From positions 124,001 through 188,000 of the forward strand of contig NZ_JFHL01000018.1 of NCBI RefSeq assembly GCF_003664995.1: 64,000 bases of DNA, written 5' to 3'. Position numbers and translations under genes: made by a program. Positions 1-64,000 of the stretch are shown piece by piece. Origin of the DNA: Mesotoga sp. BH458_6_3_2_1. Lineage in GTDB: Bacteria; Thermotogota; Thermotogae; Petrotogales; Kosmotogaceae. Each line of letters opens with the position of its first letter. The stretch's first letter is position 1. Under the pieces are notes generated by a model. That model was not told the origin of the DNA. It was given only the letters and a program-made list of their open reading frames with translations, and ran no database searches.

Positions 1-1865
1 GCTCTTGCGACTTTCGAGAGCGAATCATTTGAGAGAACGACGTCTGCCGTTTCGATTGTTGCGTCGGCGCCCGAAGCCCCCATGGCAATTCCAACATCGG
101 CCCTTGCAATTACAGGTGCATCATTTATTCCGTCGCCAACAAATGCGGTTAGTTTTCCACTATCAATTGCTGATTCCACTGCTTTCATTTTGTCTTCGGG
201 AGTCGCTTCGGAAATCAGACTGTCAAGGTCCAGTTTGGCCGATATAGAAGCAGCATTATCTTGACTATCACCCGTAAGCATTACTATCTCATGAATTCCG
301 AGTTCTCTAAGCTTGATGAGGGCATCGGCAGAATCGTCCTTCAAAACGTCTGACAGAGTAAATACTCCCTCTACTCTGCCATCAATGGAAAGAAATATCT
401 TTCCTGATTCGCCTCGCTCTTCATAATCGATTCCGATATCTCTTAGCAGAGATGAGTTGCCAATGCCCATTTTCTTGCCGTTGATTTCTGCTGTGATACC
501 TTTTCCTGCGATTTCAGTAAGGTGGGAGATTTTCATTTCTTCGGGAATCTCTGGAATGAGTTCTCTAAAAGAACTTGCCACTGGATGAGTGGAGTAGCTT
601 TCCATTAGGGTTGCGTATTCCAATAACTCCCTCTTGTTATATCGGCCAGAAGTCTCTATTTGAGAGATCTCTGGCTTTCCCCTGGTCAGTGTTCCCGTTT
701 TGTCTATGAAAATCGCGTCAACCTTGCAGAGAGATTCCAGATAATTACTCCCCTTGAACAATATTCCCTCTTTTGAGGCCTTTCCAATACCGACGAAGTA
801 GCTTAACGGAACAGAGATGACTAATGCACAGGGACAGGAAATGACAAGAAGGATCAAGGCCTTATGAACCCAGTCTGAGAGTTCCCCTCCGAACAGCAGA
901 GGAGGAAACACCGCTATTGCAGTTGCAATGGAGACCACAATAGGTGTGTACAGTCTCGAGAACCTAGTAATGAACCGCTCCTTGTTAGATTTTCTTGAAG
1001 TCCCCTCTTCAACTAACTCCAGCATTCTGCTAGTGTAAGATTTCTGAAGATTTGTTGATGCAGTGATTTCTATTACACCTGACTTGTTTATGGTTCCGGC
1101 AAGAACTGTATCGCCTTCTTTTACAGGCACGTGACTGCTTTCTCCTGTAAGAAGTGATTTATCTATCCAGGTGCTTCCAGAGTTGATGAGGCCGTCAATG
1201 GGAATTCTCTCTCCCGGTCTGACAACATATCTATCACCCGGTTCGATCTGACCTGCCGGCACAGTCCGAAGTTTTCCGTCAATGATCTGATTGACCTCTT
1301 CAGCCCTTAAATCTATCAGTTCCTTCACTGATCTTCTTGATTTTCTCAGGGCGATTGCTTCCAGAAGCTCTCCAAAACTGTAAAAGATCATCACGGCAAC
1401 AGCTTCCGGCAATTCGTGGATCGCAAATGCGCCCATAGTGGCGATGGTCATGAGGAAACTCTCGTCGAACAAGTCGCCCTTGAGGAGATTTCTGGAAGCC
1501 TTTAGGACGGTATTTCCCCCAGCGGCAAGGTATGCAGTCACAAACAAACCATATTCCAGCAATTCATTGTTCCCATGGAGAAAGGGAGAAAAGACCAAAG
1601 CAATGAAAAACAGGGCTCCTGAGAAGAGTAGTCTCATTAGTTCCTTGACGGGTAAGTCTTGCTCAACCCCGGAAGATTGCAGCAAAGTTATCTTCGGAGA
1701 ATGTTTGTGAATGATTTCTTCGACTTCTTCGAAAGTCTGACTATCGATTATTAGTGTCGAAGAAGAGAAATCTATTCTAGCATCAACGCCCGATCTCTTT
1801 AGCTGATCCTCCAGTTTGGCTGCACATTTCGGACAATCAAGTCCTTCTATTCTGTATTTCTTCAT
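1..1865 (-). CDS. Heavy-metal translocating P-type ATPase (Zn/Cd/Pb exporter), C-terminus cut by window edge
   Basis: Inner-membrane P1B-type ATPase that pumps soft divalent metals out of the cytoplasm. The reading frame starts at ATG 1865 and stays open to position 1. It has an N-terminal HMA domain with GLDCPKCAAKLE (CxxC metal site, residues about 8-19), membrane helices, the SCPCALVISVP motif of the metal-binding helix, the phosphorylation motif DKTGT, a TGD motif and the hinge GDGINDAP near the edge. The last two membrane helices and the stop lie outside the window. CPC plus an HMA CxxC fits both Cu and Zn/Cd pumps; the CadC-like repressor one base upstream favours Zn/Cd/Pb. Transcribed from the arsR promoter. 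Confidence 0.93.
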   Translation of the reverse strand, partial: MKKYRIEGLDCPKCAAKLEDQLKRSGVDARIDFSSSTLIIDSQTFEEVEEIIHKHSPKITLLQSSGVEQDLPVKELMRLLFSGALFFIALVFSPFLHGNNELLEYGLFVTAYLAAGGNTVLKASRNLLKGDLFDESFLMTIATMGAFAIHELPEAVAVMIFYSFGELLEAIALRKSRRSVKELIDLRAEEVNQIIDGKLRTVPAGQIEPGDRYVVRPGERIPIDGLINSGSTWIDKSLLTGESSHVPVKEGDTVLAGTINKSGVIEITASTNLQKSYTSRMLELVEEGTSRKSNKERFITRFSRLYTPIVVSIATAIAVFPPLLFGGELSDWVHKALILLVISCPCALVISVPLSYFVGIGKASKEGILFKGSNYLESLCKVDAIFIDKTGTLTRGKPEISQIETSGRYNKRELLEYATLMESYSTHPVASSFRELIPEIPEEMKISHLTEIAGKGITAEINGKKMGIGNSSLLRDIGIDYEERGESGKIFLSIDGRVEGVFTLSDVLKDDSADALIKLRELGIHEIVMLTGDSQDNAASISAKLDLDSLISEATPEDKMKAVESAIDSGKLTAFVGDGINDAPVIARADVGIAMGASGADATIETADVVLSNDSLSKVAR

Positions 1866-1866
1866 T

Positions 1867-2217
1867 CTAATCGCCCTCCGACAGTTCCTGGAAGTGCTCT
1901 CTGGCAATGTGTATGAGGTCAATAACGTGATGGTCACCCAGAGAGTATAAGACTGACTTCCCCTCCCTACGATTTCTCACAAGTCGATAAGATTTAAGCT
2001 GCTTCAGATGGTGAGAAATCGTAGGGAGAGTCAACTCCAGAATTTCGGCCAGATCGCAAGTACATAACTCGGCCTCAGACAGAAGAAATATTATCTTTGT
2101 TCGCGTCTCATCTGAAAGTACCTTGAAGAGTTCTGAGAGTCCTGAAACTTCCTCTGCAATCTCTCTATATTTGTTCACATCAACATGAACTTCTCTACTC
2201 GGGCACAGATCGCTCAC
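1867..2217 (-). CDS. ArsR/SmtB-family metal-sensing repressor (CadC-like)
   Basis: A 116-residue winged-helix repressor that should release DNA on binding metal. It starts at GTG 2217 behind GGAGGT. The recognition region reads TLPTISHHLKQLKSYRLV, typical of ArsR proteins. ELCTCDLAEIL carries the Cys-x-Cys of the alpha-3 metal site, and a further Cys near the N-terminus (residue 5) could complete a CadC-type alpha3N site. The stop codon is one base before the ATPase start, so the two form an operon. A perfect palindrome overlaps its promoter, which implies autorepression. Confidence 0.93.
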   Translation of the reverse strand: MSDLCPSREVHVDVNKYREIAEEVSGLSELFKVLSDETRTKIIFLLSEAELCTCDLAEILELTLPTISHHLKQLKSYRLVRNRREGKSVLYSLGDHHVIDLIHIAREHFQELSEGD

Positions 2218-2227
2218 TGCCTACCTC

Positions 2228-2282
2228 CAATCAATTAGATGAGTGTCTAATTGATTGTACTTCGAATATCTGCCTGAGTCAA
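2228..2282 (-). promoter_or_regulatory. arsR promoter with perfect palindromic operator
   Basis: On the minus strand, TTGACT (2277-2282), a 17-base spacer and TACAAT (2254-2259) form a near-consensus promoter. CAATCAATTAGA (2228-2239) and TCTAATTGATTG (2246-2257) are a perfect 12-base inverted repeat with a 6-base spacer that covers most of the -10 box and the transcription start. This is the expected position for an ArsR-family operator. The ribosome binding site follows immediately. Confidence 0.85.
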
Positions 2283-2283
2283 G

Positions 2284-3564
2284 TCACTTTCCAAACACTA
2301 CTGCAGGTGTGGAAATGAGAAGTTCTTTTCCGCCAAAAATGAAGACACCCTCGATGTAATAGGCGGTAGGAAGTCCAAAGGAAAGTTCTATTGATTGGTT
2401 TTCATTTATTATTTCGAATTCGAAGCTGGATTTTCTGAAGTCTCCGTCTGGAGAAGATGCCGTGAAAAGTCTAAGTTCATTCAGCTTGGCATCTCCTGTC
2501 TTCACGACTGGCTGAATTCTCGCTCCTTCTTCGAAAGAAACGGTTTTGCAGCTCAAAGCGGGAAGTTCCTCACCGGTATTGATGTGGTAGATCATTGAAC
2601 TGATAGCCTGTGTTACTCTGAAGATTTCTGTTCCGTGCCCGGCGTTAGGGGCATAGACCATCGAGAAGTAACCAGGGAGATTATCCACATACAGTTTGGA
2701 AGCGTCTATCGGCCAGTAGGGATCGTTGGTCCCGACGACTATGAGTTTCGGCACTTCTAAATCCATGCGGTAGGTGAAAGGATCTATGTATTGAAGGAGA
2801 TCTCGCTTGACAGGGTTATCAAGATCGTCGAGTATCCCTCTCTCAACGTATTCTCTTATCGAAGGGCTGAAGCTTCCCCAGAAACTAAGCTGGTGTTGCA
2901 TCTGTTCAGCGATATTGAGATTATCAAAGGCGATAGGAACGATTCCTTTGACTCGCTTGTCCATTGCGGCTGTAAGCCATGTAGTCCAGCCGCGCTTTGA
3001 TCCGCCAGTCAAAATGAATCCTTCAATCTTGTCGCCCATGTTCTTGATATAGTCATCAAGAAGGTTCATCGAAACAACAGTTGACTTTACCATTGGTAAC
3101 AGAGCCGGCCAGCTATAGTCCCCTGTTTCGATAAACTGTGAGAAGGAGTAGCTAAGCAGCCAATCCTCTCTTAACCCGCCGAAGAGTGGCTGATTTGGTA
3201 TATCGAAAAGCACGGCAACGTATGCTTTGTTTTGCAGCGCCAAAAGTCTGAAGATGGAGAGCTCTTCCTGAGTATACTTGTAATCTCCGGCAATGAATAT
3301 TACTGCGACTGTTGATAGTACACTTGGTGGTCTTATTATCATCAGATGATTCTGCCACTGGGTATTCTGCCATGTAACTGAATCAAACTTCATGGTCTCG
3401 ATTTTTATCAGACCTTGCGATGGCGATTCCACAATCAATGCATTTCCTTCTTCAAGGTTTGAGGGGAGAGTATCTGAATGGAGAAACGCGTCCATTGTAA
3501 GCGCAGAAAGTACGGTTTCGACAATTAGGATAAGAGAAATCACGACAATCTTCATTTCATGCAC
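2284..3564 (-). CDS. PhoPQ-activated pathogenicity-related (PqaA-like) alpha/beta hydrolase, secreted
   Basis: Protein of about 426 residues with an N-terminal hydrophobic signal segment. It has an alpha/beta-hydrolase core typical of the PhoPQ-related family: the nucleophile elbow TGGSKRGW (Ser about 189), an acid in VVGTNDPYWP (Asp about 281) and a histidine in NAGHGTE (His about 310). The substrate is unknown; some homologues are called PqaA. The start is either GTG 3564, which overlaps the upstream regulator by 8 bases, or ATG 3555, directly after that gene's TGA. It probably shares a transcript with the upstream regulator. No terminator separates it from the arsR promoter downstream. Confidence 0.85.
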   Translation of the reverse strand: MHEMKIVVISLILIVETVLSALTMDAFLHSDTLPSNLEEGNALIVESPSQGLIKIETMKFDSVTWQNTQWQNHLMIIRPPSVLSTVAVIFIAGDYKYTQEELSIFRLLALQNKAYVAVLFDIPNQPLFGGLREDWLLSYSFSQFIETGDYSWPALLPMVKSTVVSMNLLDDYIKNMGDKIEGFILTGGSKRGWTTWLTAAMDKRVKGIVPIAFDNLNIAEQMQHQLSFWGSFSPSIREYVERGILDDLDNPVKRDLLQYIDPFTYRMDLEVPKLIVVGTNDPYWPIDASKLYVDNLPGYFSMVYAPNAGHGTEIFRVTQAISSMIYHINTGEELPALSCKTVSFEEGARIQPVVKTGDAKLNELRLFTASSPDGDFRKSSFEFEIINENQSIELSFGLPTAYYIEGVFIFGGKELLISTPAVVFGK

Positions 3565-4234
3565 CTAAGGTCTTCAATAGACTGGCGGTGATTTCTTTCA
3601 GTTTCTCAACTATATCTTCCGGTCCCGTAATTCTTGCTTCTTTATTTGAGGCAAGGAACATAACGAGGTCCCCAAAGTGAAAAAAGTGATAGACGCGAAA
3701 GTCCTTTTCTAAGTCAAAGTGAGCCTCACTGAACTTCGCCCCACGAGGGAACAGCTTGTTCCACAGCATTGGCTCTTCAATGTATTTCCTGCTTGTGATC
3801 TTCACTTTGTCGACTTCATCCGACCTGACAAAGAGAAGTTCACCGTCTTCTTGAACTCCGCAGAATCGCTCTTGTCTTTCGTCAAAGCAGGCAGGACTGA
3901 AGAAGAGCTCATTACCTCCTCGAAAAACAACTTTCACAGCCTTCTTTCGATTAATGGCCTTAAGAAAGATTGAGCTGACAAGATTCTCGCTCTTTGTTTG
4001 CGACTTCATGCTGTCTTCGAAGAGGGAAGGCAGCCGATACGCTTCGGAATAGAAGTACTCTCTACTAGTGTGGGAGTACTTTAGTGGAGCGCCCAGATTT
4101 GCTCTCATGTACTTGAAATCTCTTCGAGCCTGACGGCTGGAGATGCCGAACTTTCCAGTGTATTCATTCATAGAGGCCGGATCGTTGCTTGACAGGCGGT
4201 CATGTAGCCAAATAATTCTCATTTCTCTTGACAT
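3557..4234 (-). CDS. HTH/WYL-like transcriptional regulator
   Basis: Protein of 225 residues. The N-terminus (MSREMRIIWLHDRLSS, then FGISSRQARRDFKYMRANLG) looks like the winged helix-turn-helix of WYL/DeoR-type regulators. The middle (KAVKVVFRGGNELFFSPACF) and the C-terminal part fit a diverged WYL sensor domain. The start is ATG 4234 behind AGGAGGTGG; an in-frame TTG 13 codons upstream has no such site. It is translationally coupled to the hydrolase downstream, so it may regulate that pair. The WYL assignment rests on overall pattern, not a strict motif. Confidence 0.7.
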   Translation of the reverse strand: MSREMRIIWLHDRLSSNDPASMNEYTGKFGISSRQARRDFKYMRANLGAPLKYSHTSREYFYSEAYRLPSLFEDSMKSQTKSENLVSSIFLKAINRKKAVKVVFRGGNELFFSPACFDERQERFCGVQEDGELLFVRSDEVDKVKITSRKYIEEPMLWNKLFPRGAKFSEAHFDLEKDFRVYHFFHFGDLVMFLASNKEARITGPEDIVEKLKEITASLLKTLGA

Positions 4235-4371
4235 AACTCTACCACCTCCTGGAGTCGGACGAAAGCCAGCCAATCTTCGCAGATCTCAATTCGAAGATGT
4301 TAGAATTGCAATTGTATTATACAGAATTAAATAGACTAAAGCTAGGAGCTGGCCGATGATGGAGAAGAGAT

Positions 4372-5031
4372 ATGATTAAGGGAATCGTTCTTGATCTATT
4401 CGGGACTATTGTGAGTAACAAAAGGCTCTTCACACCTATTTGCTCAAAGATGGCGGCAGACTCTGGTGTTGAATTAGAGGAAATCGAGCGAGATTTCGTT
4501 GATCTTTACAGACGTCACTTCAAGAATTGCCATCGTTTGCCATTTCAGCCAGAAAGATATTACTATTACCTTCTGATAACGGAACTAATTGATAAATATG
4601 AGCTGCCCGGGGACATGGAATCATACTGCAATTTCATGTACGACTCCTTTTCAAAGCTTCCCGCCTATTCAGACTCTAAGATACTTAAGAAGATGTGCAG
4701 GGAGTTCACCACTGCGATTCTCACCAACGCCGATGATGTCTTCGTCAAGAAAGTGATTGAGAGAAACAGAATTCCTCACCACGTGCTGTTGACTTCGGAG
4801 ACTGCGAGATCATACAAGCCTTCCGAAGAGATCTTCAAAAAGATCTTATCACTTATGGGACTAGAGAAACCTGAGGTTGTCTTTGTTGGCGACAGTATTC
4901 AGGTCGATATGCTTGGAGCTTCCGGCGCGGGAATAAAGGGAATACTTATCGATAGATCCAAATCATATTTTGACTACGTTCCTAGAATAGAAAGCCTGGA
5001 GGAGTTGCCTAGCCTGCTAAGGCAACTTTGA
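4372..5031 (+). CDS. HAD-superfamily hydrolase (subfamily IA-like)
   Basis: Protein of 219 residues with the HAD motifs: motif I VLDLFGTIV (nucleophile Asp 8), motif II ILTNAD, motif III Lys in ARSYKPSEEIF and motif IV VFVGDSIQVDMLGA. The second aspartate of the usual DxDxT is Phe here (DLFGT). HAD phosphatases use that aspartate as acid/base, so activity as an ordinary phosphatase is uncertain; dehalogenase-like members also depart from DxD. An ATG follows GGAGAAGAG. Its 3' end overlaps the convergent threonine aldolase gene by 23 bases. Confidence 0.85.
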   Translation: MIKGIVLDLFGTIVSNKRLFTPICSKMAADSGVELEEIERDFVDLYRRHFKNCHRLPFQPERYYYYLLITELIDKYELPGDMESYCNFMYDSFSKLPAYSDSKILKKMCREFTTAILTNADDVFVKKVIERNRIPHHVLLTSETARSYKPSEEIFKKILSLMGLEKPEVVFVGDSIQVDMLGASGAGIKGILIDRSKSYFDYVPRIESLEELPSLLRQL

Positions 5032-6046
5032 GCGCACTTTCGAATTCTGTGACGACTCTTTCAAGATCGTCTCGTGAAACGTTAAGATTCGTCACGAATC
5101 GCCATTCACCACCCTCGGGAGGGTTTATCTTTATACCCTTTTCTAGAAGCGTCTCAACTATGAGTCTTGAACGTGCCTTGTTATTGAGCTTGAAGAAGAC
5201 CATGTTAATGTCCAGCCTCTCAGAGAAAACCTCTATGCCAGGTATCGTTGACAGACCTTCGGCGAGAAATCTTGCGTTTCTGTGATCTTCCGAGAGACGA
5301 TCGATCATTTTCTCCAGAGCGAAAACTCCTGCAGCGGCAATAATTCCGGCCTGACGCATAGCACCGCCCATAATCTTTCTTCCCTTTCTAGCCTTTTTTA
5401 TGAACTCTTTCGTGCCGACAAGCATTGAACCTATCGGTGCGCCGAGACCTTTAGAGAGACAGAACATGACTGAATCTGACTGAGCAGCGATTTCTGCCGG
5501 GCTTACTTCAGCAGTAATCGCAGCGTTGAAGATTCGCGCACCGTCAAGATGGAGAGGAATGCTTCTCTCTCTTGCAAGTTTATAGACTTGCTTCATGTAT
5601 TCCATGGGGAGTAAACGTCCGCTGGAATGTGCGTTCTCCAGGCAGATTAGGCCCGTTCTCGGATAGTGAAGATCTTCCGACCTGATCGCTTTCCTGATTC
5701 TTTCCACCGAAGGCATGCCGTCATCACAATCAAGAGTTCTCATTTGAACTCCGGCTATCACAGCAGAAGCACCTGCCTCGTGAACAATAATGTGATTTGA
5801 AGCAGGTATGATCACCTCATCGCCTCTTAATGTATGTGTCAGGATTGAAAGTTGATTCCCAAAAGTCCCGGATGGAACAAAGAGTGCGGCCTCTTTTCCG
5901 AGTATGCCCGAGGCTATCTCTTCTAGCCTGTTTACTGTCGGATCGTCTCCATAAACGTCGTCTCCCACTTCTGCATCGGCCATTACCCTGCGCATTTCTT
6001 CGCCGGGGACCGTAACTGTATCACCTCTGATGTCTATCCACTTCAC
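5009..6046 (-). CDS. ltaE: Low-specificity L-threonine aldolase
   Basis: PLP enzyme of 345 residues that cleaves L-threonine (or allo-threonine) to glycine and acetaldehyde. The fold-type I signature is clear: the N-terminal IDIRGDTVT, an Asp contacting the PLP nitrogen in HLDGARIFNA (about residue 168) and the Schiff-base lysine in MFCLSKGLGAPIGS (Lys 199). Full length for the family. The start is GTG 6046 with GGAGGT six bases upstream. A TATAAT lies at 6079-6084 on the minus strand. Glycine produced here could feed the glycine cleavage system, whose GcvPB is at the right edge of the window. Confidence 0.93.
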   Translation of the reverse strand: MKWIDIRGDTVTVPGEEMRRVMADAEVGDDVYGDDPTVNRLEEIASGILGKEAALFVPSGTFGNQLSILTHTLRGDEVIIPASNHIIVHEAGASAVIAGVQMRTLDCDDGMPSVERIRKAIRSEDLHYPRTGLICLENAHSSGRLLPMEYMKQVYKLARERSIPLHLDGARIFNAAITAEVSPAEIAAQSDSVMFCLSKGLGAPIGSMLVGTKEFIKKARKGRKIMGGAMRQAGIIAAAGVFALEKMIDRLSEDHRNARFLAEGLSTIPGIEVFSERLDINMVFFKLNNKARSRLIVETLLEKGIKINPPEGGEWRFVTNLNVSRDDLERVVTEFESALKVALAG

Positions 6047-6111
6047 GACGGCACCTCCAAAGGTTTGCTATGAAAATAATTATAAACCAGAACCGTTAAG
6101 TAAAGAAAAAG

Positions 6112-6129
6112 CCGGATCTAATGATCCGG
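6112..6129 (-). terminator. Rho-independent terminator on the minus strand
   Basis: CCGGATC / GATCCGG form a 7-base-pair stem with a TAAT loop. Read on the minus strand it is followed by CTTTTTCTTTACTT. It lies just upstream of the ltaE promoter, so it would end a transcript coming from the DUF3795 side rather than serve ltaE. Confidence 0.65.
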
Positions 6130-6420
6130 ACTATATGGGGTTCCTATCTAAGGGGGATAGGGGGGTTATAAACTATAGTAATTCTAGTTTGTTTTCATTA
6201 ATATAACTTTGTGTTAATAAGGCGAAATCATGCAGGATCAATTGCCTATAGTTTAATACCCACAAACATTATTAACATAAGTTCATTTTCATGCCAAGAG
6301 ACTTGACTTGCCCAACGGATACTAGAGGATCAGGCCACAGACTGAGCAAGATGCAGAAGCTCTCGAAAGGCGATTCTTCACAGGTCTTTCGAAATTGAGG
6401 GGCACACCTGGCATCTGCGA
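6130..6420. other. Non-coding stretch between DUF3795 gene and ltaE terminator
   Basis: No convincing ORF. It holds three G runs (4, 5 and 6 G) at 6136-6166 with a small hairpin CCTATC/GATAGG among them, and an inverted repeat AAACTATAG / CTATAGTTT at about 6172-6180 and 6245-6253. The only good terminator is 290 bases past the DUF3795 stop, so this may be a long 3' UTR or an unrecognised small RNA. I could not match it to a known RNA family. Confidence 0.35.
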
Positions 6421-6780
6421 TCATCGTTCCTGATCGGAGGAACCGTATCGTTGTTCATGAACTAAATCCAGTCGTAGTTTTGCTCTGGGTAACGATCTCA
6501 AGAACCTTTCCAAGGTTTTACACGGATACTTGTCGCATTCCCCGCAGTTAGAAATTCCTTTCTCTTCACAACAGCTCTTGAAGGGGCATCCATCGCATAG
6601 TTTGAAGCGTATGTCGCTGTGGCAGCCGCAACAATTGATTTCAGAGAATGCAATATCGAATCCAAAGTCTTTCGTCCAACGATTTGCAGTTTCTCTCCTC
6701 AACGAATCATCATTAGCCAAAGTGGCTCTGTATGTCTCACACTGAGTGCAGTCTATGCCACAGAATGCTATCATATTCAT
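6421..6780 (-). CDS. DUF3795 cysteine-rich protein
   Basis: A 119-residue protein with ten or more cysteines in CxxC-like spacing: FCGIDCTQCETYRAT at the N-terminus, then NCCGCHSD, CDGCPFKSCCEEKG and NCGECDKYPC. This is the DUF3795 pattern and suggests a bound metal or Fe-S cluster. Function unknown. The starting methionine follows a weakly purine-rich region. It is divergent from the thioesterase gene, with about 90 bases between the starts. Confidence 0.8.
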   Translation of the reverse strand: MNMIAFCGIDCTQCETYRATLANDDSLRRETANRWTKDFGFDIAFSEINCCGCHSDIRFKLCDGCPFKSCCEEKGISNCGECDKYPCKTLERFLRSLPRAKLRLDLVHEQRYGSSDQER

Positions 6781-6871
6781 ACCACCGTCCAGGCCGCTAC
6801 AATTAGAGACATCTGCTCACAGATAGAGCATATCATTATGTGAAGCACAGACATAACTATGGAGGGAAGAT

Positions 6872-7609
6872 TTGAAACCATTGGTAACGGAAGAGGTTTA
6901 CAGAGTACGGTATTATGAACTGAAAAATGACTGGAAGGCTTCAATTTCATCTATTATGGATTATTTCAACGACATTGTGACATTGCAGACGGTGCAAGTT
7001 GGCCATGGAGTCGACGTAATGAGCAAAGGAGAATATGCATGGCTTCTGCTTCGCTGGGAAATAAGGGTCGACAGGTACCCTGACTACATGGAGAGTGTTG
7101 TTGTTCGAACTGTTCCGCATTCGATGGACAGGTACTACGCTTACAGGTGTTTCGAAATCCATGATACTTCAGGTGCATGCATTGTAGAAGCAGACTCTCA
7201 GTGGATTTTGATCGATCAGAAGAAGCGGAGACCGGTTCGGATAGGGGAAGAGTTCTATAGAAGATACGGTGTTGACACTGACTTCCATCAACCTCTCTCT
7301 TTCACGAAAATTCCCGAACCGGAAGCCGCGGATATGGAAGTCTCTCTAAGAGTTCGCCAGTCGGATTTGGACACAAATGGACATTCAAACAATGTATCGT
7401 ATGTCAAATGGATAATTGAGACAGTTCCGAGAGAAATCGAGAACAAGCATCTGCAAAGGCTTGCAATTAGATACATACACGAGTCGAGAAGAGACGATGA
7501 GATTGCAGTAACTAGCACCTTCAGAAAATGTAATAATTTCGTTGAGGGAATGCACCGGATTAGCAACGGTGAAAGATTGCTGACATTGGCTAGGACTGAA
7601 TGGATATGA
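6872..7609 (+). CDS. Acyl-ACP thioesterase (FatA/FatB-like)
   Basis: Cytoplasmic enzyme of 245 residues that hydrolyses acyl-ACP to free fatty acid. It has two hot-dog domains; the second contains VRQSDLDTNGHSNNVSYVKWI, the family signature with the catalytic Asn/His region. The N-terminal half shows the matching YELKNDWKASISSIMDYFND start. The start is TTG 6872 behind GGAGGG. It stands alone, convergent with the KamA gene. Bacterial members are common in Thermotogota and Firmicutes. Confidence 0.88.
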   Translation: MKPLVTEEVYRVRYYELKNDWKASISSIMDYFNDIVTLQTVQVGHGVDVMSKGEYAWLLLRWEIRVDRYPDYMESVVVRTVPHSMDRYYAYRCFEIHDTSGACIVEADSQWILIDQKKRRPVRIGEEFYRRYGVDTDFHQPLSFTKIPEPEAADMEVSLRVRQSDLDTNGHSNNVSYVKWIIETVPREIENKHLQRLAIRYIHESRRDDEIAVTSTFRKCNNFVEGMHRISNGERLLTLARTEWI

Positions 7610-7643
7610 AGGACGGCAGAAACCGCCCTTCTAGACTACTCTA

Positions 7644-8738
7644 TTAGACAAGTGAATTTGGGTCCACGTAATCATCTAGCCAATAAGCATTTGGGTTTCT
7701 ATCGAAGGCCATGAATAGATCGTATCGTCTGGGATCTGCCGCTCTATGGTACTTCATGTATATTTTGTTCTCATCGAGTCCTACATACTCTATCTTTCCA
7801 GTTGCATGAGACATTACGAATCTAGCCCTCTTCGCAAGGCCAGAGACTCTGTCAATGGACTTCTTGAAAATCGCATAACCCTTTTCGGCCGGAACGGCGT
7901 AAGTATGATTTCCCTTCGTTGGTCTGCACTGGAAGACATAGTAGGGCGGTATTCCTATGAATGAAAGTTTTTTAAATAGTTCTGTCATTACCTCAACGTC
8001 ATCGTTGACTCCCCTTATCATTGGAGTCTGGTTGCAGATCACTGCACCTGCATCCCTCAAAATGTTTAGGCCTCTAATTGCTACATCCGTAAGCTCTGTA
8101 GGATGATTGAAGTGTGCCATTATGTATATTCTTTTCTCTGGCGTACTATACTTCTTTACCATTTCGGGAAGATCGGGATCATTTATTATTCTGTAAGGGT
8201 TAAAAGCGACCATCTTACTTCCAAACCTGATTATTCCGACATGGTCAATTTCTCGGAGTCTCCTAACAATGTCGCCCAGCTTTTCAGTAGAGAGTATTAG
8301 CGAGTCTCCTCCTGTAAGAAGAACATTTGTAATCTCCTTGTGCTTCTTAATGTACTCTATACCTTGCGTGACGTCATTGACAACTTCTTTGTTTTCTACT
8401 GAAAACAGTCTCTTTCTGAAGCAGAACCTGCAGAAACTCCCGCAAACCTTCGAGACAAGCAGCAAAGCAGTGTCTGTGTATTTGTGCTCCATTCCGGGAG
8501 CTACCGTGTACTTATGCTCCTGCGAAGCATCTAGATCTCCCCACTCGTCAAGTTCTTCGAGATCGGGCACGATTATTCTCTTAATGGGGTCTTGCGGGTC
8601 TTCCCAATTGATAAGCCCAAGATAATAGTCATTTGCCCTGAATGGATAGATTTCAGTTACTCTTTTCATCTCTCTTATCTGTTCATCATTGAGATCCTCG
8701 ATCTTGTCGACGTTCGTGAGATATTTTGGTTTCTGCAA
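7644..8738 (-). CDS. KamA-family radical SAM protein (lysine 2,3-aminomutase-like)
   Basis: Radical SAM, PLP-dependent aminomutase-like protein of about 364 residues. It has the cluster motif CGSFCRFCF (CxxxCxxC, residues about 99-106) and LLTGGDSL for SAM binding. The candidate PLP lysine lies in SHATGKIEYVG (about residue 315), a GKIE form seen in shorter KamA relatives instead of the glycine-rich motif of clostridial KamA. It is shorter than clostridial lysine 2,3-aminomutase (about 416). TTG 8738 behind AAGGAG is preferred over GTG 8747, which lies inside that site. Substrate (lysine, glutamate, other) not determined. Confidence 0.85.
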   Translation of the reverse strand: MQKPKYLTNVDKIEDLNDEQIREMKRVTEIYPFRANDYYLGLINWEDPQDPIKRIIVPDLEELDEWGDLDASQEHKYTVAPGMEHKYTDTALLLVSKVCGSFCRFCFRKRLFSVENKEVVNDVTQGIEYIKKHKEITNVLLTGGDSLILSTEKLGDIVRRLREIDHVGIIRFGSKMVAFNPYRIINDPDLPEMVKKYSTPEKRIYIMAHFNHPTELTDVAIRGLNILRDAGAVICNQTPMIRGVNDDVEVMTELFKKLSFIGIPPYYVFQCRPTKGNHTYAVPAEKGYAIFKKSIDRVSGLAKRARFVMSHATGKIEYVGLDENKIYMKYHRAADPRRYDLFMAFDRNPNAYWLDDYVDPNSLV

Positions 8739-9063
8739 ATTGATCACTCCTTACCTAGATTAAAGATTTGCGTCAATGTCTTTCCCATGTCGATGTGCAA
8801 AACTCTTTCAGAAGAGAACTCTCAATGGTCGAACCACATTGAGAATAAGCCTCCTTCATCTTCTACAATCCAAAGAATCAAATGATATAAATCGTACGAG
8901 TAAGCCGGCCCCGTAAATAGAAGCATTCGTCCACGCACAAGTAACGATCAATTATAGCATATTGGAGGAACTGCCTAGATTATGCTGATCGATCAGCTCT
9001 ATGTCGTTCTTTAAATGAGCGTTATAGTAGCATGCCTCACCGGGGTATATACCTAAAGACAAA
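8739..9063. other. Non-coding stretch upstream of the KamA gene
   Basis: No credible ORF on either strand. A hairpin with stem CTCAATG/CATTGAG and a short loop lies at 8820-8843, in the region that would be the 5' leader of the KamA transcript. Nothing else is recognised. Confidence 0.4.
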
Positions 9064-9093
9064 AGCCCCTCTCGAAAGAGGGGCTGATTTTTT
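9064..9093 (-). terminator. Strong terminator after the repeat-protein operon
   Basis: AGCCCCTCT / AGAGGGGCT form a perfect 9-base-pair stem with a CGAA loop (9064-9085). On the minus strand it is followed by TTTTGTCTTT, so it ends the operon whose last stop is at 9109. On the plus strand it is followed by GATTTTTT, so it can act in both directions. Confidence 0.85.
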
Positions 9094-9108
9094 GAAGAAA
9101 TATTAAAA

Positions 9109-11847
9109 TCAGTTGGTCAATAGAATGATATTTCCTACGTAAGTTCCGGAAGGAGAGTAGATTTTTCTGTTCAGTTCATCGCTAGAGTCTCGGATTTCTG
9201 CCGTCCCTATCAGAGTCTCTTGGGATCCTTCAATTTCGTAGAAGTAAATTTCCTCGAAGTTGAACATCCAGTCGGTTTCGATTACTGCCTGTTTACCGGT
9301 GGAGAAGATTTCATTGGGACCGGCAACGATCTTTATCGACTCCCCATCGAATGAGGGTAGTCCATAAGATATTTCGACGATTCTTTCACTTGCTTCTACC
9401 GTAAGGGTGAATGCCGTTTCTGTTTTCATTCCCTTTTCGTCTGAAATTTCCAGAACAATCTCTTTAGGTCCTATGTCGGATCTTTCTGGAAGGAAGAGAT
9501 ATCTGTCTTCAACGATCTCACCGGACCCAGAAACGATTTTGAAAGCAACCTTATCACCATCGGGATCTCCGGCGAAGCCTCTTAGATATAATGAGTACTC
9601 GCTTCCTGTCTTTGCAGTCCCGTCTGGTATGAAAGCATTTGGCGGTCTGTTGGTATTCTCGACAGTTACCGTAAATATGCCGATGCTTTCAGCCCCTTCA
9701 TTGTCAGTGACCAGTAATTCGACCTCATGACTCCCTTCGGAATCGAAGTCAGGAGTGAATATGTAGTTGCTGTCTTCGATAGAGCCTGGACCCTCAGAGA
9801 CTTCGAAAGTCAGCTCATCCCCATCGGGATCGGAAGCAAAACCCCTAAGATACAACCTGAGAGTCTCACCCTCTTTCACGACACCATCGGGAATTGACAC
9901 CACGGGAGCTCTATTGACGTCTACTACAGAAATGTGAATCGGCAGAGAGGTACTGCCTCCCTTACTATCGGTGGCAGATATGACAATGCTCTTTTCTCCG
10001 GCCTCGCTGAAGTCTGGAGAATATGAGTAATAACCGTCCTCTATTTCCCCCGGACCGGTGATGCTGAAAACCAGTTCATCGTCGTCCGGGTCGCTAAACA
10101 GCGTGCTAAGGTCAATCTTCAAAGTAAAACCTTCTCTGATTGAAGTGGTCATATCGCTTATTGACAATTCGGGATCTCTATTCTTGTCCCTAACATCTAT
10201 CTTGATTAACATGCTATCCGATAGTCCGAAAGGATCAGATGCCGTAACGGTAGCCGCTTTTTCACCCTGATCACCGTAGCCAGGAGAACAAGAATAGCTG
10301 TTGTTTAAAATGCTTCCAAAACCCTCCACCTCGTAAGACAGTTCATCTCCGTCAGGATCGGTGAAGAGACTTTTCAGATCCAGGCTCAGAGTAAATGTTT
10401 CCATGATGGTTGTGCTCAATGAAGGCAGGATCTTGAGTGGCGGTCTGTTGACATTCTCGACAGTTACCGTAAATATGCCGATACTTTGAGCGCCTTCATT
10501 GTCAGTGACTAGTAATTCGACCTCATGACTCCCTTCGGAATCGAAGTCGGGAGTGAATATGTAGTTACCGTCTTCGATGGAGCCTGGACCCTCAGAGACT
10601 TCGAAAGTCAGCTCATCCCCATCGGGATCGGAAGCAAAGCCCCTAAGATAGAACCTGAGAGTCTCGCCCTCTTTTACCACTCCATCAGGAATTGACACCA
10701 CCGGAGATCTGTTGACTTCCTCGACCCTTACTGTGAAGGCAGTGGTGTTTGTTGCACCCTTCTCATCTTCTAGAAAAACCTTTACTGATTTGTCACCAGC
10801 ATCTCCGAAATCTGCACTTAATCTATATGTACCGTCGACAATCTCTCCAGGTCCCTCAATTCGAAGCTGCACATCATCGCCATCAGGTTCGCTCACTCTG
10901 CTGAGGATATCAACTTCTACCGTCTCGCCCTCTTTCATAACCAAGTCGCTCAGCAACAGCCTGGGAGGTCGATTCACATCATGAATCTCAATCTCGAAGC
11001 TTGAAAAAGTCTCGTTTCCGAAGCTGTCCGCTGCTTTTATTGACACAATTTTCTTCCCGGCATCTTCGAAAGAGGGTTCGTATATGAATAGACCGTCTTC
11101 GAGTCTTCCAGGACCATCTTCTATGCTTAGAATTATCTTTTCAACATCTTCATCAGTCACCGAGGATATGATATCAACAGTCAGTCTTTCTCCTTCATTC
11201 ACAATCTGGTCGTTGACTCTAACTTCGGGCGGAGCATTCACATCTGTAACTTCGAGCTGAATATCTCGTGCCGTTTCATTTCCCTGTGTATCCCTGGCCA
11301 GTACCCTCAAGACGGCCTTCCCTGAGTCACTGTATCCTGGCGCATAGCTATAGATACTGCCTTCGAGCTTACCGGGACCTTCAACAGAGAATTCCAACTC
11401 GTCTCCGTCCGGATCAGTTGCTATTGAATTCAGGTCTATCGATAGCGTCTCTCCTTCTTGAACAACGACCGGGGACGTGTCGATCTCCGGCGGCCGGTTT
11501 ACTCTGATAACGTTTACCAACATTTCATCTTCCGATTTTTTCCCTTGATTGTCTGTTGCCTGGACCCTCACCGAGATTTCTCCGGCGTACGAGAAACCTG
11601 GTTCAAAAACGTAAGAAAAGCCAGACAACTCTCCTGGACCCTCTAAGATTTCGAGAGCAACGTCATCGACCTTCTCGTCTTTCACAAACTGCTTCAAGTT
11701 CAGAGTAAGTGTTTCACCCTGGTTGATAACCTGTACTGGCAATTCCAGTTCCGGTTCTTTATTCATAAGTCCAGGAAGCGTAATAACCAAGATTATCGCA
11801 GCTGCCGCCGCTGCAATAAGAACATAGATCATCCATCTTTTCATCAT
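9109..11847 (-). CDS. Large surface protein with nine cadherin/Ig-like repeats
   Basis: Protein of 912 residues with an N-terminal membrane or signal segment (about residues 7-25). About nine tandem repeats of 85-90 residues follow, each with a GETL strand, a Ca-binding-like SDPDGDELTF motif, a GPG turn and a closing VNRPP linker. A different C-terminal domain of about 95 residues ends the chain. Such repeats form elongated, often Ca-stabilised stalks outside the cell. Repeats 5 and 8 are nearly identical, as is their DNA. There is no LPxTG or SLH motif; the N-terminal helix is the only anchor seen. Probably cotranscribed with the DUF4230 and DUF5362 genes. Confidence 0.85.
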   Translation of the reverse strand: MMKRWMIYVLIAAAAAAIILVITLPGLMNKEPELELPVQVINQGETLTLNLKQFVKDEKVDDVALEILEGPGELSGFSYVFEPGFSYAGEISVRVQATDNQGKKSEDEMLVNVIRVNRPPEIDTSPVVVQEGETLSIDLNSIATDPDGDELEFSVEGPGKLEGSIYSYAPGYSDSGKAVLRVLARDTQGNETARDIQLEVTDVNAPPEVRVNDQIVNEGERLTVDIISSVTDEDVEKIILSIEDGPGRLEDGLFIYEPSFEDAGKKIVSIKAADSFGNETFSSFEIEIHDVNRPPRLLLSDLVMKEGETVEVDILSRVSEPDGDDVQLRIEGPGEIVDGTYRLSADFGDAGDKSVKVFLEDEKGATNTTAFTVRVEEVNRSPVVSIPDGVVKEGETLRFYLRGFASDPDGDELTFEVSEGPGSIEDGNYIFTPDFDSEGSHEVELLVTDNEGAQSIGIFTVTVENVNRPPLKILPSLSTTIMETFTLSLDLKSLFTDPDGDELSYEVEGFGSILNNSYSCSPGYGDQGEKAATVTASDPFGLSDSMLIKIDVRDKNRDPELSISDMTTSIREGFTLKIDLSTLFSDPDDDELVFSITGPGEIEDGYYSYSPDFSEAGEKSIVISATDSKGGSTSLPIHISVVDVNRAPVVSIPDGVVKEGETLRLYLRGFASDPDGDELTFEVSEGPGSIEDSNYIFTPDFDSEGSHEVELLVTDNEGAESIGIFTVTVENTNRPPNAFIPDGTAKTGSEYSLYLRGFAGDPDGDKVAFKIVSGSGEIVEDRYLFLPERSDIGPKEIVLEISDEKGMKTETAFTLTVEASERIVEISYGLPSFDGESIKIVAGPNEIFSTGKQAVIETDWMFNFEEIYFYEIEGSQETLIGTAEIRDSSDELNRKIYSPSGTYVGNIILLTN

Positions 11848-11925
11848 ATCTCCCCCCTGATTGTCGGGAACTACTGCAAACTTTCTTATGCCTTTCTAGA
11901 ACTTGTCACATCAATAGTCTGGGAT

Positions 11926-12576
11926 TCATTGACTCAGTTCCCTTCTCGGATTATCGGTTTTTTCCGTCGGCATTTCAGCGTTTGATACGTCATCCTGGTC
12001 AAAGAGAACGACTACCTCATCGAAGCCCATACCCAGGAATAGCCCGTGAAAGAAGTTTCTAGCACTTTCTCTTGATGTCTCATCGACACCCATTTCAAAG
12101 GCGTTTTGAAGTGCCTGTTTTTCAATATCCTCACTATATGACTGAAAGGTTTTCAACATGTCCCTGTTGCCAAAAATTCTCACTAACACCCCACTTTGAT
12201 TGATCACCCTAATATCGGGAATCTTGTTTTGAGGGATAGTTACTTCTAGCTTAGGAGAGGGGAGAGTGAGCTTTATTCTCCTTGCTTCACCTTCATGTAT
12301 TTCGATGGCGTCCTCCTTCAACCTTCTCAAATCAAGATAGCCTCGAACCTGGAACGGAACGATGAAAATGAAGCGCTGAAAAGTACCGGGGACGAAACTC
12401 CCTTTTTCGGGTTCAAAGATGAGCAAGGTGGTCATCCTGGCGGTACTTAGTTCGGAGATTCTTTCAACCTTATGAATTATCGATTCTGATCTGAAGCTTG
12501 CCTTCTTCCTCGACTGGAAGAAAAGGAAAACGAGTATAGCTATTATTGCGAAAAGTACTATATTCAGAACGAACAA
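11926..12576 (-). CDS. DUF4230 family membrane-anchored protein
   Basis: Protein of 216 residues with one N-terminal transmembrane helix (residues about 2-20) and a soluble domain. The pattern is that of DUF4230: ERISELSTARMTTLLIF, a middle KLTLPSPKLEVTIPQNKI and a C-terminal ARNFFHGLFLGMGFDEVVV. Function unknown. The start is TTG 12576 behind GGAGGTGG. It lies between the DUF5362 gene (27 bases upstream) and the repeat protein (78 bases downstream) on the same strand. Confidence 0.75.
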   Translation of the reverse strand: MFVLNIVLFAIIAILVFLFFQSRKKASFRSESIIHKVERISELSTARMTTLLIFEPEKGSFVPGTFQRFIFIVPFQVRGYLDLRRLKEDAIEIHEGEARRIKLTLPSPKLEVTIPQNKIPDIRVINQSGVLVRIFGNRDMLKTFQSYSEDIEKQALQNAFEMGVDETSRESARNFFHGLFLGMGFDEVVVLFDQDDVSNAEMPTEKTDNPRRELSQ

Positions 12577-12602
12577 TTAGCCACCTCCAGAGTTTGGTTA
12601 TT

Positions 12603-13013
12603 TCAGAAGCTTTTCATATAATTCGCCATTAGACTGCCCATAGCAGCCATGGCAACTATTGTTATAACTATGAATACAAGGGCTAGGATTATTAGTATTC
12701 CCTGAATTCTGAAGTAATGTCTAAGGCTGTCAAGCGCAATTTCCAAGTTGATTGACTCCTTTGAATGGATAAACGAGTCTAATTTCTTCTTCGAACTCCT
12801 AAGTTTCAGCCCCATAATCAAAGCGACTACCGCGCTTATAGCACCGAAAATCGAGAAGGGATTTGCCACCATACCTGCGATAGACCCAATGATCCCAAGA
12901 ACGGCACCTACTATAGTCCATATACCGACAAATCCGGCCCAATAGCTTAGGCCGCTCAAAGTTTGATAAGTGATACCTTCAATGCCGGATGCCCCATCCG
13001 TTCTCTCCAACAT
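12603..13013 (-). CDS. DUF5362-like small integral membrane protein
   Basis: Protein of 136 residues. A short soluble N-terminus leads to two hydrophobic segments (YWAGFVGIWTIVGAVLGIIG and a following glycine-rich helix), then a charged KLRSSKKKLDSF stretch and a third hydrophobic segment near the C-terminus. The arrangement resembles DUF5362. The start is ATG 13013 behind GAGGAGGTG; the upstream in-frame ATG 13073 has no ribosome binding site. First gene of a probable three-gene operon ending at the terminator at 9064. Function unknown. Confidence 0.65.
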   Translation of the reverse strand: MLERTDGASGIEGITYQTLSGLSYWAGFVGIWTIVGAVLGIIGSIAGMVANPFSIFGAISAVVALIMGLKLRSSKKKLDSFIHSKESINLEIALDSLRHYFRIQGILIILALVFIVITIVAMAAMGSLMANYMKSF

Positions 13014-13137
13014 GATGCAACACCTCCTCTTTTTGTCCCACTCCAAGTTTATCAGAGAAGAAAGGAAATCCATTCAATTAGGGGAAACCCATTCAATTAA
13101 ACGGCTATATGGCTTCTGTTATGGACTGACAAGCGCC

Positions 13138-13166
13138 TTCACTAGATGTATCTAGAATGATATAAT
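13138..13166 (+). promoter_or_regulatory. Promoter of the aldo/keto reductase gene with embedded palindrome
   Basis: TTCACT (13138-13143), 17 bases, then TATAAT (13161-13166). Between the boxes CTAGAT-GT-ATCTAG (13142-13155) forms a 6-base inverted repeat that could bind a repressor. The first codon is about 45 bases downstream. Confidence 0.55.
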
Positions 13167-13211
13167 TAAAACAATCTATATCGGAATTAAACCTAAGGAG
13201 GTCTGTAGATA

Positions 13212-14168
13212 ATGGAATATCGCAAGGTTGGAAAGAGCGGTCTTCTCATAAGTGAACTAAGTCTTGGTTCATGGCTCACGTTTGGTGCTCAACTGGACAT
13301 TGATAATGCGAGAGAAGCAATGAGAGAAGCATACAGGTCGGGAGTCAATTTCTTCGATACTGCAGAAGCATATGCGAGTGGGATGGCTGAATCGATGATG
13401 GGTGAAATTTTGAAGGAGTTCAAACGCGAAGAAGTCGTTGTATCAACAAAAATCTTTTGGGGAGGAAGCAAACCGAATCAGAAAGGTCTTTCGAGAAAGC
13501 ATCTGCTTGAGGGTACCTGGAATTCACTAAAGCGGCTACAGCTTGATTATGTTGACTTGCTATATGCCCACAGACCCGATCCCGAAACTCCGATGGAAGA
13601 AATTGTTCTTGCAATGGACTACATCGTCAGAAATGGAATGGCTTTCTATTGGGGGACATCGGAATGGAGTGCCAAGGATCTGGAAGAGGCTCATAAGGTT
13701 GCAGACAAGTTGAATGCGGTTCATCCTGTAGTCGAACAACCTCAATACAACATGTTTGTAAGAGAGAGAGTTGAGTCTGAATACTTGCCTTTATACGAAA
13801 ATTACGGTCTTGGTCTCACCGTTTGGAGCCCTCTGGCAAGCGGACTTCTTACAGGAAAATACAACAATGGGATTCCCGAGGACAGCAGGTTGGCGAAATT
13901 CCCCGGTCTGAAAAAGCATCTTGAAGAGAACAAACTCTTCTCGGATGAGAATCTTAATAAAGTTGCAAGGTTGGCAGATGTTGCCAAGAAACTTGACACC
14001 GGGCTCGCTCAACTGGCACTTGCCTGGATCCTCTTGAACAAAAATGTCAGTTCGATAATTCTAGGAGTCAGTAAGGTGGAACAGCTGAGGGAGAACTTAA
14101 AGGCTCTCGATCTAAAAGATAAGCTGACAGAAGATGTGATAAAAGAGATAGATTCAATTATTAAGTAA
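13212..14168 (+). CDS. Aldo/keto reductase (Kv-beta/YghZ-like)
   Basis: NADPH-dependent reductase of 318 residues with a TIM-barrel fold. N-terminal MEYRKVGKSGLLISELSLGS, the catalytic Asp and Tyr in FFDTAEAYASG and the active-site His in LLYAHRPDPETP are visible. The C-terminal cofactor region (SSIILGVSKVEQLRENL) matches the subfamily of potassium-channel beta subunits. ATG follows AAGGAGG. It probably reduces aldehydes or methylglyoxal; the physiological substrate cannot be read from sequence. Confidence 0.92.
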   Translation: MEYRKVGKSGLLISELSLGSWLTFGAQLDIDNAREAMREAYRSGVNFFDTAEAYASGMAESMMGEILKEFKREEVVVSTKIFWGGSKPNQKGLSRKHLLEGTWNSLKRLQLDYVDLLYAHRPDPETPMEEIVLAMDYIVRNGMAFYWGTSEWSAKDLEEAHKVADKLNAVHPVVEQPQYNMFVRERVESEYLPLYENYGLGLTVWSPLASGLLTGKYNNGIPEDSRLAKFPGLKKHLEENKLFSDENLNKVARLADVAKKLDTGLAQLALAWILLNKNVSSIILGVSKVEQLRENLKALDLKDKLTEDVIKEIDSIIK

Positions 14169-14220
14169 CTTCAGAGAGAGCCGGTTCATTTGGGGATTAT
14201 GAAGAGAGGAGTTGTCGGTT

Positions 14221-14835
14221 TTGAAAAAAGCATTGTTGTTTCTAACGTTTCTGTTGATAATCGCTCTTGGAAGTTCATGTCTCTATATAGTTTCAGTGCC
14301 CATCCCAATAGTTGAAGGAACGATAGAACCAGTTGTTCTTAAACTTGAAGGAAGCCCAGTGGCTGTTTCAAGCTTTGATTTTGGAACTGAGAAAGTTCCT
14401 TCGCTAGATGAAATCATAATTGAAGCAAAGAAAAGGACACAGCTGAATCTACCGGACAATTTCGTAGTTACGGATCTTGAAGTTAAGGCGAGAGTTGTCT
14501 GGACTCTAGAAGATCCAGAACCAGATGACTTAATCAGTATCGACTTCTATGTATTCAGAGAAAGGCAGACAGCGGAAGACTTCCTTAATTTCTTCAAAAA
14601 TCCCGATTCCATAATGGAGCACAGACTCTTCAATGATGTGGTTCGACCGGGAGAAAATATCTTTGAGATCGATTCGAAGGATTCCGGCTCACTGGAAATG
14701 ATCCTCGAAATAATCAACGAAGGATCTTCTGAAAACATAGATTGGCTAGCTCTTTACGACTATGAAGCATCTTCAGATTCTTCAGTGACGATCTATCTGA
14801 GCGGAACTGTCTGGGTCAAAAGAGTAGTAGAGTGA
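14221..14835 (+). CDS. Secreted or membrane-anchored protein of unknown function
   Basis: Protein of about 204 residues, not recognised. It opens with MKKALLFLTFLLIIALGSSC, a signal peptide with a cysteine that only loosely fits a lipobox. The rest is acidic, likely beta-rich, with VTDLEVKARVVWTLEDPEPD and a C-terminal VTIYLSGTVWVKRV. TTG 14221 is preferred because GAAGAGAGGAG lies about 10 bases before it; the in-frame TTG 14212 sits too close. It may be cotranscribed with the reductase gene 52 bases upstream. Confidence 0.65.
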   Translation: MKKALLFLTFLLIIALGSSCLYIVSVPIPIVEGTIEPVVLKLEGSPVAVSSFDFGTEKVPSLDEIIIEAKKRTQLNLPDNFVVTDLEVKARVVWTLEDPEPDDLISIDFYVFRERQTAEDFLNFFKNPDSIMEHRLFNDVVRPGENIFEIDSKDSGSLEMILEIINEGSSENIDWLALYDYEASSDSSVTIYLSGTVWVKRVVE

Positions 14836-14854
14836 GAGTTTTCGTCAAATACTG

Positions 14855-14877
14855 AAGGTCCCCTAAGAGGGGACCTT
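14855..14877. terminator. Bidirectional terminator hairpin between convergent genes
   Basis: AAGGTCCCCT / AGGGGACCTT form a perfect 10-base-pair stem with an AAG loop. It is midway between the stop at 14835 (plus) and the stop at 14896 (minus). The T-tracts are short (TAGTTATTTC and TCAGTATTTG), so efficiency is uncertain. Confidence 0.7.
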
Positions 14878-14895
14878 AGTTATTTCTATCGTGAA

Positions 14896-16467
14896 CTAGA
14901 GAATCTTCTCACTGATAGACTTTGCCTGAAGGAATAGCAGGAGGTAATCTCTCCCACCTGCTTTGGAATCAGTGCCTGACATGTTGAAACCCCCGAACGG
15001 CTGAACTCCAACAAGCGCCCCGGTGCACTTCCTGTTGAAATAAAGGTTTCCAACATGGATTTCCGCTTTTGCTCTCTCTATCCTATCTCTTTCTCTGCTG
15101 TACAGTGCGCCCGTAAGTCCATATTCGGTTGCGTTGGCTATTGCAATAGCATTATCGAAATCATGCGCCTTTATTATTGCCGTAACGGGTCCGAATATCT
15201 CTTCCTGAGCGATTTTTGCTTCTGGTGACACATCGGCAAACACTGTGGGTTCTATGAAGTATCCCTTTCTTTGAATATGATTGCCGCCCGTTACCAATCT
15301 GGACTCTTTCTTCCCTATATCAATGTAATTCATTATTTTTTTCATGGCGGCCTCGTTGATAACAGGCCCCATGTAGTTGTCCGGATCGGTGGGATCTCCG
15401 ACGGTCAGAGCCTCGGTCTTCTCCTTTATAAGTCGAACTGTTTCGTCATATACATCCTCCACGACGATTATTCTCGATCCGGCCGAGCATTTCTGCCCCT
15501 GGAAGCCAAACGCACTCGAAACTGCTCCTGAAGAGGCGGCTTCGATGTCTGCCGTTTCATCGACTACTACGCAGTCCTTCCCACCCATTTCCAATACTAC
15601 CCTCTTTATCCATTTCTGACCCTCTTGATGTTTTGCAGCTAGCTCATTTATTCTCAGTCCCACCTCTTTCGATCCTGTGAACGAGATAAATCTGGTCAAT
15701 GGATGTTCAACGAGATAGTCGCCAATTTCGCTTCCAGAACCAGGTACAAAGTTTACTACTCCATCAGGGAGGCCAGCTTCTTCCAGAATCTGGACGAATT
15801 TTGCTGCAATGACTGGAGAGTCAGATGCGGGTTTGAGCAGCACACAGTTTCCAGATATTGCTGCCGCGCTGGTCATCCCGGCCATGATTGCGCTGGGGAA
15901 ATTCCAGGGTGGTATTACTACACCCACGCCTAGCGGGATATATTTAAGTTCGTTTGCTTCGCCAGGTATCTGAACAACCGGTTGAGGTCCTGAGTACCTG
16001 AGAGCTTCGCGACAGTAGAACTCAAGAAAATCTATTGCTTCGGCAAGATCTGCGTCGGCTTCAATCCAGCTCTTTCCTTCTTCAAGAATCATTGTAGCAT
16101 CGAGTTCGAATCGTCTATCTCTCATTATCTGTGCTGCTTTCAGAAAAGGCTTGATTCTCTCATGTGCCGGCAGTAGGCTCCAGCTTCTAAAGGCGCCATA
16201 AGCGCTCTCCATAGCACTGTTTATTAATTCCTTATTGGCCTTTGAGACTCTACCGATTACTTCATCAGGATCGGCAGGATTCGCTGAAATGATTCGCTTT
16301 TCTGTAGGGCAGCGTCTACCGCCAATCAATAGATCGTAGTCTTTCTCTTGAGATCTAACCGTTGCGATTGCTTCTTTCATCTTAGATCTCACGTGATTGT
16401 TAGTGGGATCAATGTAGACTTCATTTTTGAACGGTGGAATAATTAAGAAATCCGTTTCATCAAACAT
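14896..16467 (-). CDS. rocA: L-glutamate gamma-semialdehyde (1-pyrroline-5-carboxylate) dehydrogenase
   Basis: NAD-dependent aldehyde dehydrogenase of 523 residues that oxidises glutamate semialdehyde to glutamate, the second step of proline breakdown. It shows the oxyanion Asn in IPPWNFPSA (about 189), the general base in VLEMGGKD (Glu about 293) and the nucleophile in GFQGQKCSAGSR (Cys about 327). Length and the Q-x-K-C-S-A-x-S form match RocA. It is the last gene of an operon with three proline-dehydrogenase-like subunits, 12 bases after the beta subunit. The hairpin at 14855 follows. Confidence 0.93.
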   Translation of the reverse strand: MFDETDFLIIPPFKNEVYIDPTNNHVRSKMKEAIATVRSQEKDYDLLIGGRRCPTEKRIISANPADPDEVIGRVSKANKELINSAMESAYGAFRSWSLLPAHERIKPFLKAAQIMRDRRFELDATMILEEGKSWIEADADLAEAIDFLEFYCREALRYSGPQPVVQIPGEANELKYIPLGVGVVIPPWNFPSAIMAGMTSAAAISGNCVLLKPASDSPVIAAKFVQILEEAGLPDGVVNFVPGSGSEIGDYLVEHPLTRFISFTGSKEVGLRINELAAKHQEGQKWIKRVVLEMGGKDCVVVDETADIEAASSGAVSSAFGFQGQKCSAGSRIIVVEDVYDETVRLIKEKTEALTVGDPTDPDNYMGPVINEAAMKKIMNYIDIGKKESRLVTGGNHIQRKGYFIEPTVFADVSPEAKIAQEEIFGPVTAIIKAHDFDNAIAIANATEYGLTGALYSRERDRIERAKAEIHVGNLYFNRKCTGALVGVQPFGGFNMSGTDSKAGGRDYLLLFLQAKSISEKIL

Positions 16468-16479
16468 CCTATCGACCTC

Positions 16480-17631
16480 CTATACTACATTTTTCTCTCT
16501 AGTAAAGCCCTGCTCGAATCGATTCAGAGTCAGATTTGAGATGTCAACGGTTTTTGGCTCACCGTATACTATCCACTCGGCAACTGCCTCTCCAACAGCA
16601 GGAGCCAGCATGAATCCGTGGCCTGAGAACCCAACCGCACAGTAGAAGTTCTCAATCTCGCGCGACCTGTCGATGATGGGCAGGGCGTCGGGAGACATAT
16701 TATAAAGTCCGGCCCAGTGTCGCAGGATTCTTACATCACTGAGAAATGGGAAGAATTCCTGCATTTTCCCAGTAAGCTCTCTCAAGAACCTCCATGTTGG
16801 AGTGATATCATGTCCGGGGAGTTCTGCTTTGTCACCCTGCCCCATTATGAAGTTTCCCGATTCCGTTTGCCTTATGTAGAAGTTTTTCTCGAAACTTATG
16901 ACAAGCGGATCCATGAAATGCTCTAGAGGTTCCGTAACGAATATCTGGTGTTTGTAGGATTCAGTTGGCAAATCAATGCCTGCCATCCTTCCCACTTCGT
17001 GGGAATAACCGCCGGCTGCGTTTACTACTACTTCCGCTTCAATCTCGCCCCTGTCGGTAAGAACACCGGTTATCCTTCCGTTTTCTATAAGAATTCTTTC
17101 TGCAGAAGTATGGGTCAGAATATCTACCCCCATCCTCTGAGCGGCCCGAGCGTACGCAAACGTCGTCAAGTGCGGATTTGCGTGACCATCACTCGGACAG
17201 TAAGCTGCAGCCTTAACATTAGTCAAGTTTATGAAGGGAAATATCCTTGACGTTTCATCTCTTGAGAGGAGCACAACGTCAAGTCCTTCTTCCTGCTGCA
17301 TTGAAGTGTTTTTATTGAAGGACAAGACTTCTTCGTCTGTGTAGGCTAGAAGAAGATATCCACCCTGGTTGTACTCAATTTCGAACCCCACTTCACTTTC
17401 GAATCTCTTGAAATGTTCGACGCTTCTAATGGCAAGTCGCACATTCATTCTTTCTGACCACTGTTGCCTTATGCCTCCTCCGCATCGACCGGTTGAGCCG
17501 GATGAGAGATAATCCTTTTCAAGCACAGCGACGTTGCGAATCCCACTCTTCGCTAGAAAGAAGGCGATTGCCGTTCCGATTACACCCCCGCCTATTATCA
17601 CAACTCTGTATCTATTCTTCACAGTCATCAT
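16480..17631 (-). CDS. FAD-dependent oxidoreductase, probable L-proline dehydrogenase beta subunit
   Basis: Flavoprotein of 383 residues in the DAO/sarcosine-oxidase-beta family. The N-terminus has the dinucleotide motif VVIIGGGVIGTAIAFFLA, and GSTGRCGGGIRQQW is the family's flavin-proximal segment. The C-terminal GFSGHGFMLAPAVGEAVAEW closes the FAD site. With an alpha subunit carrying Fe-S domains and P5C dehydrogenase next to it, the best reading is the substrate-oxidising subunit of a dye-linked proline dehydrogenase. Sarcosine, glycine or opine oxidation by relatives (SoxB, HcnC, OoxB) is the alternative. Its start overlaps the alpha gene by about 20 bases. Confidence 0.82.
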   Translation of the reverse strand: MMTVKNRYRVVIIGGGVIGTAIAFFLAKSGIRNVAVLEKDYLSSGSTGRCGGGIRQQWSERMNVRLAIRSVEHFKRFESEVGFEIEYNQGGYLLLAYTDEEVLSFNKNTSMQQEEGLDVVLLSRDETSRIFPFINLTNVKAAAYCPSDGHANPHLTTFAYARAAQRMGVDILTHTSAERILIENGRITGVLTDRGEIEAEVVVNAAGGYSHEVGRMAGIDLPTESYKHQIFVTEPLEHFMDPLVISFEKNFYIRQTESGNFIMGQGDKAELPGHDITPTWRFLRELTGKMQEFFPFLSDVRILRHWAGLYNMSPDALPIIDRSREIENFYCAVGFSGHGFMLAPAVGEAVAEWIVYGEPKTVDISNLTLNRFEQGFTREKNVV

Positions 17632-19429
17632 CCCCGCTTTCAGCTACCGCTCTGAAGCTTACCGGAATTGCTGGCGGTCTGAAAACCCCGGGAGAAAGTC
17701 TCTCAATAGGTATGCCTGTTTCCTTAGACAGAATCATCAAGGTGTTCAGCCTGCAGGTTCTTCCGCCGCAGGGTCCCATGCTTATTCTCAAGTATCTTCT
17801 AAGTTCTTCAAAATCTGTATAACCCTCTTTAATGGCTCTTCTAACTTGATCGACAGATACTTCTTCACATCGACAGACTACGGCTTCTGCATCTTCTGAG
17901 GTCACAAGAATGCTTCGCACATCCGAAGCGACTCCGGAAGAAACATTAATATATACAAGGTTTGTGTTGTTCGGCGATCTAGTTACTCTTTCTACACGAG
18001 CAGAGCATATAAAATCTCCGTTCCTTCCTCTAGCGGTTACATACTGTCCCTTCGAAGGAATCGGTAGAAACTCGTAAGGAATTCCTATAGAACAAGTTCC
18101 GTCTTCATTCTCCTTAAACATGAAGATCGCCAGTCCCGGACAGCTGGTTGCGCAGATACCGCATCCAGAGCATTTCAAGTAGTCTATAACCGGAATATTG
18201 TTGACATTTTTTCCGACAGTTATTGCTCCGAATGGACAGCTTGTTTCACAGGGATTGCAGGGGATCGCTTCCAAGCATTCAATTATGGGACGCAACTTTC
18301 CTGCATATTTATCGAAATCGCTCGCCTGTCTCTTGGCGAAGGATGACTCTTTGACTCTGATTCCAAGTCTTCCGAGTCCATCTCTTGTCCTTGAAGACTT
18401 GGGACCGCTCCTGAAAGTCGTTAGGGTATCCTTCAAACTTCTGAGGAGCTCCTCATCGCAATTTCCGGTCAAATCCTTTATTATTGAGAGTCCTGCAATT
18501 TTACCTTCCATCATTGCCGTTGTGGCTTCTTCGATCCCGGAAACATCGCCCGCGACATAGACGTCGGGTACCGACGTTCTCATGTCCTCATCTCTGGAAG
18601 GAACATACCCTCCCAGCTCTTGGATATATTCTATTTTGCAACCTGCCTGTGCCGCCAGTTCAATCGATGGGGAGAGCCCTACTGCAACGCATATGGTGTC
18701 TACGGCAAATTCCCGTTCCGTTCCTGCGATTGGTCTCCATCTCTCATCGAGATCGGAAACCACTGCTCCCCTGACAGATTCTTCTCCGATCGCTTTCAAG
18801 ATTGTCTGGCGCAGTTCTATGGGAATTCCCAAACGTTTTACTTTGTCGGCGTGAACCTGATAACCACCTACTTCACTTGAGGCTTCGATTATCGCTCTTA
18901 CTTCTACTCCCGCTTGCATTAACTGATAAGCAACTATCAGGCCGATATTGCCCGATCCGATCATCAGAACGCTTTTACCAGGAATGATGCCATACTGATT
19001 CATAAGAGTTTGGACGGCGCCGGCTCCGTAGACACCTGGAAGATCGTTGTTTTCAAACTGAAGAAACTTCTCCGAGGCGCCCGTTGCCAGAACTATCTTT
19101 TTGGGTCTGAAAACTGTTGTAGAATCCTTCCTCATATTCAGTACCGGTACTCCGTCTGAATAGACAGCCATCACTGAACTCTCGCTCAACAGTTGAGCGT
19201 TCTTAAAAGCAGTAAGCTCTTCAATCAGTTTTTGAGCAATCTCCATACCCCTCACCGATGCGAAGAAGCTCTCATTGCCGAAAAATTTGTGAGTCTGTTT
19301 GACCAGCTGACCACCCGAAGAAACACCCTCGTCTACTACCACTACCGACAAACCGCTCTTAGAGGTCTCTATTGCAGTGGACAGCCCGGCAGGTCCGCCT
19401 CCTACTACTAGTACATCGAGATCATTCAC
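17612..19429 (-). CDS. FAD/NAD(P)-dependent oxidoreductase with ferredoxin and BFD-like domains (proline dehydrogenase alpha-type subunit)
   Basis: About 605 residues. An N-terminal pyridine-nucleotide-disulfide oxidoreductase domain carries VVGGGPAGLSTAIETS and a second nucleotide site SGNIGLIVAYQL. A two-cluster 4Fe-4S ferredoxin segment (CNPCETSCPFG, then CSGCGICATSCPG) follows, then a C-terminal BFD-like [2Fe-2S] domain with CRCEEV and GPCGGRTC. It passes electrons from the beta flavoprotein to an acceptor. In archaeal proline dehydrogenases the ferredoxin part can be a separate subunit; here it is fused. GTG 19429 has GAGGTG six bases upstream and makes the protein begin with NDLDVLVVGGG; ATG 19447 is the alternative. 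Confidence 0.85.
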   Translation of the reverse strand: MNDLDVLVVGGGPAGLSTAIETSKSGLSVVVVDEGVSSGGQLVKQTHKFFGNESFFASVRGMEIAQKLIEELTAFKNAQLLSESSVMAVYSDGVPVLNMRKDSTTVFRPKKIVLATGASEKFLQFENNDLPGVYGAGAVQTLMNQYGIIPGKSVLMIGSGNIGLIVAYQLMQAGVEVRAIIEASSEVGGYQVHADKVKRLGIPIELRQTILKAIGEESVRGAVVSDLDERWRPIAGTEREFAVDTICVAVGLSPSIELAAQAGCKIEYIQELGGYVPSRDEDMRTSVPDVYVAGDVSGIEEATTAMMEGKIAGLSIIKDLTGNCDEELLRSLKDTLTTFRSGPKSSRTRDGLGRLGIRVKESSFAKRQASDFDKYAGKLRPIIECLEAIPCNPCETSCPFGAITVGKNVNNIPVIDYLKCSGCGICATSCPGLAIFMFKENEDGTCSIGIPYEFLPIPSKGQYVTARGRNGDFICSARVERVTRSPNNTNLVYINVSSGVASDVRSILVTSEDAEAVVCRCEEVSVDQVRRAIKEGYTDFEELRRYLRISMGPCGGRTCRLNTLMILSKETGIPIERLSPGVFRPPAIPVSFRAVAESGDDDCEE

Positions 19430-19733
19430 TAATCTCACCTCTGCCATGCTGTCTTCTAACAATCATTCCAGCTCTCACCGGAGTTATGCAAGTACGCACG
19501 TTAGGTTTTCCGTCTACTTCCATCAAGCATGAGGAACACTTACCGATCGCGCAAAACAATCCTTGTGGACGTCTTCCCTTCGCGCTGTAACGTAAGACCT
19601 TAATGCCGTTGGCATGAAGGGCGGCAGCAATCGTCTCGCCCGAATATGCAGAAAGCTCTCTTCCTTCAAAAAAGAAAGTGATTAACTCTCCTCGCTCGAA
19701 AGAAAGAAGCGGATGCTCCTTTATCCTTTCCAA
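19422..19733 (-). CDS. [2Fe-2S] small subunit of the proline-dehydrogenase-like complex (HcnA/SoxA-N-like)
   Basis: A 103-residue plant-type 2Fe-2S protein. ITFFFEGRELSAYSGETIAAALHANG is the usual N-terminal beta-grasp segment, and GLFCAIGKCSSCLMEVDG supplies three cluster cysteines, with the fourth in VRTCITPV. This domain is often fused to the alpha subunit of sarcosine oxidase; here it is a separate first gene of the operon. It overlaps the alpha gene by a few bases (GTGAATGA). Confidence 0.83.
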   Translation of the reverse strand: MERIKEHPLLSFERGELITFFFEGRELSAYSGETIAAALHANGIKVLRYSAKGRRPQGLFCAIGKCSSCLMEVDGKPNVRTCITPVRAGMIVRRQHGRGEISE

Positions 19734-19814
19734 GGTATCGCCTCCATATAATATCTATTACAAGTATAATTCCTTTTCTTTCTCTGAAGAAAACCAGCAT
19801 AATAACGCATACTC

Positions 19815-19842
19815 TTGAACAGGCAACGTATCCTGCTATAAT
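19815..19842 (+). promoter_or_regulatory. Promoter of the glycerophosphodiesterase operon
   Basis: TTGAAC (19815-19820), 16 bases, TATAAT (19837-19842). The leader of about 95 bases contains an 8-base-pair inverted repeat TCGAGGCC (19867-19874) / GGCCTCGA (19907-19914) and a repeated CGGTTAAT. No known riboswitch recognised. Confidence 0.65.
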
Positions 19843-19944
19843 TATGGATATACGCAGTTGTCGGAATCGAGGCCGGTTAATCGGCAACTCAGTCGTCAAT
19901 TTCGATGGCCTCGACATCGGTTAATTTGTTAAATGGAGGTTTCT

Positions 19945-20685
19945 ATGAATTCCAGGCCTTTGATTCTCGGACACAGGGGAATGGGAACAGGTGTGGGGGA
20001 AAATTCCCTTCTTTCAATAGTAAGAGCAGTTCAAGTTGGCGCTGACGGAGTCGAACTGGATGTACAGCTCACTGGAGACGGAGTGCTTGTCGTAAACCAC
20101 GACTCTAGTTTGAAAAGGACTCTGGGCGTAGATGTAGAGTTGAGAGACACGAGCTTCAAGAGGCTCAAGAAGATGCATCTAGTTAATCCCGAAGGAATTA
20201 CGACTCTCGAAAAAGTCTATCTTGAGCTTCCTGAAACGGCTTTTGTCAATGTGGAGATCAAGGACCCCAAAGCGGCCGATCTTGTTGTTCCTCTTGTGAA
20301 GAGCTTTAACGCGATTGATAGGACACTCTTCTCATCTTTCTACCATGCATGTCTGAGAAAAGTGAAAGAAAAAGAAATTCGAGCAAAGATAGGTATTCTT
20401 GTTGGAGAAGATGCAAGAGGAAAGGATCCTGTAAAGTATTTCGAAGAGCTTCTCAAATACGAGCCTTTCTCTCTTAACCTACCCGTCCAGTTGTTTGATG
20501 AGATCGGTTTCGAGCTGGGAATGCGTTTCATCAGATTTATTAGAAGCAGAGGAGTGAAGATCGCGCTGTGGACTCTAGATGATCCCGGACTACTTATGAA
20601 GATCAGGGGTGAAGTTGACATAATAATTACCGACAATCTTCAAGGTATAATTGCTGCACTTGGAGGAAAAAGCGAAAGAAGGTGA
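19945..20685 (+). CDS. ugpQ: Glycerophosphodiester phosphodiesterase
   Basis: TIM-barrel phosphodiesterase of 246 residues releasing glycerol-3-phosphate from phospholipid head-group diesters. It shows ILGHRGMG, GENSLLS, the metal ligands in DGVELDVQLT and the catalytic His in LVVNHDSSL, all typical of the GDPD family. There is no signal peptide, so it is cytoplasmic. ATG 19945 is preferred: GGAGGT lies just before it, inside the four-codon longer version. Overlaps the next gene by 4 bases. Confidence 0.93.
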   Translation: MNSRPLILGHRGMGTGVGENSLLSIVRAVQVGADGVELDVQLTGDGVLVVNHDSSLKRTLGVDVELRDTSFKRLKKMHLVNPEGITTLEKVYLELPETAFVNVEIKDPKAADLVVPLVKSFNAIDRTLFSSFYHACLRKVKEKEIRAKIGILVGEDARGKDPVKYFEELLKYEPFSLNLPVQLFDEIGFELGMRFIRFIRSRGVKIALWTLDDPGLLMKIRGEVDIIITDNLQGIIAALGGKSERR

Positions 20686-21449
20686 CGGCGTTGCTGTATC
20701 TCGAGAAATTCGCTTCGGCTATTCTGACACCACCGGGACTTTTCATTCTCATTCTTCTAGTAATCGCAGCGATTCTAATAAAGAAGGGTGAAGAGAGAAG
20801 GACAAAAATCACGGGGATTGTAATGATTATCCTGTGCTTCTTCGCTTATCTTCTCTCTACAGGATTTGGAACACATCTGTATCTTCAGCCGCTGGAAAAT
20901 TCATACTCCGTGCCCCGCACAGTGAGTGGACAGGCAATAGTGGTCTTGAGCGGCGGCATAATTATCTCTCCGGAAGGTCAAGTGCTGGATAATCATACCA
21001 TTGCCCGGCTGTCAAAGGCTCATGAGATTCATCTTCAGACGAAACTTCCGATCATCGTGACGGGATCTTTCATGCCGGGGAGATCAACTTCAACAGTTGC
21101 CGAGCTGATGAGAGACTGGCTTCTCGATCACGGAGTTGCATCTGCCAGGGTCATTGTTGAACCTCGAGCTCAGACAACCTGGGAAAATGCGCGCTATGCT
21201 TCAGATATCTGCAGTCAATTCAACTGGTCAAACGTGGTTCTAGTTACTTCTGCCGTCCACATGAAAAGGGCAGTCAGTTCGTTCGAGAAGTTCGGTCTGA
21301 GAGTAACACCATTCCCGACTGATTACATGTATGACCACACTAAACTGAGCTATGTCGATTTTCTGCCAAACCAGGGTGCCTTAAATGCTAACTTAGCCGC
21401 CCTCCATGAGTATTTCGGACAATTGAGATATCTGTTCAAGAGTCCGTAA
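20682..21449 (+). CDS. YdcF/ElyC-like DUF218 membrane protein
   Basis: Protein of 255 residues with two N-terminal transmembrane helices (about 12-30 and 40-58) followed by a DUF218 domain: QAIVVLSGGIIISPEGQVLDNHTIARL, PIIVTGS, an acidic EPRAQTTWENARY and VVLVTSAVHMKRAV. Relatives (ElyC, SanA, YdcF) act in envelope biogenesis. GTG 20682 overlaps the upstream stop; TTG 20691 with AAGAAGG before it is an alternative start. Confidence 0.85.
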   Translation: MTALLYLEKFASAILTPPGLFILILLVIAAILIKKGEERRTKITGIVMIILCFFAYLLSTGFGTHLYLQPLENSYSVPRTVSGQAIVVLSGGIIISPEGQVLDNHTIARLSKAHEIHLQTKLPIIVTGSFMPGRSTSTVAELMRDWLLDHGVASARVIVEPRAQTTWENARYASDICSQFNWSNVVLVTSAVHMKRAVSSFEKFGLRVTPFPTDYMYDHTKLSYVDFLPNQGALNANLAALHEYFGQLRYLFKSP

Positions 21450-21460
21450 GGTGTTAGATC

Positions 21461-22747
21461 ATGTGTGATACGTTTGTGGTTCTAGGGAAATCGTCTGCCG
21501 ATGGCATAACTCTCTTCGGAAAGAACAGCGATCGTGAGCCAAATGAACCACAGTCTGTCTATTTCTTCCCACGTTCTTCAAACAACAGCGATGAGCTATT
21601 CACGACTAATCAAAGAGTTGATCAGGCGAGTGAGACCAATGCCATACTCATTTCAAAACCTTCATGGATGTGGGGTGGAGAGATGGGTGTCAGTGAAAAG
21701 GGAGTCGTCATAGGTAATGAGGCGGTATTCACCAAAGAGAGCGTCAGAAGAGACGGGCTGCTTGGAATGGACATGTTGAGAATTGCTCTCGAGAGATCAG
21801 AAAACGCCGAACATGCTGTCAAAATTATTGTTGAGCTTATTGATAAGTACGGCCAGGGTGGGAATGGGGGTTTCGCCAAGTACTTCTATTACCACAATTC
21901 CTTTTTGATAGCAGATAGAGAGAACGCCTGGATTGTCGAGACCTCTGATCGATACTGGGTTGCAAAGAGAGTTGATGGGTACGCCGCAATTTCGAACTGT
22001 CTTTCTATCGGAGAGGAAATCGATGAGAGCCACCCTCAAGTTGTTAGTAATGCCGAGAATCGAAAGTGGCACAAGAGGGGTAAAGAATTCAATTTCGCCC
22101 AATCATATGAAAGAAAGCTGATAGCTAAGTTCTCTGGCGCAGAGGCGAGATCAAAGAGAGTAAAGAGCCTAATAGAAGAGAGAAAAATGGACATAGAGAG
22201 CAGTTTCGAAGTTCTTAGAGATCATGGAGGAGGCAGGTTGCTCGGCTCAATGAGAAACATATGCATGCATGCGGGTCCAGGCGTTGTCAGCTCTCAGACT
22301 ACAGCTTCTATGGTAGTTGCTCTGGGAGATAGAATTGAAGTATGGGTTACAAACAGCAGTCTTCCTTGTCTTTCAATCTTCAAACCGGTGTGGTTTGACA
22401 GCTTCAAGTCAAGCCTTCCCTTCGAAGAAGAAGGAATCAATTACTGGGGAAACTGGGAGATATTCAATAGACTGGCATTGTTAAGAAATTCGAAGGCGAA
22501 AGAGCTGTGGAAGGAATACTGTCTGCCTCTGGAGTTGGACTTGTTGTTCAACCGGGAGAAGATGTCAGAAGAAGTGCTTACGAGTCAGGCCTTCGAAAAG
22601 AGCTGGAATATTGCAAGGAAGATGACTTCTCTACTTAGAGAGGAGAAAGAAGAGGTTGGCTTCTTTGATAGGAACTACTGGAATAGGCAGAACAAGAAAC
22701 TTCAACAGTTGAAGGCGAGGAATTTCAAGAAAGAGCTTCCTACCTAA
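21461..22747 (+). CDS. Secernin/C69-family dipeptidase-like Ntn hydrolase
   Basis: Protein of 428 residues beginning MCDTFVVLGKSSADG. Cys 2, exposed once Met is removed, is the presumed N-terminal nucleophile of peptidase family C69. FGKNSDREPNEPQ, GEMGVSEKGVVIGNEAVFT and SNCLSIG are secernin-type motifs. Likely a cytoplasmic dipeptidase or amidohydrolase. It begins 11 bases after the DUF218 gene and may share its transcript. Its 3' end overlaps the convergent MBL gene by 8 bases. Confidence 0.87.
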   Translation: MCDTFVVLGKSSADGITLFGKNSDREPNEPQSVYFFPRSSNNSDELFTTNQRVDQASETNAILISKPSWMWGGEMGVSEKGVVIGNEAVFTKESVRRDGLLGMDMLRIALERSENAEHAVKIIVELIDKYGQGGNGGFAKYFYYHNSFLIADRENAWIVETSDRYWVAKRVDGYAAISNCLSIGEEIDESHPQVVSNAENRKWHKRGKEFNFAQSYERKLIAKFSGAEARSKRVKSLIEERKMDIESSFEVLRDHGGGRLLGSMRNICMHAGPGVVSSQTTASMVVALGDRIEVWVTNSSLPCLSIFKPVWFDSFKSSLPFEEEGINYWGNWEIFNRLALLRNSKAKELWKEYCLPLELDLLFNREKMSEEVLTSQAFEKSWNIARKMTSLLREEKEEVGFFDRNYWNRQNKKLQQLKARNFKKELPT

Positions 22748-23339
22748 AGAAGGGGTTTTCTCTCAAGATATCTTGGGCAGTTGCTTCCGGTCCGTGGCCC
22801 GGGAGGACCCGCAAATTGGGAAGTTCATAGAAAAGTCGCCTGAGTTGCTGAATGCTTCTCTCCATTTCGATTTTATTCCCACCGGGAAGATCGGTTCTTC
22901 CAATAGAATTAGAGAAGACTGTATCTCCAGAAAACAGATGCTTTTCGTCATAAAGGAAGCAGCAAGAGCCCTCTGTGTGCCCGGGTGTATGAAAGTACTT
23001 CCACAGACCATCAAGAATCTCGGTTGTCCTTATCTTAGCCTCTTCAATCAGTAGAGCCTCTTTTCCGAAGATGTTGAGAAGGCTTTTCTCGGGATCGATT
23101 AACATATTTCTATCCAGCTCATGGATAACGATCTCATCAGAGATTATTTTATCAAGATCAAAGATGTGATCTGCGTGTCCGTGAGTTAGCAGAACACGCA
23201 CTTGCTTGTTTCCTACTAAAGGGAAAAATTCAGAAGAAACTCCCCACCCCGGATCGATAATGGTCACCCTATCCTTTTCCTCCACAACGTAGCAATTCTC
23301 ATCCATAGTCCTAGACAAAAACCTCTTAACTGTTATCAC
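22740..23339 (-). CDS. MBL-fold metallo-hydrolase (glyoxalase II-like)
   Basis: A 199-residue metallo-beta-lactamase fold protein. LLTHGHADHIFDL (HxHxDH) provides the zinc ligands, with HTPGHTEGSCCFL, LFSGDTVF and the C-terminal VLPGHGPEAT completing the site. Short members of this group include YcbL-type glyoxalase II enzymes acting on glutathione or other thioesters. The start is GTG 23339 behind GAGGTG. Substrate not identified. Confidence 0.88.
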   Translation of the reverse strand: MITVKRFLSRTMDENCYVVEEKDRVTIIDPGWGVSSEFFPLVGNKQVRVLLTHGHADHIFDLDKIISDEIVIHELDRNMLIDPEKSLLNIFGKEALLIEEAKIRTTEILDGLWKYFHTPGHTEGSCCFLYDEKHLFSGDTVFSNSIGRTDLPGGNKIEMERSIQQLRRLFYELPNLRVLPGHGPEATAQDILRENPFFR

Positions 23340-23507
23340 CTACAACACCTCTCTCGGTTATCACTTACAGTCCAATTCAATCGAGTACAGAAGTAGCGAA
23401 AGGGGAAATCGTCCTGAAGGCAAGCCTTCTCAGACAGAAAAGTTCTAGTTCAATTATTTGCATCTCTTAAGACTCCTCAAGATGGCCTAATCATGCATTA
23501 TCCCGAT

Positions 23508-23537
23508 TTTACCAGAAAGCCGTTCGCGTGATAGAAT
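23508..23537 (+). promoter_or_regulatory. Probable promoter of the HD-GYP gene
   Basis: TTTACC (23508-23513), 18 bases, TAGAAT (23532-23537), 23 bases before the TTG start. Matches are partial. Confidence 0.45.
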
Positions 23538-23560
23538 ACTGAGGGGAAGAGGAGTTAGAT

Positions 23561-25234
23561 TTGAAGAATTCTAGAGTTTGCGGTCTGGCCTTAAGGTTTA
23601 ACTATGATGATCCCGAGAGTTTTAGGTCTGAGCTGAGGGCTATTCTTGATGAAGAGGATCTTTCGAGAGAAGATATCGGAATACTGGTAGCTCTCGACTT
23701 TGCATACTCTCAGACATTCGACGAGACGGGTGTATTTGACTTCTCCGATGTGCAAAGCGAACTTCTGGCAGAAGGAATATACTCTCTGGCATATTTTTTT
23801 GCCAGGAATTCAGAGGACAAGATTGCTTACCTTGTTTCCAAGCTTGCGGTGGATCTGATTGCGAAGGAATGTGCAAAGGAACAGGAAATCAACCTCAAAA
23901 TACTACATATGATGACTTCATTCGAAATGGGCTTCGGAGACGAAACACTCTCGCTTTTCGACGAGCTTGTGAAGCTAGAGAAGTATGTGCCGACCCAGAA
24001 GCGCTTTGAATACTACAATGATCTTGGCCTGGTCTCGACTCAGCTCCAGACAGGCGATAATCCGTGGAAATTCTATGAGAGAGCAAAAGAAGTGGCCGAA
24101 TCACCGGTGAGAGCCCTCATGGTTCAGTTGAATATGATCGATTTTCTCTATTCGAAAAACAGATTCGCTGAAGCAATGGAGCTTCTTGATCAGCTCGAAG
24201 GATGCAATGTGGTTTCAATAAACGGATACAAGCTCATGATAAACTTGAAGATTCTTCTTCAGATGAATGACCTCGACAGAGCGGCAGCTATTGTCGAACA
24301 ACTTGAATCGCTTATTAATTCTCATATCGAATGGACAGACATTGCAGTATCATACATTTTTCTTGGGCACTTCTACGTGAAGAGTGGAGACGTTTCCAGA
24401 GCGGAGAGTTTTTTAAATCAACTCAAGTCTCTTCCTGATGAGTCTTTAACCAGTTACATCAAGGGAGAAACGCTGATTCTTGAAGCGTCAATAATGCAGG
24501 TTAAAGGAGAGCACTTTAGAGCTCTAGAAAACTCAGTTGGTGCATTCGAGTCACTCACTCTCTACAGTACAACATCACCTCATCTAAAAGACTTTGTGAA
24601 CAACCTTTTCGAGAGCATTTCTTCAGTTTTCAGCCAGCTTATCAGAGAATTGAGGCTTAAGGACGACTATACGGCTCTCCATACGCTTCGCGTTCTGAAG
24701 ATTTGCTATGAGTTCGGAAAGGAGCTTAATCTAGAGAAGATAGATCTTTTCAATCTTTCAATCGGCGCAATGTTGCATGACTATGGGAAGGTTGATATTC
24801 CTTTCAATATGCTGAATAAACCGTCGTCTTTGACCGAGGAAGAGTTTACGGAAATAATGAGACACCCAGTTTATGGCGAACGTTATTTGAGAGATTTGAA
24901 TTTTCCGAAGGCAGTGAGGGATATTGTTAGGCACCATCACGAGAGAATAGATGGAAACGGTTATCCAGATGGCCTGAAGGGAGACGAAATCCACATGCTT
25001 GTTCAAATAGTTGCCGCGGCAGACGTCTTCGATGCACTGACAACGGACAGGCCCTACAGAAAAGCAATAACGAAAGCAAGAGCACTGAAGTACTTAGAAG
25101 AAAAAGGCGACCAATTGATCTCAAAAGGTCTCCTCACTAAATTCATAGAATTTTCCCAGCGCAAAGAAATCAATGTTCAAGAAGAAGAAATAACTATATT
25201 ATGGCGTTCAATAATCTCCGAGCTCTTCAAATGA
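23561..25234 (+). CDS. Helical-repeat (TPR-like) HD-GYP domain protein
   Basis: Protein of 557 residues. Residues about 1-350 are soluble alpha-helical repeats of TPR character (YNDLGLVSTQL, FAEAMELLDQLEG, VEQLESLIN). The C-terminal HD-GYP domain has GAMLHDYGKVDIPFNMLNKP, RHHHERIDGNGYPDGLKG and QIVAAADVFDALTTDRPYR. Such domains hydrolyse cyclic di-GMP or act as signalling scaffolds. No membrane segment or receiver domain is present, so the repeats are the likely input. The start is TTG 23561 behind GGAAGAGGAG. Immediately downstream, on the opposite strand, lies a small secreted-peptide operon. Confidence 0.88.
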   Translation: MKNSRVCGLALRFNYDDPESFRSELRAILDEEDLSREDIGILVALDFAYSQTFDETGVFDFSDVQSELLAEGIYSLAYFFARNSEDKIAYLVSKLAVDLIAKECAKEQEINLKILHMMTSFEMGFGDETLSLFDELVKLEKYVPTQKRFEYYNDLGLVSTQLQTGDNPWKFYERAKEVAESPVRALMVQLNMIDFLYSKNRFAEAMELLDQLEGCNVVSINGYKLMINLKILLQMNDLDRAAAIVEQLESLINSHIEWTDIAVSYIFLGHFYVKSGDVSRAESFLNQLKSLPDESLTSYIKGETLILEASIMQVKGEHFRALENSVGAFESLTLYSTTSPHLKDFVNNLFESISSVFSQLIRELRLKDDYTALHTLRVLKICYEFGKELNLEKIDLFNLSIGAMLHDYGKVDIPFNMLNKPSSLTEEEFTEIMRHPVYGERYLRDLNFPKAVRDIVRHHHERIDGNGYPDGLKGDEIHMLVQIVAAADVFDALTTDRPYRKAITKARALKYLEEKGDQLISKGLLTKFIEFSQRKEINVQEEEITILWRSIISELFK

Positions 25235-25261
25235 ATCGGAACAGCGTCGACTCGAATGAAA

Positions 25262-25358
25262 TCAATAACCTTCGGGAATCTTCCAAAGTCCCGGTCCACC
25301 GTCAACTGTTACCATCATCAACAAGTCCAATAAGCAGAATAGCAATAATTTTCTTCAT
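25262..25358 (-). pseudogene. Decayed duplicate of the WKIPE-repeat peptide gene
   Basis: The frame starts at ATG 25358 behind GGGAGGT and reads MKKIIAILLIGL like the intact copy. It then shifts frame and stops at 25302 after 18 residues. The tail in another frame reads VTVDGGPGLWKIPEGY before a TGA at 25262, the same ending as the intact gene. Compared with that copy, about 50 bases are missing, covering the signal-cleavage site and the first WKIPE repeat. The bases before both ribosome binding sites are also alike (GATTATG). Best read as a tandem duplication broken by a deletion. Confidence 0.7.
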
Positions 25359-25402
25359 GATCGAAAACCTCCCATAATCCCAATAATGTGCTTCAGAATC
25401 TA

Positions 25403-25549
25403 TCAATAACCCTCGGGAATCTTCCAGAGTCCCGGTCCGCCGTCAACTGTTATCTCATCCTCGGGGATCTTCCACAGGCCTGGCCCTGCAATGGCAACGC
25501 TACCAAAAGCTATCAAACCAATGAGAATAATCGCTGCTATCTTTTTCAT
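25403..25549 (-). CDS. Small secreted peptide with two GPGLWKIPE repeats
   Basis: A 48-codon gene not matching a family I know. ATG 25549 follows GGAGGTGA at ideal spacing and the stop is TGA at 25403. The first 21 residues are a Sec signal peptide (MKKIAAIILIGLIAFGSVAIA, cleavage expected after AIA). The predicted 27-residue mature peptide carries GPGLWKIPE twice, separated by DEITVDG, and ends in GY. It lies between a 10-codon WKIPE peptide gene upstream and a decayed copy downstream, with a strong promoter upstream of all three. Candidate signalling or surface peptide; a hydrophobic type I toxin is a less likely alternative. Confidence 0.75.
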   Translation of the reverse strand: MKKIAAIILIGLIAFGSVAIAGPGLWKIPEDEITVDGGPGLWKIPEGY

Positions 25550-25605
25550 TCAATTCACCTCCATAATCTGCTTGTCCACGTTATCAATTCCTTAGTTATC
25601 ATCTT

Positions 25606-25638
25606 TCAGTGATCTTCTTCTTCAGGTATCTTCCACAT
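25606..25638 (-). CDS. Ten-codon ORF MWKIPEEEDH, first ORF of the peptide operon
   Basis: ATG 25638 is preceded at 7 bases by AGGAGGT, as good a ribosome binding site as any in the window. The ORF reads MWKIPEEEDH and stops at TGA 25606. The WKIPE motif is shared with the downstream secreted peptide. The frame is open further upstream, but the promoter lies inside that extension, so only the short form fits the transcript. It could be a leaderless peptide, a translated leader or a truncated copy of the same family. Confidence 0.5.
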   Translation of the reverse strand: MWKIPEEEDH

Positions 25639-25702
25639 ATACAGCACCTCCTGGTCAAGTGTTTGAGTTACATTACCTTCTTCAATCAACCCAAATTTAC
25701 TG

Positions 25703-25731
25703 ATTATATCTATTGAATGTTCACAGTTCAA
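25703..25731 (-). promoter_or_regulatory. Near-consensus promoter of the WKIPE peptide operon
   Basis: On the minus strand TTGAAC (25726-25731), exactly 17 bases, TATAAT (25703-25708). Transcription would start near 25697, leaving a leader of about 55-60 bases before ATG 25638. Confidence 0.75.
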
Positions 25732-26074
25732 GAAAATATTGTTGGTCACCTGCACGAAAATGATCGAAACTCTTTCGAAACGAATTAAGACGGTAAGTCA
25801 ATTTTAGATCATAGACGTTCAGATTCCAAAACCATGCAGGGGCTAGTAAATCATCGATAATCGTCCGTGAACTCTGCTAATAATCAATAATCGCCCAAGA
25901 TGGGATACAAAAAACCGATATGAGCTATAATCAAACGATAGAAGATATAATATGTTTAATACACAAGACTTTATATTATGCGAACCAGAGTTTGAATTTG
26001 GAGAAATTAGTAATGGAGACAAATAAATCAGGTTACTTATTCTAATGAATAGTTCACATATTGCATTCGAAAGA
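25732..26074. other. Non-coding AT-rich stretch
   Basis: Between the peptide promoter and the chromate-transporter terminator I see no ORF with a ribosome binding site and no known RNA. It contains a short repeat of ATCGATAATCG / ATCAATAATCG at about 25852-25892. Confidence 0.35.
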
Positions 26075-26096
26075 TTGCGTTGCTTCTGCAACGCAA
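26075..26096 (-). terminator. Terminator hairpin after the chromate transporter genes
   Basis: TTGCGTTGC / GCAACGCAA form a perfect 9-base-pair stem with a 4-base loop, 39 bases past the stop at 26135. The minus-strand tail TCTTTCG is only moderately T-rich. Confidence 0.6.
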
Positions 26097-26134
26097 GGCT
26101 GCTAATCAACGCATTTAGATTATAAATTCAGATT

Positions 26135-26668
26135 CTAGAAAGGAAGCAGAACGGTCCAGATCACGCCTACAAGACCCGTTCCTAAGACAATCCAAATGAC
26201 AGACAGTCTGAATTTGCTAAGGATTACGAAGGCGAATATTCCAAGAATTAACGTGAAAATACTGTTGATAGACTCAATCCCTATTCTGAATGTGGCCGAA
26301 AGAATAAGAGCTACTATACCTAAACGGAGAGCGTTGAAGACCTCAGAAGTGTCAATCCATCTTGACAGAAGTTTGAGGAGTTTTAGAATTAAGAAAATCC
26401 AGAATACGCTTGGAAGAACAACTCCAACAGTAGAACAGACCGATCCGGGCACACCGGCGATCCGATATCCTATGAAAGTTGCAGAATTGATAGCAATTGG
26501 ACCTGGAGTCATTTGTGAGATGGAGATCAACGTAAGGAACTCTTCGAGATTCATCCAGTTGTTTATGTTGACAATCTGATCTTGAATTAAGCTGAGAGCG
26601 CCGTATCCCCCCCCAAAAGCAAGAAGGCCGATTTTGAAAAATGACCAGAAAAGCTCTATGAGAATCAT
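26135..26668 (-). CDS. chrA: Chromate transporter (CHR family), second half-subunit
   Basis: Membrane protein of 178 residues. FGGGYGALSLIQDQIV and SQMTPGPIAINSATFIGYRIAG are the conserved halves of the CHR domain. Several hydrophobic segments follow. The start is ATG 26668, which overlaps the upstream stop as ATGA; the longer open frame to 26980 only shadows the upstream gene. This is the bipartite short-chain form in which two half-size proteins probably make one transporter. Substrate may be chromate or another anion. Confidence 0.88.
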   Translation of the reverse strand: MILIELFWSFFKIGLLAFGGGYGALSLIQDQIVNINNWMNLEEFLTLISISQMTPGPIAINSATFIGYRIAGVPGSVCSTVGVVLPSVFWIFLILKLLKLLSRWIDTSEVFNALRLGIVALILSATFRIGIESINSIFTLILGIFAFVILSKFRLSVIWIVLGTGLVGVIWTVLLPF

Positions 26669-27207
26669 CTCGCCAGCCGCCTGTCGATAATATAGATTAG
26701 TATGGAGCAAAGTAGCAAAACCCATATTGAAGAAATGTTGAAGAAAACAATTGCCACTGTTCCAGCGGCTATCACTATCAAGATAAGATACCTTTTCAGA
26801 CTCTTCTTGAGTAACTGAAAGGAAAGATTTGCCAGGATTACCGTTACACCAACTCTTGCACCAGCAAAGAAACCTTTGAAAACTGGCAAATCGGCGAAAT
26901 CTGTGAAGAATGTTGCAATGACAAGTATTATGAAGAACGGTGTCAACGAAGCTCCTAGAACTGCAAAGAAAGCTCCCCATAGTCCAGCTAATCTGCTGCC
27001 CAGAATCATTGCCGTGTTGATTGCAATCACTCCGGGTACGGTCTGAGCGGTCACAATTACGTCGAGAAATTCATCTTCCTTCATTATTTTGTATTTGTCG
27101 ACAATGAATTCCTTTATTACGGGAATCATTGCGTAGCCACCACCAATTGTGAATGAACTAACTTTGACAAATATCCAGAATAGCCGGAACGGGCTCATCG
27201 ACTTCAC
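26665..27207 (-). CDS. chrA: Chromate transporter (CHR family), first half-subunit
   Basis: Membrane protein of 180 residues. FTIGGGYAMIPVIKEFIVDKYK and AQTVPGVIAINTAMILGSRLAG show the same CHR motifs as its neighbour, shifted to the N-terminal-half type. It starts at GTG 27207 or ATG 27198, neither with a strong ribosome binding site, and overlaps the second half gene by 4 bases. The two half proteins usually insert in opposite orientations. Confidence 0.88.
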   Translation of the reverse strand: MKSMSPFRLFWIFVKVSSFTIGGGYAMIPVIKEFIVDKYKIMKEDEFLDVIVTAQTVPGVIAINTAMILGSRLAGLWGAFFAVLGASLTPFFIILVIATFFTDFADLPVFKGFFAGARVGVTVILANLSFQLLKKSLKRYLILIVIAAGTVAIVFFNISSIWVLLLCSILIYIIDRRLAR

Positions 27208-27423
27208 TGTTCGTCGTATTCTTCACGTAGAGACGAACTTCCTCCTCTCAGATTTAATGGCTTTTTCAGAACAGTTCATTAACCGGGAAGATCGACGTGT
27301 TCTATGTCCTCCTCCCTTCTGCTCATATATTGTACAACTCCTTCTCTTTTTCTGCAGTCAAACATCTAGTAATTGAAATGGTGTATGTGTTGCATGATAA
27401 ACTTGACTGAAGGGGGTGAACCT

Positions 27424-28044
27424 ATGGAAAACAGAATCAGATGGGGCGCCAAAGCGATCTCTTCCGACGGCAATGATCTCGGAAAAGTCATCCGGGTGGT
27501 TATACATCCCAAGAGCAACGAGGTTACTCATGTTGTAATAGAAAAGGGGATTTTCAACAGAGTGGCAAAACTGGTGCCGATAACTACTGTGTTCTTTGCA
27601 GCTCCCGATGAAGTAAGACTGAAGATTGAGTCGAAAGATGTTGAGACTTTGCAGGATTACGAAGAGACATTCTTCGTCACTGGTGAAGAAATAGAGAATT
27701 TGGAGAGCGGAGTGACTCCGGTGTACTGGCTGAGGCCGGTTGGCGACTATGCTGAGCTCTACCCGCTTCCACCACTGAATACGTCAATAAATGTTCCAAA
27801 AGACAGCAAGTCACTTGAACCAGGGTGTGATATAGTTACTGCTGAGGAAAAGACGGTGGGCAGGGTAAGGAGTTTCATTCTTAACGATGAAGGTAAGATA
27901 ACTCATTTGATAGGCGAGTGTGGTGGCTTTGGCTCAAAGTCGAAGAAACTAATACCAATAGATTGGGTTGAAGAGATTGATGAGTGTAAGGTTAGGGTAT
28001 CCGCATCTTCGGTGATGGTGGAGAAACTACCGGAAATGGACTGA
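27424..28044 (+). CDS. Protein with two PRC-barrel domains
   Basis: Protein of 206 residues with two PRC-barrel-like halves: RWGAKAISSDGNDLGKVIRVVI and CDIVTAEEKTVGRVRSFILNDEG, each followed by a THVVIEKG or THLIGECG strand. PRC barrels serve as small adaptor or RNA-binding modules. ATG 27424 follows AAGGGGGTGA; the upstream in-frame ATG lacks a site. It opens a run of seven same-strand genes. Its link to the downstream exporter genes is unknown. Confidence 0.8.
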   Translation: MENRIRWGAKAISSDGNDLGKVIRVVIHPKSNEVTHVVIEKGIFNRVAKLVPITTVFFAAPDEVRLKIESKDVETLQDYEETFFVTGEEIENLESGVTPVYWLRPVGDYAELYPLPPLNTSINVPKDSKSLEPGCDIVTAEEKTVGRVRSFILNDEGKITHLIGECGGFGSKSKKLIPIDWVEEIDECKVRVSASSVMVEKLPEMD

Positions 28045-28595
28045 TGAAAAAAGTGACAGTGTTCTACTTTGTCTCTACTGCAATCCTATTCATGCTGAAT
28101 TTTGCTAAGGGCTCTTACTCTCAGGCTGTGTTTTTCTTTATGCCTATAATAATCGTTGCTGACTACTTAATAATCATGGGAGTTCCAGGGAAGAGCCGTT
28201 CAAAAGAGATCTCGGGATTCCTAGAGAATGTTCAAAGCATACTTACTCTCAGGAGTACATTCGAAGAAAGCACAAAGGGAAAGATGATTGATTCTGAGAA
28301 TCTGAAGAACCTCGAAGAAGTGGTGTCTTCTCTTGAAGAAAGACTAAGGAAGCCCTCCGAGTTGCAGAGAAAACTCTATCTATTCTCGGCTTACGCAGCA
28401 CCGCTATTTCCTCTCGCAGTTATGCTTTCATCCGTGCTTATTCAGAGGAGAACGGAGATTGTTGCCGGTTTATTCTCTTACGCTGCATCTGTAATAATTG
28501 TCGTCTTATCAAGAAGGGCCTTTTCAACTCTTGAAAAGACGATTGAGAAGCTCAATGGTGAGATAAAGAAAGCTGTGGACGATATCACTTTGTAG
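28044..28595 (+). CDS. Small membrane protein of unknown function
   Basis: Protein of 183 residues, not recognised. Two hydrophobic segments lie at the N-terminus (about 4-22 and 26-46), then an amphipathic, probably coiled-coil stretch (about 50-110), then two more hydrophobic segments near 112-155 and a charged end. It overlaps the upstream stop as TGATG, so it is translationally coupled to the PRC-barrel gene. Confidence 0.65.
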   Translation: MKKVTVFYFVSTAILFMLNFAKGSYSQAVFFFMPIIIVADYLIIMGVPGKSRSKEISGFLENVQSILTLRSTFEESTKGKMIDSENLKNLEEVVSSLEERLRKPSELQRKLYLFSAYAAPLFPLAVMLSSVLIQRRTEIVAGLFSYAASVIIVVLSRRAFSTLEKTIEKLNGEIKKAVDDITL

Positions 28596-28627
28596 TATCT
28601 GTTTCGCCCACAGGAAGGAGATTCGAA

Positions 28628-29329
28628 ATGGCATTTGTTGAAGTCAGAGACCTAAGCAAGACTTACAGGTCAGGTGAAATATCGGTTGAAGCACTGAAGG
28701 GGGTCTCTTTCGATATCTATAAGGGCGAAATACTGTCGATTTTGGGTCCTTCCGGTTGCGGAAAGAGTACGCTCTTGAATTGCCTTTCAGGAATAGATAC
28801 ACCCACAGAAGGCAAAGTCATCATTAAGGGAGTGGATCTCCATTCATTAAAGGATGATGAAAAGACACGCTTCAGGGCGATGCACATGGGATTCGTTTTC
28901 CAATTCTACAACTTGATACCCGTCTTGAAGGCAGTTGAGAACGTTGAACTTGCTATGCTCACTATGGGAAGCAATGAGAAGAAGGCGAGAGAGGCCGCAA
29001 TGGACATCCTTGCAAAAGTCAACCTAAGGGAGCGCGAACATTATCTTCCTTCAAGACTTAGCGGCGGCGAAAGACAAAGAGTCTCTATCGCAAGAGCGCT
29101 TGTTCATAAGCCGGCAATAGTGTGGGCAGACGAACCTACCGGAGCGCTTGATACAAAGACCAGCAGTGATTTGATGAACTTGATTACTGAGCTTAATGCT
29201 ACATTTAACCAGACATTTGTGATCGTTACTCATGATGAAAGAGTCTCCAATTACTCAAACAGAGTTCTCCATATGGACAGTGGTCGCATTCTCAAGATTG
29301 AAGAGAATAAAGAACTGAAGGTGCAATAG
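28628..29329 (+). CDS. ABC transporter ATP-binding protein (MacB/LolD type)
   Basis: ATPase of 233 residues: Walker A GPSGCGKSTLL, Q-loop VFQFYNLIP, signature LSGGERQRVSIARAL, Walker B VWADEPTGALD and switch His in IVTHDER. VFQFYNLIP and DEPTGALD are hallmarks of the MacB/LolD/FtsE group. It pairs with the FtsX-type permease that starts on its stop codon. The pair may export a peptide or lipoprotein, or act mechanically rather than as a classical exporter. Confidence 0.93.
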   Translation: MAFVEVRDLSKTYRSGEISVEALKGVSFDIYKGEILSILGPSGCGKSTLLNCLSGIDTPTEGKVIIKGVDLHSLKDDEKTRFRAMHMGFVFQFYNLIPVLKAVENVELAMLTMGSNEKKAREAAMDILAKVNLREREHYLPSRLSGGERQRVSIARALVHKPAIVWADEPTGALDTKTSSDLMNLITELNATFNQTFVIVTHDERVSNYSNRVLHMDSGRILKIEENKELKVQ

Positions 29330-32300
29330 TGTTAATACAGATCGTGAGCATCCTTTCAGGGATCGCTGTGATTGCGACGGTAGTTTCAATGATAGCGAAT
29401 CCGATAATCTTCAAGATCGGTTACAGGAATATCTACAGAAGAAAATCCGACACTCTTCTGGTGATCATGGGATCTCTTATCGGAACGGCTTTAATTATGG
29501 GTTCAATGGCTATGAACGATTCTTTCCAGAAGTTTCTTTATGCTCAAATTGAAAGAAGCCACGGTGAGATAGATGAAATGGTCTACATTCCTTCCGACAA
29601 TCAGAACGTTGTCAAAGAATTCATCCCCAATTTCAAGATCGAGGCTCTTGTTGATTCACTGTCCGAGAATGAACAGGTTGACGGTGTGCTTCCGATTCTC
29701 ACCAGAACCGTATCTGTCGGGCTTCCAGGTGAGGCAAGAAGTCAAACCGGGCAGAGTCTTCAGGTGAGTATCATTGGTGTAGAGCCCGGAAAACTCTCAG
29801 GTTGGCCTGATGTTGCCGAGGTTGAGTTTGCAGTGCCCGGCAAGACAGAGGGCGTTCTCGAGGTGATTATCAACAAGGAGTTGTCAGATTCTCTGGGAGT
29901 ATCTGTGGGAGATACGCTCGAAATCCTTGCCGATCCCGGCCAGAGGCTACTCTTCTGGATACCTCTTCCCGAAGTGAGAGTCGCGGGAATTGTCGAAGGT
30001 AATGGTGTTCTTCACTACCAGATTGAAAACCAGGGGCCAAATGCATTCACTATGCTGATGGACATTGAATCTGCCAGAGAGGTCCTGAAGATCGGTGTTG
30101 ACGACTATTTCAATGCTCTTCTTGTCTCAAACCGCGGCGACTTCCTGAAAGGGGAGAAACTCACCGATGAAGTTGTTACAAGCATAAGAGAGATAGCCGG
30201 TGAGGAATATGTGGTAAGAGAGGTCAAAAGAGACTCCATTAGTATGGTTGACCAGGGCAATATCGGTTTGTTGTTCCTTATGTTGAGCGTATTTGCTATT
30301 TTTGCCGGGGCGTTGCTTCTGACAAATATATACTTGATGCTTGCTCAGGAGCGAAGAACTGAACTCGGTACCCTCAGGGCGATAGGTTATTCAAGAAGGA
30401 AGGTTTCGAAAACGATTCTGTACGAAGGCTTTTTCTACTCAATTTTCTCATCTGCGATCGGAGTCTTAGGCGGTTTGGCAATCGCAAGGTTTATCCTGGG
30501 GAGTTTTGTGAACCTCTTCGAGGACGTTGCTTCACTTATTCCCTTTGAAGGAGCAAACATGGCTTTCAGTTCAATGCAGAGTTCGTTTGTCTTCTTCGTA
30601 CGCACAGATTCTATCGCTTATGGTTTTCTTTTGGGACTGATAATTCCGATGGTTATTATTGTCTACACGGGCAGAAAGATATCCCGAACGAACATTGTTA
30701 CCGCCGTTCGGAACATCCCTGAAGAGCTGGACGACCGCAAGAGGCTTCTCCTGAATATTCTTGCTGCTGTGGGCGTTTTATTTTCGACTATCATGGCTTA
30801 CAGCAGCTACACACTGGGAAATGCCGCCGGGTTCTTCACCGGCGTGGTGCTTGCGGGTCTCCTAATTCCAGTTGCAATTCCGGTGAAAAACAAGAGGTTG
30901 ATAGAGTCGTTGTTCTCGATTGGTGTGATTGTATTCACAATGCTCAGCAATTCCTTTTCTTTAATTGCTTCCAATACCGGTTCGTCGATTTACCTCACGG
31001 TGGCGAAAGGCGCCGCAATTCTTTTTGCCGGACTTTTCCTGATTGTGTATAATCTTAAGACCTTTGAATTCCTATTGAATAAGCTCTTCCAGAGAGCAAA
31101 AGCGGCGGCTCCCGTATTCAAGATATCTGTTGCTTTTTCTGCCAGAAACCGAATGAGAACGGGGCTTACAATTGCTATGTTTGCCGTAGTGATTTTTGTT
31201 ATCACTCTGATTTCGATAATTCCCTACTCTATGGAGCAAATGCTTGTCAAGAGTCGAGATGCTGTCTTTTCCGGTTTCGATGTTGGGGCCTTCTCCTTCA
31301 CCGGGAATGGAAGCATTTCCTTCAGTGAGTTGCAGTCCCAGCCAGAAGTAAGAGAGATTTCTACTGTCGCCGGAATGAATGTAGCAGTAAGAAGGGATGA
31401 TCGGTACGGTCTTGAGCAGATCTATTCGGTCGATGATAGTTTTGTTGACTACAACAGGTTGCTCGAAATTGATTATGATGAAAAACTAGGTATATCAAGT
31501 CCGAATGATCTCTGGAAGTACCTCAGAGACAATCCTGGCACGGTTGTTGTATCGAACAGCGTCCTGCCCGACGTCAAACCCGGGGATGTTCTGGAACTCA
31601 GAGGAGTCATCGCTCAAGAAGATAGCGGACATGGCGTAAGCGGTTTATTGAGGAGAAATGTCGCCTCTGAGATGATTGATTCTAAATCCGTATATCTCAA
31701 AGTGATTGCTACGATCCCGGAGAACACTATCTCCTTCTTGAACGGTCTGCTTATATATAGAGGAAACGTTCCTACCGAGTTATCCGGGAATGTTGCTGAG
31801 AGGCAGTACCTTTTCAACCTTGCAGGCGCCACCGAAGGTGAAAAGAAAGGAAACTTCGATGCCCTACAGGACAAGATCGCATCTGGCAATCTCTTCCTGC
31901 TCTATGTTGATGACATAATTAACCTTACTTCGACCATGCTGCAGGGTACGATTAGTATTCTTAGATCCTTCCTGTACTTCGGGATGCTTGTGGGGATTGT
32001 TGGAATCGCGATCATTATGTTCAAGGCGCTTCACGAAAGGAAGCGAATTATTGGTATGCTTAAGGCAATAGGCTTCACCAAGAAGATGGTATTCTCTTCG
32101 TTCCTTCTCGAAACGTCTTTCATTGCGATTATTGGTATTGTTCTTGGTATAGTAACAGGAACACTTACGAGTTTAGAGATTTACGCTTCTCCTTTGATGG
32201 AGGGTATGAAGCTCTATATCCCTTGGGATCAGCTAATTGCTATGACGCTGATCTTTTATATAGCTTCACTTGTTTCAACGATTATTCCCAGTTATTCGGC

Positions 32301-32343
32301 CTCGAAAATCGTGCCTGCAGAAGCTTTGAGGTACTTCGAATAG
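29329..32343 (+). CDS. ABC transporter permease with two FtsX domains
   Basis: Very large permease, 1004 residues. Helix at 1-25, an external MacB-PCD-like domain, then an FtsX core (LLFLMLSVFAIFAGALLLTNIYLM and ERRTELGTLRAIGYSRRKV), several more helices in the middle, a second external domain, and a C-terminal FtsX core (ERKRIIGMLKAIGFTKKMV) with the last helices. Two FtsX modules in one chain means it can act as a complete permease. The start is GTG 29329, overlapping the ATPase stop by one base. Confidence 0.9.
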   Translation: MLIQIVSILSGIAVIATVVSMIANPIIFKIGYRNIYRRKSDTLLVIMGSLIGTALIMGSMAMNDSFQKFLYAQIERSHGEIDEMVYIPSDNQNVVKEFIPNFKIEALVDSLSENEQVDGVLPILTRTVSVGLPGEARSQTGQSLQVSIIGVEPGKLSGWPDVAEVEFAVPGKTEGVLEVIINKELSDSLGVSVGDTLEILADPGQRLLFWIPLPEVRVAGIVEGNGVLHYQIENQGPNAFTMLMDIESAREVLKIGVDDYFNALLVSNRGDFLKGEKLTDEVVTSIREIAGEEYVVREVKRDSISMVDQGNIGLLFLMLSVFAIFAGALLLTNIYLMLAQERRTELGTLRAIGYSRRKVSKTILYEGFFYSIFSSAIGVLGGLAIARFILGSFVNLFEDVASLIPFEGANMAFSSMQSSFVFFVRTDSIAYGFLLGLIIPMVIIVYTGRKISRTNIVTAVRNIPEELDDRKRLLLNILAAVGVLFSTIMAYSSYTLGNAAGFFTGVVLAGLLIPVAIPVKNKRLIESLFSIGVIVFTMLSNSFSLIASNTGSSIYLTVAKGAAILFAGLFLIVYNLKTFEFLLNKLFQRAKAAAPVFKISVAFSARNRMRTGLTIAMFAVVIFVITLISIIPYSMEQMLVKSRDAVFSGFDVGAFSFTGNGSISFSELQSQPEVREISTVAGMNVAVRRDDRYGLEQIYSVDDSFVDYNRLLEIDYDEKLGISSPNDLWKYLRDNPGTVVVSNSVLPDVKPGDVLELRGVIAQEDSGHGVSGLLRRNVASEMIDSKSVYLKVIATIPENTISFLNGLLIYRGNVPTELSGNVAERQYLFNLAGATEGEKKGNFDALQDKIASGNLFLLYVDDIINLTSTMLQGTISILRSFLYFGMLVGIVGIAIIMFKALHERKRIIGMLKAIGFTKKMVFSSFLLETSFIAIIGIVLGIVTGTLTSLEIYASPLMEGMKLYIPWDQLIAMTLIFYIASLVSTIIPSYSASKIVPAEALRYFE

Positions 32344-32354
32344 GAAGTGGTTAG

Positions 32355-33476
32355 ATGAGCAGAATACTGGTGGTGGACGATGACCTGTCGGTAAGGGTTC
32401 TACTGAAATCGATACTCGCAAGAGACGAACATGAAGTGGTAGAAAGTGCAGATGGCAAATCGGCGTTTTCCTCACTATCAAAGGGGAAGCCAGATATGAT
32501 CTTGCTGGATCTCATGTTGCCTGACTACAACGGACTGGATATTCTCAACGAGCTGAAGCAAGATCGAGAACTTGAATCTATTCCCGTTATTGTCCTTACG
32601 GGATCTGCCGACCGGGAAAGCAAACTTACCGCGCTTGGTTCTGGTGCAGTTGATTTCATCTCTAAGCCCTTTCTTCCTGAAGAGGTTATTCTCAGAGTGA
32701 ATACCCAACTGAAGCTTCATGATCTTATAAAGTCATTGAGAATTGCGGTGGACAATCTTGAAAGCGATGTTCTGGCAGCGGGAAAGATACAGAACGCGTT
32801 AGTGCCCCAGAGTAATCCACAGGGCTTGGCCGTTGAGTGGATCTATGAACCTTCTTATAGAGTTGGTGGGGACATATTCGATGTTTTCAAATTGAGTGAC
32901 AATCGTTTCTTTGTATATCTCGCAGATATGTCGGGTCACGGAGTGAATGCCGCAATGCTTTCTGTAATGGTCCACAGGTTCATTGAGGATTTCAGAATTG
33001 GTATGGGGGATAGGGATTTCGACCTTGGCGTTTTCATGAAGGAGCTCGACAAGAGCTTTGTATTCGAGAGATTCAACCTTTTCTTCACAATCGTTTCGTT
33101 AATCGTGGATCTTGAGGAAGGCATTGTCCTTCTTTCAAATGCAGGACACCCATCGCCATTAATTCAAAGAAATGGGTCTGTCGAATTACTTGACAGACAG
33201 AGAGAAGGTCTGGTCGGTATAAATATGATTCGGGGAGACGTTGCAAAGATCCCTTTTCTTAGCGGAGATCGGCTGTTGCTGTACACTGACGGACTGATAG
33301 AAGTAATGAATGAAGGCGGTGAAATGTTCGGTGAGGATAGACTGATAGATCTGGTGAAAAGCTGTTCTAAAATCGATATCAAAAGAACCTCTGGGCGTTT
33401 GAAAGATTCATATGAGAGTTTTAAAGGTGATGCGCTTGCCGAAGACGATATTACGGCGCTGCTAATAGAATTCTAG
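32355..33476 (+). CDS. Response regulator with PP2C/SpoIIE phosphatase output (RsbU/RssB-like)
   Basis: Protein of 373 residues. The N-terminal receiver domain (about 1-120) has VVDDDLSV, phospho-acceptor Asp in DMILLDLMLPDYNG, VLTGS and the Lys in FISKPF. The C-terminal PP2C-like phosphatase (about 135-373) has GGDIFDVF, LADMSGHGVNAAMLSVM, NAGHPSPLI and LLLYTDGLIE with metal-binding aspartates. Phosphorylation would switch on dephosphorylation of the STAS antagonist encoded next. It lies 11 bases after the permease gene, hence in the same run. Confidence 0.92.
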   Translation: MSRILVVDDDLSVRVLLKSILARDEHEVVESADGKSAFSSLSKGKPDMILLDLMLPDYNGLDILNELKQDRELESIPVIVLTGSADRESKLTALGSGAVDFISKPFLPEEVILRVNTQLKLHDLIKSLRIAVDNLESDVLAAGKIQNALVPQSNPQGLAVEWIYEPSYRVGGDIFDVFKLSDNRFFVYLADMSGHGVNAAMLSVMVHRFIEDFRIGMGDRDFDLGVFMKELDKSFVFERFNLFFTIVSLIVDLEEGIVLLSNAGHPSPLIQRNGSVELLDRQREGLVGINMIRGDVAKIPFLSGDRLLLYTDGLIEVMNEGGEMFGEDRLIDLVKSCSKIDIKRTSGRLKDSYESFKGDALAEDDITALLIEF

Positions 33477-33526
33477 TTTCGCCCCCTTACAAGTGGAAAT
33501 ATATAAAACGAGGAGTTGAGTGAAGG

Positions 33527-33871
33527 ATGTTTGAGTTCAGGTTGGCGAAAGATGAGATCGGCGTGATTTCTCTCGAGAAGAGGGCGAGAATTACGGGAGA
33601 AACGTCTTCAAACTTTAGAAAGTGGCAGGATACAGTAGATTTGAAGAGCTGTTCGAGAGTAATTCTTGATGGGACTAATATCGAATTTATTGATTCGATG
33701 GGCATTGCCGCTCTCATAAGTATTTATAAGACTATTGCGGCGGAGGGTAATGATCTGGTTCTGGTGAATCTCTCTGAGGAGATTAAGAAACTGCTTAACA
33801 CACTGAGGCTTGACAGGCTGTTTATCGTTAAGGACTGCAGCGTTGAAGAAGCTGTCAAGAATTCGTGCTGA
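33527..33871 (+). CDS. STAS-domain anti-sigma factor antagonist
   Basis: A 114-residue STAS protein. VILDGTNIEFIDSMGIAALISIY is the conserved motif; the serine in IDSMG is the usual phosphorylation site, controlled by the neighbouring kinase and phosphatase. RsbV/SpoIIAA-like. It lies between the PP2C response regulator and the HATPase gene (3 bases). Confidence 0.9.
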   Translation: MFEFRLAKDEIGVISLEKRARITGETSSNFRKWQDTVDLKSCSRVILDGTNIEFIDSMGIAALISIYKTIAAEGNDLVLVNLSEEIKKLLNTLRLDRLFIVKDCSVEEAVKNSC

Positions 33872-33874
33872 ATA

Positions 33875-34276
33875 ATGGGTGAGAAGAACTACAGCTTCAT
33901 GATCGAGCCCAATTTAGGCAAGATAGATGCTTTTTCTGCGAAGGTATCCGATATAGTCAGAAAAAACATGGGCAACGAAAACGGTTTCAGAGCCGGGCTC
34001 ATAGTTATCGAGGCTTGTTCTAACATAGTGAAGCATGGAGAACTTGACGAAGAAGACCGCATATCTGTCGATCTCACTATTGGAGAAGACAGAGTGACTA
34101 TCACTATCGAAGATACTTCCAAAGAGTTCAATCCCCTAGAGGTCGATGAGCCAGACCTCGAGGATATCGAGCTCCTTCAAAAAGGCGGAATGGGAGTTTA
34201 CCTCATTAGAAGGTTTTCGAGAGGGATAGAATACTCTTACGAAGACGGCAAGAATATACTGAGAATAACAATTTGA
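33875..34276 (+). CDS. RsbW/SpoIIAB-like anti-sigma serine kinase (HATPase)
   Basis: A 133-residue GHKL ATPase. VIEACSNIVKHGE is the N-box, VTIEDTSKEFNP the G1-like box and GGMGVYLIRRFSRGIEY the G2 box. It would phosphorylate the STAS protein and bind a sigma factor or other target. No sigma factor gene is nearby, so the target is not visible here. Last gene of the run. Confidence 0.9.
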   Translation: MGEKNYSFMIEPNLGKIDAFSAKVSDIVRKNMGNENGFRAGLIVIEACSNIVKHGELDEEDRISVDLTIGEDRVTITIEDTSKEFNPLEVDEPDLEDIELLQKGGMGVYLIRRFSRGIEYSYEDGKNILRITI

Positions 34277-34485
34277 AGGGCAGATTTACGTTAACTATTT
34301 GACTTGATTAGCCTTGATATGCTATAAGTAAGTGATCACAAACCAGCAGGTGCTGAAATGAAGAATAGACTTCTTTAATCGACAAAACTGAATACTTCCT
34401 CAAAAAAGCATCGAAAGACTTCGATTCTATTTGACCTTTCAATTTGAATGATTTCTAGCTTTAAGCCTTACTGGAGGTGATCACT

Positions 34486-36204
34486 TTGCTTCGAATATAC
34501 AATCTTTCAATTTCCTTTGGAAGTGTAGACGTTCTTAAGAAAATCAGTTTCGATCTCGCTGCAGGAGAGGTTTTGGCTGTCACCGGGGCAAACGGTGCCG
34601 GCAAGTCGACTCTCCTAAAATCAATTATAGGTGAAATCACTCCCTCGGATGGGAAAATAACTATAGAGCAAGGTATCAAACCGCTTCTTGTGAACCAGGA
34701 GACGTCAGACTTTCATGGGACAGTGAAGGAGTATCTTCTCGGGGCGAGAGAAGAGCTCTTCGATATCTACGAGAAATTGGGTGGGTCTGTAAATGATCCT
34801 ATGGCTTATGCGGAACTCATAAATGAATTTCATAATGTTGGGGGATTCGAGTTCGAAACGAAGATTTCTTCATCTCTAAATGAGTTTGGTATCGATGTTG
34901 ACAACCTGGATTTCCCGTACATGAATCTTTCCCATGGGCAGAAGAGAATTCTCTCACTGATTAGGGGAGTTCTCTCCGGTTCGAATCTTTTCTTGCTTGA
35001 CGAGCCGACAAACCATCTCGATATAGAAATGACCTTGAGACTTGAAGAGATCATTACCTCACTAAGCGAGAGAGGTGTTGGAGTTATTGTAGTGAGCCAT
35101 GACAGGAGATTCATCGACAAAGTCGCTCACAAGACGATCTGTCTGAAAAGGGGAGAGGCAGTAGGAGTTCGAGGAGGTTATTCTGAGATGCTGGCGCATC
35201 TTGAAAGAGATTTCCTCTCAAGACAGAAGACAAGTGAAGAAATAAGTAAGAAGATACGCCAACTGGAACTCGATGCGACCAGGAGAAAGAGCTGGTCCAA
35301 TTCAAGAGAGGCTTCAAAGAGATTTGCAAGCGATAAAGGCCATGAAGGACATATGGCGGCCAAACTAGCCAAACGGGCGTTAGCCGTACAGAAAAGGACT
35401 GAAAGACTGATCGGTGAACTGGAGTGCGAAAAACCGTTTGTTGAGAAGCCAGTTAATGTCAGGATTCCCAAATATGGAGTTCCGAAAAGAAAAATGGTCA
35501 TGGTGGAGAGCCTGTCGTTCTCTTACGGAGAAAATGAAGTCATAAGGGAGGCCTCTGTTAACATAGACACTTCCGATAGAGTCGGTCTCATTGGGCCGAA
35601 TGGTTCGGGGAAAACAACTCTGATTAAATGCCTTGTAGGAATTCTGGAACTATCGAGTGGCAAAATCTACAGAAATGAGAGTGTAAACTGGATGTACATT
35701 CCACAGAATGTCGCAGAACTCTTCGAAAGAAAAACTCCCTATGAAGAAATTGCCGACCTTGAACTGGAAGAGCCCGCAGTAAGAAGTCACCTGGCCAATA
35801 TCGGTCTCAAGAGAGAGAGGGCTTTCTCGGAGATTAAAACGATGAGCTATGGAGAGTTGATGAGGCTTGCCTTACTAAAATCTCTTCTTTCAAAGGTTGA
35901 GTTCATCTTCATGGACGAGCCAACCAATCATTTGGATATTGAATCTCTCGAAGTACTTGACAAACTTCTAAACGACTTCTCGGGAGGGTTTTTCTTCATT
36001 AGTCACGACAGGCAGTTCATTGCAGAACATGGCGAAAAAATTGTCACCATTGAAGAAGGTATGCTGAAGAGCTTCGAGTATTCGGAGGAAATTGATATCG
36101 ATTCCTTTACCCGCACAAAAGAGATTCTTGCGGACTCCTACGATGAGTCGATCTTCAGGAGAAGCTCAAAAAATCTCCTTCATAAGTCTGAGGAAGAAGA
36201 TTGA
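34486..36204 (+). CDS. ABC-F family ATPase
   Basis: Soluble protein of 572 residues with two ABC domains and no membrane part. Domain 1: GANGAGKSTLLKS, LSHGQKRILSLIRG, LLDEPTNHLD. The linker (about 240-330) is charged and helical. Domain 2: GPNGSGKTTLIKC, MSYGELMRLALL, FMDEPTNHLD. ABC-F proteins act on the ribosome, including in drug resistance. The signature motifs LSHGQ and MSYGE depart from LSGGE, as in divergent members. TTG 34486 sits 8 bases after GGAGGT and is preferred to GTG 34477 inside that site. The adjacent MFS exporter has a leader-peptide attenuator, which hints at an antibiotic-response cassette. Confidence 0.88.
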   Translation: MLRIYNLSISFGSVDVLKKISFDLAAGEVLAVTGANGAGKSTLLKSIIGEITPSDGKITIEQGIKPLLVNQETSDFHGTVKEYLLGAREELFDIYEKLGGSVNDPMAYAELINEFHNVGGFEFETKISSSLNEFGIDVDNLDFPYMNLSHGQKRILSLIRGVLSGSNLFLLDEPTNHLDIEMTLRLEEIITSLSERGVGVIVVSHDRRFIDKVAHKTICLKRGEAVGVRGGYSEMLAHLERDFLSRQKTSEEISKKIRQLELDATRRKSWSNSREASKRFASDKGHEGHMAAKLAKRALAVQKRTERLIGELECEKPFVEKPVNVRIPKYGVPKRKMVMVESLSFSYGENEVIREASVNIDTSDRVGLIGPNGSGKTTLIKCLVGILELSSGKIYRNESVNWMYIPQNVAELFERKTPYEEIADLELEEPAVRSHLANIGLKRERAFSEIKTMSYGELMRLALLKSLLSKVEFIFMDEPTNHLDIESLEVLDKLLNDFSGGFFFISHDRQFIAEHGEKIVTIEEGMLKSFEYSEEIDIDSFTRTKEILADSYDESIFRRSSKNLLHKSEEED

Positions 36205-36305
36205 GAGCTCGGCACCGGTGGAGTTTTTCCAGCGGCTGAACAACCCAGAGAATTGCAAGAAATACCTCATCCACATCGGGAGTTTTTTTATTAGCCTATT
36301 TGATG

Positions 36306-36311
36306 TATAAT
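36306..36311 (+). promoter_or_regulatory. Promoter -10 box of the MFS leader transcript
   Basis: A perfect TATAAT lies 36 bases before the leader ATG. The -35 position holds only a T-run (36283-36288), so the promoter may be weak or activated. Confidence 0.45.
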
Positions 36312-36347
36312 CTTCGTAACTCAATCCAGGAGAAGGAGCGAACCCAC

Positions 36348-36443
36348 ATGCTAGAAGTTATTCAGGCCTATAGAAGAGCTATTTTGGGCGGATTTTCGAG
36401 TTCCGTGGGTGAATGCTATCTCGTCGAGCCTGGGTTGCTCTGA
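36348..36443 (+). CDS. 31-codon leader peptide upstream of MFS exporter
   Basis: ATG 36348 with AAGGAG nine bases before it; stop TGA at 36441. The peptide starts MLEVIQAYRRAILGG and ends LVEPGLL. It has no family resemblance I recognise. Codons 25-28 (36420-36431) can pair with the 5' arm of the terminator that precedes the MFS gene, so ribosome position on this ORF could set whether the terminator forms. A start with its own ribosome binding site and the position between promoter and terminator support a regulatory role. Confidence 0.6.
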   Translation: MLEVIQAYRRAILGGFSSSVGECYLVEPGLL

Positions 36444-36460
36444 AATCTTAGCTGTGAATC

Positions 36461-36496
36461 AAGAGGCCGTGACGAGCGTCACGGCCTCTTTCTTTT
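36461..36496 (+). terminator. Intrinsic terminator/attenuator directly upstream of the MFS gene
   Basis: AAGAGGCCGTGACG (36461-36474) and CGTCACGGCCTCTT (36477-36490) are perfect complements, followed by TCTTTT. Only 13 bases separate its T-tract from the MFS start codon, so no promoter fits between them and the exporter must be expressed by readthrough. The segment CTCGTCG (36420-36426) is complementary to TGACGAG (36470-36476) with one G-U pair, and GCCT (36428-36431) to AGGC (36464-36467), giving an antiterminator. Confidence 0.8.
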
Positions 36497-36509
36497 GGGA
36501 GAAAATGTT

Positions 36510-37697
36510 ATGAATAATACGGTTGAGCGAATGAAAAGCAACATAAAGAAGAATTATTTATTCTCTTTCCTTATGAACATGAGACTGTCGAGCGGTCTAT
36601 GGATGATCTACATGGCCTTCAAGGGAATGAGTTTGACGCAGATCGGTTTCCTTGAAGGAATATTCCACGTGACCTCTTTGATGATGGAGGTCCCTACCGG
36701 GTCTGTAGCAGACTTGTTCGGTAGAAAGCTCAGCAGAACTATTGGTAGATGTCTCTCTCTTGCGAGTATTCTGGTGTTGATCGGTGCGACCAGCTTCTTT
36801 CATTTCACCATTTTCATGGTACTAGCTGCTCTTTCGTATAACCTGGAATCGGGTTCTGGAGAGGCTCTTGTATATGATTCTCTCAAATATCTGAAAACTG
36901 AAGAGAATTTCATATCGGTTCTTGGGAGGCAGGAGGCCATATTTCAAGTGTCTTCAGTTGCGGCGCTTCTACTAGGCGGGTTCCTGGGAACGTACAATTA
37001 TCACTATGCATTTTGGGTTTCCGCCGGGATCATCGCATTTTCGGCGGTCTATTCTCTTTCGTTCACAGAACCACCAATCCTCGAGTCTGTGGGCCGTAAC
37101 TCAAAAACCTTCCGGGGCTTCCTGAAGCAAATTGCTGATAGCTTCTCAATAATCGCTAGAGATAGAAAGGTTGCATTTCTTATCTTTTTTGTTCAGACAA
37201 TACTTGCATTCAGTGCCTGCATATTCTTTTACATTCAGAACTACTGGAAAGGACTTGGCCGTACCGAGTTCCAGATTGGCATATACCTCGCGGCCGGTTC
37301 GTTTCTAGCCGGATTAGTGGCCATGAAGGTTCAGAGGCTATCTCATCTGCTGAAGGAGAAGAAAGTCCTAATCATACTGCCTCTAATCTCCGTCGCATCC
37401 ATGTGGGGTGTGGCTCTTTGTTCAAACAAGTTACCCTTCTTCATGGTTGTAACCATGATTGAAGCTATGTTGTTTGTAGCGGGTAACGACTACATAAACA
37501 AGCTGATTCCATCCAAGAGCAGGGCAACGATAATATCCTTTGCAAGCATGATGTACAGCTTAGTAATGATAGTTTTCTTCCCCATCTTCGGAAGAATTGC
37601 TGACACAGTCTCGTTTGGAGTTGCTTTTATCTCATTGGCTGTTATGGCAAGCTGTCTTTATGTGCTTAGTATGTATCTACTCAAGAAGATCGGATGA
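36510..37697 (+). CDS. MFS family exporter
   Basis: Twelve-helix major facilitator of 395 residues. MSLTQIGFLEGIFHVTSLMMEVPTG followed by SVADLFGRKLSRTIGR is the loop 2-3 signature of drug/proton antiporters, and GRIADT repeats it in the second half. Substrate not known. ATG 36510 is preceded by GGGAGA, which is part of the sequence right after the attenuator; the in-frame TTG 36495 overlaps the T-tract and is unlikely. Confidence 0.88.
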   Translation: MNNTVERMKSNIKKNYLFSFLMNMRLSSGLWMIYMAFKGMSLTQIGFLEGIFHVTSLMMEVPTGSVADLFGRKLSRTIGRCLSLASILVLIGATSFFHFTIFMVLAALSYNLESGSGEALVYDSLKYLKTEENFISVLGRQEAIFQVSSVAALLLGGFLGTYNYHYAFWVSAGIIAFSAVYSLSFTEPPILESVGRNSKTFRGFLKQIADSFSIIARDRKVAFLIFFVQTILAFSACIFFYIQNYWKGLGRTEFQIGIYLAAGSFLAGLVAMKVQRLSHLLKEKKVLIILPLISVASMWGVALCSNKLPFFMVVTMIEAMLFVAGNDYINKLIPSKSRATIISFASMMYSLVMIVFFPIFGRIADTVSFGVAFISLAVMASCLYVLSMYLLKKIG

Positions 37698-37774
37698 AAG
37701 AGTTGATTCGTGCTCTTTGAAGCGATGCCGGTCAAAAAACCGCCTCGGGTTCCAGTTTCAGGAGAGTGGAATGC

Positions 37775-38734
37775 TTAGTAAAGGTGACAGCTTACAAAGT
37801 GATCTTTCGTTACCTCGGTCATTTGCGGCTTCACACTCGAACAAATCGCCATTCTTCTGAAACATCTGGGGTGAAAGAAGCATCCAGTTGGGGGATTCAA
37901 GGGACTGGGAGCATCACCTTCAAGTATTATTCTTTCAAGCTTGTGACCGGTTTCACCGGGAATTGCCGAAAGGAGGGACTGAGTATATGGGTGAAGCGGT
38001 GATCTATATAGCTCTTCAGATTCGGAGAGCTCAACGATTTCGCCAAGATACATGACGGCTATTCTGTCGCAGAAGTAATGAACAACGTTCAAATCATGGG
38101 AAATGAAGAGATAGGTCAGAGAAAGCCTCTCCTGAAGGTCGTTCATAAGGTTAAGAATTTGTGCCTGAATAGAGACATCGAGGGAAGAAATCGGTTCATC
38201 GGCTATTACGACTTCAGGATTCAGAATTAATGCGTTCATTATTCCTACGCGTTGTTTTTGACCTCCAGAAAGCTCGTGAGGAAATCTCCCCAACAGATCC
38301 TTGTCCAGTCCGACAAGGTTCATACTCTCCAAAATCAATTCTTTTATCTCTTTCTTCTGCATTCCCATTGCTCTCAAAGGTTCTCTCAGTATCCATTCGA
38401 CTGTTCCTTTTGGATTCAAGGAACCGGAAGTGTCTTGAAAGATTAGCTGAACCTTCTTTCTGAATTCCCGTTTCTGATCTCTATTCAGCGAAGTGACATC
38501 ATTGCCTTTGAAGAGGATCCTCCCCTCCGTCGGTTTTAAAAGCCCCACGATTGTATAGGCGGCCGTTGATTTTCCACAACCTGACTCACCAACAAGTCCG
38601 AAAGATTCTCCTTTAGAAATGCTTAAGGAAACTCCGTTAAGTGCCTTGATCGATCCCGGCTTCTTCAGCAATCGGGTTCTTCTCAGCCTGTAATGTTTTC
38701 TAAGGTTGTGAATCTCCAGAATACCTTTCTTCAT
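37775..38734 (-). CDS. dppF: Oligopeptide/dipeptide ABC transporter ATP-binding protein
   Basis: ATPase of 319 residues: GESGCGKSTAAYT, LSGGQKQRVGIMNALI, VIADEPISSLD and the C-terminal oligopeptide-transporter extension with CFFHPRC. ATG 38734 overlaps the DppD stop as TGATG; the longer frame to 38758 is a shadow. The last gene of the dppABCDF operon. In Thermotogota, Opp-type systems may carry peptides or oligosaccharides, so the substrate class is open. Confidence 0.92.
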   Translation of the reverse strand: MKKGILEIHNLRKHYRLRRTRLLKKPGSIKALNGVSLSISKGESFGLVGESGCGKSTAAYTIVGLLKPTEGRILFKGNDVTSLNRDQKREFRKKVQLIFQDTSGSLNPKGTVEWILREPLRAMGMQKKEIKELILESMNLVGLDKDLLGRFPHELSGGQKQRVGIMNALILNPEVVIADEPISSLDVSIQAQILNLMNDLQERLSLTYLFISHDLNVVHYFCDRIAVMYLGEIVELSESEELYRSPLHPYTQSLLSAIPGETGHKLERIILEGDAPSPLNPPTGCFFHPRCFRRMAICSSVKPQMTEVTKDHFVSCHLY

Positions 38735-39711
38735 CAAATGTCTCCAGCAAGGAAGCATCTCGCTTCGTGATCATTGGTCATCTTTTTGAATTCGGGGAAC
38801 TCTTTCTTGCATCTTTCGACAGCGTAGCCACATCTTGGCTCAAATGGGCAACCGGGAATTGATTCCGCTATTGACGGCACTCGGCCGCGAATGTCGAAAA
38901 GCTCTTTGCCTTTTGAGTCTCTCTTAGGTATGGCTTTCATAAGTCCCATTGTGTAAGGATGGGCCGGATCAGTGAAAAGCTTACTGACAGGTGCCTTCTC
39001 AACGATGTGCCCGGCATACATAACGTAGACCATCGAGCAGATCTCCCGAATTACTCCGAGATTGTGCGAAATGAAAATTATCGAGGAGTATCTCTCGCGA
39101 TTTATCTCTCTTAACAATTCCAGTATCTGTGCCTGTATTGTTACGTCTAGAGAAGTAGTGGGCTCATCTGCAATTATTAGTTTTGGATTGCAGACTATGG
39201 CTATAGCTATAGCTATTCTCTGCCTCATACCGCCCGACAGTTCGTGAGGGTACTTGCCGTATGTTCTTTCTGGATCTGGAAGACCGACACCTTTCATGAT
39301 CTCAAGAACCCTTGAGAATCGCTCCTCCTTGTCTAGAGAAGTGTGCATCTTAAGGTTTTCGTCAATCTGCCACCCGACCTTAAGTAGAGGATTGAGTGAT
39401 GAAAGTGTCTCCTGAAAGATCATCGAGATATCCTTTCCACGTATTTGCCTGGTTTTCTCCTCATTAAGAGAAAGCAGATCGGTTCCTGAGAAGAAGAGAC
39501 TTCCTTTCAGGCGCGAATTCCCTGGAAGCAACCTCATTATGGAAAGAGCTGTCACGGTCTTTCCGCATCCAGATTCTCCAACGATCCCTACTATCTCCTT
39601 CTCCAGCACCTCCAGAGATATGCCCTTCACCGCGTAGAGCATTCCTTCTGCAGAATCGAAGGCGATTTTGAGATCTTTGATTTCTAACAGAGGCTCTTTT
39701 TCAACTCGCAT
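38734..39711 (-). CDS. dppD: Oligopeptide/dipeptide ABC transporter ATP-binding protein
   Basis: ATPase of 325 residues: GESGCGKTVTALS, LSGGMRQRIAIAIAI, IIADEPTTSLD and the C-terminal GCPFEPRCGYAVERC cysteine segment, which in DppD/OppD proteins binds an Fe-S cluster. Eleven bases after the DppC gene. Confidence 0.92.
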   Translation of the reverse strand: MRVEKEPLLEIKDLKIAFDSAEGMLYAVKGISLEVLEKEIVGIVGESGCGKTVTALSIMRLLPGNSRLKGSLFFSGTDLLSLNEEKTRQIRGKDISMIFQETLSSLNPLLKVGWQIDENLKMHTSLDKEERFSRVLEIMKGVGLPDPERTYGKYPHELSGGMRQRIAIAIAIVCNPKLIIADEPTTSLDVTIQAQILELLREINRERYSSIIFISHNLGVIREICSMVYVMYAGHIVEKAPVSKLFTDPAHPYTMGLMKAIPKRDSKGKELFDIRGRVPSIAESIPGCPFEPRCGYAVERCKKEFPEFKKMTNDHEARCFLAGDI

Positions 39712-39721
39712 ATGCCCTCAC

Positions 39722-40528
39722 CTATTCTCTCTTCTCTCTCATGTCCCGAATCCCATCTCCGAGAAAATTGAAGCCCAGCACAAGAAGCGTGATAAAGATT
39801 CCAGGTGCTATCGCGTACCAGGGGCTGACGGTTATGAAGACCTGAGACTCACTCAGCATTCTTCCCCAGCTGGGATTGGGCGGCTGAATTCCAAGTCCAA
39901 GATAGCTGAGCGCCGCTTCGGCCAGAACCGCATTTGAAAAACCCATAGATGCTGCGACTACAATTGGGGAAAGCACATTAGGCAAAATGTGTCTGAACAT
40001 GATACGCAGGTTTGAGACTCCTTTTACCTTTGCACTCCTTACGTAATCCAGCTCTTTATGCTGGATAAAGCCACTTCTTGTGATCCTGGCAAATGAAGGA
40101 ATTGACATAATACCTATTGCGACTATCGTGTTTCTTAGACCCACCCCAAAGACTGAAACGAACATCAGTGCAAGGAGAATGCTGGGGAAGGCCATCATCG
40201 CATCGATGAATCTCATGATTATCTCATCGACCATTCCACCGAAATAACCTGACACGGCACCGATCGTTACTCCAAAGAGAGTTCCGATAGAAACTGCAAC
40301 CAATCCCACAAAAAAGGCCGTCTGAGAAGCTTTCATGATCCTGCTAAGCACATCTCTTCCGAAATTGTCTGTACCCAAAAGGTGGCGGCCTGACGGAGGT
40401 GAAAAACGCTCTTCCCTGTTGATTTCCGTTACTGAAAATGGCGTGTAAAACAAACTCACAATCATCATTGAGAACAGAAGAGATATCAATACAATTCCAA
40501 TTTTGAGATTTATGCTCCTCCTGTCCAT
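39722..40528 (-). CDS. dppC: Oligopeptide/dipeptide ABC transporter permease
   Basis: Permease of 268 residues with six predicted helices. RHLLGTDNFGRDVLSRIM is the DppC/OppC N-terminal signature, and EAALSYLGLGIQPPNPSWG is the EAA coupling loop and its C-terminal continuation. ATG 40528 comes directly after the DppB stop, with GAGGA as its ribosome binding site. Confidence 0.93.
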   Translation of the reverse strand: MDRRSINLKIGIVLISLLFSMMIVSLFYTPFSVTEINREERFSPPSGRHLLGTDNFGRDVLSRIMKASQTAFFVGLVAVSIGTLFGVTIGAVSGYFGGMVDEIIMRFIDAMMAFPSILLALMFVSVFGVGLRNTIVAIGIMSIPSFARITRSGFIQHKELDYVRSAKVKGVSNLRIMFRHILPNVLSPIVVAASMGFSNAVLAEAALSYLGLGIQPPNPSWGRMLSESQVFITVSPWYAIAPGIFITLLVLGFNFLGDGIRDMREKRE

Positions 40529-40529
40529 A

Positions 40530-41480
40530 TTATCCTCGTGCACCCAATCTGATTCGAGGGTCGATTACGGTATAAACAATGTCTATCAGGAAGTTGATGA
40601 TCACAATTATAAACGCAATGTACAGCACCATCCCCTGGACGAGAGGCAGGTCTCGGGTTGAGATCGCATTTATCAACAGTCTTCCAAGACCGGGGAGCGT
40701 GAAAACCTGTTCGATCACAATGGAACCTCCAAGAATGTTTGCCGCTATCATACCGAGGACTGTAATGATCGGAATGAGGGAGTTCTTCAGTACATGCTTG
40801 TACAACACAGAGTTCATGTTCAAACCCTTCGATAGGGCCAGCTGTACGTAGTCGCTCTTCATCTGATCCATTACGGAGTTTCTCGTATACCTTATGATCG
40901 AAGCAATTGACGGAAGGGCAATTGCGATGGCGGGGAGCAGCAGAGACTTGAAAGCTCCTACGGCATCCTCGCTCCAAGGGACGTACCCTCCAGGTGAAAC
41001 CCAGCGGAGGACAATTCCAAATATGTACATCAAGATTATCCCGCTCCAGAAAGAAGGGATGGCCATTCCGATCTGTGAGATCATAGAGATCAAAATGCCG
41101 GGAAGTCTGTGACCATATTTTGCACTGACTATTCCTAGAGGAATTCCGATTAGAGTAATGAACATCATGGCCATAACCGCCAGCGAAAGAGTTACCGGTA
41201 TCCTGTCAAAAATCAGATCAGATACTGGGACTGAGTATCTCATAGAAGTACCAAGGTCGCCAGTCAGAAGACCCCTAATCCACCTTGAAAGCCTCTCTTC
41301 GAGAGGATCGTCCAGTCCCAATTCGGCTGAAAGAGCTTCGAATTGCGATTCTTCAGCGTCTACGCCAAGTCTCGACAGTGCAGGATTTCCGGGGATCACC
41401 TCGAAGGCCACAAAAGCTATGAGCGAAACCAGAAGCACTGTAAAAACCATGGCAAAGAGTTTCTTCACATATACATACAC
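40530..41480 (-). CDS. dppB: Oligopeptide/dipeptide ABC transporter permease
   Basis: Permease of 316 residues. The N-terminal helix, a periplasmic domain with LGLDDPLEERLSRWIRGLLTG, GTSMRYSVPVSDLI and the C-terminal EQVFTLPGLGRLLINAI are DppB/OppB hallmarks. GTG 41480 follows GAGGAG. Confidence 0.93.
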   Translation of the reverse strand: MYVYVKKLFAMVFTVLLVSLIAFVAFEVIPGNPALSRLGVDAEESQFEALSAELGLDDPLEERLSRWIRGLLTGDLGTSMRYSVPVSDLIFDRIPVTLSLAVMAMMFITLIGIPLGIVSAKYGHRLPGILISMISQIGMAIPSFWSGIILMYIFGIVLRWVSPGGYVPWSEDAVGAFKSLLLPAIAIALPSIASIIRYTRNSVMDQMKSDYVQLALSKGLNMNSVLYKHVLKNSLIPIITVLGMIAANILGGSIVIEQVFTLPGLGRLLINAISTRDLPLVQGMVLYIAFIIVIINFLIDIVYTVIDPRIRLGARG

Positions 41481-41495
41481 AGATGGCGCTCCTCG

Positions 41496-42965
41496 CTAAC
41501 GGTAATAAAGAGTTGACATATCCTGTACGTACAGTGGATAAACCTTGTACCCAAATAGATCGGGAGCAAGTGCCACAATGAAGTTGGGATCCATTATGTA
41601 AACCGCCGCAGCATCTTCTGTGAGGATTCTCTGTGCCTGCTTGAATAGAGAGGCCTTCTCTTCAATGTCAGTTCTCTCAATGGCCATTTTGACCACTCGA
41701 TCGTATTCGCTGTTGAAGTAGTTGTAGAAGTTCCTCGGATAATCGGAAATGTACCGCCTCAAAATATCGTACGCGCTTAGTTTCCCAGTAAGACCAATTA
41801 TTGTCAATTCGTACTCTCTTGACGTATAGACCTTGTCCAGCCATACACTCCATTCTACCAGCTCTATTTCGGCTTCTATGCCAACTCTTTTAAGCTGTTC
41901 GACAATTATCTGAGCCGTATCTATATGGAACTGGTAGTTCGAAGGTACCGTAATCTTTGTCTTGAAGCCGTCAAGATACCCTGCCTCAGAAAGAAGTTGC
42001 CTTGACCTTACCAAACTGGTTTCATAATAATCCTCGAGACCCTCCAGATAATATCTGCTCATTATTGGAGACATGTTTGAGCCGAGCTTTGTTCCGTACC
42101 CGCCAGCTACGATTTCTATTATTTCGTCCTTGTCCACAGCGTGATTAATCGCCCTCCTGACTCTAATGTCGTCAAAAGGGCTGACCGCATGGTTCATTGC
42201 CATCAACTGGACCATGTTTTGTTCTGCAGTTATTAAGTTGAACCGATTACCCAGAACCATTGCCTGAATTGCGTCGAGTCTTGGAAGTATCTGAACTTCA
42301 CCTGCCATGAAACTCATGATAGCAGCCTGGTTGTCGGGAATTATCCTGAATTCGACTTCATCCACTATTGGCAGTTTGGGGTTCCAGTATTCGTCAAATT
42401 TCTCTATTACAAGCCTTTGGCCCGGCTGATACTTGACAAATTTGAACGGTCCCGTTCCGATCGGGTTGAGTTCATGGTTGTCATTATTTGCGGGAATGAT
42501 CGCAATGATGAACTTCTCGAGAAAGTCGGTGTTCAGGGTATTGAGTTCCACCTTTATTGTCTTTTCGTCTACCGCTTCGATCTTTGAGACGAATTTTTCG
42601 AAGTCTGATGAAAGGCCCCTTTCCTGATTGTTTCCTTTCAGCCTTTTCAGAGAGTACAGAACATCGTCGACAGTAACCTCAGATCCGTTATGGAATTTAA
42701 CGCCGCTTCTTAACGTAAAAGTATAGGTCAGGCCATCATCCGATATATGGTAATCCTCGGCCACGGCCGGAACAACACTTCCATTCGAGTCGGGTTTGAG
42801 GAGACCCTCAAATACGTTGAACATCATTTCGTAAGTCCCCGAAGCAGCCGCTCTATGTGGATCAAGAAAATCGGGATCTTGCATCACTGCGACCACGATT
42901 TTTTGAGATAGCAAACTGGTCACTGTAATGAAAAAAAGCGTGATTATCACGAGAATCTTTCTCAT
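41496..42965 (-). CDS. dppA: Extracellular solute-binding protein, family 5 (peptide-binding type)
   Basis: Protein of 489 residues with a Sec signal peptide (about 1-20) and a family 5 binding fold. DPDFLDPHRAAASGTYEMMFNVFEGLLK at the N-terminus and LTYTFTLRSGVKFHNGSEVTVDDV are diagnostic. No lipobox cysteine, so it is probably soluble or held by its uncleaved signal. First gene of the operon, 15 bases before dppB. It could import peptides, including processed signalling peptides, but nothing in the sequence shows the ligand. Confidence 0.9.
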   Translation of the reverse strand: MRKILVIITLFFITVTSLLSQKIVVAVMQDPDFLDPHRAAASGTYEMMFNVFEGLLKPDSNGSVVPAVAEDYHISDDGLTYTFTLRSGVKFHNGSEVTVDDVLYSLKRLKGNNQERGLSSDFEKFVSKIEAVDEKTIKVELNTLNTDFLEKFIIAIIPANNDNHELNPIGTGPFKFVKYQPGQRLVIEKFDEYWNPKLPIVDEVEFRIIPDNQAAIMSFMAGEVQILPRLDAIQAMVLGNRFNLITAEQNMVQLMAMNHAVSPFDDIRVRRAINHAVDKDEIIEIVAGGYGTKLGSNMSPIMSRYYLEGLEDYYETSLVRSRQLLSEAGYLDGFKTKITVPSNYQFHIDTAQIIVEQLKRVGIEAEIELVEWSVWLDKVYTSREYELTIIGLTGKLSAYDILRRYISDYPRNFYNYFNSEYDRVVKMAIERTDIEEKASLFKQAQRILTEDAAAVYIMDPNFIVALAPDLFGYKVYPLYVQDMSTLYYR

Positions 42966-43447
42966 TTCATTCCTCCCTAAACAAATCTTTTCGGTAATCT
43001 CTCCGATTCAGCCGTCAGATGTACTTCGATAATTGCGTCCTCTACAAGTGTTATTCTAATCTTTATGGTAGCAGAGACCTAACGCTGCTTTCAAAGTGAG
43101 ACATTTGAAATAGATTTGCCAAACGTTGTATCTCAACTATAGTCTATCGCAGATGATTTCATTCTGCTCATCAAAACGATGGTAGATATGAACTCACGAC
43201 TGTGCAGAAAGGCTCTTTTTTTGAGTTGCCGGGTAAGTGAAGGCCCTTTCAGAGATTCGATTGACTTCATTCAAAGCCGGTGACAGTGACAGATCAATTC
43301 GATTGGAATACTGTAGATAACAATTTTGGCTGGTGAATTCAGAACGAAGAGCGGTTCGCACGGTTAATCCAGAATCCATCTCATTACTGCAAAAGTGAGT
43401 TATCATTGATTATGGGCTCCACAAACTCTCTCAACTGGAGGTGCCTT
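42966..43447. other. Divergent intergenic region
   Basis: About 480 bases between the dppA start and the serine hydrolase start. It must hold both promoters. I find no clear consensus pair, known riboswitch or credible ORF. Confidence 0.4.
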
Positions 43448-44536
43448 TTGTTCAGAAGACTGGCTACTGTCGTATTGTTCGTCATCTCTCTTTCCTTTCT
43501 TCTATTTTCCAATCCTATCGATGAAGTTATGAATAAGAGTATTGCGTTTGAAGGCTTCTGGGGAGCCGTCCTTGTATCAAGAGGAGATGCGATATTGCAC
43601 GCGGCAGGATACGGAATGGCTAACATTGAAAGGAATATCCCCAACACTCCTGAAAAGAAGTTCAGAATCGCGTCGATTACCAAGCAGTTTACCGCAGCTG
43701 CAGTTCTTAAACTACTGGAAGAGGGGACAATATCTCTTTCAGATTCTGTTGCGAAATTCATTCCCGAATTTCCTAACGGAGAGAGAATCCTTATCCATCA
43801 GATGCTTAATCACTCTTCGGGGATTCCAACGATGATAAATACCGAACAACTTCTCGAAGAAGTGGAGAAATTCGGTGAGGGAAGGAGCCTTCAGGAGGCA
43901 GAAATAGCTTACATATCATCACTGCCTCTAAGATTTGAGCCTGGAAATAGCTTTCTATACAGCAACAGCGCCTATTTCCTTCTTAGTGTCATCGTAGAAA
44001 GGGCAAGTGGGAAGCGCTATGATGAATATCTGAGAACGAACTTCTTCGAACCACTGGGAATGAATGATACCGGTTACGATTACAATGAGTACGATAGCGG
44101 ATGGGGTCTTCCTTACTACTCTGATTCATATGTTATAGATCTCTCTAGCGTAAGACCTGCTGACTGGGTCGATAGAAGGCTTCCTGGCGGAGCCGGGGGG
44201 TTGTACTCCACTGTGTATGATCTGTATTTGTGGGACAGAGCGCTTTCCTCCGGGAAAGTGCTTACGGAAGGCTCTTTAAGACTAATGCAGAGTCCAACGA
44301 ATGAACTCTTTGAGGCAGGCTATGGAGTCTTTGTCGGTAACGAGTTTATAGATGGCGAGTACAGAAGAGTTGTGTATCACGACGGAGACACGAAGGGTAC
44401 CTCGACTAGAATAAATCGGTACGTCGACGACGACATTTTCGTGGTGGTACTGAGCAACATCGAGGGAAAGGATTTCACCGCGCTCGCCCACGAACTGGCG
44501 AAAGCCGTAATAGTGAACGGAATGGGAACGAATTGA
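43448..44536 (+). CDS. Serine hydrolase (class C beta-lactamase/PBP-like), exported
   Basis: Protein of 363 residues with an N-terminal signal segment. The catalytic SxxK is in RIASITKQFTAAAVL, the YxN motif in FLYSNSAYFLL and the third motif is HDG (VVYHDGDTKGTS) in place of KTG. This combination is common in class C-like esterases and peptidases. A true beta-lactamase is unlikely from this alone. TTG 43448 lies behind GGAGGTG; the longer start at 43406 has no site. Confidence 0.85.
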   Translation: MFRRLATVVLFVISLSFLLFSNPIDEVMNKSIAFEGFWGAVLVSRGDAILHAAGYGMANIERNIPNTPEKKFRIASITKQFTAAAVLKLLEEGTISLSDSVAKFIPEFPNGERILIHQMLNHSSGIPTMINTEQLLEEVEKFGEGRSLQEAEIAYISSLPLRFEPGNSFLYSNSAYFLLSVIVERASGKRYDEYLRTNFFEPLGMNDTGYDYNEYDSGWGLPYYSDSYVIDLSSVRPADWVDRRLPGGAGGLYSTVYDLYLWDRALSSGKVLTEGSLRLMQSPTNELFEAGYGVFVGNEFIDGEYRRVVYHDGDTKGTSTRINRYVDDDIFVVVLSNIEGKDFTALAHELAKAVIVNGMGTN

Positions 44537-44844
44537 TTCGGTGGGTCGAGAGTTTTTTGCGGGAAGGTATGAATGGAAAGAATCGCTCTCATTCATTTGA
44601 AGAGCGGTTCTCCGTCTTACTGTAAGATTCAATTTGCTAATGGTTTAATCTTCAATCGGTTTTGTACAGAGCTTCTACAGTCTTTTCTATGTCGAAGTAG
44701 AAATTACGCAGAAAAACCTGAACGTTTCCTTGATAAAAGTAAAAGCCTTTTGCTTAAGTTTTCTGCTCCACATTTGTAGTAAATACGCAATTTGGCTCTC
44801 AAACTCGTGGTATCATAGTTCAATTCCTTTCCCGGAGGTGTACG
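44537..44844. other. Non-coding region with one hairpin
   Basis: AGAATCGCTCT (44579-44589) and AGAGCGGTTCT (44601-44611) pair over 11 bases with one G-U. No T-tract follows, so terminator function is doubtful. TATCAT at about 44810-44815 may be the -10 box of the YbaK gene. Nothing else seen. Confidence 0.4.
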
Positions 44845-45315
44845 ATGATCCCAGAGAAGGTGCTGGCCATACTTAAGGCCAACGACCTGGAGTTCTACGA
44901 GTTCCCCGAAGGGACGACACCCACGGCCACGACGGCTGCTCAGATGTTGAAAGTGAAAGTCGGTCAAATAGCGAAGTCGATCCTCTTCACTTGCAAAAGT
45001 GGAAGAGCTTATCTAGTGATCTGCCCAGGTGATAGAAAGGTTTCACCCTCGAAGCTCAAGAGGATAGCCGGTGAGAAACCTCGCCTGGCTGATGAGATTG
45101 AAACGCTTAGAGTTACGGGTTTCTCGCCAGGTGGCGTTTGCCCCTATGGACTTTCAGGAGTCAAGATCATTGTCGATCAGTCTCTTCAACAGTATGACAC
45201 TGTTTTTCCCGCTGCGGGGACGTCCGGTTCCGCTGTCGAGACTAATTTCGAAGAGCTTGTAAGGATCACTGGTGCCGAGGCAGCCGATGTCAGCAATCCT
45301 ATGTCTCAATCGTAG
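44845..45315 (+). CDS. YbaK/ProX-type aminoacyl-tRNA deacylase
   Basis: A 156-residue editing-domain protein that hydrolyses mischarged tRNA in trans. It has the conserved KVGQIAKSILF with the invariant Lys, LVICPGDRKVS, the strand GFSPGGVCPYGL and the C-terminal AAGTSGSAVETNFEEL. No synthetase domain is present. ATG follows GGAGGTG. Its 3' end overlaps the convergent ABC ATPase gene by 10 bases. Confidence 0.9.
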   Translation: MIPEKVLAILKANDLEFYEFPEGTTPTATTAAQMLKVKVGQIAKSILFTCKSGRAYLVICPGDRKVSPSKLKRIAGEKPRLADEIETLRVTGFSPGGVCPYGLSGVKIIVDQSLQQYDTVFPAAGTSGSAVETNFEELVRITGAEAADVSNPMSQS

Positions 45316-46088
45316 AACACTACCAGTGGCAGCCCGCTGATCGGATTCTCCATGATTTTTGATTTGAGGCCGTAAACCTGCCTAATGATTTCCGGAGTAA
45401 CGACATCCCAGACCTCGCCTGAAGCAATTACTCCTCCATTATTGATGAATAGAAGCCTGTCCGAAATCTCTACAGCCTGATTTATGTCGTGAAAGATCGC
45501 TACTGCACTCAGTCCTTTTGCGCGGACGAGATCGGTCGCGATCTTTCCGACTCTTCTTGCGTGCCCCGGGTCTAGATGAGTTGTGAATTCGTCCATAAGA
45601 AGTATCTTCCCTTCCTGGGCAAGAGCCTTTGCAATTATTACACGCTGTTTCTCGCCTCCGCTGAGGGTACTGAAGGAACGATCCTTGAATTCATACACTT
45701 CCGTAAGCCTCATCGAGTCGTCAATTACCATGTAATCCTCATTTGTTAAGTTTCCCAGTCTCCTCAAATGTGGATTTCTTCCAAAGGAAACAATGGTCTC
45801 GACTTTCAGATCGAATGATGGTTCGAAGCTTTGTGGTATGTAAGATACAATTCTTGCCAGTTTTCTCACCGAAAGGCTATGAAGGTCTTCTCCCATGATT
45901 TTCACAAGTCCGTTCCAGTCCTTTCTAATTCCACAGATAACGCCCATCAGAGTAGATTTCCCGCTCCCGTTTGGTCCCAGTATTCCAAGCACTTCTCCGT
46001 GCCTCAGTTCCAGATCGATTCCACTCAGAACCTCTTCCTTTCCATAACTGAAATGCAGATCTCTGACCTGTATTGGATCAACCATCAT
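45306..46088 (-). CDS. btuD: Cobalamin/siderophore-type ABC transporter ATP-binding protein
   Basis: ATPase of 260 residues: Walker A GPNGSGKSTLMG, signature LSGGEKQRVIIAKAL, Walker B LLMDEFTTHLD. Note DEFTTHLD, with Phe for the usual Pro. FHDINQAVEISDRLLFI is the switch region typical of the FecE/BtuD group. Overlaps the permease gene by 11 bases. Controlled by the B12 riboswitch upstream of the first gene. Confidence 0.9.
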   Translation of the reverse strand: MMVDPIQVRDLHFSYGKEEVLSGIDLELRHGEVLGILGPNGSGKSTLMGVICGIRKDWNGLVKIMGEDLHSLSVRKLARIVSYIPQSFEPSFDLKVETIVSFGRNPHLRRLGNLTNEDYMVIDDSMRLTEVYEFKDRSFSTLSGGEKQRVIIAKALAQEGKILLMDEFTTHLDPGHARRVGKIATDLVRAKGLSAVAIFHDINQAVEISDRLLFINNGGVIASGEVWDVVTPEIIRQVYGLKSKIMENPISGLPLVVFYD

Positions 46089-47070
46089 TGGCCACTTCCC
46101 TGCTCCTTAGAAGATATATAAATACCGGAGCGCCTACCAGGGCAGTCACTGCACCGATTGGGAGTTCCGTCGGTTGGAAGAGCGTTCTCGCAATGGTATC
46201 GCAGACCACCAGAAAAACCCCGCCGAACATCGCAGTTGCGGGTAGGTTCAACTTGCTGTCCGTGCCAAATGCAAGCCTGACCATGTGGGGTATAACAAGA
46301 CCCACAAACCCTATCAAACCGGCCGTTGAGACTGCAATTGCCGAGACGATTGATACGGTGAAGAATACCAGGAACTTTATGCGCTCCGGGTGAACTCCGA
46401 CAGTCATGGCGTGCTCTTCTCCGGCCGCCATTATTATCATTTTTCGGCGAATTGTCGTGAACAAAGTGTACTGGAGAACAATAATCGGAAGCAGTTTCAA
46501 AAAATCATCCCATGTGACACCCGATAGAGAACCGAGAGACCAGAAATGCAAGGTGATAACATTTCGCCAGGCAAATACGACAAGAAAAGTTACCGCCGCG
46601 TTGAAAAGAAAGGAGACTATTACTCCGGAGAGAACTAGTGTTGTTATGGGTATTCTCCCACCCCTGCGGGAGATAGCATAGGTTAGGAAGGAAGAAAACA
46701 AGGCAAAGACGAAAGCAAGGAGGTCCATGTTCAACGATATTCTGCCAACATCTCTCAAAAACAATGACAAAACAGCTCCAAAGGAGGCTCCTGCCGATAT
46801 GCCGATAATATATGGGTCCGCCAGGGGATTCTTCAGAGTCAGTTGAAGTCCATTCCCACCTACGGCCAACCCTGAGCCGATCAGGAAAGCTACCAATAAT
46901 CTCGGTAGTCTGAGATTCATGTAGATATTGGAAGCTGGTCCCGAAGAATCTCCAAAAAATACGCCGAAAATCTCAGTCAACGAATAATTGACTGTTCCGA
47001 AACTCGAGAGCCACAGCATCCCAAGTACGGATGCTGTGGAAAAAAAAGCGAAAAGTGCAATACGTTTCAA
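46078..47070 (-). CDS. btuC: FecCD-family ABC transporter permease (BtuC-like)
   Basis: Permease of 330 residues with about ten helices. LRLPRLLVAFLIGSGLAVGG, NPLADPYIIGISAGASFGA and GLIGFVGLVIPHMVRLAFG are FecCD signatures. Overlaps the binding-protein gene by 4 bases. Confidence 0.92.
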   Translation of the reverse strand: MKRIALFAFFSTASVLGMLWLSSFGTVNYSLTEIFGVFFGDSSGPASNIYMNLRLPRLLVAFLIGSGLAVGGNGLQLTLKNPLADPYIIGISAGASFGAVLSLFLRDVGRISLNMDLLAFVFALFSSFLTYAISRRGGRIPITTLVLSGVIVSFLFNAAVTFLVVFAWRNVITLHFWSLGSLSGVTWDDFLKLLPIIVLQYTLFTTIRRKMIIMAAGEEHAMTVGVHPERIKFLVFFTVSIVSAIAVSTAGLIGFVGLVIPHMVRLAFGTDSKLNLPATAMFGGVFLVVCDTIARTLFQPTELPIGAVTALVGAPVFIYLLRSREVANDG

Positions 47071-47951
47071 TAGAAGAGCTCCTTCAATGTCTTCACGAGA
47101 TCCACAAAACTGGGATTCGCATAAGCGGTTAGGCCGTCATAGAGCGGGTAAACACGATCATTCTTCACAGCCGGAAGATCTGCAAAGGGTTTGTAAGAAG
47201 TTATCATTTTTACCGCCTCTTCCTGCCCACCGTCGTAATAATACGGTACAAGAATTACGTCCGGCTGGGAGTTCAAAACGAATTCAGGACTGACGGGAAA
47301 CCATCCGTTATTTCCGCTGTAAGGTGCTCCGACGTTTGCCCCACCGGCATATGCGATCGCCTGGTTAACGAAAGATCCCGTTCCGCAAGTCCAGATATCG
47401 CTTACCTCGCCGGCTATCATAACGTACACAACTTTGGGCTTCTCGTTCTGTGGAACATTATAGGAGTCTTTTGCGATTTCAAGAACCTCATCTCTGAAGT
47501 TCGACGCCGTTCTCCTTCCTTTATCAGGTATGCCGAACAAATTGCCAACAACCATGAGGTTCCTGTAGATATCCTCGAAAGAGTTTGGATTCATTACGAA
47601 GGTTGTGATCCCTATCTTCTCGAGCTTGGCAACTTCCGCCTCTTGAAAGCCACCAGAGATCATTACCAGATCAGGACCAAGAGAGAGTATCTTCTCAAGG
47701 TTGAGAGGAACGAGATTGCCTATTTTCTCCACTTCATTCGATAGTGCATACGGGTCCCAGTCAGTCACTCCCACGATCCTGGATGATACACCTAGAATTT
47801 CAAGATACCTGGTGATTGCCGGAGAAGCTATGACAACTCTATCGGGGGGATTGTCAATCGTTACGAGTCTTCCAAGATCATCCACGATTTCAAATGCAAG
47901 TGACAGAGCAAAGAATAGCACCACAAAACCGACTGCCAAAAACCTCTTCAA
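47067..47951 (-). CDS. btuF: Periplasmic corrinoid/siderophore-binding protein (BtuF-like)
   Basis: Class III binding protein of about 294 residues. A signal peptide (KRFLAVGFVVLFFALSLAFE) is followed by VDDLGRLVTIDNPPDRVVI, the usual first strand, and VDPETERVL-like elements replaced by LEILGVSSRIVGVTDWD. TTG 47951 behind AAAAGGGGTGAG is preferred; an ATG at 47984 lies in the hairpin between riboswitch and gene. The open frame continues into the riboswitch but is not coding there. The riboswitch points to B12 or a precursor as ligand. Confidence 0.88.
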   Translation of the reverse strand: MKRFLAVGFVVLFFALSLAFEIVDDLGRLVTIDNPPDRVVIASPAITRYLEILGVSSRIVGVTDWDPYALSNEVEKIGNLVPLNLEKILSLGPDLVMISGGFQEAEVAKLEKIGITTFVMNPNSFEDIYRNLMVVGNLFGIPDKGRRTASNFRDEVLEIAKDSYNVPQNEKPKVVYVMIAGEVSDIWTCGTGSFVNQAIAYAGGANVGAPYSGNNGWFPVSPEFVLNSQPDVILVPYYYDGGQEEAVKMITSYKPFADLPAVKNDRVYPLYDGLTAYANPSFVDLVKTLKELFY

Positions 47952-47978
47952 AAAACTCACCCCTTTTGCAAGGAATTT

Positions 47979-48007
47979 CACCATCCTTCTGCCTCGGAAG
48001 GATGGTG
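47979..48007 (-). promoter_or_regulatory. Hairpin in the riboswitch expression platform
   Basis: CACCATCCTTC / GAAGGATGGTG form a perfect 11-base-pair stem with a 7-base loop between the B12 aptamer and the btuF ribosome binding site (47956-47966). No T-run follows, so it more likely acts on translation or as an alternative pairing partner than as a terminator. Confidence 0.6.
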
Positions 48008-48015
48008 ATATCTGA

Positions 48016-48153
48016 GCCTCACACAGGTCTCCTGACTTGCGGATCAATCTACTATCTGCGCCTTCCCGGTTGCCCAGTGGCATCTGCAGAGTTCGTACCG
48101 CTTACAGTGGCGGGACCGTACCGGATTCGCACCGGTTTCCCTTGATGTGAAGC
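48016..48153 (-). promoter_or_regulatory. Cobalamin (adenosylcobalamin-type) riboswitch
   Basis: On the minus strand the conserved elements occur in order: closing stem GCTTCACA (48146-48153) with TGTGAGGC (48016-48023), AAGGGAAACCGGTGCGAATC, CGGTCCCGCCACTGTAA, GATGCCACTGGG, CCGGGAAGG and the B12 box AAGTCAGGAGACCTG. It lies between the mutL stop (48168) and btuF, so B12 would repress the transporter genes. All core motifs are intact. Confidence 0.95.
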
Positions 48154-48167
48154 ATTGTTTCTGAGAG

Positions 48168-49964
48168 CTATCTGGAGAAGTATCTGTCCAGATCCTCCAG
48201 CCTTATTACCATGGATATCGGTCTTCCATGGGGGCAAACAACAAGATTCTTCTTCTTCAACTCTTCAAAGAGAACTTCAGCCTGCCCTATGTCAAGTCTG
48301 TTTCCAGTCCTTATTGCCGCTTTACATGCTATAGAGGCCAATAGATTATCGAAAACCTTCGCAGGAGTTTCAAGACCTTCCAATCTCATCTCGTCTAGAA
48401 TTTCCTCGAGTGTATCTATTGCACCCTCCGTTCTAATGACTTGAGGAATGGATACCATTATTATTTTATCATTGACGAAATTGAAAGTGAACCCAAGTTT
48501 CATCAACGTTTCCTCTCTTGCGATAACCAGATCCATTTTAGACCTCTCGAGATTCAGCTCAAGAGGCATGAGAAGATTCTGGGGGGAGATCTTCTTGTTT
48601 TCTTTGAGAGCTTCGAAAATGATCCGCTCGTGTGCGGCATGCTGATCGATCAACAAGAGACCGTCCTCGGATTCCGCAATCAAATACCGTTCTCCGAAAA
48701 CGCCAATGAAGTTTGCTTTTGCTCCCTCGCTTTTTTCCTTGTTCGGTGAACTTTCACGCTCTTCAGCAGGAGTAAATGATCTGAAGAGGTGACGATCGAA
48801 TCTGGACTGCGTGTACGTGTCGCCAGCACTGTTATCGAAGACTTTTTGGTTCCTCCAGAAGTGTTTGAAGCCGTGATCACTCATTACATGATCCTGATAA
48901 ATTTCTGAGATATCTTTCCGTTCCTCCGAACTTCCGTCGGTGTTCTCCTCGCCATGGACTACGTTGATTGTGAAATGACCGGCACCTTTAATGGCCGACC
49001 GTACAGCTCTCTTCACATTATCCAGAACAGATGCAGTAGAGGCAAACTTAACTTCGAGTTTCTGGGGATGGATGTTGACATCGACTTCCTGAGGATCAAT
49101 ATCGATAAAGAGAACTGCAAAAGGAAAATTCCCCTTTTGAAGAGTCTCTCCGTAACCCCTCTCGAGAGCAAAATTTAGCTCGAATTGTCTCACGTATCTG
49201 CCGTTTACGAAGATGTTTTCACCCATTCTATTCTTTCTTGTGCGATTTGGGAGCGTAACAAAACCCCGTATCTTTATTTCTGCTGAGCTTTCCGAAACTG
49301 GTATCAAGTCTTTCGCAGAAAGCCCTGGATAGATCAGTGCAGCTCTTGCCTCGACCGATTCAAGGCCCCTTGTATCGAAGATTACCTGAGAATCTCGAGA
49401 ATAAGTGAAATCGATCTTATCGAATGCGAGAATGAATCTCTGAACCATCTCAGTTACCATGCGTCCCTCAATTGAGGCAGATTTCAAGAACTTCCTTCTG
49501 GCGGGCGTGTTATAGAGAAGATCGAAAACTTCGACTGCAGTTCCATTCGAACCGCTGAGAGGTTTCTCTCCCGTGATATCCCCTCCGGCAATGTCGATAG
49601 CCACCCCAAGTTCCTCTGTATCTGAGGCGGTTGACAGCCTCATGCGGGACACCGAGGCTATCGTTGAAAGGGCCTCTCCCCGGAAGCCGAATGTAAGGAG
49701 AGTATCGAGATCATCAATGGAGACAATCTTGCTGGTAGTATGAGGCAAAATTGCAACGCTTGCTTCTTCTCTGGTCATCCCTCTTCCGTTGTCTTTTACC
49801 ATCATGTATTCTTTTCCGCCCGATTTGATCTCAATTTCTATGGCTGTTGCACCGGCGTCTATACTGTTTTCTACCAGTTCTTTCACTACGGAAAAGCATC
49901 CCGTTACGACTTCACCTGCAGCAATCTTCCTAACAACGTCGGACGAAAGTTCACGGATTCTCAT
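48168..49964 (-). CDS. mutL: DNA mismatch repair protein MutL
   Basis: Protein of 598 residues. The GHKL ATPase domain has IAAGEVVTGCFSVVKELVENSIDAGA, DNGRGM and GFRGEALSTIASVSRM. The transducer domain with NRTRKNRMGENIFVNGRYV follows, and the C-terminal dimerisation domain contains LLLIDQHAAHERIIFE, with the endonuclease-type DQHAAHERI motif. IACKAAIRTG and CPHGRPI complete the metal site. Full length. Last gene of the frr-to-mutL operon; the B12 riboswitch follows 15 bases later. Confidence 0.96.
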   Translation of the reverse strand: MRIRELSSDVVRKIAAGEVVTGCFSVVKELVENSIDAGATAIEIEIKSGGKEYMMVKDNGRGMTREEASVAILPHTTSKIVSIDDLDTLLTFGFRGEALSTIASVSRMRLSTASDTEELGVAIDIAGGDITGEKPLSGSNGTAVEVFDLLYNTPARRKFLKSASIEGRMVTEMVQRFILAFDKIDFTYSRDSQVIFDTRGLESVEARAALIYPGLSAKDLIPVSESSAEIKIRGFVTLPNRTRKNRMGENIFVNGRYVRQFELNFALERGYGETLQKGNFPFAVLFIDIDPQEVDVNIHPQKLEVKFASTASVLDNVKRAVRSAIKGAGHFTINVVHGEENTDGSSEERKDISEIYQDHVMSDHGFKHFWRNQKVFDNSAGDTYTQSRFDRHLFRSFTPAEERESSPNKEKSEGAKANFIGVFGERYLIAESEDGLLLIDQHAAHERIIFEALKENKKISPQNLLMPLELNLERSKMDLVIAREETLMKLGFTFNFVNDKIIMVSIPQVIRTEGAIDTLEEILDEMRLEGLETPAKVFDNLLASIACKAAIRTGNRLDIGQAEVLFEELKKKNLVVCPHGRPISMVIRLEDLDRYFSR

Positions 49965-49973
49965 TAGTTATAT

Positions 49974-50717
49974 TCACGCTCCTCTTACGGCGAGCTGGCG
50001 TCGTCTGTCGAACAAGATAATCGCAGCAGCAGCAGCGACATTCAGCGAATCTACCGCCCTCTCCATAGGAATCGAAATGAGAACGTCGCTTCTCTCTTTC
50101 ACCAAGCGCCTGACTCCTTTTCCCTCATTTCCGAATATTATGGCCGATTTTTCGGGATATTCGTTTTCGTAATAAGGGATTCCATCCATGTCTGAAGCGA
50201 ATATCCAGAATCCTCTTTCTTTGAGAGATTTCTCAAATTGCGCCATATTAACTATCTTGATTACTGGAATACTGAAAGCAAGCCCAGCAGAGACCTTTAC
50301 GACTGCCGGAGTAATTTCAGCAGAGTTGCTCGAAGTGATTGCGATAGCATCGGCCCCGACCGCAACCGATGTCCTGATAATCGCTCCAAGATTATGTGGG
50401 TCCTGGATCTGGTCTAGAAGCACAATGGTTGCTGTGCTCTTTTCTTCAAGATTATCGAGCATCTTTTCGGAGTCTACGTATGAGAACTCCTTTAGATCAA
50501 TCACCACTCCTTGATGCTTCTTCTCTCGACAGAGATTTGCGAGTTTTTCCGGTGACATTTCTTCTATTCGAAACCCCTTGGTTTTCGCTTCATTGGCAAG
50601 TTCGATCAACTGAGAATCGACATTCCTCTGATTAGTAAAGATTATCCGTCTGATTCTCAGTAGCGCCGAGTCGATTCCAAGCAGTTCTTTCAGCACATTT
50701 CTTCCATGGAGATACAT
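49974..50717 (-). CDS. rlmB: 23S rRNA (guanosine-2'-O-)-methyltransferase RlmB / TrmH family
   Basis: SPOUT methyltransferase of 247 residues: an N-terminal substrate-binding domain starting MYLHGRNVLKELL, then LLDQIQDPHNLGAIIRTSVA (motif 1), AIIFGNEGKGVRRLV (motif 2) and ISIPMERAVDSLNVAAAAAI (motif 3). The knot motifs are complete. RlmB and generic TrmH members cannot be told apart with certainty. Its start overlaps the mrnC stop by one base. Confidence 0.9.
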   Translation of the reverse strand: MYLHGRNVLKELLGIDSALLRIRRIIFTNQRNVDSQLIELANEAKTKGFRIEEMSPEKLANLCREKKHQGVVIDLKEFSYVDSEKMLDNLEEKSTATIVLLDQIQDPHNLGAIIRTSVAVGADAIAITSSNSAEITPAVVKVSAGLAFSIPVIKIVNMAQFEKSLKERGFWIFASDMDGIPYYENEYPEKSAIIFGNEGKGVRRLVKERSDVLISIPMERAVDSLNVAAAAAIILFDRRRQLAVRGA

Positions 50718-51133
50718 TAAATCACCCTTTCGAGCAGATCTTTTATCCTTCTGAATCTTCCCTCAAGGAATAAATGACCGATGAGAACCTCGAGAGCGGT
50801 AGCCATTCTATAGTCCTCGTCGTCCCCATGTTTTTTCGAGCCTCTCGAATTGTAACCTCGCCTAACGATCTTCCTCTCCTCTTCGTCGAGAATTCCTTCG
50901 ACCTCCTCTAGAGCCTTTTTCTGACCGGGAGCGCTGACATAATCTTTTACAATATTGTGCTGATGGCCAGCCCTTCGATGTGCCTGCGGGAGAGTCTTCA
51001 ATCTAAAGTAGAGACTGTACACTGCATCTCCCACGAAAGCAAGACTATCTAGGGAAAGCTTGTCGGGGGCAGCCGAGACGGCAAAAAGACTGCCCAAACA
51101 GGCCTCATCAAACTCATTATTATAGGTATTCAT
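50717..51133 (-). CDS. mrnC: Mini-ribonuclease III
   Basis: A 138-residue RNase III-like nuclease without a dsRNA-binding domain. DSLAFVGDAVYSLYFR is the catalytic signature (FVGDAVY), and YRMATALEVLIGHLFLEG is the second conserved helix with its acidic residue. It matures 23S rRNA in relatives. Its start overlaps the alaS 3' end by 14 bases. Confidence 0.92.
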   Translation of the reverse strand: MNTYNNEFDEACLGSLFAVSAAPDKLSLDSLAFVGDAVYSLYFRLKTLPQAHRRAGHQHNIVKDYVSAPGQKKALEEVEGILDEEERKIVRRGYNSRGSKKHGDDEDYRMATALEVLIGHLFLEGRFRRIKDLLERVI

Positions 51134-53729
51134 CGATCCTGTCTATGACGGCTTCCAATTTCGAAAGATCTTTTCCACCCGCCTGAGCGAAGTCCGGCCT
51201 GCCGCCGCCGCCCCCTCCCAGGTCGTGGGCTATCTTCTTTGCGATTTCTCCTGCCTTGAACCTGTCAGTAAGTTTCTTCTCGACCTTCACGACGAAAGAA
51301 ACGGAATCTTCCAGTTCATTGAAGATGATCACTATGCCGCCACCTTCCTTGCTGAGGAGAACATCTGAACCGTTTCTCAAAGCACTGGATGGCGCGTTCT
51401 CTACTCTTCTGATAAGCAAATTGACGCCTTTGGCCGTCATTCTCTTATCTTTCATTAGAGTATCGCCTGAAAGTAGCTTCTCTTTTAATCTGACAATCTC
51501 CTGTCCGCCCGACCTAAGTTCATCGAGTATGCCCTGAAGCCTCTGAATTATTACATCCTCAGGCACTTCAAGTACTTCTCTGATCGTCCTTTGCCTGTTG
51601 AACAGATTGCGGAAGTACTCGAGGGAAGTGGTTCCCGTTATAGCCTCAATTCTCCTGGTTCCCGCCGCTACGGAGGTCTCCGAGAGAATCTTGAAGAGAC
51701 CGATCTCTCCGGTGTTATTTACATGAGTACCTCCGCACAGTTCTCTACTGAATTCCTCTACAGTGATTACTCGAACCTTGTCGCCGTACTTTTCTTCAAA
51801 GAGGGCCATTACGTCTTCGCCCTTGATTTCGTCGAAGCTCTTCTCTGCCTTATCGACTGCTTTTGCTTTGAGAATCTCTTCGTTAACCATGTCCTCCACA
51901 TCATTTATCTCATCGGTTGACAAAGACTGGAAATGAGAGAAATCGAAGCGCAATCTGTCAGGTAGAACCAGTGAACCAGACTGATGAACGTGGCCACCTA
52001 TGACTTTTCTGAGAGCTGCGTGTAGCAAGTGAGTTGCGGTGTGATTTCTCATTATTGCTTTTCTTCGGTCTGTATCTACGATTAGCCTGGCTTCGTCACT
52101 TACCCGCACAGTTCCTTCTTCGACTGAAATTCTGTGGACTATCATCTCTTGATAAGGGATGAACACACTCTCAACTCTGGCCAGCGCTGATTCGGTCTTA
52201 ATGAGCCCGGTGTCCGTTACCTGTCCGCCTCTTTCGGGGTAGAAGGGAGTCTTTTCGAGGATAACGTCTCCAGTCTCTCCTTGCTTAAGGGCTTCCACGG
52301 CATCCCCGTCCTTCAGAATCGCCACTATGGTCGATCGGTCTTCAAGTCTCGAGTAACCTGTGAATTTTGAGTTGCCGGTAGTTGGAAAGATACTGGAGTA
52401 GACTTCAATGTCTCCCATATATTCCCTGTTTCCCAGCGCCTCTCTTGCCCTCTCCCTCTGCAACTTCATTTCTCTTTCATACCCTTCTCTGTCAAGTGTA
52501 ACGCCTGTATCCGCGACGATCTCTTCGACAAGTTCCAGTGGAAATCCGTAAGTGTCGTGAAGTATGAACAACTCGGAGCCCGACAGTTGCTTCTTATCTA
52601 CCAGAATTGACTTAAGCCTCTTCTCGCCGTTCAACAGAGTCGAAAGAAATCTTTCCTCCTCTTTCATTATGATTTCCTGCGTAAATGAAAGTCGGTTTTT
52701 CAGTTCTGGATAGAAGTTCCCCATCTGCTCTGCGACTGTCTCCACTATTCTGTAAAGAAATGGAGAATCGTAGCCAAGCAAAGAACTGTGCCTTACGGCC
52801 CTCCTTAGGACTCTCCTGAGTACGTAGCCCCGTCCCTCATTGGAGGGTAGTACTCCGTCGGAAACCATGAATGCAATTGATCTAGCATGGTCTGCGATAA
52901 CTTTGATCGAGACGTCAGAGACTTCCTTCTCCTTGTACTTGACACCCAGAAGCTCTTCGATCTTTCTTATTATGGGTATGAACAGGTCAGTATCGAAGTT
53001 TGAGTCGACGTTCTGAAGAATCGAGGCAGCTCGTTCAAGCCCGAATCCGGTATCGATATTCTTTCTTTCTAAGTAGGACAGATTTCCTTCCTCATCCTGA
53101 TTAAACTCGGTAAATACGAGATTCCAGAATTCAAGAAATCTTCCACAGTCACAAGCTGGAGTGCAGTTGTCAGGATCCGGGCAGTTATCTACGTGACCCC
53201 TGTCTATGAAAATCTCTGAATCGGGACCACAAGGACCCGAAGGGCCGGCGGGTCCCCACCAATTATCTGCCTTTCCAAGTCTAACAATCTTCTTCTCGGG
53301 GACTCCGACTTCATCTCTCCATATTGAGAACGCTTCATCGTCATCTAAGTAAATCGAAACCCATAAGCGCTCATCCGGTAGAGCCAAATGCTCTGTAACG
53401 AATTCCCAGGCCCACTTTATTGCTTCTCTCTTGAAATAATCTCCAAATGAGAAGTTTCCCAGCATTTCAAAAAAAGTTTGATGTCTGGGAGTCCTGCCTA
53501 CATTCTCGATGTCGTTGGTTCTCACACACTTTTGGCAAGTTGTGACTCTCTTATATGTGGATTCGACTTTTCCCCAGAAGATTGGTTTGAAAGGAACCAT
53601 GCCCGCAACAGTGAACATTAGTTGTGGATCGTTCGGAATAAGTGAAGCGCTCTGTATTCTTTTGTGGTCCTTCGATTCAAAAAACTTGAGATAACTCTCT
53701 CTTATCTCAGCTCCGGTCATGTATCTCAT
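51120..53729 (-). CDS. alaS: Alanyl-tRNA synthetase
   Basis: Class II synthetase of 869 residues. The catalytic core has MTGAEIRESYLKFFESKDH, FTVAGMVPFKPIFWG, RHQTFFEMLGNFSFGDYFK and GLERAASILQ. The editing domain contributes HTATHLLHAAL and CGGTHVNNTGEIG (zinc/editing ligands), and the C-terminal GGGGGGRPDFAQAGG stretch is the usual C-Ala signature. ATG 53729 follows AGGAGG. A tRNA-Ala(GGC) gene is also in this window at 58.9 kb. Confidence 0.96.
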   Translation of the reverse strand: MRYMTGAEIRESYLKFFESKDHKRIQSASLIPNDPQLMFTVAGMVPFKPIFWGKVESTYKRVTTCQKCVRTNDIENVGRTPRHQTFFEMLGNFSFGDYFKREAIKWAWEFVTEHLALPDERLWVSIYLDDDEAFSIWRDEVGVPEKKIVRLGKADNWWGPAGPSGPCGPDSEIFIDRGHVDNCPDPDNCTPACDCGRFLEFWNLVFTEFNQDEEGNLSYLERKNIDTGFGLERAASILQNVDSNFDTDLFIPIIRKIEELLGVKYKEKEVSDVSIKVIADHARSIAFMVSDGVLPSNEGRGYVLRRVLRRAVRHSSLLGYDSPFLYRIVETVAEQMGNFYPELKNRLSFTQEIIMKEEERFLSTLLNGEKRLKSILVDKKQLSGSELFILHDTYGFPLELVEEIVADTGVTLDREGYEREMKLQRERAREALGNREYMGDIEVYSSIFPTTGNSKFTGYSRLEDRSTIVAILKDGDAVEALKQGETGDVILEKTPFYPERGGQVTDTGLIKTESALARVESVFIPYQEMIVHRISVEEGTVRVSDEARLIVDTDRRKAIMRNHTATHLLHAALRKVIGGHVHQSGSLVLPDRLRFDFSHFQSLSTDEINDVEDMVNEEILKAKAVDKAEKSFDEIKGEDVMALFEEKYGDKVRVITVEEFSRELCGGTHVNNTGEIGLFKILSETSVAAGTRRIEAITGTTSLEYFRNLFNRQRTIREVLEVPEDVIIQRLQGILDELRSGGQEIVRLKEKLLSGDTLMKDKRMTAKGVNLLIRRVENAPSSALRNGSDVLLSKEGGGIVIIFNELEDSVSFVVKVEKKLTDRFKAGEIAKKIAHDLGGGGGGRPDFAQAGGKDLSKLEAVIDRIDEYL

Positions 53730-53741
53730 TGGTCTGCCTCC

Positions 53742-54596
53742 TCAAGTCAAAAGAGTAAGGAATATGTAGAACATAGGTGTCACAAAAAGAACACCATCTA
53801 TACGATCTAGCATACCACCATGGCCGGGAAGTAGATTGCCGGAATCTTTAACGCCGTGATATCTCTTGAATGACGACTCCGCAATATCTCCGATAGTGCC
53901 AAATACAGACACTACAATCGCCAGCACCATGAAATGGGGTATCCCAAGATCGGGTCCGTTGTAGAGTCCCACTAACTTACTTATGTAGACGAAAAGAAAC
54001 ATGAAGAGGAGAGTGGTCACATATCCTCCGATTACACCTTCGAGACTTTTCTTGGGGCTGTAACTTGGAGATATTCTGATCCGACCGAAGCGTTTCCCGA
54101 AGAAATACGCTCCTGTATCAAAGAGCCATACAGACGTAAGCGACATCAGTGCCATTGAGGCGCCGAATCCAAGATAGATATGATAGAAGAATGCCAGATC
54201 GAAACCCACATAAATCAACGAAAAGACGGCATTCGCAATTATCTCTTTTGCGCTCCTAACATCCGCAACGGTCACGACTACTATGGAAGTGAGTGAAATC
54301 ACACCAACCGCAAATATCAGTTCCGGTCTAGGCGCCGCCGATTCAACGTTTCCAAATCTGTCGAGAAGTATCCCATATACAACAATTATCGCGGGGATAA
54401 CTCCCGAAAGAGCAATTCGGACGGTTTGATGATCGTTTCCCTTCAAAGCGAACTTCAGATATTCATAGTTCGAAAAGAGAACCACGGCAGAAACCAGACC
54501 TATGAAGGAGTAGTAGTTAACGAAACACAGAATCACGAAAGGAGCAACAACAGCAGCTGTAATTATTCTGATATTTGTCTCCGAGGTCTTCTTCAT
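53742..54596 (-). CDS. cdsA: Phosphatidate cytidylyltransferase
   Basis: Integral membrane enzyme of 284 residues making CDP-diacylglycerol. Several hydrophobic segments precede the signature SYSPKKSLEGVIGGYVTT and SVFGTIGDIAESSFKRYHGVKDSGNLLPGHGGMLDRIDG near the C-terminus (each written here in parts as seen). Its start codon overlaps the uppS stop. Full length. Confidence 0.94.
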   Translation of the reverse strand: MKKTSETNIRIITAAVVAPFVILCFVNYYSFIGLVSAVVLFSNYEYLKFALKGNDHQTVRIALSGVIPAIIVVYGILLDRFGNVESAAPRPELIFAVGVISLTSIVVVTVADVRSAKEIIANAVFSLIYVGFDLAFFYHIYLGFGASMALMSLTSVWLFDTGAYFFGKRFGRIRISPSYSPKKSLEGVIGGYVTTLLFMFLFVYISKLVGLYNGPDLGIPHFMVLAIVVSVFGTIGDIAESSFKRYHGVKDSGNLLPGHGGMLDRIDGVLFVTPMFYIFLTLLT

Positions 54597-55279
54597 CAGC
54601 TCAATGCACCAAACCTTCTCTTCCTTTTAGAGTACTCTTCAACTATCTTCACAAATTCCCATTTTGTGAAATCGGGCCACAACGTCCTGGTGAAGAATAG
54701 CTCGCTGTAAACCGACTGCCAGGTCAAGAAGTTGCTGATTCTCTCTTCACCAGAAGTTCTTACTATAAGATCCGGTTCAGGTACATCGGGAAGATATAAG
54801 TTCTCACTTATGTCCTCCTCCGATACCCTTCGCTTTCCACTATCCAGAACTCTGTTGACGGAATCGACAATCTCGGCCCTTCCTCCGTAATTCAAAGCAA
54901 CAATAACATCCAGTTTTCTGCACGAGGAAGTTTTTTTCTCGATTTCTTCAGTGAAGTTCATGAGTTTCAAGGGAAGCTCATTCAGTCTTCCGATGAAACG
55001 CATTCTAACACCCTCTTGGAGCATATTGTCAAGCTTGCTACTTATGTAAATGAGCATAAGTTCAAAAAGAAAATCAACCTCTTGTCGTGGGCGCCGCCAG
55101 TTTTCTGTAGAGAACGCATAGAGTGTTACGTATCGTATTCCTAGATCGGCACACCAGTGGGAGGCAGAATCTGCAATTTCTGCCCCTTTTTTATGTCCCT
55201 CAATTCTTTCAAGCCCTCTTTTCTTTGCCCAGCGGCCGTTTCCATCCATAATGAAGGAAACATGAACGGGAAGTGCCAT
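54596..55279 (-). CDS. uppS: Isoprenyl transferase (undecaprenyl diphosphate synthase)
   Basis: Protein of 227 residues: HVSFIMDGNGRWAKKRGLER contains the catalytic Asp and the FPP-binding region, YVTLYAFSTENWRRP and LIVRTSGEERISNFLTWQ are the other conserved regions, and SELFFT lies near the end. Makes the C55 carrier lipid for peptidoglycan. Overlaps frr by a base (TAATG). Confidence 0.95.
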   Translation of the reverse strand: MALPVHVSFIMDGNGRWAKKRGLERIEGHKKGAEIADSASHWCADLGIRYVTLYAFSTENWRRPRQEVDFLFELMLIYISSKLDNMLQEGVRMRFIGRLNELPLKLMNFTEEIEKKTSSCRKLDVIVALNYGGRAEIVDSVNRVLDSGKRRVSEEDISENLYLPDVPEPDLIVRTSGEERISNFLTWQSVYSELFFTRTLWPDFTKWEFVKIVEEYSKRKRRFGALS

Positions 55280-55833
55280 TAAAAGTCCATAATCTCCTTG
55301 CTCTTCTTTTCGAAAGCATTGTCCATCTCTTCTATATACTTATTCGTGAGATCTTGAATATCATCCTCAAATTTCTTGAGGTCGTCTTCAGTCATCTCTG
55401 AGGCCTTCTCCAAATCCCTTGCTTCCTTGATTGCATCTCTTCGAATGTTTCGAATTGCTATCTTCCCCTTCTCGGCGTTGTCTCTTGCAAGCTTCACCCA
55501 TTTTTCTCTCTGTTCCGTTGTCGGTATCGGAAAATTCAGTTTGATGTTGACTCCATCATTGATGGGTGTAAGATCAAGCTTTGAGCCGAATATTGCCTTC
55601 TCTATCTGACCCAAAACGGTCTTATCCCACGGCTTGATTATAAGAGACCTGTCCTCTGTCGCTGTAACCGTTGCCATTTGATTGATAGGAGTCGGGACCC
55701 CATAGTAGTCGACTTTTACGGACTCTAGAAGGGCAGGAGAAGGTCTGCCCGTTCTCATCTGACCATACTCTTCGACGATCTTTTCAACGCTCTTCTTCAT
55801 TCTGCTTTCAGCTTCTTTCAGCAGGCTACTCAT
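55279..55833 (-). CDS. frr: Ribosome recycling factor
   Basis: Protein of 184 residues. [38 protein letters not shown] and [21 protein letters not shown] lead into the C-terminal helical region [15 protein letters not shown]. All are family hallmarks. ATG 55833 has GGGAGG seven bases upstream; the six-codon longer frame includes that site. First gene of the seven-gene operon running to mutL. Confidence 0.96.
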
Positions 55834-55990
55834 GATCTTCCTCCCTTTCATCCGTTTGTCAACGGAATTATATCATGTAAGCCGTTTCCTATTGGCAGCG
55901 ACAGAACTCCGAAAAGGTTTGTTAGTTGAATTGGGTAGTCTATTCTGGTAAAATCATACAGGTGCTCTAACCATGACAGGAGGTATGTAA

Positions 55991-56383
55991 ATGTTTTCAA
56001 TCCTTAGTTTCATAGCATATGCCCCAGCAGGAGATGTTGCAGCTCCTACGGCAGATGCAGGGGCTGCGACCAGCGGGGGATTCTCAGGGATAATCATCTG
56101 GCTAGTCCTAATGGTTGCTTTCTTCTATTTCTTGATAATTATGCCTCAGAGAAAGAGGGATAAGCAGTTCAAGCAGATGATGGAGAAGCTTAAGGTTGGC
56201 GATAAAGTCGTAACGGCCGGTGGAATAATCGGGAAGATTACCATGATAAAACCGGATAGTCTCAGGATCAGGACCGGTACCGGTACGGAACTGGACGTTA
56301 CAAGAAAGGCGATCGCCGTTGTAGTGAACAAGGGCGAGAATGAAAAGGAAGAAGTAGAACCCGATGTAAACGTAAAGCAGTAA
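55991..56383 (+). CDS. yajC: Preprotein translocase subunit YajC
   Basis: A 130-residue single-span membrane protein. IIWLVLMVAFFYFLIIMPQR is followed by KRDKQFKQMMEKLKVGDKVV and TAGGIIGKI, the YajC signature. The C-terminus is acidic and lysine-rich. AGGAGGT precedes ATG. Opens the yajC-secD-secF cluster. Confidence 0.95.
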   Translation: MFSILSFIAYAPAGDVAAPTADAGAATSGGFSGIIIWLVLMVAFFYFLIIMPQRKRDKQFKQMMEKLKVGDKVVTAGGIIGKITMIKPDSLRIRTGTGTELDVTRKAIAVVVNKGENEKEEVEPDVNVKQ

Positions 56384-56449
56384 TAGTTTGAGTTATATTC
56401 GTAGATATTGGAAGGGGGTGTCTGTCCGAGTCTTTCGGGCAAAGTCCGT

Positions 56450-57955
56450 ATGAGAGCAAACCAAAAACGCTTGATCGTTACCGTAGTGGTTTTGATAGCA
56501 GCATTACTTCCGCTGCTCATACCTCACGGTAGTGCACCAGCCGAAAGCAGCTTCCTGGATAAGCTAGCTGCAAACATCAAGTTAGGGCTTGATATAAAGG
56601 GTGGAGCTCTTCTTGAGTACCAAATGCTTACTGATGTGTCGGATTCAGAGATGAATGCTCTTGCAGACAGGGTCATAGAGGTCTTGAGAGCAAGATTGGA
56701 TGCTGCAGGGTTCACTGAAGCGACAGTCGAAAAAGTAACCGCAGGAATTTCCTTTGGAGAGGATATTCCACCTGTAAGAGTAAGAGTCCAGATTCCTGGT
56801 ATAACTGATGTTTCAAGAGCGGAGAATCTGGTTGGAAAGACCGGGAGGCTTTACTTTGCAGATGTTCTGGCGATAGAGACTTCGGTCTCGACTCCCTCTA
56901 TCCCTGCAGGAATGTCCCTAGAGATCAGCAGAAGAAAGCTTCAGGGAGCCGAACCTTACTGGGTGAAGGAGCTTCACTACGGAGAATACACAGGCGGAGT
57001 GCAGAACAATACCTGGTATTTCATCAGTCCGATGGTGAGTGTCGGTTCAAGCTATGCAGAACTTGACGGAAGTGTAGTTACCGATGCCAAGGCCCTTGTC
57101 AACAATCAGCCGAGACCCGGTCAAGGCAGATTCATGGTTTCTCTGAAGTTCAGTTCCGAAGGGGCAAAAACCTTCAGAGATATTACGTCTGTAAAGTCGA
57201 CTTACACCGATACAGATATGAAGAAGAGACTTGCGATAGTACTCGATGACAGGGTAATAATCGCTCCTCTTGTCCAATCCCAGATTTCTGACGGGAACGC
57301 AGTGATTGAAGGACTTAATACTATTGAAGAGGCTAGAGAAGTCTCGATTTTGGTTGGGAGCGGAAATCTTCCTGTTGATCTTGCGTCCTTCAACAAAAGG
57401 GTTCTCTCTCCCACACTTGGAAGAGATATAATCAGTTCAAGTCTTTGGGCCGGAGTGGCCGGAATAGTAATAATCATGATCTACATGGTTATTTTCTACA
57501 AGAAGATGGGTCTCGTAGCCGATCTGGCTCTTCTGTACAACGCGATTCTTCTCTTTGGAATGATTTCTTTGACCGGTTCGATCCTAACCTTGCCCGGTAT
57601 AGCGGGTATTGTTCTGACCATAGGAATGACAGTTGATGGAAACGTCCTTATTTTCGAGAGGATAAAGGAAGAATTAAGGTTGGGCAAGACACCGGAAAAC
57701 GCAATTGACTCTGCTTTCTCTAAAGTCGTCTGGACCATTTTCGATGCCAATCTGACCACGATACTTGCAGGACTCGTTCTTTATTACTTTGGAACGGGGA
57801 CAGTTAAAGGGTTTGCCATTACCTTGATAATTGGTGTTATAGGTGCGATGTTTACCAACATAGTGGTATCCAGAACGGTGCTCGCCGGGATGGCGGGAAG
57901 TCTCAAGCCTCATCGTTATGTTGAAGTTGAAACAGAAGGGAGAGATGCGAGATGA
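56450..57955 (+). CDS. secD: Protein translocase subunit SecD
   Basis: RND-type translocation motor of 501 residues. N-terminal helix, KLGLDIKGGALLEYQ (D1 motif), a periplasmic domain with RVQIPGITDVSRAENLVGKT, then six-helix part with GMTVDGNVLIFERIKEELR and ANLTTILAGLVLYYFGTGTVKGFA. The ATG at 56450 is preferred, but the best ribosome binding site (GAAGGGGGTG, 56409-56418) is over 30 bases away, with a small hairpin GTCCGA/TCGGGC between. An upstream TTG at 56408 would put 14 odd residues before the basic N-terminus. Confidence 0.93.
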   Translation: MRANQKRLIVTVVVLIAALLPLLIPHGSAPAESSFLDKLAANIKLGLDIKGGALLEYQMLTDVSDSEMNALADRVIEVLRARLDAAGFTEATVEKVTAGISFGEDIPPVRVRVQIPGITDVSRAENLVGKTGRLYFADVLAIETSVSTPSIPAGMSLEISRRKLQGAEPYWVKELHYGEYTGGVQNNTWYFISPMVSVGSSYAELDGSVVTDAKALVNNQPRPGQGRFMVSLKFSSEGAKTFRDITSVKSTYTDTDMKKRLAIVLDDRVIIAPLVQSQISDGNAVIEGLNTIEEAREVSILVGSGNLPVDLASFNKRVLSPTLGRDIISSSLWAGVAGIVIIMIYMVIFYKKMGLVADLALLYNAILLFGMISLTGSILTLPGIAGIVLTIGMTVDGNVLIFERIKEELRLGKTPENAIDSAFSKVVWTIFDANLTTILAGLVLYYFGTGTVKGFAITLIIGVIGAMFTNIVVSRTVLAGMAGSLKPHRYVEVETEGRDAR

Positions 57956-58872
57956 CCTTCAAGACAGACTTCGTTGGAAAAAGAAAGTACTTTATTGCTC
58001 TTTCCCTAGTTTTGATAGTCGTTTCGATCGTTTTTATCTTCACTAGAGGCTTCAATTTTGGTGTAGATTTCACGGGCGGAATCGAAATCAGCGTATCTGT
58101 TCCTGATGTTGAAATGACTGTGGCAGAGATGAGAGAGCTACTCAGTGCAGAGGATCCTGATTTTGCGGCCGCACGGATAATCAAGCAGAGACCCCTGATT
58201 GAGGAGGGTTCATCTGAGCAGAGAAGCCGATTCTCAATTATCGTCAATACTTCTGAAAGCGAAGAGTCAGTGACGGATAAGATGATAGCCGGTCTTGAGA
58301 GTGAGGGAGTAAGTAGAAGTAATATTCTCTCAGTAAGTACTATCTCCGGCTATGCTGCACAGGAAATAAGAGGCTATGCCTGGATCGCCGTTATAGTATC
58401 CATGGCGCTTCTTCTGCTTTATATAACCATAAGATTCAAGTTCTCCTTTGGAGTCGGCGCACTGTTGACGCTTGTTCATGACGTCATAATCGTTATGGGT
58501 TTCTACAGCATTTTTGGAATCGAGTTCAATGCGCCGGTCGTTGCTTCGATTCTTACCCTCGTCGGATACTCTTTGAATGACACAATAGTAGTCTACGACA
58601 GGATAAGGGAGAACACTAAGAAGATGAGAGGCAAGACCATAGAGACAGTAGTCAACACAAGCATCAACGATGTGATAGTCAGGTCTATCAACACCTCTTT
58701 GACTACGTTCCTTGCTGTTCTCACGCTATTCATATTCTCTGGAGAAGTTTTGAGGCCATTTGCCTTCGGAATGCTGGTCGGTGTTGTAGTTGGAACATAC
58801 TCCTCTCTGTATATCTCAAGTCCGATCGTTATCGAGTGGCTCAAGAGATCTGAGAATAGAGGACATGCTTGA
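57952..58872 (+). CDS. secF: Protein translocase subunit SecF
   Basis: Protein of 306 residues with six predicted helices. GFNFGVDFTGGIEISV is the SecF D-motif, followed by SVSTISGYAAQEIRGYAWIAV and GYSLNDTIVVYDRIREN. Its ATG overlaps the secD stop (ATGA). Confidence 0.95.
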   Translation: MTFKTDFVGKRKYFIALSLVLIVVSIVFIFTRGFNFGVDFTGGIEISVSVPDVEMTVAEMRELLSAEDPDFAAARIIKQRPLIEEGSSEQRSRFSIIVNTSESEESVTDKMIAGLESEGVSRSNILSVSTISGYAAQEIRGYAWIAVIVSMALLLLYITIRFKFSFGVGALLTLVHDVIIVMGFYSIFGIEFNAPVVASILTLVGYSLNDTIVVYDRIRENTKKMRGKTIETVVNTSINDVIVRSINTSLTTFLAVLTLFIFSGEVLRPFAFGMLVGVVVGTYSSLYISSPIVIEWLKRSENRGHA

Positions 58873-58886
58873 TCGTTGTCTACCTC

Positions 58887-58915
58887 TTGAAAAGTGAAAC
58901 TTGGTAGAGTATAAT
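58887..58915 (+). promoter_or_regulatory. tRNA-Ala promoter
   Basis: TTGAAA (58887-58892), 17 bases, TATAAT (58910-58915), 12 bases before the mature tRNA 5' end. Confidence 0.8.
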
Positions 58916-58926
58916 TTTTTCAGAGT

Positions 58927-59002
58927 GGGGACGTAGCGCAGTTGGGAGCGCGATACAATGGCATTGTATAGGCCGAGGGTTCGAATCCCTTCGTCTCCAC
59001 CA
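58927..59002 (+). tRNA. tRNA-Ala (anticodon GGC)
   Basis: Complete cloverleaf of 76 bases with CCA encoded. Acceptor stem GGGGACG / CGTCTCC contains the G3-U70 pair that identifies alanine tRNA. The anticodon arm is ATACA-ATGGCAT-TGTAT with anticodon GGC, and the T arm contains TTCGAAT. Confidence 0.97.
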
Positions 59003-59003
59003 G

Positions 59004-59031
59004 GCGGGGAACGTGAGTTCTCCGCTTTTTT
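59004..59031 (+). terminator. Terminator after tRNA-Ala
   Basis: GCGGGGAAC / GTTCTCCGC form a 9-base-pair stem (one G-U) with a GTGA loop, followed by TTTTTT. Confidence 0.88.
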
Positions 59032-59046
59032 GTTAGGGTGATCCGG

Positions 59047-59949
59047 ATGAAGGGAATTATTCTGGCTTGCGTGGCCCTTCTCTCTATTTCGGTATCGGCT
59101 TCTGTCTTTTTCACTGATGATGGTAGAGCCGTAGAGAGAATAGTCGAGGTTCTAGAGAATGCGAAGGAAGAAGTTGTCCTTGTGTCATATTCTTTGGATG
59201 AGCAGGAGATAATAGCTTGCCTGAATCGCCTCCAAAGGAGAGGTGTGAAGATCGCTGCGATGATAGACAATTCGACCGTGTCGAGAGTCTTCGAGAAATC
59301 TCCGGAGTTTAGAATTTCGACCGATACGTCTGCAGCTCTCGTTCATTCGAAGTTTCTTGTCGTTGACAGAAGAATAGTTGTCTTCGGAACTGGAAATTTT
59401 ACCGAAGGTAGCCTCAGAGAGGACTCAAACAGCTTCATGATTTTCGAATCTGCCCGACTTGCCACGTTGTTTCTTGACTATTACAGTGCAATCGAAAGCG
59501 GCAACTCCAGAAGAATGACCAGAATCGAAAACATGGTCTTCTTTCTATGTCCCTCTGAAGAAGCACGTAAGCATGTTATCAATGAGCTCACGAAGGCAAG
59601 AAAGGAAATCCGATTTGGCATGTTTGCTTTTACCGATCCCCAGGTACTCGCCGCTCTGAAATTCTGCGCTTCCAGGGGTGTAAGAGTCATAGGGGTAATC
59701 GACAGCTGGAACGACGACTCTCCCTTGAAAGACTATCTCACTTCGGGAATGGAAGTGTCTGAATCGACGTCTATTACGGTCCATGACAAAACATTCGTGG
59801 TCGATGGAAGAGTTGTGATTACTGGCTCGGCAAATGCTTCTCTAAGCGGCTGGGGGAAAAATCGCGAAATTGTTGCTATAATCGAGTCCAGAGATCTTGC
59901 ACAGGAGTTTGTGAATCACTTCGAATACATCAGGGGGGTCTCGAAATGA
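59047..59949 (+). CDS. Phospholipase D-like protein with two HKD motifs, exported
   Basis: Protein of 300 residues. A signal peptide (about 1-18) is followed by two PLD repeats, each with a full HxKx4D motif: VHSKFLVVDRR with GTGNFTEGS, and VHDKTFVVDGR with GSANASLSGWG. Secreted two-domain PLDs of this size include nucleases and phospholipases. ATG 59047 follows GGGTGA. It sits directly after the tRNA terminator; its stop overlaps nadE as ATGA. Confidence 0.87.
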   Translation: MKGIILACVALLSISVSASVFFTDDGRAVERIVEVLENAKEEVVLVSYSLDEQEIIACLNRLQRRGVKIAAMIDNSTVSRVFEKSPEFRISTDTSAALVHSKFLVVDRRIVVFGTGNFTEGSLREDSNSFMIFESARLATLFLDYYSAIESGNSRRMTRIENMVFFLCPSEEARKHVINELTKARKEIRFGMFAFTDPQVLAALKFCASRGVRVIGVIDSWNDDSPLKDYLTSGMEVSESTSITVHDKTFVVDGRVVITGSANASLSGWGKNREIVAIIESRDLAQEFVNHFEYIRGVSK

Positions 59950-61664
59950 TAGTAAGAACTGCGCTCGCCCAGATAAACACAACGGTTGGGGACCTTGAAG
60001 GAAACAAGAGTAAGATTATTGAGGCAATAGACAAAGCAGTAGCTGTTGATTCTGGAATTGTACTGTTTCCCGAACTTACGGTAACCGGATACCCGCCCGA
60101 AGACCTTCTGCTCAATACGGGGTTTCTTAGGGAGAATCTTGCCACATTGAATGAGATAGCTTACTATACTGCTCGAAGCGAAATTATGGTGGTTCTTGGA
60201 TTTGTCGACTTTTCTAATGAGATTTACAATGCTGCCGCCGTACTCAATGCCGGCGAGATAAAGGCTGTGTACAGAAAAATGAGTCTTCCCAATTACTCGG
60301 TCTTTGATGAGAGGAGATATTTTTCTCCTGGAAAGCATCCGCTCCTTGTGAGATATGGGGGGACAAGGATCGGAATCAACATATGTGAAGATCTCTGGGT
60401 TCCTTCGGGGCCGATAAATGATCAGGCAATTGCCGGGGCCAATCTAATACTCAATCTCTCCGCATCTCCGTTTACCGCCATGAAAGATAGAACCAGATCT
60501 TCTCTTTTCCTAACTAGGGCTATGGAATACTCCAGTACTATAGTATACTGCAATCTGGTTGGCGGCCAGGACGATCTGGTTTTCGATGGTAGGAGTTGTG
60601 TGGCAATGCCGGACGGAAGAATATCCGTTGGAAAGGCTTTTGAAGAAGACTTGTTGGTGCTTGATATTGACACAGACGTCTCGACTCGATACAACCTCTT
60701 TGAGGGAAAGAGGAAGGATTATTCCATGCAGGTTAGTCTTGAAGAAGTCTCGGTGAAACCCTTCTACGGGCAGAGTTCCTCTGTATGTCCGGTCATGAAA
60801 AATGAGGAACTAGACAGTCTCGATGAGCTGCTAGCTGCTCTGGAGTTGGGGATAAGAGATTACCTGAAGAAGAACGGCTTCGAAAAGGTCGTTCTCGGTC
60901 TCAGCGGGGGAATGGACTCCTCCCTTGTCGCCGCTTTAGCCGCGAGGGCAATCGACAGAGACAATGTCAAGGGCGTCATGATGCCTTCGAAAATAACCTC
61001 GGAGGAATCAAAGAGAGATGCGCTGGAACTTGCGGAAAATTTGGGTATAGAAATCCTCGATATTGACATCGATGGAATCATGCGTAAGGTAATAAAAACC
61101 TTGGAACCGGCATTTTTCGGTACATCGGAAGACGTCACCGAAGAGAATTTGCAGGCAAGAATACGCGGAATGATATTGATGGCTCTGTCAAACAAATTTG
61201 GCTGGTTCGTCCTGACTACTGGCAATAAGAGCGAGATGGCCACAGGTTACGCAACTCTTTACGGAGACATGGCTGGCGGTCTCGCAGTTCTAAAGGATCT
61301 GTACAAAACTCAGGTCTACAAAATCGCGGAGCGAATAAACGAACTTGAAAGGAAGATCGTGATTCCATCAAATGTATTCTCCAAAGCTCCATCGGCCGAG
61401 TTGAGAGAGGGTCAGACAGATCAGGATTCACTACCACCCTACGAAGTACTCGATCAAATTCTCAGGCTTCATATTGAGGAAGGTTTGTCGGCCGAAGAGA
61501 TCGTTCTTGAAGGTTTTGACGAAGGAACCGTCGAACACTCGCTTCGTCTGTTGAGGAGAAACGAATACAAGCGCAAACAGTGTCCTCCAGGCATCAAGGT
61601 TTCCAAAAGAGCCTTCGGGAAGGATTGGAGAATGCCGATTACAAATCATTATCAAAACGTGTGA
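59946..61664 (+). CDS. nadE: Glutamine-dependent NAD+ synthetase
   Basis: Two-domain enzyme of 572 residues. The N-terminal nitrilase-like glutaminase has Glu in VLFPELTVTGYPPEDLL, Lys in VYRKMSLPNYSVFDERRYF and Cys in INICEDLWVP. The C-terminal synthetase has the P-loop GLSGGMDSSLVAALAAR, TTGNKSEMATGYATLYGDMAGG and PSAELREGQTDQDSLPPY. Converts NaAD to NAD+ using glutamine. Confidence 0.96.
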   Translation: MIVRTALAQINTTVGDLEGNKSKIIEAIDKAVAVDSGIVLFPELTVTGYPPEDLLLNTGFLRENLATLNEIAYYTARSEIMVVLGFVDFSNEIYNAAAVLNAGEIKAVYRKMSLPNYSVFDERRYFSPGKHPLLVRYGGTRIGINICEDLWVPSGPINDQAIAGANLILNLSASPFTAMKDRTRSSLFLTRAMEYSSTIVYCNLVGGQDDLVFDGRSCVAMPDGRISVGKAFEEDLLVLDIDTDVSTRYNLFEGKRKDYSMQVSLEEVSVKPFYGQSSSVCPVMKNEELDSLDELLAALELGIRDYLKKNGFEKVVLGLSGGMDSSLVAALAARAIDRDNVKGVMMPSKITSEESKRDALELAENLGIEILDIDIDGIMRKVIKTLEPAFFGTSEDVTEENLQARIRGMILMALSNKFGWFVLTTGNKSEMATGYATLYGDMAGGLAVLKDLYKTQVYKIAERINELERKIVIPSNVFSKAPSAELREGQTDQDSLPPYEVLDQILRLHIEEGLSAEEIVLEGFDEGTVEHSLRLLRRNEYKRKQCPPGIKVSKRAFGKDWRMPITNHYQNV

Positions 61665-61867
61665 GTTAGGAAGCAGCGCGTCTATCCTCGAGACTTAATT
61701 AGAATCACAAAAGCAAAATCATTTTTTAGGGTACTAAGAGTCATGCCTACTGTCCTGACAAGAATGAAAAGGACACCCGATTTTGAAATATCTGCCGGCC
61801 GAATAGGGGTTCTCATGACGGGATGATCGAAGGAATATGCAGCAGCTTCATGATTAGAACTGTTTTG

Positions 61868-63319
61868 CTAACTGAGCCGTCTTCCCAAAAAGATTATGCC
61901 GACCTCTTTGTTGGAATCGCGAACTATCTTGCTGGTAAATTCGATTGAAAGATGGGAGTCATCGCTTCTGGGGAGCACTATTCTCTTTTCGTTTGAATCG
62001 AAAGACTGCGATACGGCAATCTCAAGAAAAGATCTGAGTGTTCTTGAGTTAATTTCGCCGGTTCTTCTTCCCTGCTCAGCTTTTAGATTTGTATCGAAGA
62101 ATATCTCTGCTGCCTCGTTCATGTAGATCAGTCTGTTCTCCATATCGGTTGCAACTGCGAGATCTCCAGTACCGTTAAGAAGCAAAGAGTGAAGGTTATA
62201 TCGTTCTTGAAGCTCGATATTCTCGGTTACGTCTATTCCTATCACAAGCTCATAAACATTGTCGTCGACTCGAAGTACGCTTCGTTTAGCTTCTACCGTG
62301 AATATCGAACCATCTTTGCGTTTATGAAGCTGTCTGCCTTTCCATTTTCCGGACTTCATCATCGAAAACTGCATTGACTTCGCTTCTCCCTGATCCTGTA
62401 CGATATAAGAAGTGAGATTGTCCCCTATCATTTCTTCAAGATCGTAGCCATGAATCTCTGCAGCAAACCTGTTCAGATAGACTATTCTTCCCTTCTCGTC
62501 TATGGCCATCGCGATTTCTTCTGCATTGTCTAGAAAGCGCCACTGGAATATCAACTCTTCTCTATCTCTCTTCTGTTTGGAAACATCCATGAATGTCAGC
62601 TGAACAACTCTCTCCGCACCGTAAAGCATTTCCGAGGTGTTGAAAATGACGTAGCTCTTTCCGCCCGACTTTGTCAGCATTACGATTTCTCTATCGGTAT
62701 CGAAGTTCTCAATTCCAAGAATAGTCTGCAAGGCAAAGGGTTCATCATAGACAAGATCCTGCAAGCGCATCTTCTCGATCTCCTCTTCTGCGTATCCAAG
62801 TAGACTCTGTGCCACTTTATTACAGAAAATTACATTACCATCTCTCTTCCTCAGAATAAGCATTCCGCAACCCATGCTGTTAACGAGCCCCATATACTTC
62901 TCACGTTCAAAATCGAGGGTCTTCTGAAGTCTATGTTTCTCGAGCATCGAGTAGACAATCTCCGGAAGATAGTGCAGATATCCCGGCCCTTTGAGAAGAT
63001 ACTCTCCCGCTTCGAGAGAGTACTTTGCAATCGATTTCTCTGTTCCAATCAGGCACAAATATGGAATGATACCTTCGCGAAGATTCTTGATGATGTCTTC
63101 ACTGACGTAGTCGAAAATCATTGCATCGGAGAAGCGGCCAAACTCGTCGGACACCTCTTCAACATACCTGACGTCAAAGCGATCATCGAAAGCTTCAATT
63201 AACCTTCTTGCATCCTTTTGGCTTCTTCCCACAAGGATTATTCTTGGCTTTGAATAGAAATCAAACACAGACTTCACCCCTGAATAGAACGCACCTATCA
63301 AAGTGAGTACCCACAACAT
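61868..63319 (-). CDS. Multi-PAS sensor protein without recognisable output domain
   Basis: Protein of 483 residues. One N-terminal hydrophobic segment (about 2-20), then a receiver-like region IILVGRSQKDARRLIEAF with MIFDYVSE at the usual aspartate site. Three PAS domains follow: about 140-255 (MGCGMLILRKRDGNVIFCN), 258-375 (EIAMAIDEKGRIVYLNRFAAEIHGY, with a PAC-like end) and 378-483 (GDLAVATDMENRLIYMNEAAEIFF). The chain stops in the third PAS, with no kinase, GGDEF, HD or phosphatase domain. Probably a scaffold or a sensor for a partner in trans. Confidence 0.75.
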   Translation of the reverse strand: MLWVLTLIGAFYSGVKSVFDFYSKPRIILVGRSQKDARRLIEAFDDRFDVRYVEEVSDEFGRFSDAMIFDYVSEDIIKNLREGIIPYLCLIGTEKSIAKYSLEAGEYLLKGPGYLHYLPEIVYSMLEKHRLQKTLDFEREKYMGLVNSMGCGMLILRKRDGNVIFCNKVAQSLLGYAEEEIEKMRLQDLVYDEPFALQTILGIENFDTDREIVMLTKSGGKSYVIFNTSEMLYGAERVVQLTFMDVSKQKRDREELIFQWRFLDNAEEIAMAIDEKGRIVYLNRFAAEIHGYDLEEMIGDNLTSYIVQDQGEAKSMQFSMMKSGKWKGRQLHKRKDGSIFTVEAKRSVLRVDDNVYELVIGIDVTENIELQERYNLHSLLLNGTGDLAVATDMENRLIYMNEAAEIFFDTNLKAEQGRRTGEINSRTLRSFLEIAVSQSFDSNEKRIVLPRSDDSHLSIEFTSKIVRDSNKEVGIIFLGRRLS

Positions 63320-63534
63320 CCACCCAAAAAGAAAAGAACTTCCAGATCCAACCGAAAACAGCTAGGCTTACAGTGTTCTTACCGGAGGTTACAGTCGTCT
63401 TGCTCACAAATGTCCTTCAAAGCCTTGCAAAGAGAACTGGATGGCTATAGCTACGCAAAGAAAGTTACATTTTTATTCTAGCATAGATTGTAAGAAGATT
63501 CAAAATTAGTACTTTTCGTCAATAAATAAAGAAT

Positions 63535-63554
63535 AACCGGATTTTCATCCGGTT
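63535..63554 (-). terminator. Terminator after tRNA-Thr
   Basis: AACCGGAT / ATCCGGTT, 8-base-pair stem with a 4-base loop. On the minus strand it begins 6 bases past the tRNA 3' end and is followed by ATTCTTTATTTATT. Confidence 0.8.
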
Positions 63555-63560
63555 GAAAAA

Positions 63561-63637
63561 TGGAGCAGGCGATGAGACTTGAACTCATAACCTCCGCCTT
63601 ACCAAGGCGGCGCTCGACCGATTGAAGCTACGCCTGC
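63561..63637 (-). tRNA. tRNA-Thr (anticodon GGT)
   Basis: 77 bases with CCA encoded. Acceptor stem GCAGGCG / CGCCTGC is perfect, with T at the discriminator. The anticodon arm is CCGCC-TTGGTAA-GGCGG with anticodon GGT, and the T arm is ATGAG-TTCAAGT-CTCAT. Confidence 0.95.
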
Positions 63638-63649
63638 TCTGCTGAAACT

Positions 63650-63678
63650 ATGATATCACAGCATTTTTCAAGTTTCAA
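63650..63678 (-). promoter_or_regulatory. tRNA-Thr promoter
   Basis: On the minus strand TTGAAA (63673-63678), 17 bases, TATCAT (63650-63655), 12 bases before the mature 5' end. Same spacing as the tRNA-Ala promoter. Confidence 0.75.
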
Positions 63679-63680
63679 TA

Positions 63681-64000
63681 TCAGGTGTCTTTACTCCACC
63701 TCGTCTTTGGCTTTCTTGAGGCCGTTGCTTCATCAAGTCTTCCTACAACTGCCTTCTGAGGAGCGCTCTTAAGTATGTTGGGATCCTTCTCTGCCTCACT
63801 AAGAATCCTCTCGAAAGTGTCTGCAAAGACATCTAGCGCTTCTTTTGTTTCTGTCTCTGTGGGTTCAACCATCATCGCTTCATCTACAATGAGTGGGAAA
63901 TAGATGGTAGGTGGGTGAAGCCCGTAATCAAGAAGCCTCTTGGCCACATCCAGTGTCTTCACTCCGTATTCGGAAACCAACTTGCTTCCTTTAAGAACGA
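63681..64000 (-). CDS. gcvPB: Glycine dehydrogenase (decarboxylating) subunit 2, C-terminal fragment
   Basis: The open frame runs in from the right edge and stops at 63681. The visible 105 or so residues ([59 protein letters not shown]) match the C-terminus of the P-protein beta subunit of the glycine cleavage system. Only this end is in the window. Its stop lies within the tRNA-Thr promoter region. Confidence 0.92.

Follow-up and report, generated by a model that had tools for sequence, protein, structure and literature searches.

Comparative analysis of a 64,000-nucleotide stretch of DNA (the window) suggests that a small peptide unit and a convergent neighboring gene, whose product combines TPRs with an HD-GYP domain, form an undescribed peptide signaling pair in the Thermotogota. 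The peptide unit comprises a leaderless mini-ORF and Sec precursors with two copies of a GPG[LFM]WK[IV]P sequence, and the adjacent protein is the proposed receptor. The account that we favor, at a probability of roughly one half, is that of a peptide ligand and a cytoplasmic TPR receptor whose output is the breakdown of c-di-GMP; the binding of the peptide, its secretion and its action between cells are the parts of this account that we infer.

The Sec precursor gene of 48 codons lies on the minus strand at 25549..25403 (signal part 25549..25487, mature part 25486..25406) and encodes MKKIAAIILIGLIAFGSVAIAGPGLWKIPEDEITVDGGPGLWKIPEGY, with TGA as the stop codon and GGAGGT 7 nt 5' of the ATG. 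The initial annotation had reported a gene at these coordinates without giving its strand, and the gene is indeed real. A Sec signal peptide had been claimed for it, and by inspection its N-terminus is compatible with a Sec/SPase I signal: it starts with MKK, has a hydrophobic core of 15 residues (Kyte-Doolittle 2.7) and carries AxA ahead of Gly22. The mature part has the layout GPGLWKIPE-DEITVDG-GPGLWKIPE-GY, the two repeats around DEITVDG having been described earlier, with the first repeat at 25460..25486 and the second at 25412..25438 (both minus strand). The 5 bases that distinguish the two 27-nt copies are all synonymous changes, so that the repeat is maintained at the level of the protein and does not stem from a recent duplication of DNA. 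The window holds this one intact precursor copy and a decayed second one (25261..25358, minus strand), in which the signal start and the last repeat remain, the middle is gone and the frame is broken. Tandem precursor copies are common in the relatives, with 4 in genome G001 and 2 each in G003, G005 and G008, and the contigs of G002, G004 and G006 stop inside or beside precursor copies. The peptide has no match in Pfam or NCBIfam, and Rfam returned no structured-RNA match within 20000–33000. An origin from a mobile element was considered and rejected, as searches of plasmids, phages and IMG/VR gave no match.

Relatives of the precursor were recovered from 8 of the 9 other genomes of the window's genus (g1), the ninth being 78% complete, and from one genome of the sister genus g2 (G014), with E-values of 1e-21 to 2e-25 inside the genus and 3e-10 in the sister genus. 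In another g2 genome (G010) the start of the same precursor is readable before the sequence runs into a stretch of N. Relative to the window copy the dN/dS values are 0.04–0.11, and the codons of the mature part show 0–4 non-synonymous versus 10–16 synonymous differences; judged by these substitutions, the precursor is under strong purifying selection. The motif core spans four genera, and the precursor ORF itself is strongly conserved in the window's genus and the one sister genus. The initial annotation had staked its reading on conservation of the ORF or motif in related genomes, and both prove to be strongly conserved. When 103 Thermotogota genomes were scanned with a degenerate nucleotide pattern of the PGxWxxP core, 15 matches fell at this locus and 1 elsewhere (reversed control, 0); since the pattern skips G001, G005 and G012, in which the next residues differ, the absence of the motif elsewhere is not absolute. 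The lone match outside the family (G094) falls in an ORF that lacks a signal sequence and was treated as chance. Weak peptide matches in proteins of ~400 aa from f1 and in signal peptides from f2 were likewise set aside as not belonging to the peptide family, and a scan of genome contigs brought up no new lineages.

Upstream of the precursor, at 25638..25606 on the minus strand, lies a leaderless mini-ORF of 10 codons plus stop, MWKIPEEEDH, with its own ribosome binding site AGGAGGT (25652..25646, minus strand). A mini-ORF of 10–11 codons with the same core, likewise preceded by a ribosome binding site, occupies this position wherever genomes of the window's genus and its sister genus have readable sequence. 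Within the genus the variants are MWKIPEEEDH, MWKIPEEDDH, MWKIPEEDEH, MWKIPEEEEPH and MWKIPEEEEPQ, and the sister genus has MWKVPDDEEE. This side of the locus is lost to the contig end in G002, and the G007 contig stops just upstream. The latter (L036, 3' end near 11392) seems to terminate, immediately ahead of the mini-ORF, in adapter sequence of the Nextera type (ATGTGTATAAGAGACAG), so that what looks like a ribosome binding site there is not part of the genome. At the I/V position precursor and mini-ORF match within each genus, and at the L/F/M position both precursor repeats match within each lineage; in the sequences compared, the mini-ORF core is thus seen to change in step with the precursor core. 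Genera g3 (G011, G015, G016) and g4 (G012) have no Sec precursor and carry a leaderless ORF of 22–26 residues alone, 23–38 nt from the receptor stop. Its versions in these genomes are MRMLMMGPGMWQIPDEEEEFDPT, MFTVLMGPGMWTFPDDDDKLED, MFTVLMGPGMWVFPDDDDKLED and MRMIPTPMGSPGLWAVPVEDEELGEV, each preceded by the ribosome binding site AAAGGGGGT, and in g3 a hairpin with a T-run occupies the 3' region shared by the leaderless ORF and the receptor gene. The double-copy Sec precursor was seen in two genera only (g1 and g2); on this comparison it is the leaderless mini-ORF that is the universal element of the peptide unit.

The proposed receptor is a protein of 557 aa encoded at 23561–25234 on the plus strand, convergent with the peptide unit (536-588 aa in relatives, with a TPR part of ~357 aa). 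Pfam profiles detect TPRs (TPR_19, 28.4 bits against a cut-off of 25), followed by a C-terminal HD-GYP domain (HD_5, E 1.7e-34). The metal- and substrate-site residues H374, HD406-407, K410, H435, HH459-460, GYP467-469 and D488 are invariant in 17/17 proteins, and the domain is predicted to be a c-di-GMP phosphodiesterase with its catalytic residues intact. There is no evident transmembrane segment, and a cytoplasmic location is predicted for the protein. A profile search with the TPR part found the receptor in 15 of the 17 genomes of the family, several of which are incomplete, and in 0 of 86 other Thermotogota. In the receptor tree the lineages with only the leaderless form cluster together (100/98), and a cluster of the two genera with Sec precursors has weak support (78/65). 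The receptor candidate has no HTH match, its Rgg_C match is sub-threshold (16.7 bits, cut-off 27), and a sequence-profile search of the PDB yielded no RRNPPA chain.

AlphaFold2 models of the receptor candidate reach pLDDT values of 86 (whole protein) and 88 (TPR part). The best PDB matches of the whole model are HD-GYP enzymes, and the TPR part is modeled as an all-helical repeat. Among the 50 matches listed for the TPR part, the top query-normalized TM values (~0.60–0.61) belong to pLS20 Rap with or without Phr*, MalT domain III and the eukaryotic degron receptor 8jal, and the Rap of phi105 with ERPVGT and the Rap of phi3T are listed at 0.56–0.58; by E-value, several eukaryotic TPR proteins are placed as high or higher. 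The model thus supports a ligand-binding type of TPR fold, though not specifically. Alternate helices of the TPR part are more conserved (106–123, 145–162, 218–234, 261–274 and 298–314), as would be expected of a conserved groove if they face the side presumed here.

In all 15 family genomes with a receptor, a motif ORF is situated convergently at the receptor's 3' end. In most of the genus a metallo-beta-lactamase gene lies beyond the receptor and a chromate transporter pair beyond the peptide; the neighbors differ on the receptor side in G003 and G008, and on the peptide side in g2, g3 and g4. The only constant across these neighborhoods is the receptor–peptide pair, and by this comparison of gene order the pairing persists although genes on both flanks have changed; it could stem in part from common descent within one family. 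Two more distant receptor paralogs (G011 and G012) have no motif ORF on their 3' side. The sister genus (G010, G014) alone has on the other side of the peptide a TPR protein of 444–465 aa without an HD-GYP domain (L037:6071-7465 (+), L067:6480-7811 (-)); it is a remote relative of the receptor's TPR half, and its closest relatives outside g2 are the TPR parts of the receptor family. The signaling role that the initial annotation had proposed for the peptide gains real support from the protein constantly found beside it, which combines TPRs with a c-di-GMP phosphodiesterase domain. Its reading is supported in part; it had overlooked both this protein and the leaderless mini-ORF as the universal element.

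Several other explanations have to be weighed against such a role. The leaderless mini-peptide might be a cytoplasmic ligand or inhibitor of the adjacent TPR-HD-GYP enzyme in a private intracellular circuit devoid of cell-cell signaling, with the Sec precursors arising later, e.g. as a means of exporting or titrating the ligand. This possibility, rather unlikely but to be taken seriously, agrees with the predicted cytoplasmic location of the receptor and with the leaderless form being the sole form in g3 and g4 and accompanying the precursor in g1 and g2; what it hardly explains, unless the peptide has an extracellular role, is a signal peptide with two repeats, present in tandem copies and under strong selection in two genera. 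The Sec signal would conversely be accounted for by an envelope microprotein with a function in the periplasm or the outer sheath and no connection to the TPR-HD-GYP protein, the adjacency being inherited synteny, and vertical inheritance in one family could indeed hold neighbors together. Sec, however, cannot take the leaderless relatives of g3 and g4 to the envelope, and the peptide–receptor pair stays while the flanking genes turn over on both sides; we regard this explanation as improbable.

Chances are slim that the mini-ORF serves as a regulatory leader (attenuator) of the precursor genes instead of encoding a product. Its extreme shortness, its position ahead of the precursor and its Trp and Pro codons would suit such a role, but its peptide core covaries with that of the precursor, and the leaderless ORF of g3 and g4 is followed not by a gene but by a hairpin and T-run. 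With no downstream gene in four genomes, attenuation was rejected as a general account of the mini-ORF. A bacteriocin-like or otherwise antagonistic peptide, brought to mind by the small secreted product and its tandem gene copies, appears the least probable of all: the peptide is acidic and not cationic, has leaderless relatives and matches no Pfam or NCBIfam family, and no gene for immunity, dedicated export or modification was recognized alongside.

In the favored account of a peptide ligand and TPR receptor, the precursor would leave the cell via Sec, SPase I would cleave it behind AxA, and the mature peptide of ~27 residues would be trimmed to GPGLWKIPE-type fragments that re-enter the cell through oligopeptide ABC importers. 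Their Trp–x–[Ile/Val/Phe]–Pro core would bind the TPR groove and alter the phosphodiesterase activity, thereby coupling the concentration of the peptide, whether set by density or by confinement, to c-di-GMP-controlled behavior. The leaderless mini-peptide would be the universal form of the ligand, either active within the cell or exported by a route other than Sec. As the receptor is predicted to be cytoplasmic, the ligand would have to be intracellular, either directly in its leaderless form or through export and re-import; and as the peptide of two genera has no Sec signal, export would not be universal. The genome encodes 15 OppA-like binding proteins and 18 GGDEF domains, which render both import and a c-di-GMP pool plausible. 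One OppA-like (SBP_bac_5) protein is encoded within the window itself (41781-42776, minus strand), ~16 kb from the peptide gene.

To compare the pair with known systems, we judged it by the five criteria for RRNPP membership of PMC10075063, namely a propeptide of 10-100 aa, export via Sec (SHP and PrgQ excepted), a receptor of 250-500 aa, TPRs in the receptor and adjacency of the two genes. The precursor (48 aa) and the mini-ORF (10 aa) fall in the propeptide range, TPR_19 scores above its cut-off in a protein modeled as an all-helical repeat, and the genes are adjacent in 15/15 genomes with the receptor. A Sec signal is recognizable by inspection in g1 and g2 and absent in g3 and g4, and the receptor, at 557 aa, exceeds the length range. 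The features of the RRNPPA family proper, an N-terminal HTH or 3-helix bundle and homology to a known subfamily, were not found in the Pfam and PDB profile searches. Because of the receptor length and the lack of an RRNPPA N-terminal domain or profile match, we do not file the pair as an RRNPP member; it is best read as working like Rap–Phr in the manner proposed here, yet lying outside RRNPP by definition.

The likeness to Rap-Phr lies in the small peptide gene beside that of a TPR protein, with a Sec signal here in two genera, in the pheromone duplicated inside the propeptide as in Phr105 (PMC11343458), and in the nearness, though not a specific one, of the TPR model to Rap-Phr structures (TM ~0.6). 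The differences are that the output here is an HD-GYP enzyme instead of a 3-helix bundle or HTH, that the genes are convergent, that a leaderless mini-ORF is present, and that the family belongs to the Thermotogota, whereas RRNPPA systems are reported from Firmicutes. The LCP-RopB system (PMC10518010) similarly has a very short leaderless peptide, which may be compared with the ligand of a helical-repeat receptor proposed here; RopB, however, is there an Rgg-type transcription regulator, whereas the partner here is an enzyme and a Sec precursor is added in two genera. With HD-GYP phosphodiesterases (e.g. PDB 4mcw) the receptor shares the HD_5 match, the invariant catalytic residues and the best whole-protein PDB matches, and differs in that its sensor half consists of a TPR array encoded next to a peptide gene. 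A short, density-dependent peptide was also proposed as a quorum signal in Thermotoga maritima (Johnson et al. 2005, as cited in later papers); searches of Thermotogota beyond its own family did not recover the receptor family of the present locus. In the papers found on HD-GYP and TPR proteins with peptide pheromones, titles and abstracts revealed no such peptide–receptor pair. Among the papers searched, which covered the subscription literature in part, none brought RRNPP and Thermotoga together, and priority is accordingly not proven.

A bolder proposal, offered tentatively and with some doubt, is that the locus represents a one-step peptide-to-second-messenger quorum system outside the Firmicutes, wherein a Trp/Pro peptide directly gates a TPR-HD-GYP c-di-GMP phosphodiesterase, and wherein the core of an intracellular leaderless mini-peptide was later copied twice into a Sec-exported precursor, so that a ligand once private became a public signal. 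If the favored pair does work in the proposed manner, c-di-GMP would come under peptide control via a single protein, with neither kinase nor transcription factor, in a phylum for which the papers searched gave no RRNPP-like system. With leaderless and Sec-exported forms side by side in one family, the birth of a pheromone from an intracellular peptide could be put to the test. The pair also offers a search rule, a TPR–HD-GYP gene with a convergent micro-ORF, for systems missed by detectors restricted to receptors of 250–500 aa.

The DNA upstream of the peptide unit contains further elements. A promoter-like TTGGAA-17-TAAAAT at 25801..25829 (minus strand) is conserved in position in the genus alignment, the lone consensus match being not above chance. 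Upstream of it are two CGATTAT direct repeats, 30 nt apart (25856..25893, minus strand), as possible regulator sites; a search for a CGATTAT regulon recovered the query site as the sole perfect pair, with weaker matches scattered. Across the window's genus, CGTTTGATTAT and the CGATTAT repeats hold constant positions in the segment 25856-25941. In g3 and g4 (L063, L064, L065, L066), TCAAACG elements are repeated upstream of the leaderless ORF at a spacing of 185-186 nt, with a third copy 56 nt further in 3 of the 4 genomes. Both these and the upstream repeats of the window's genus are possible operator sites.

A second family of Sec-signal peptides was encountered in genus g6 of the sister family, where peptides of ~43 aa (MKKIIILILIGILLFSTILFAGDNDKEYTTDSSNPQIQQEISE type) occur in 3-7 copies per genome (L131:6899-7078 (+), L132:7189-7320 (-) and L133:7502-7633 (+), with further copies among L134-L163). 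In L131 and L132 they lie near related proteins of 483-531 aa, which are 59% identical to each other and belong to no Pfam family, and in L131-L133 radical SAM enzymes and ABC transporters are encoded close to the peptides.
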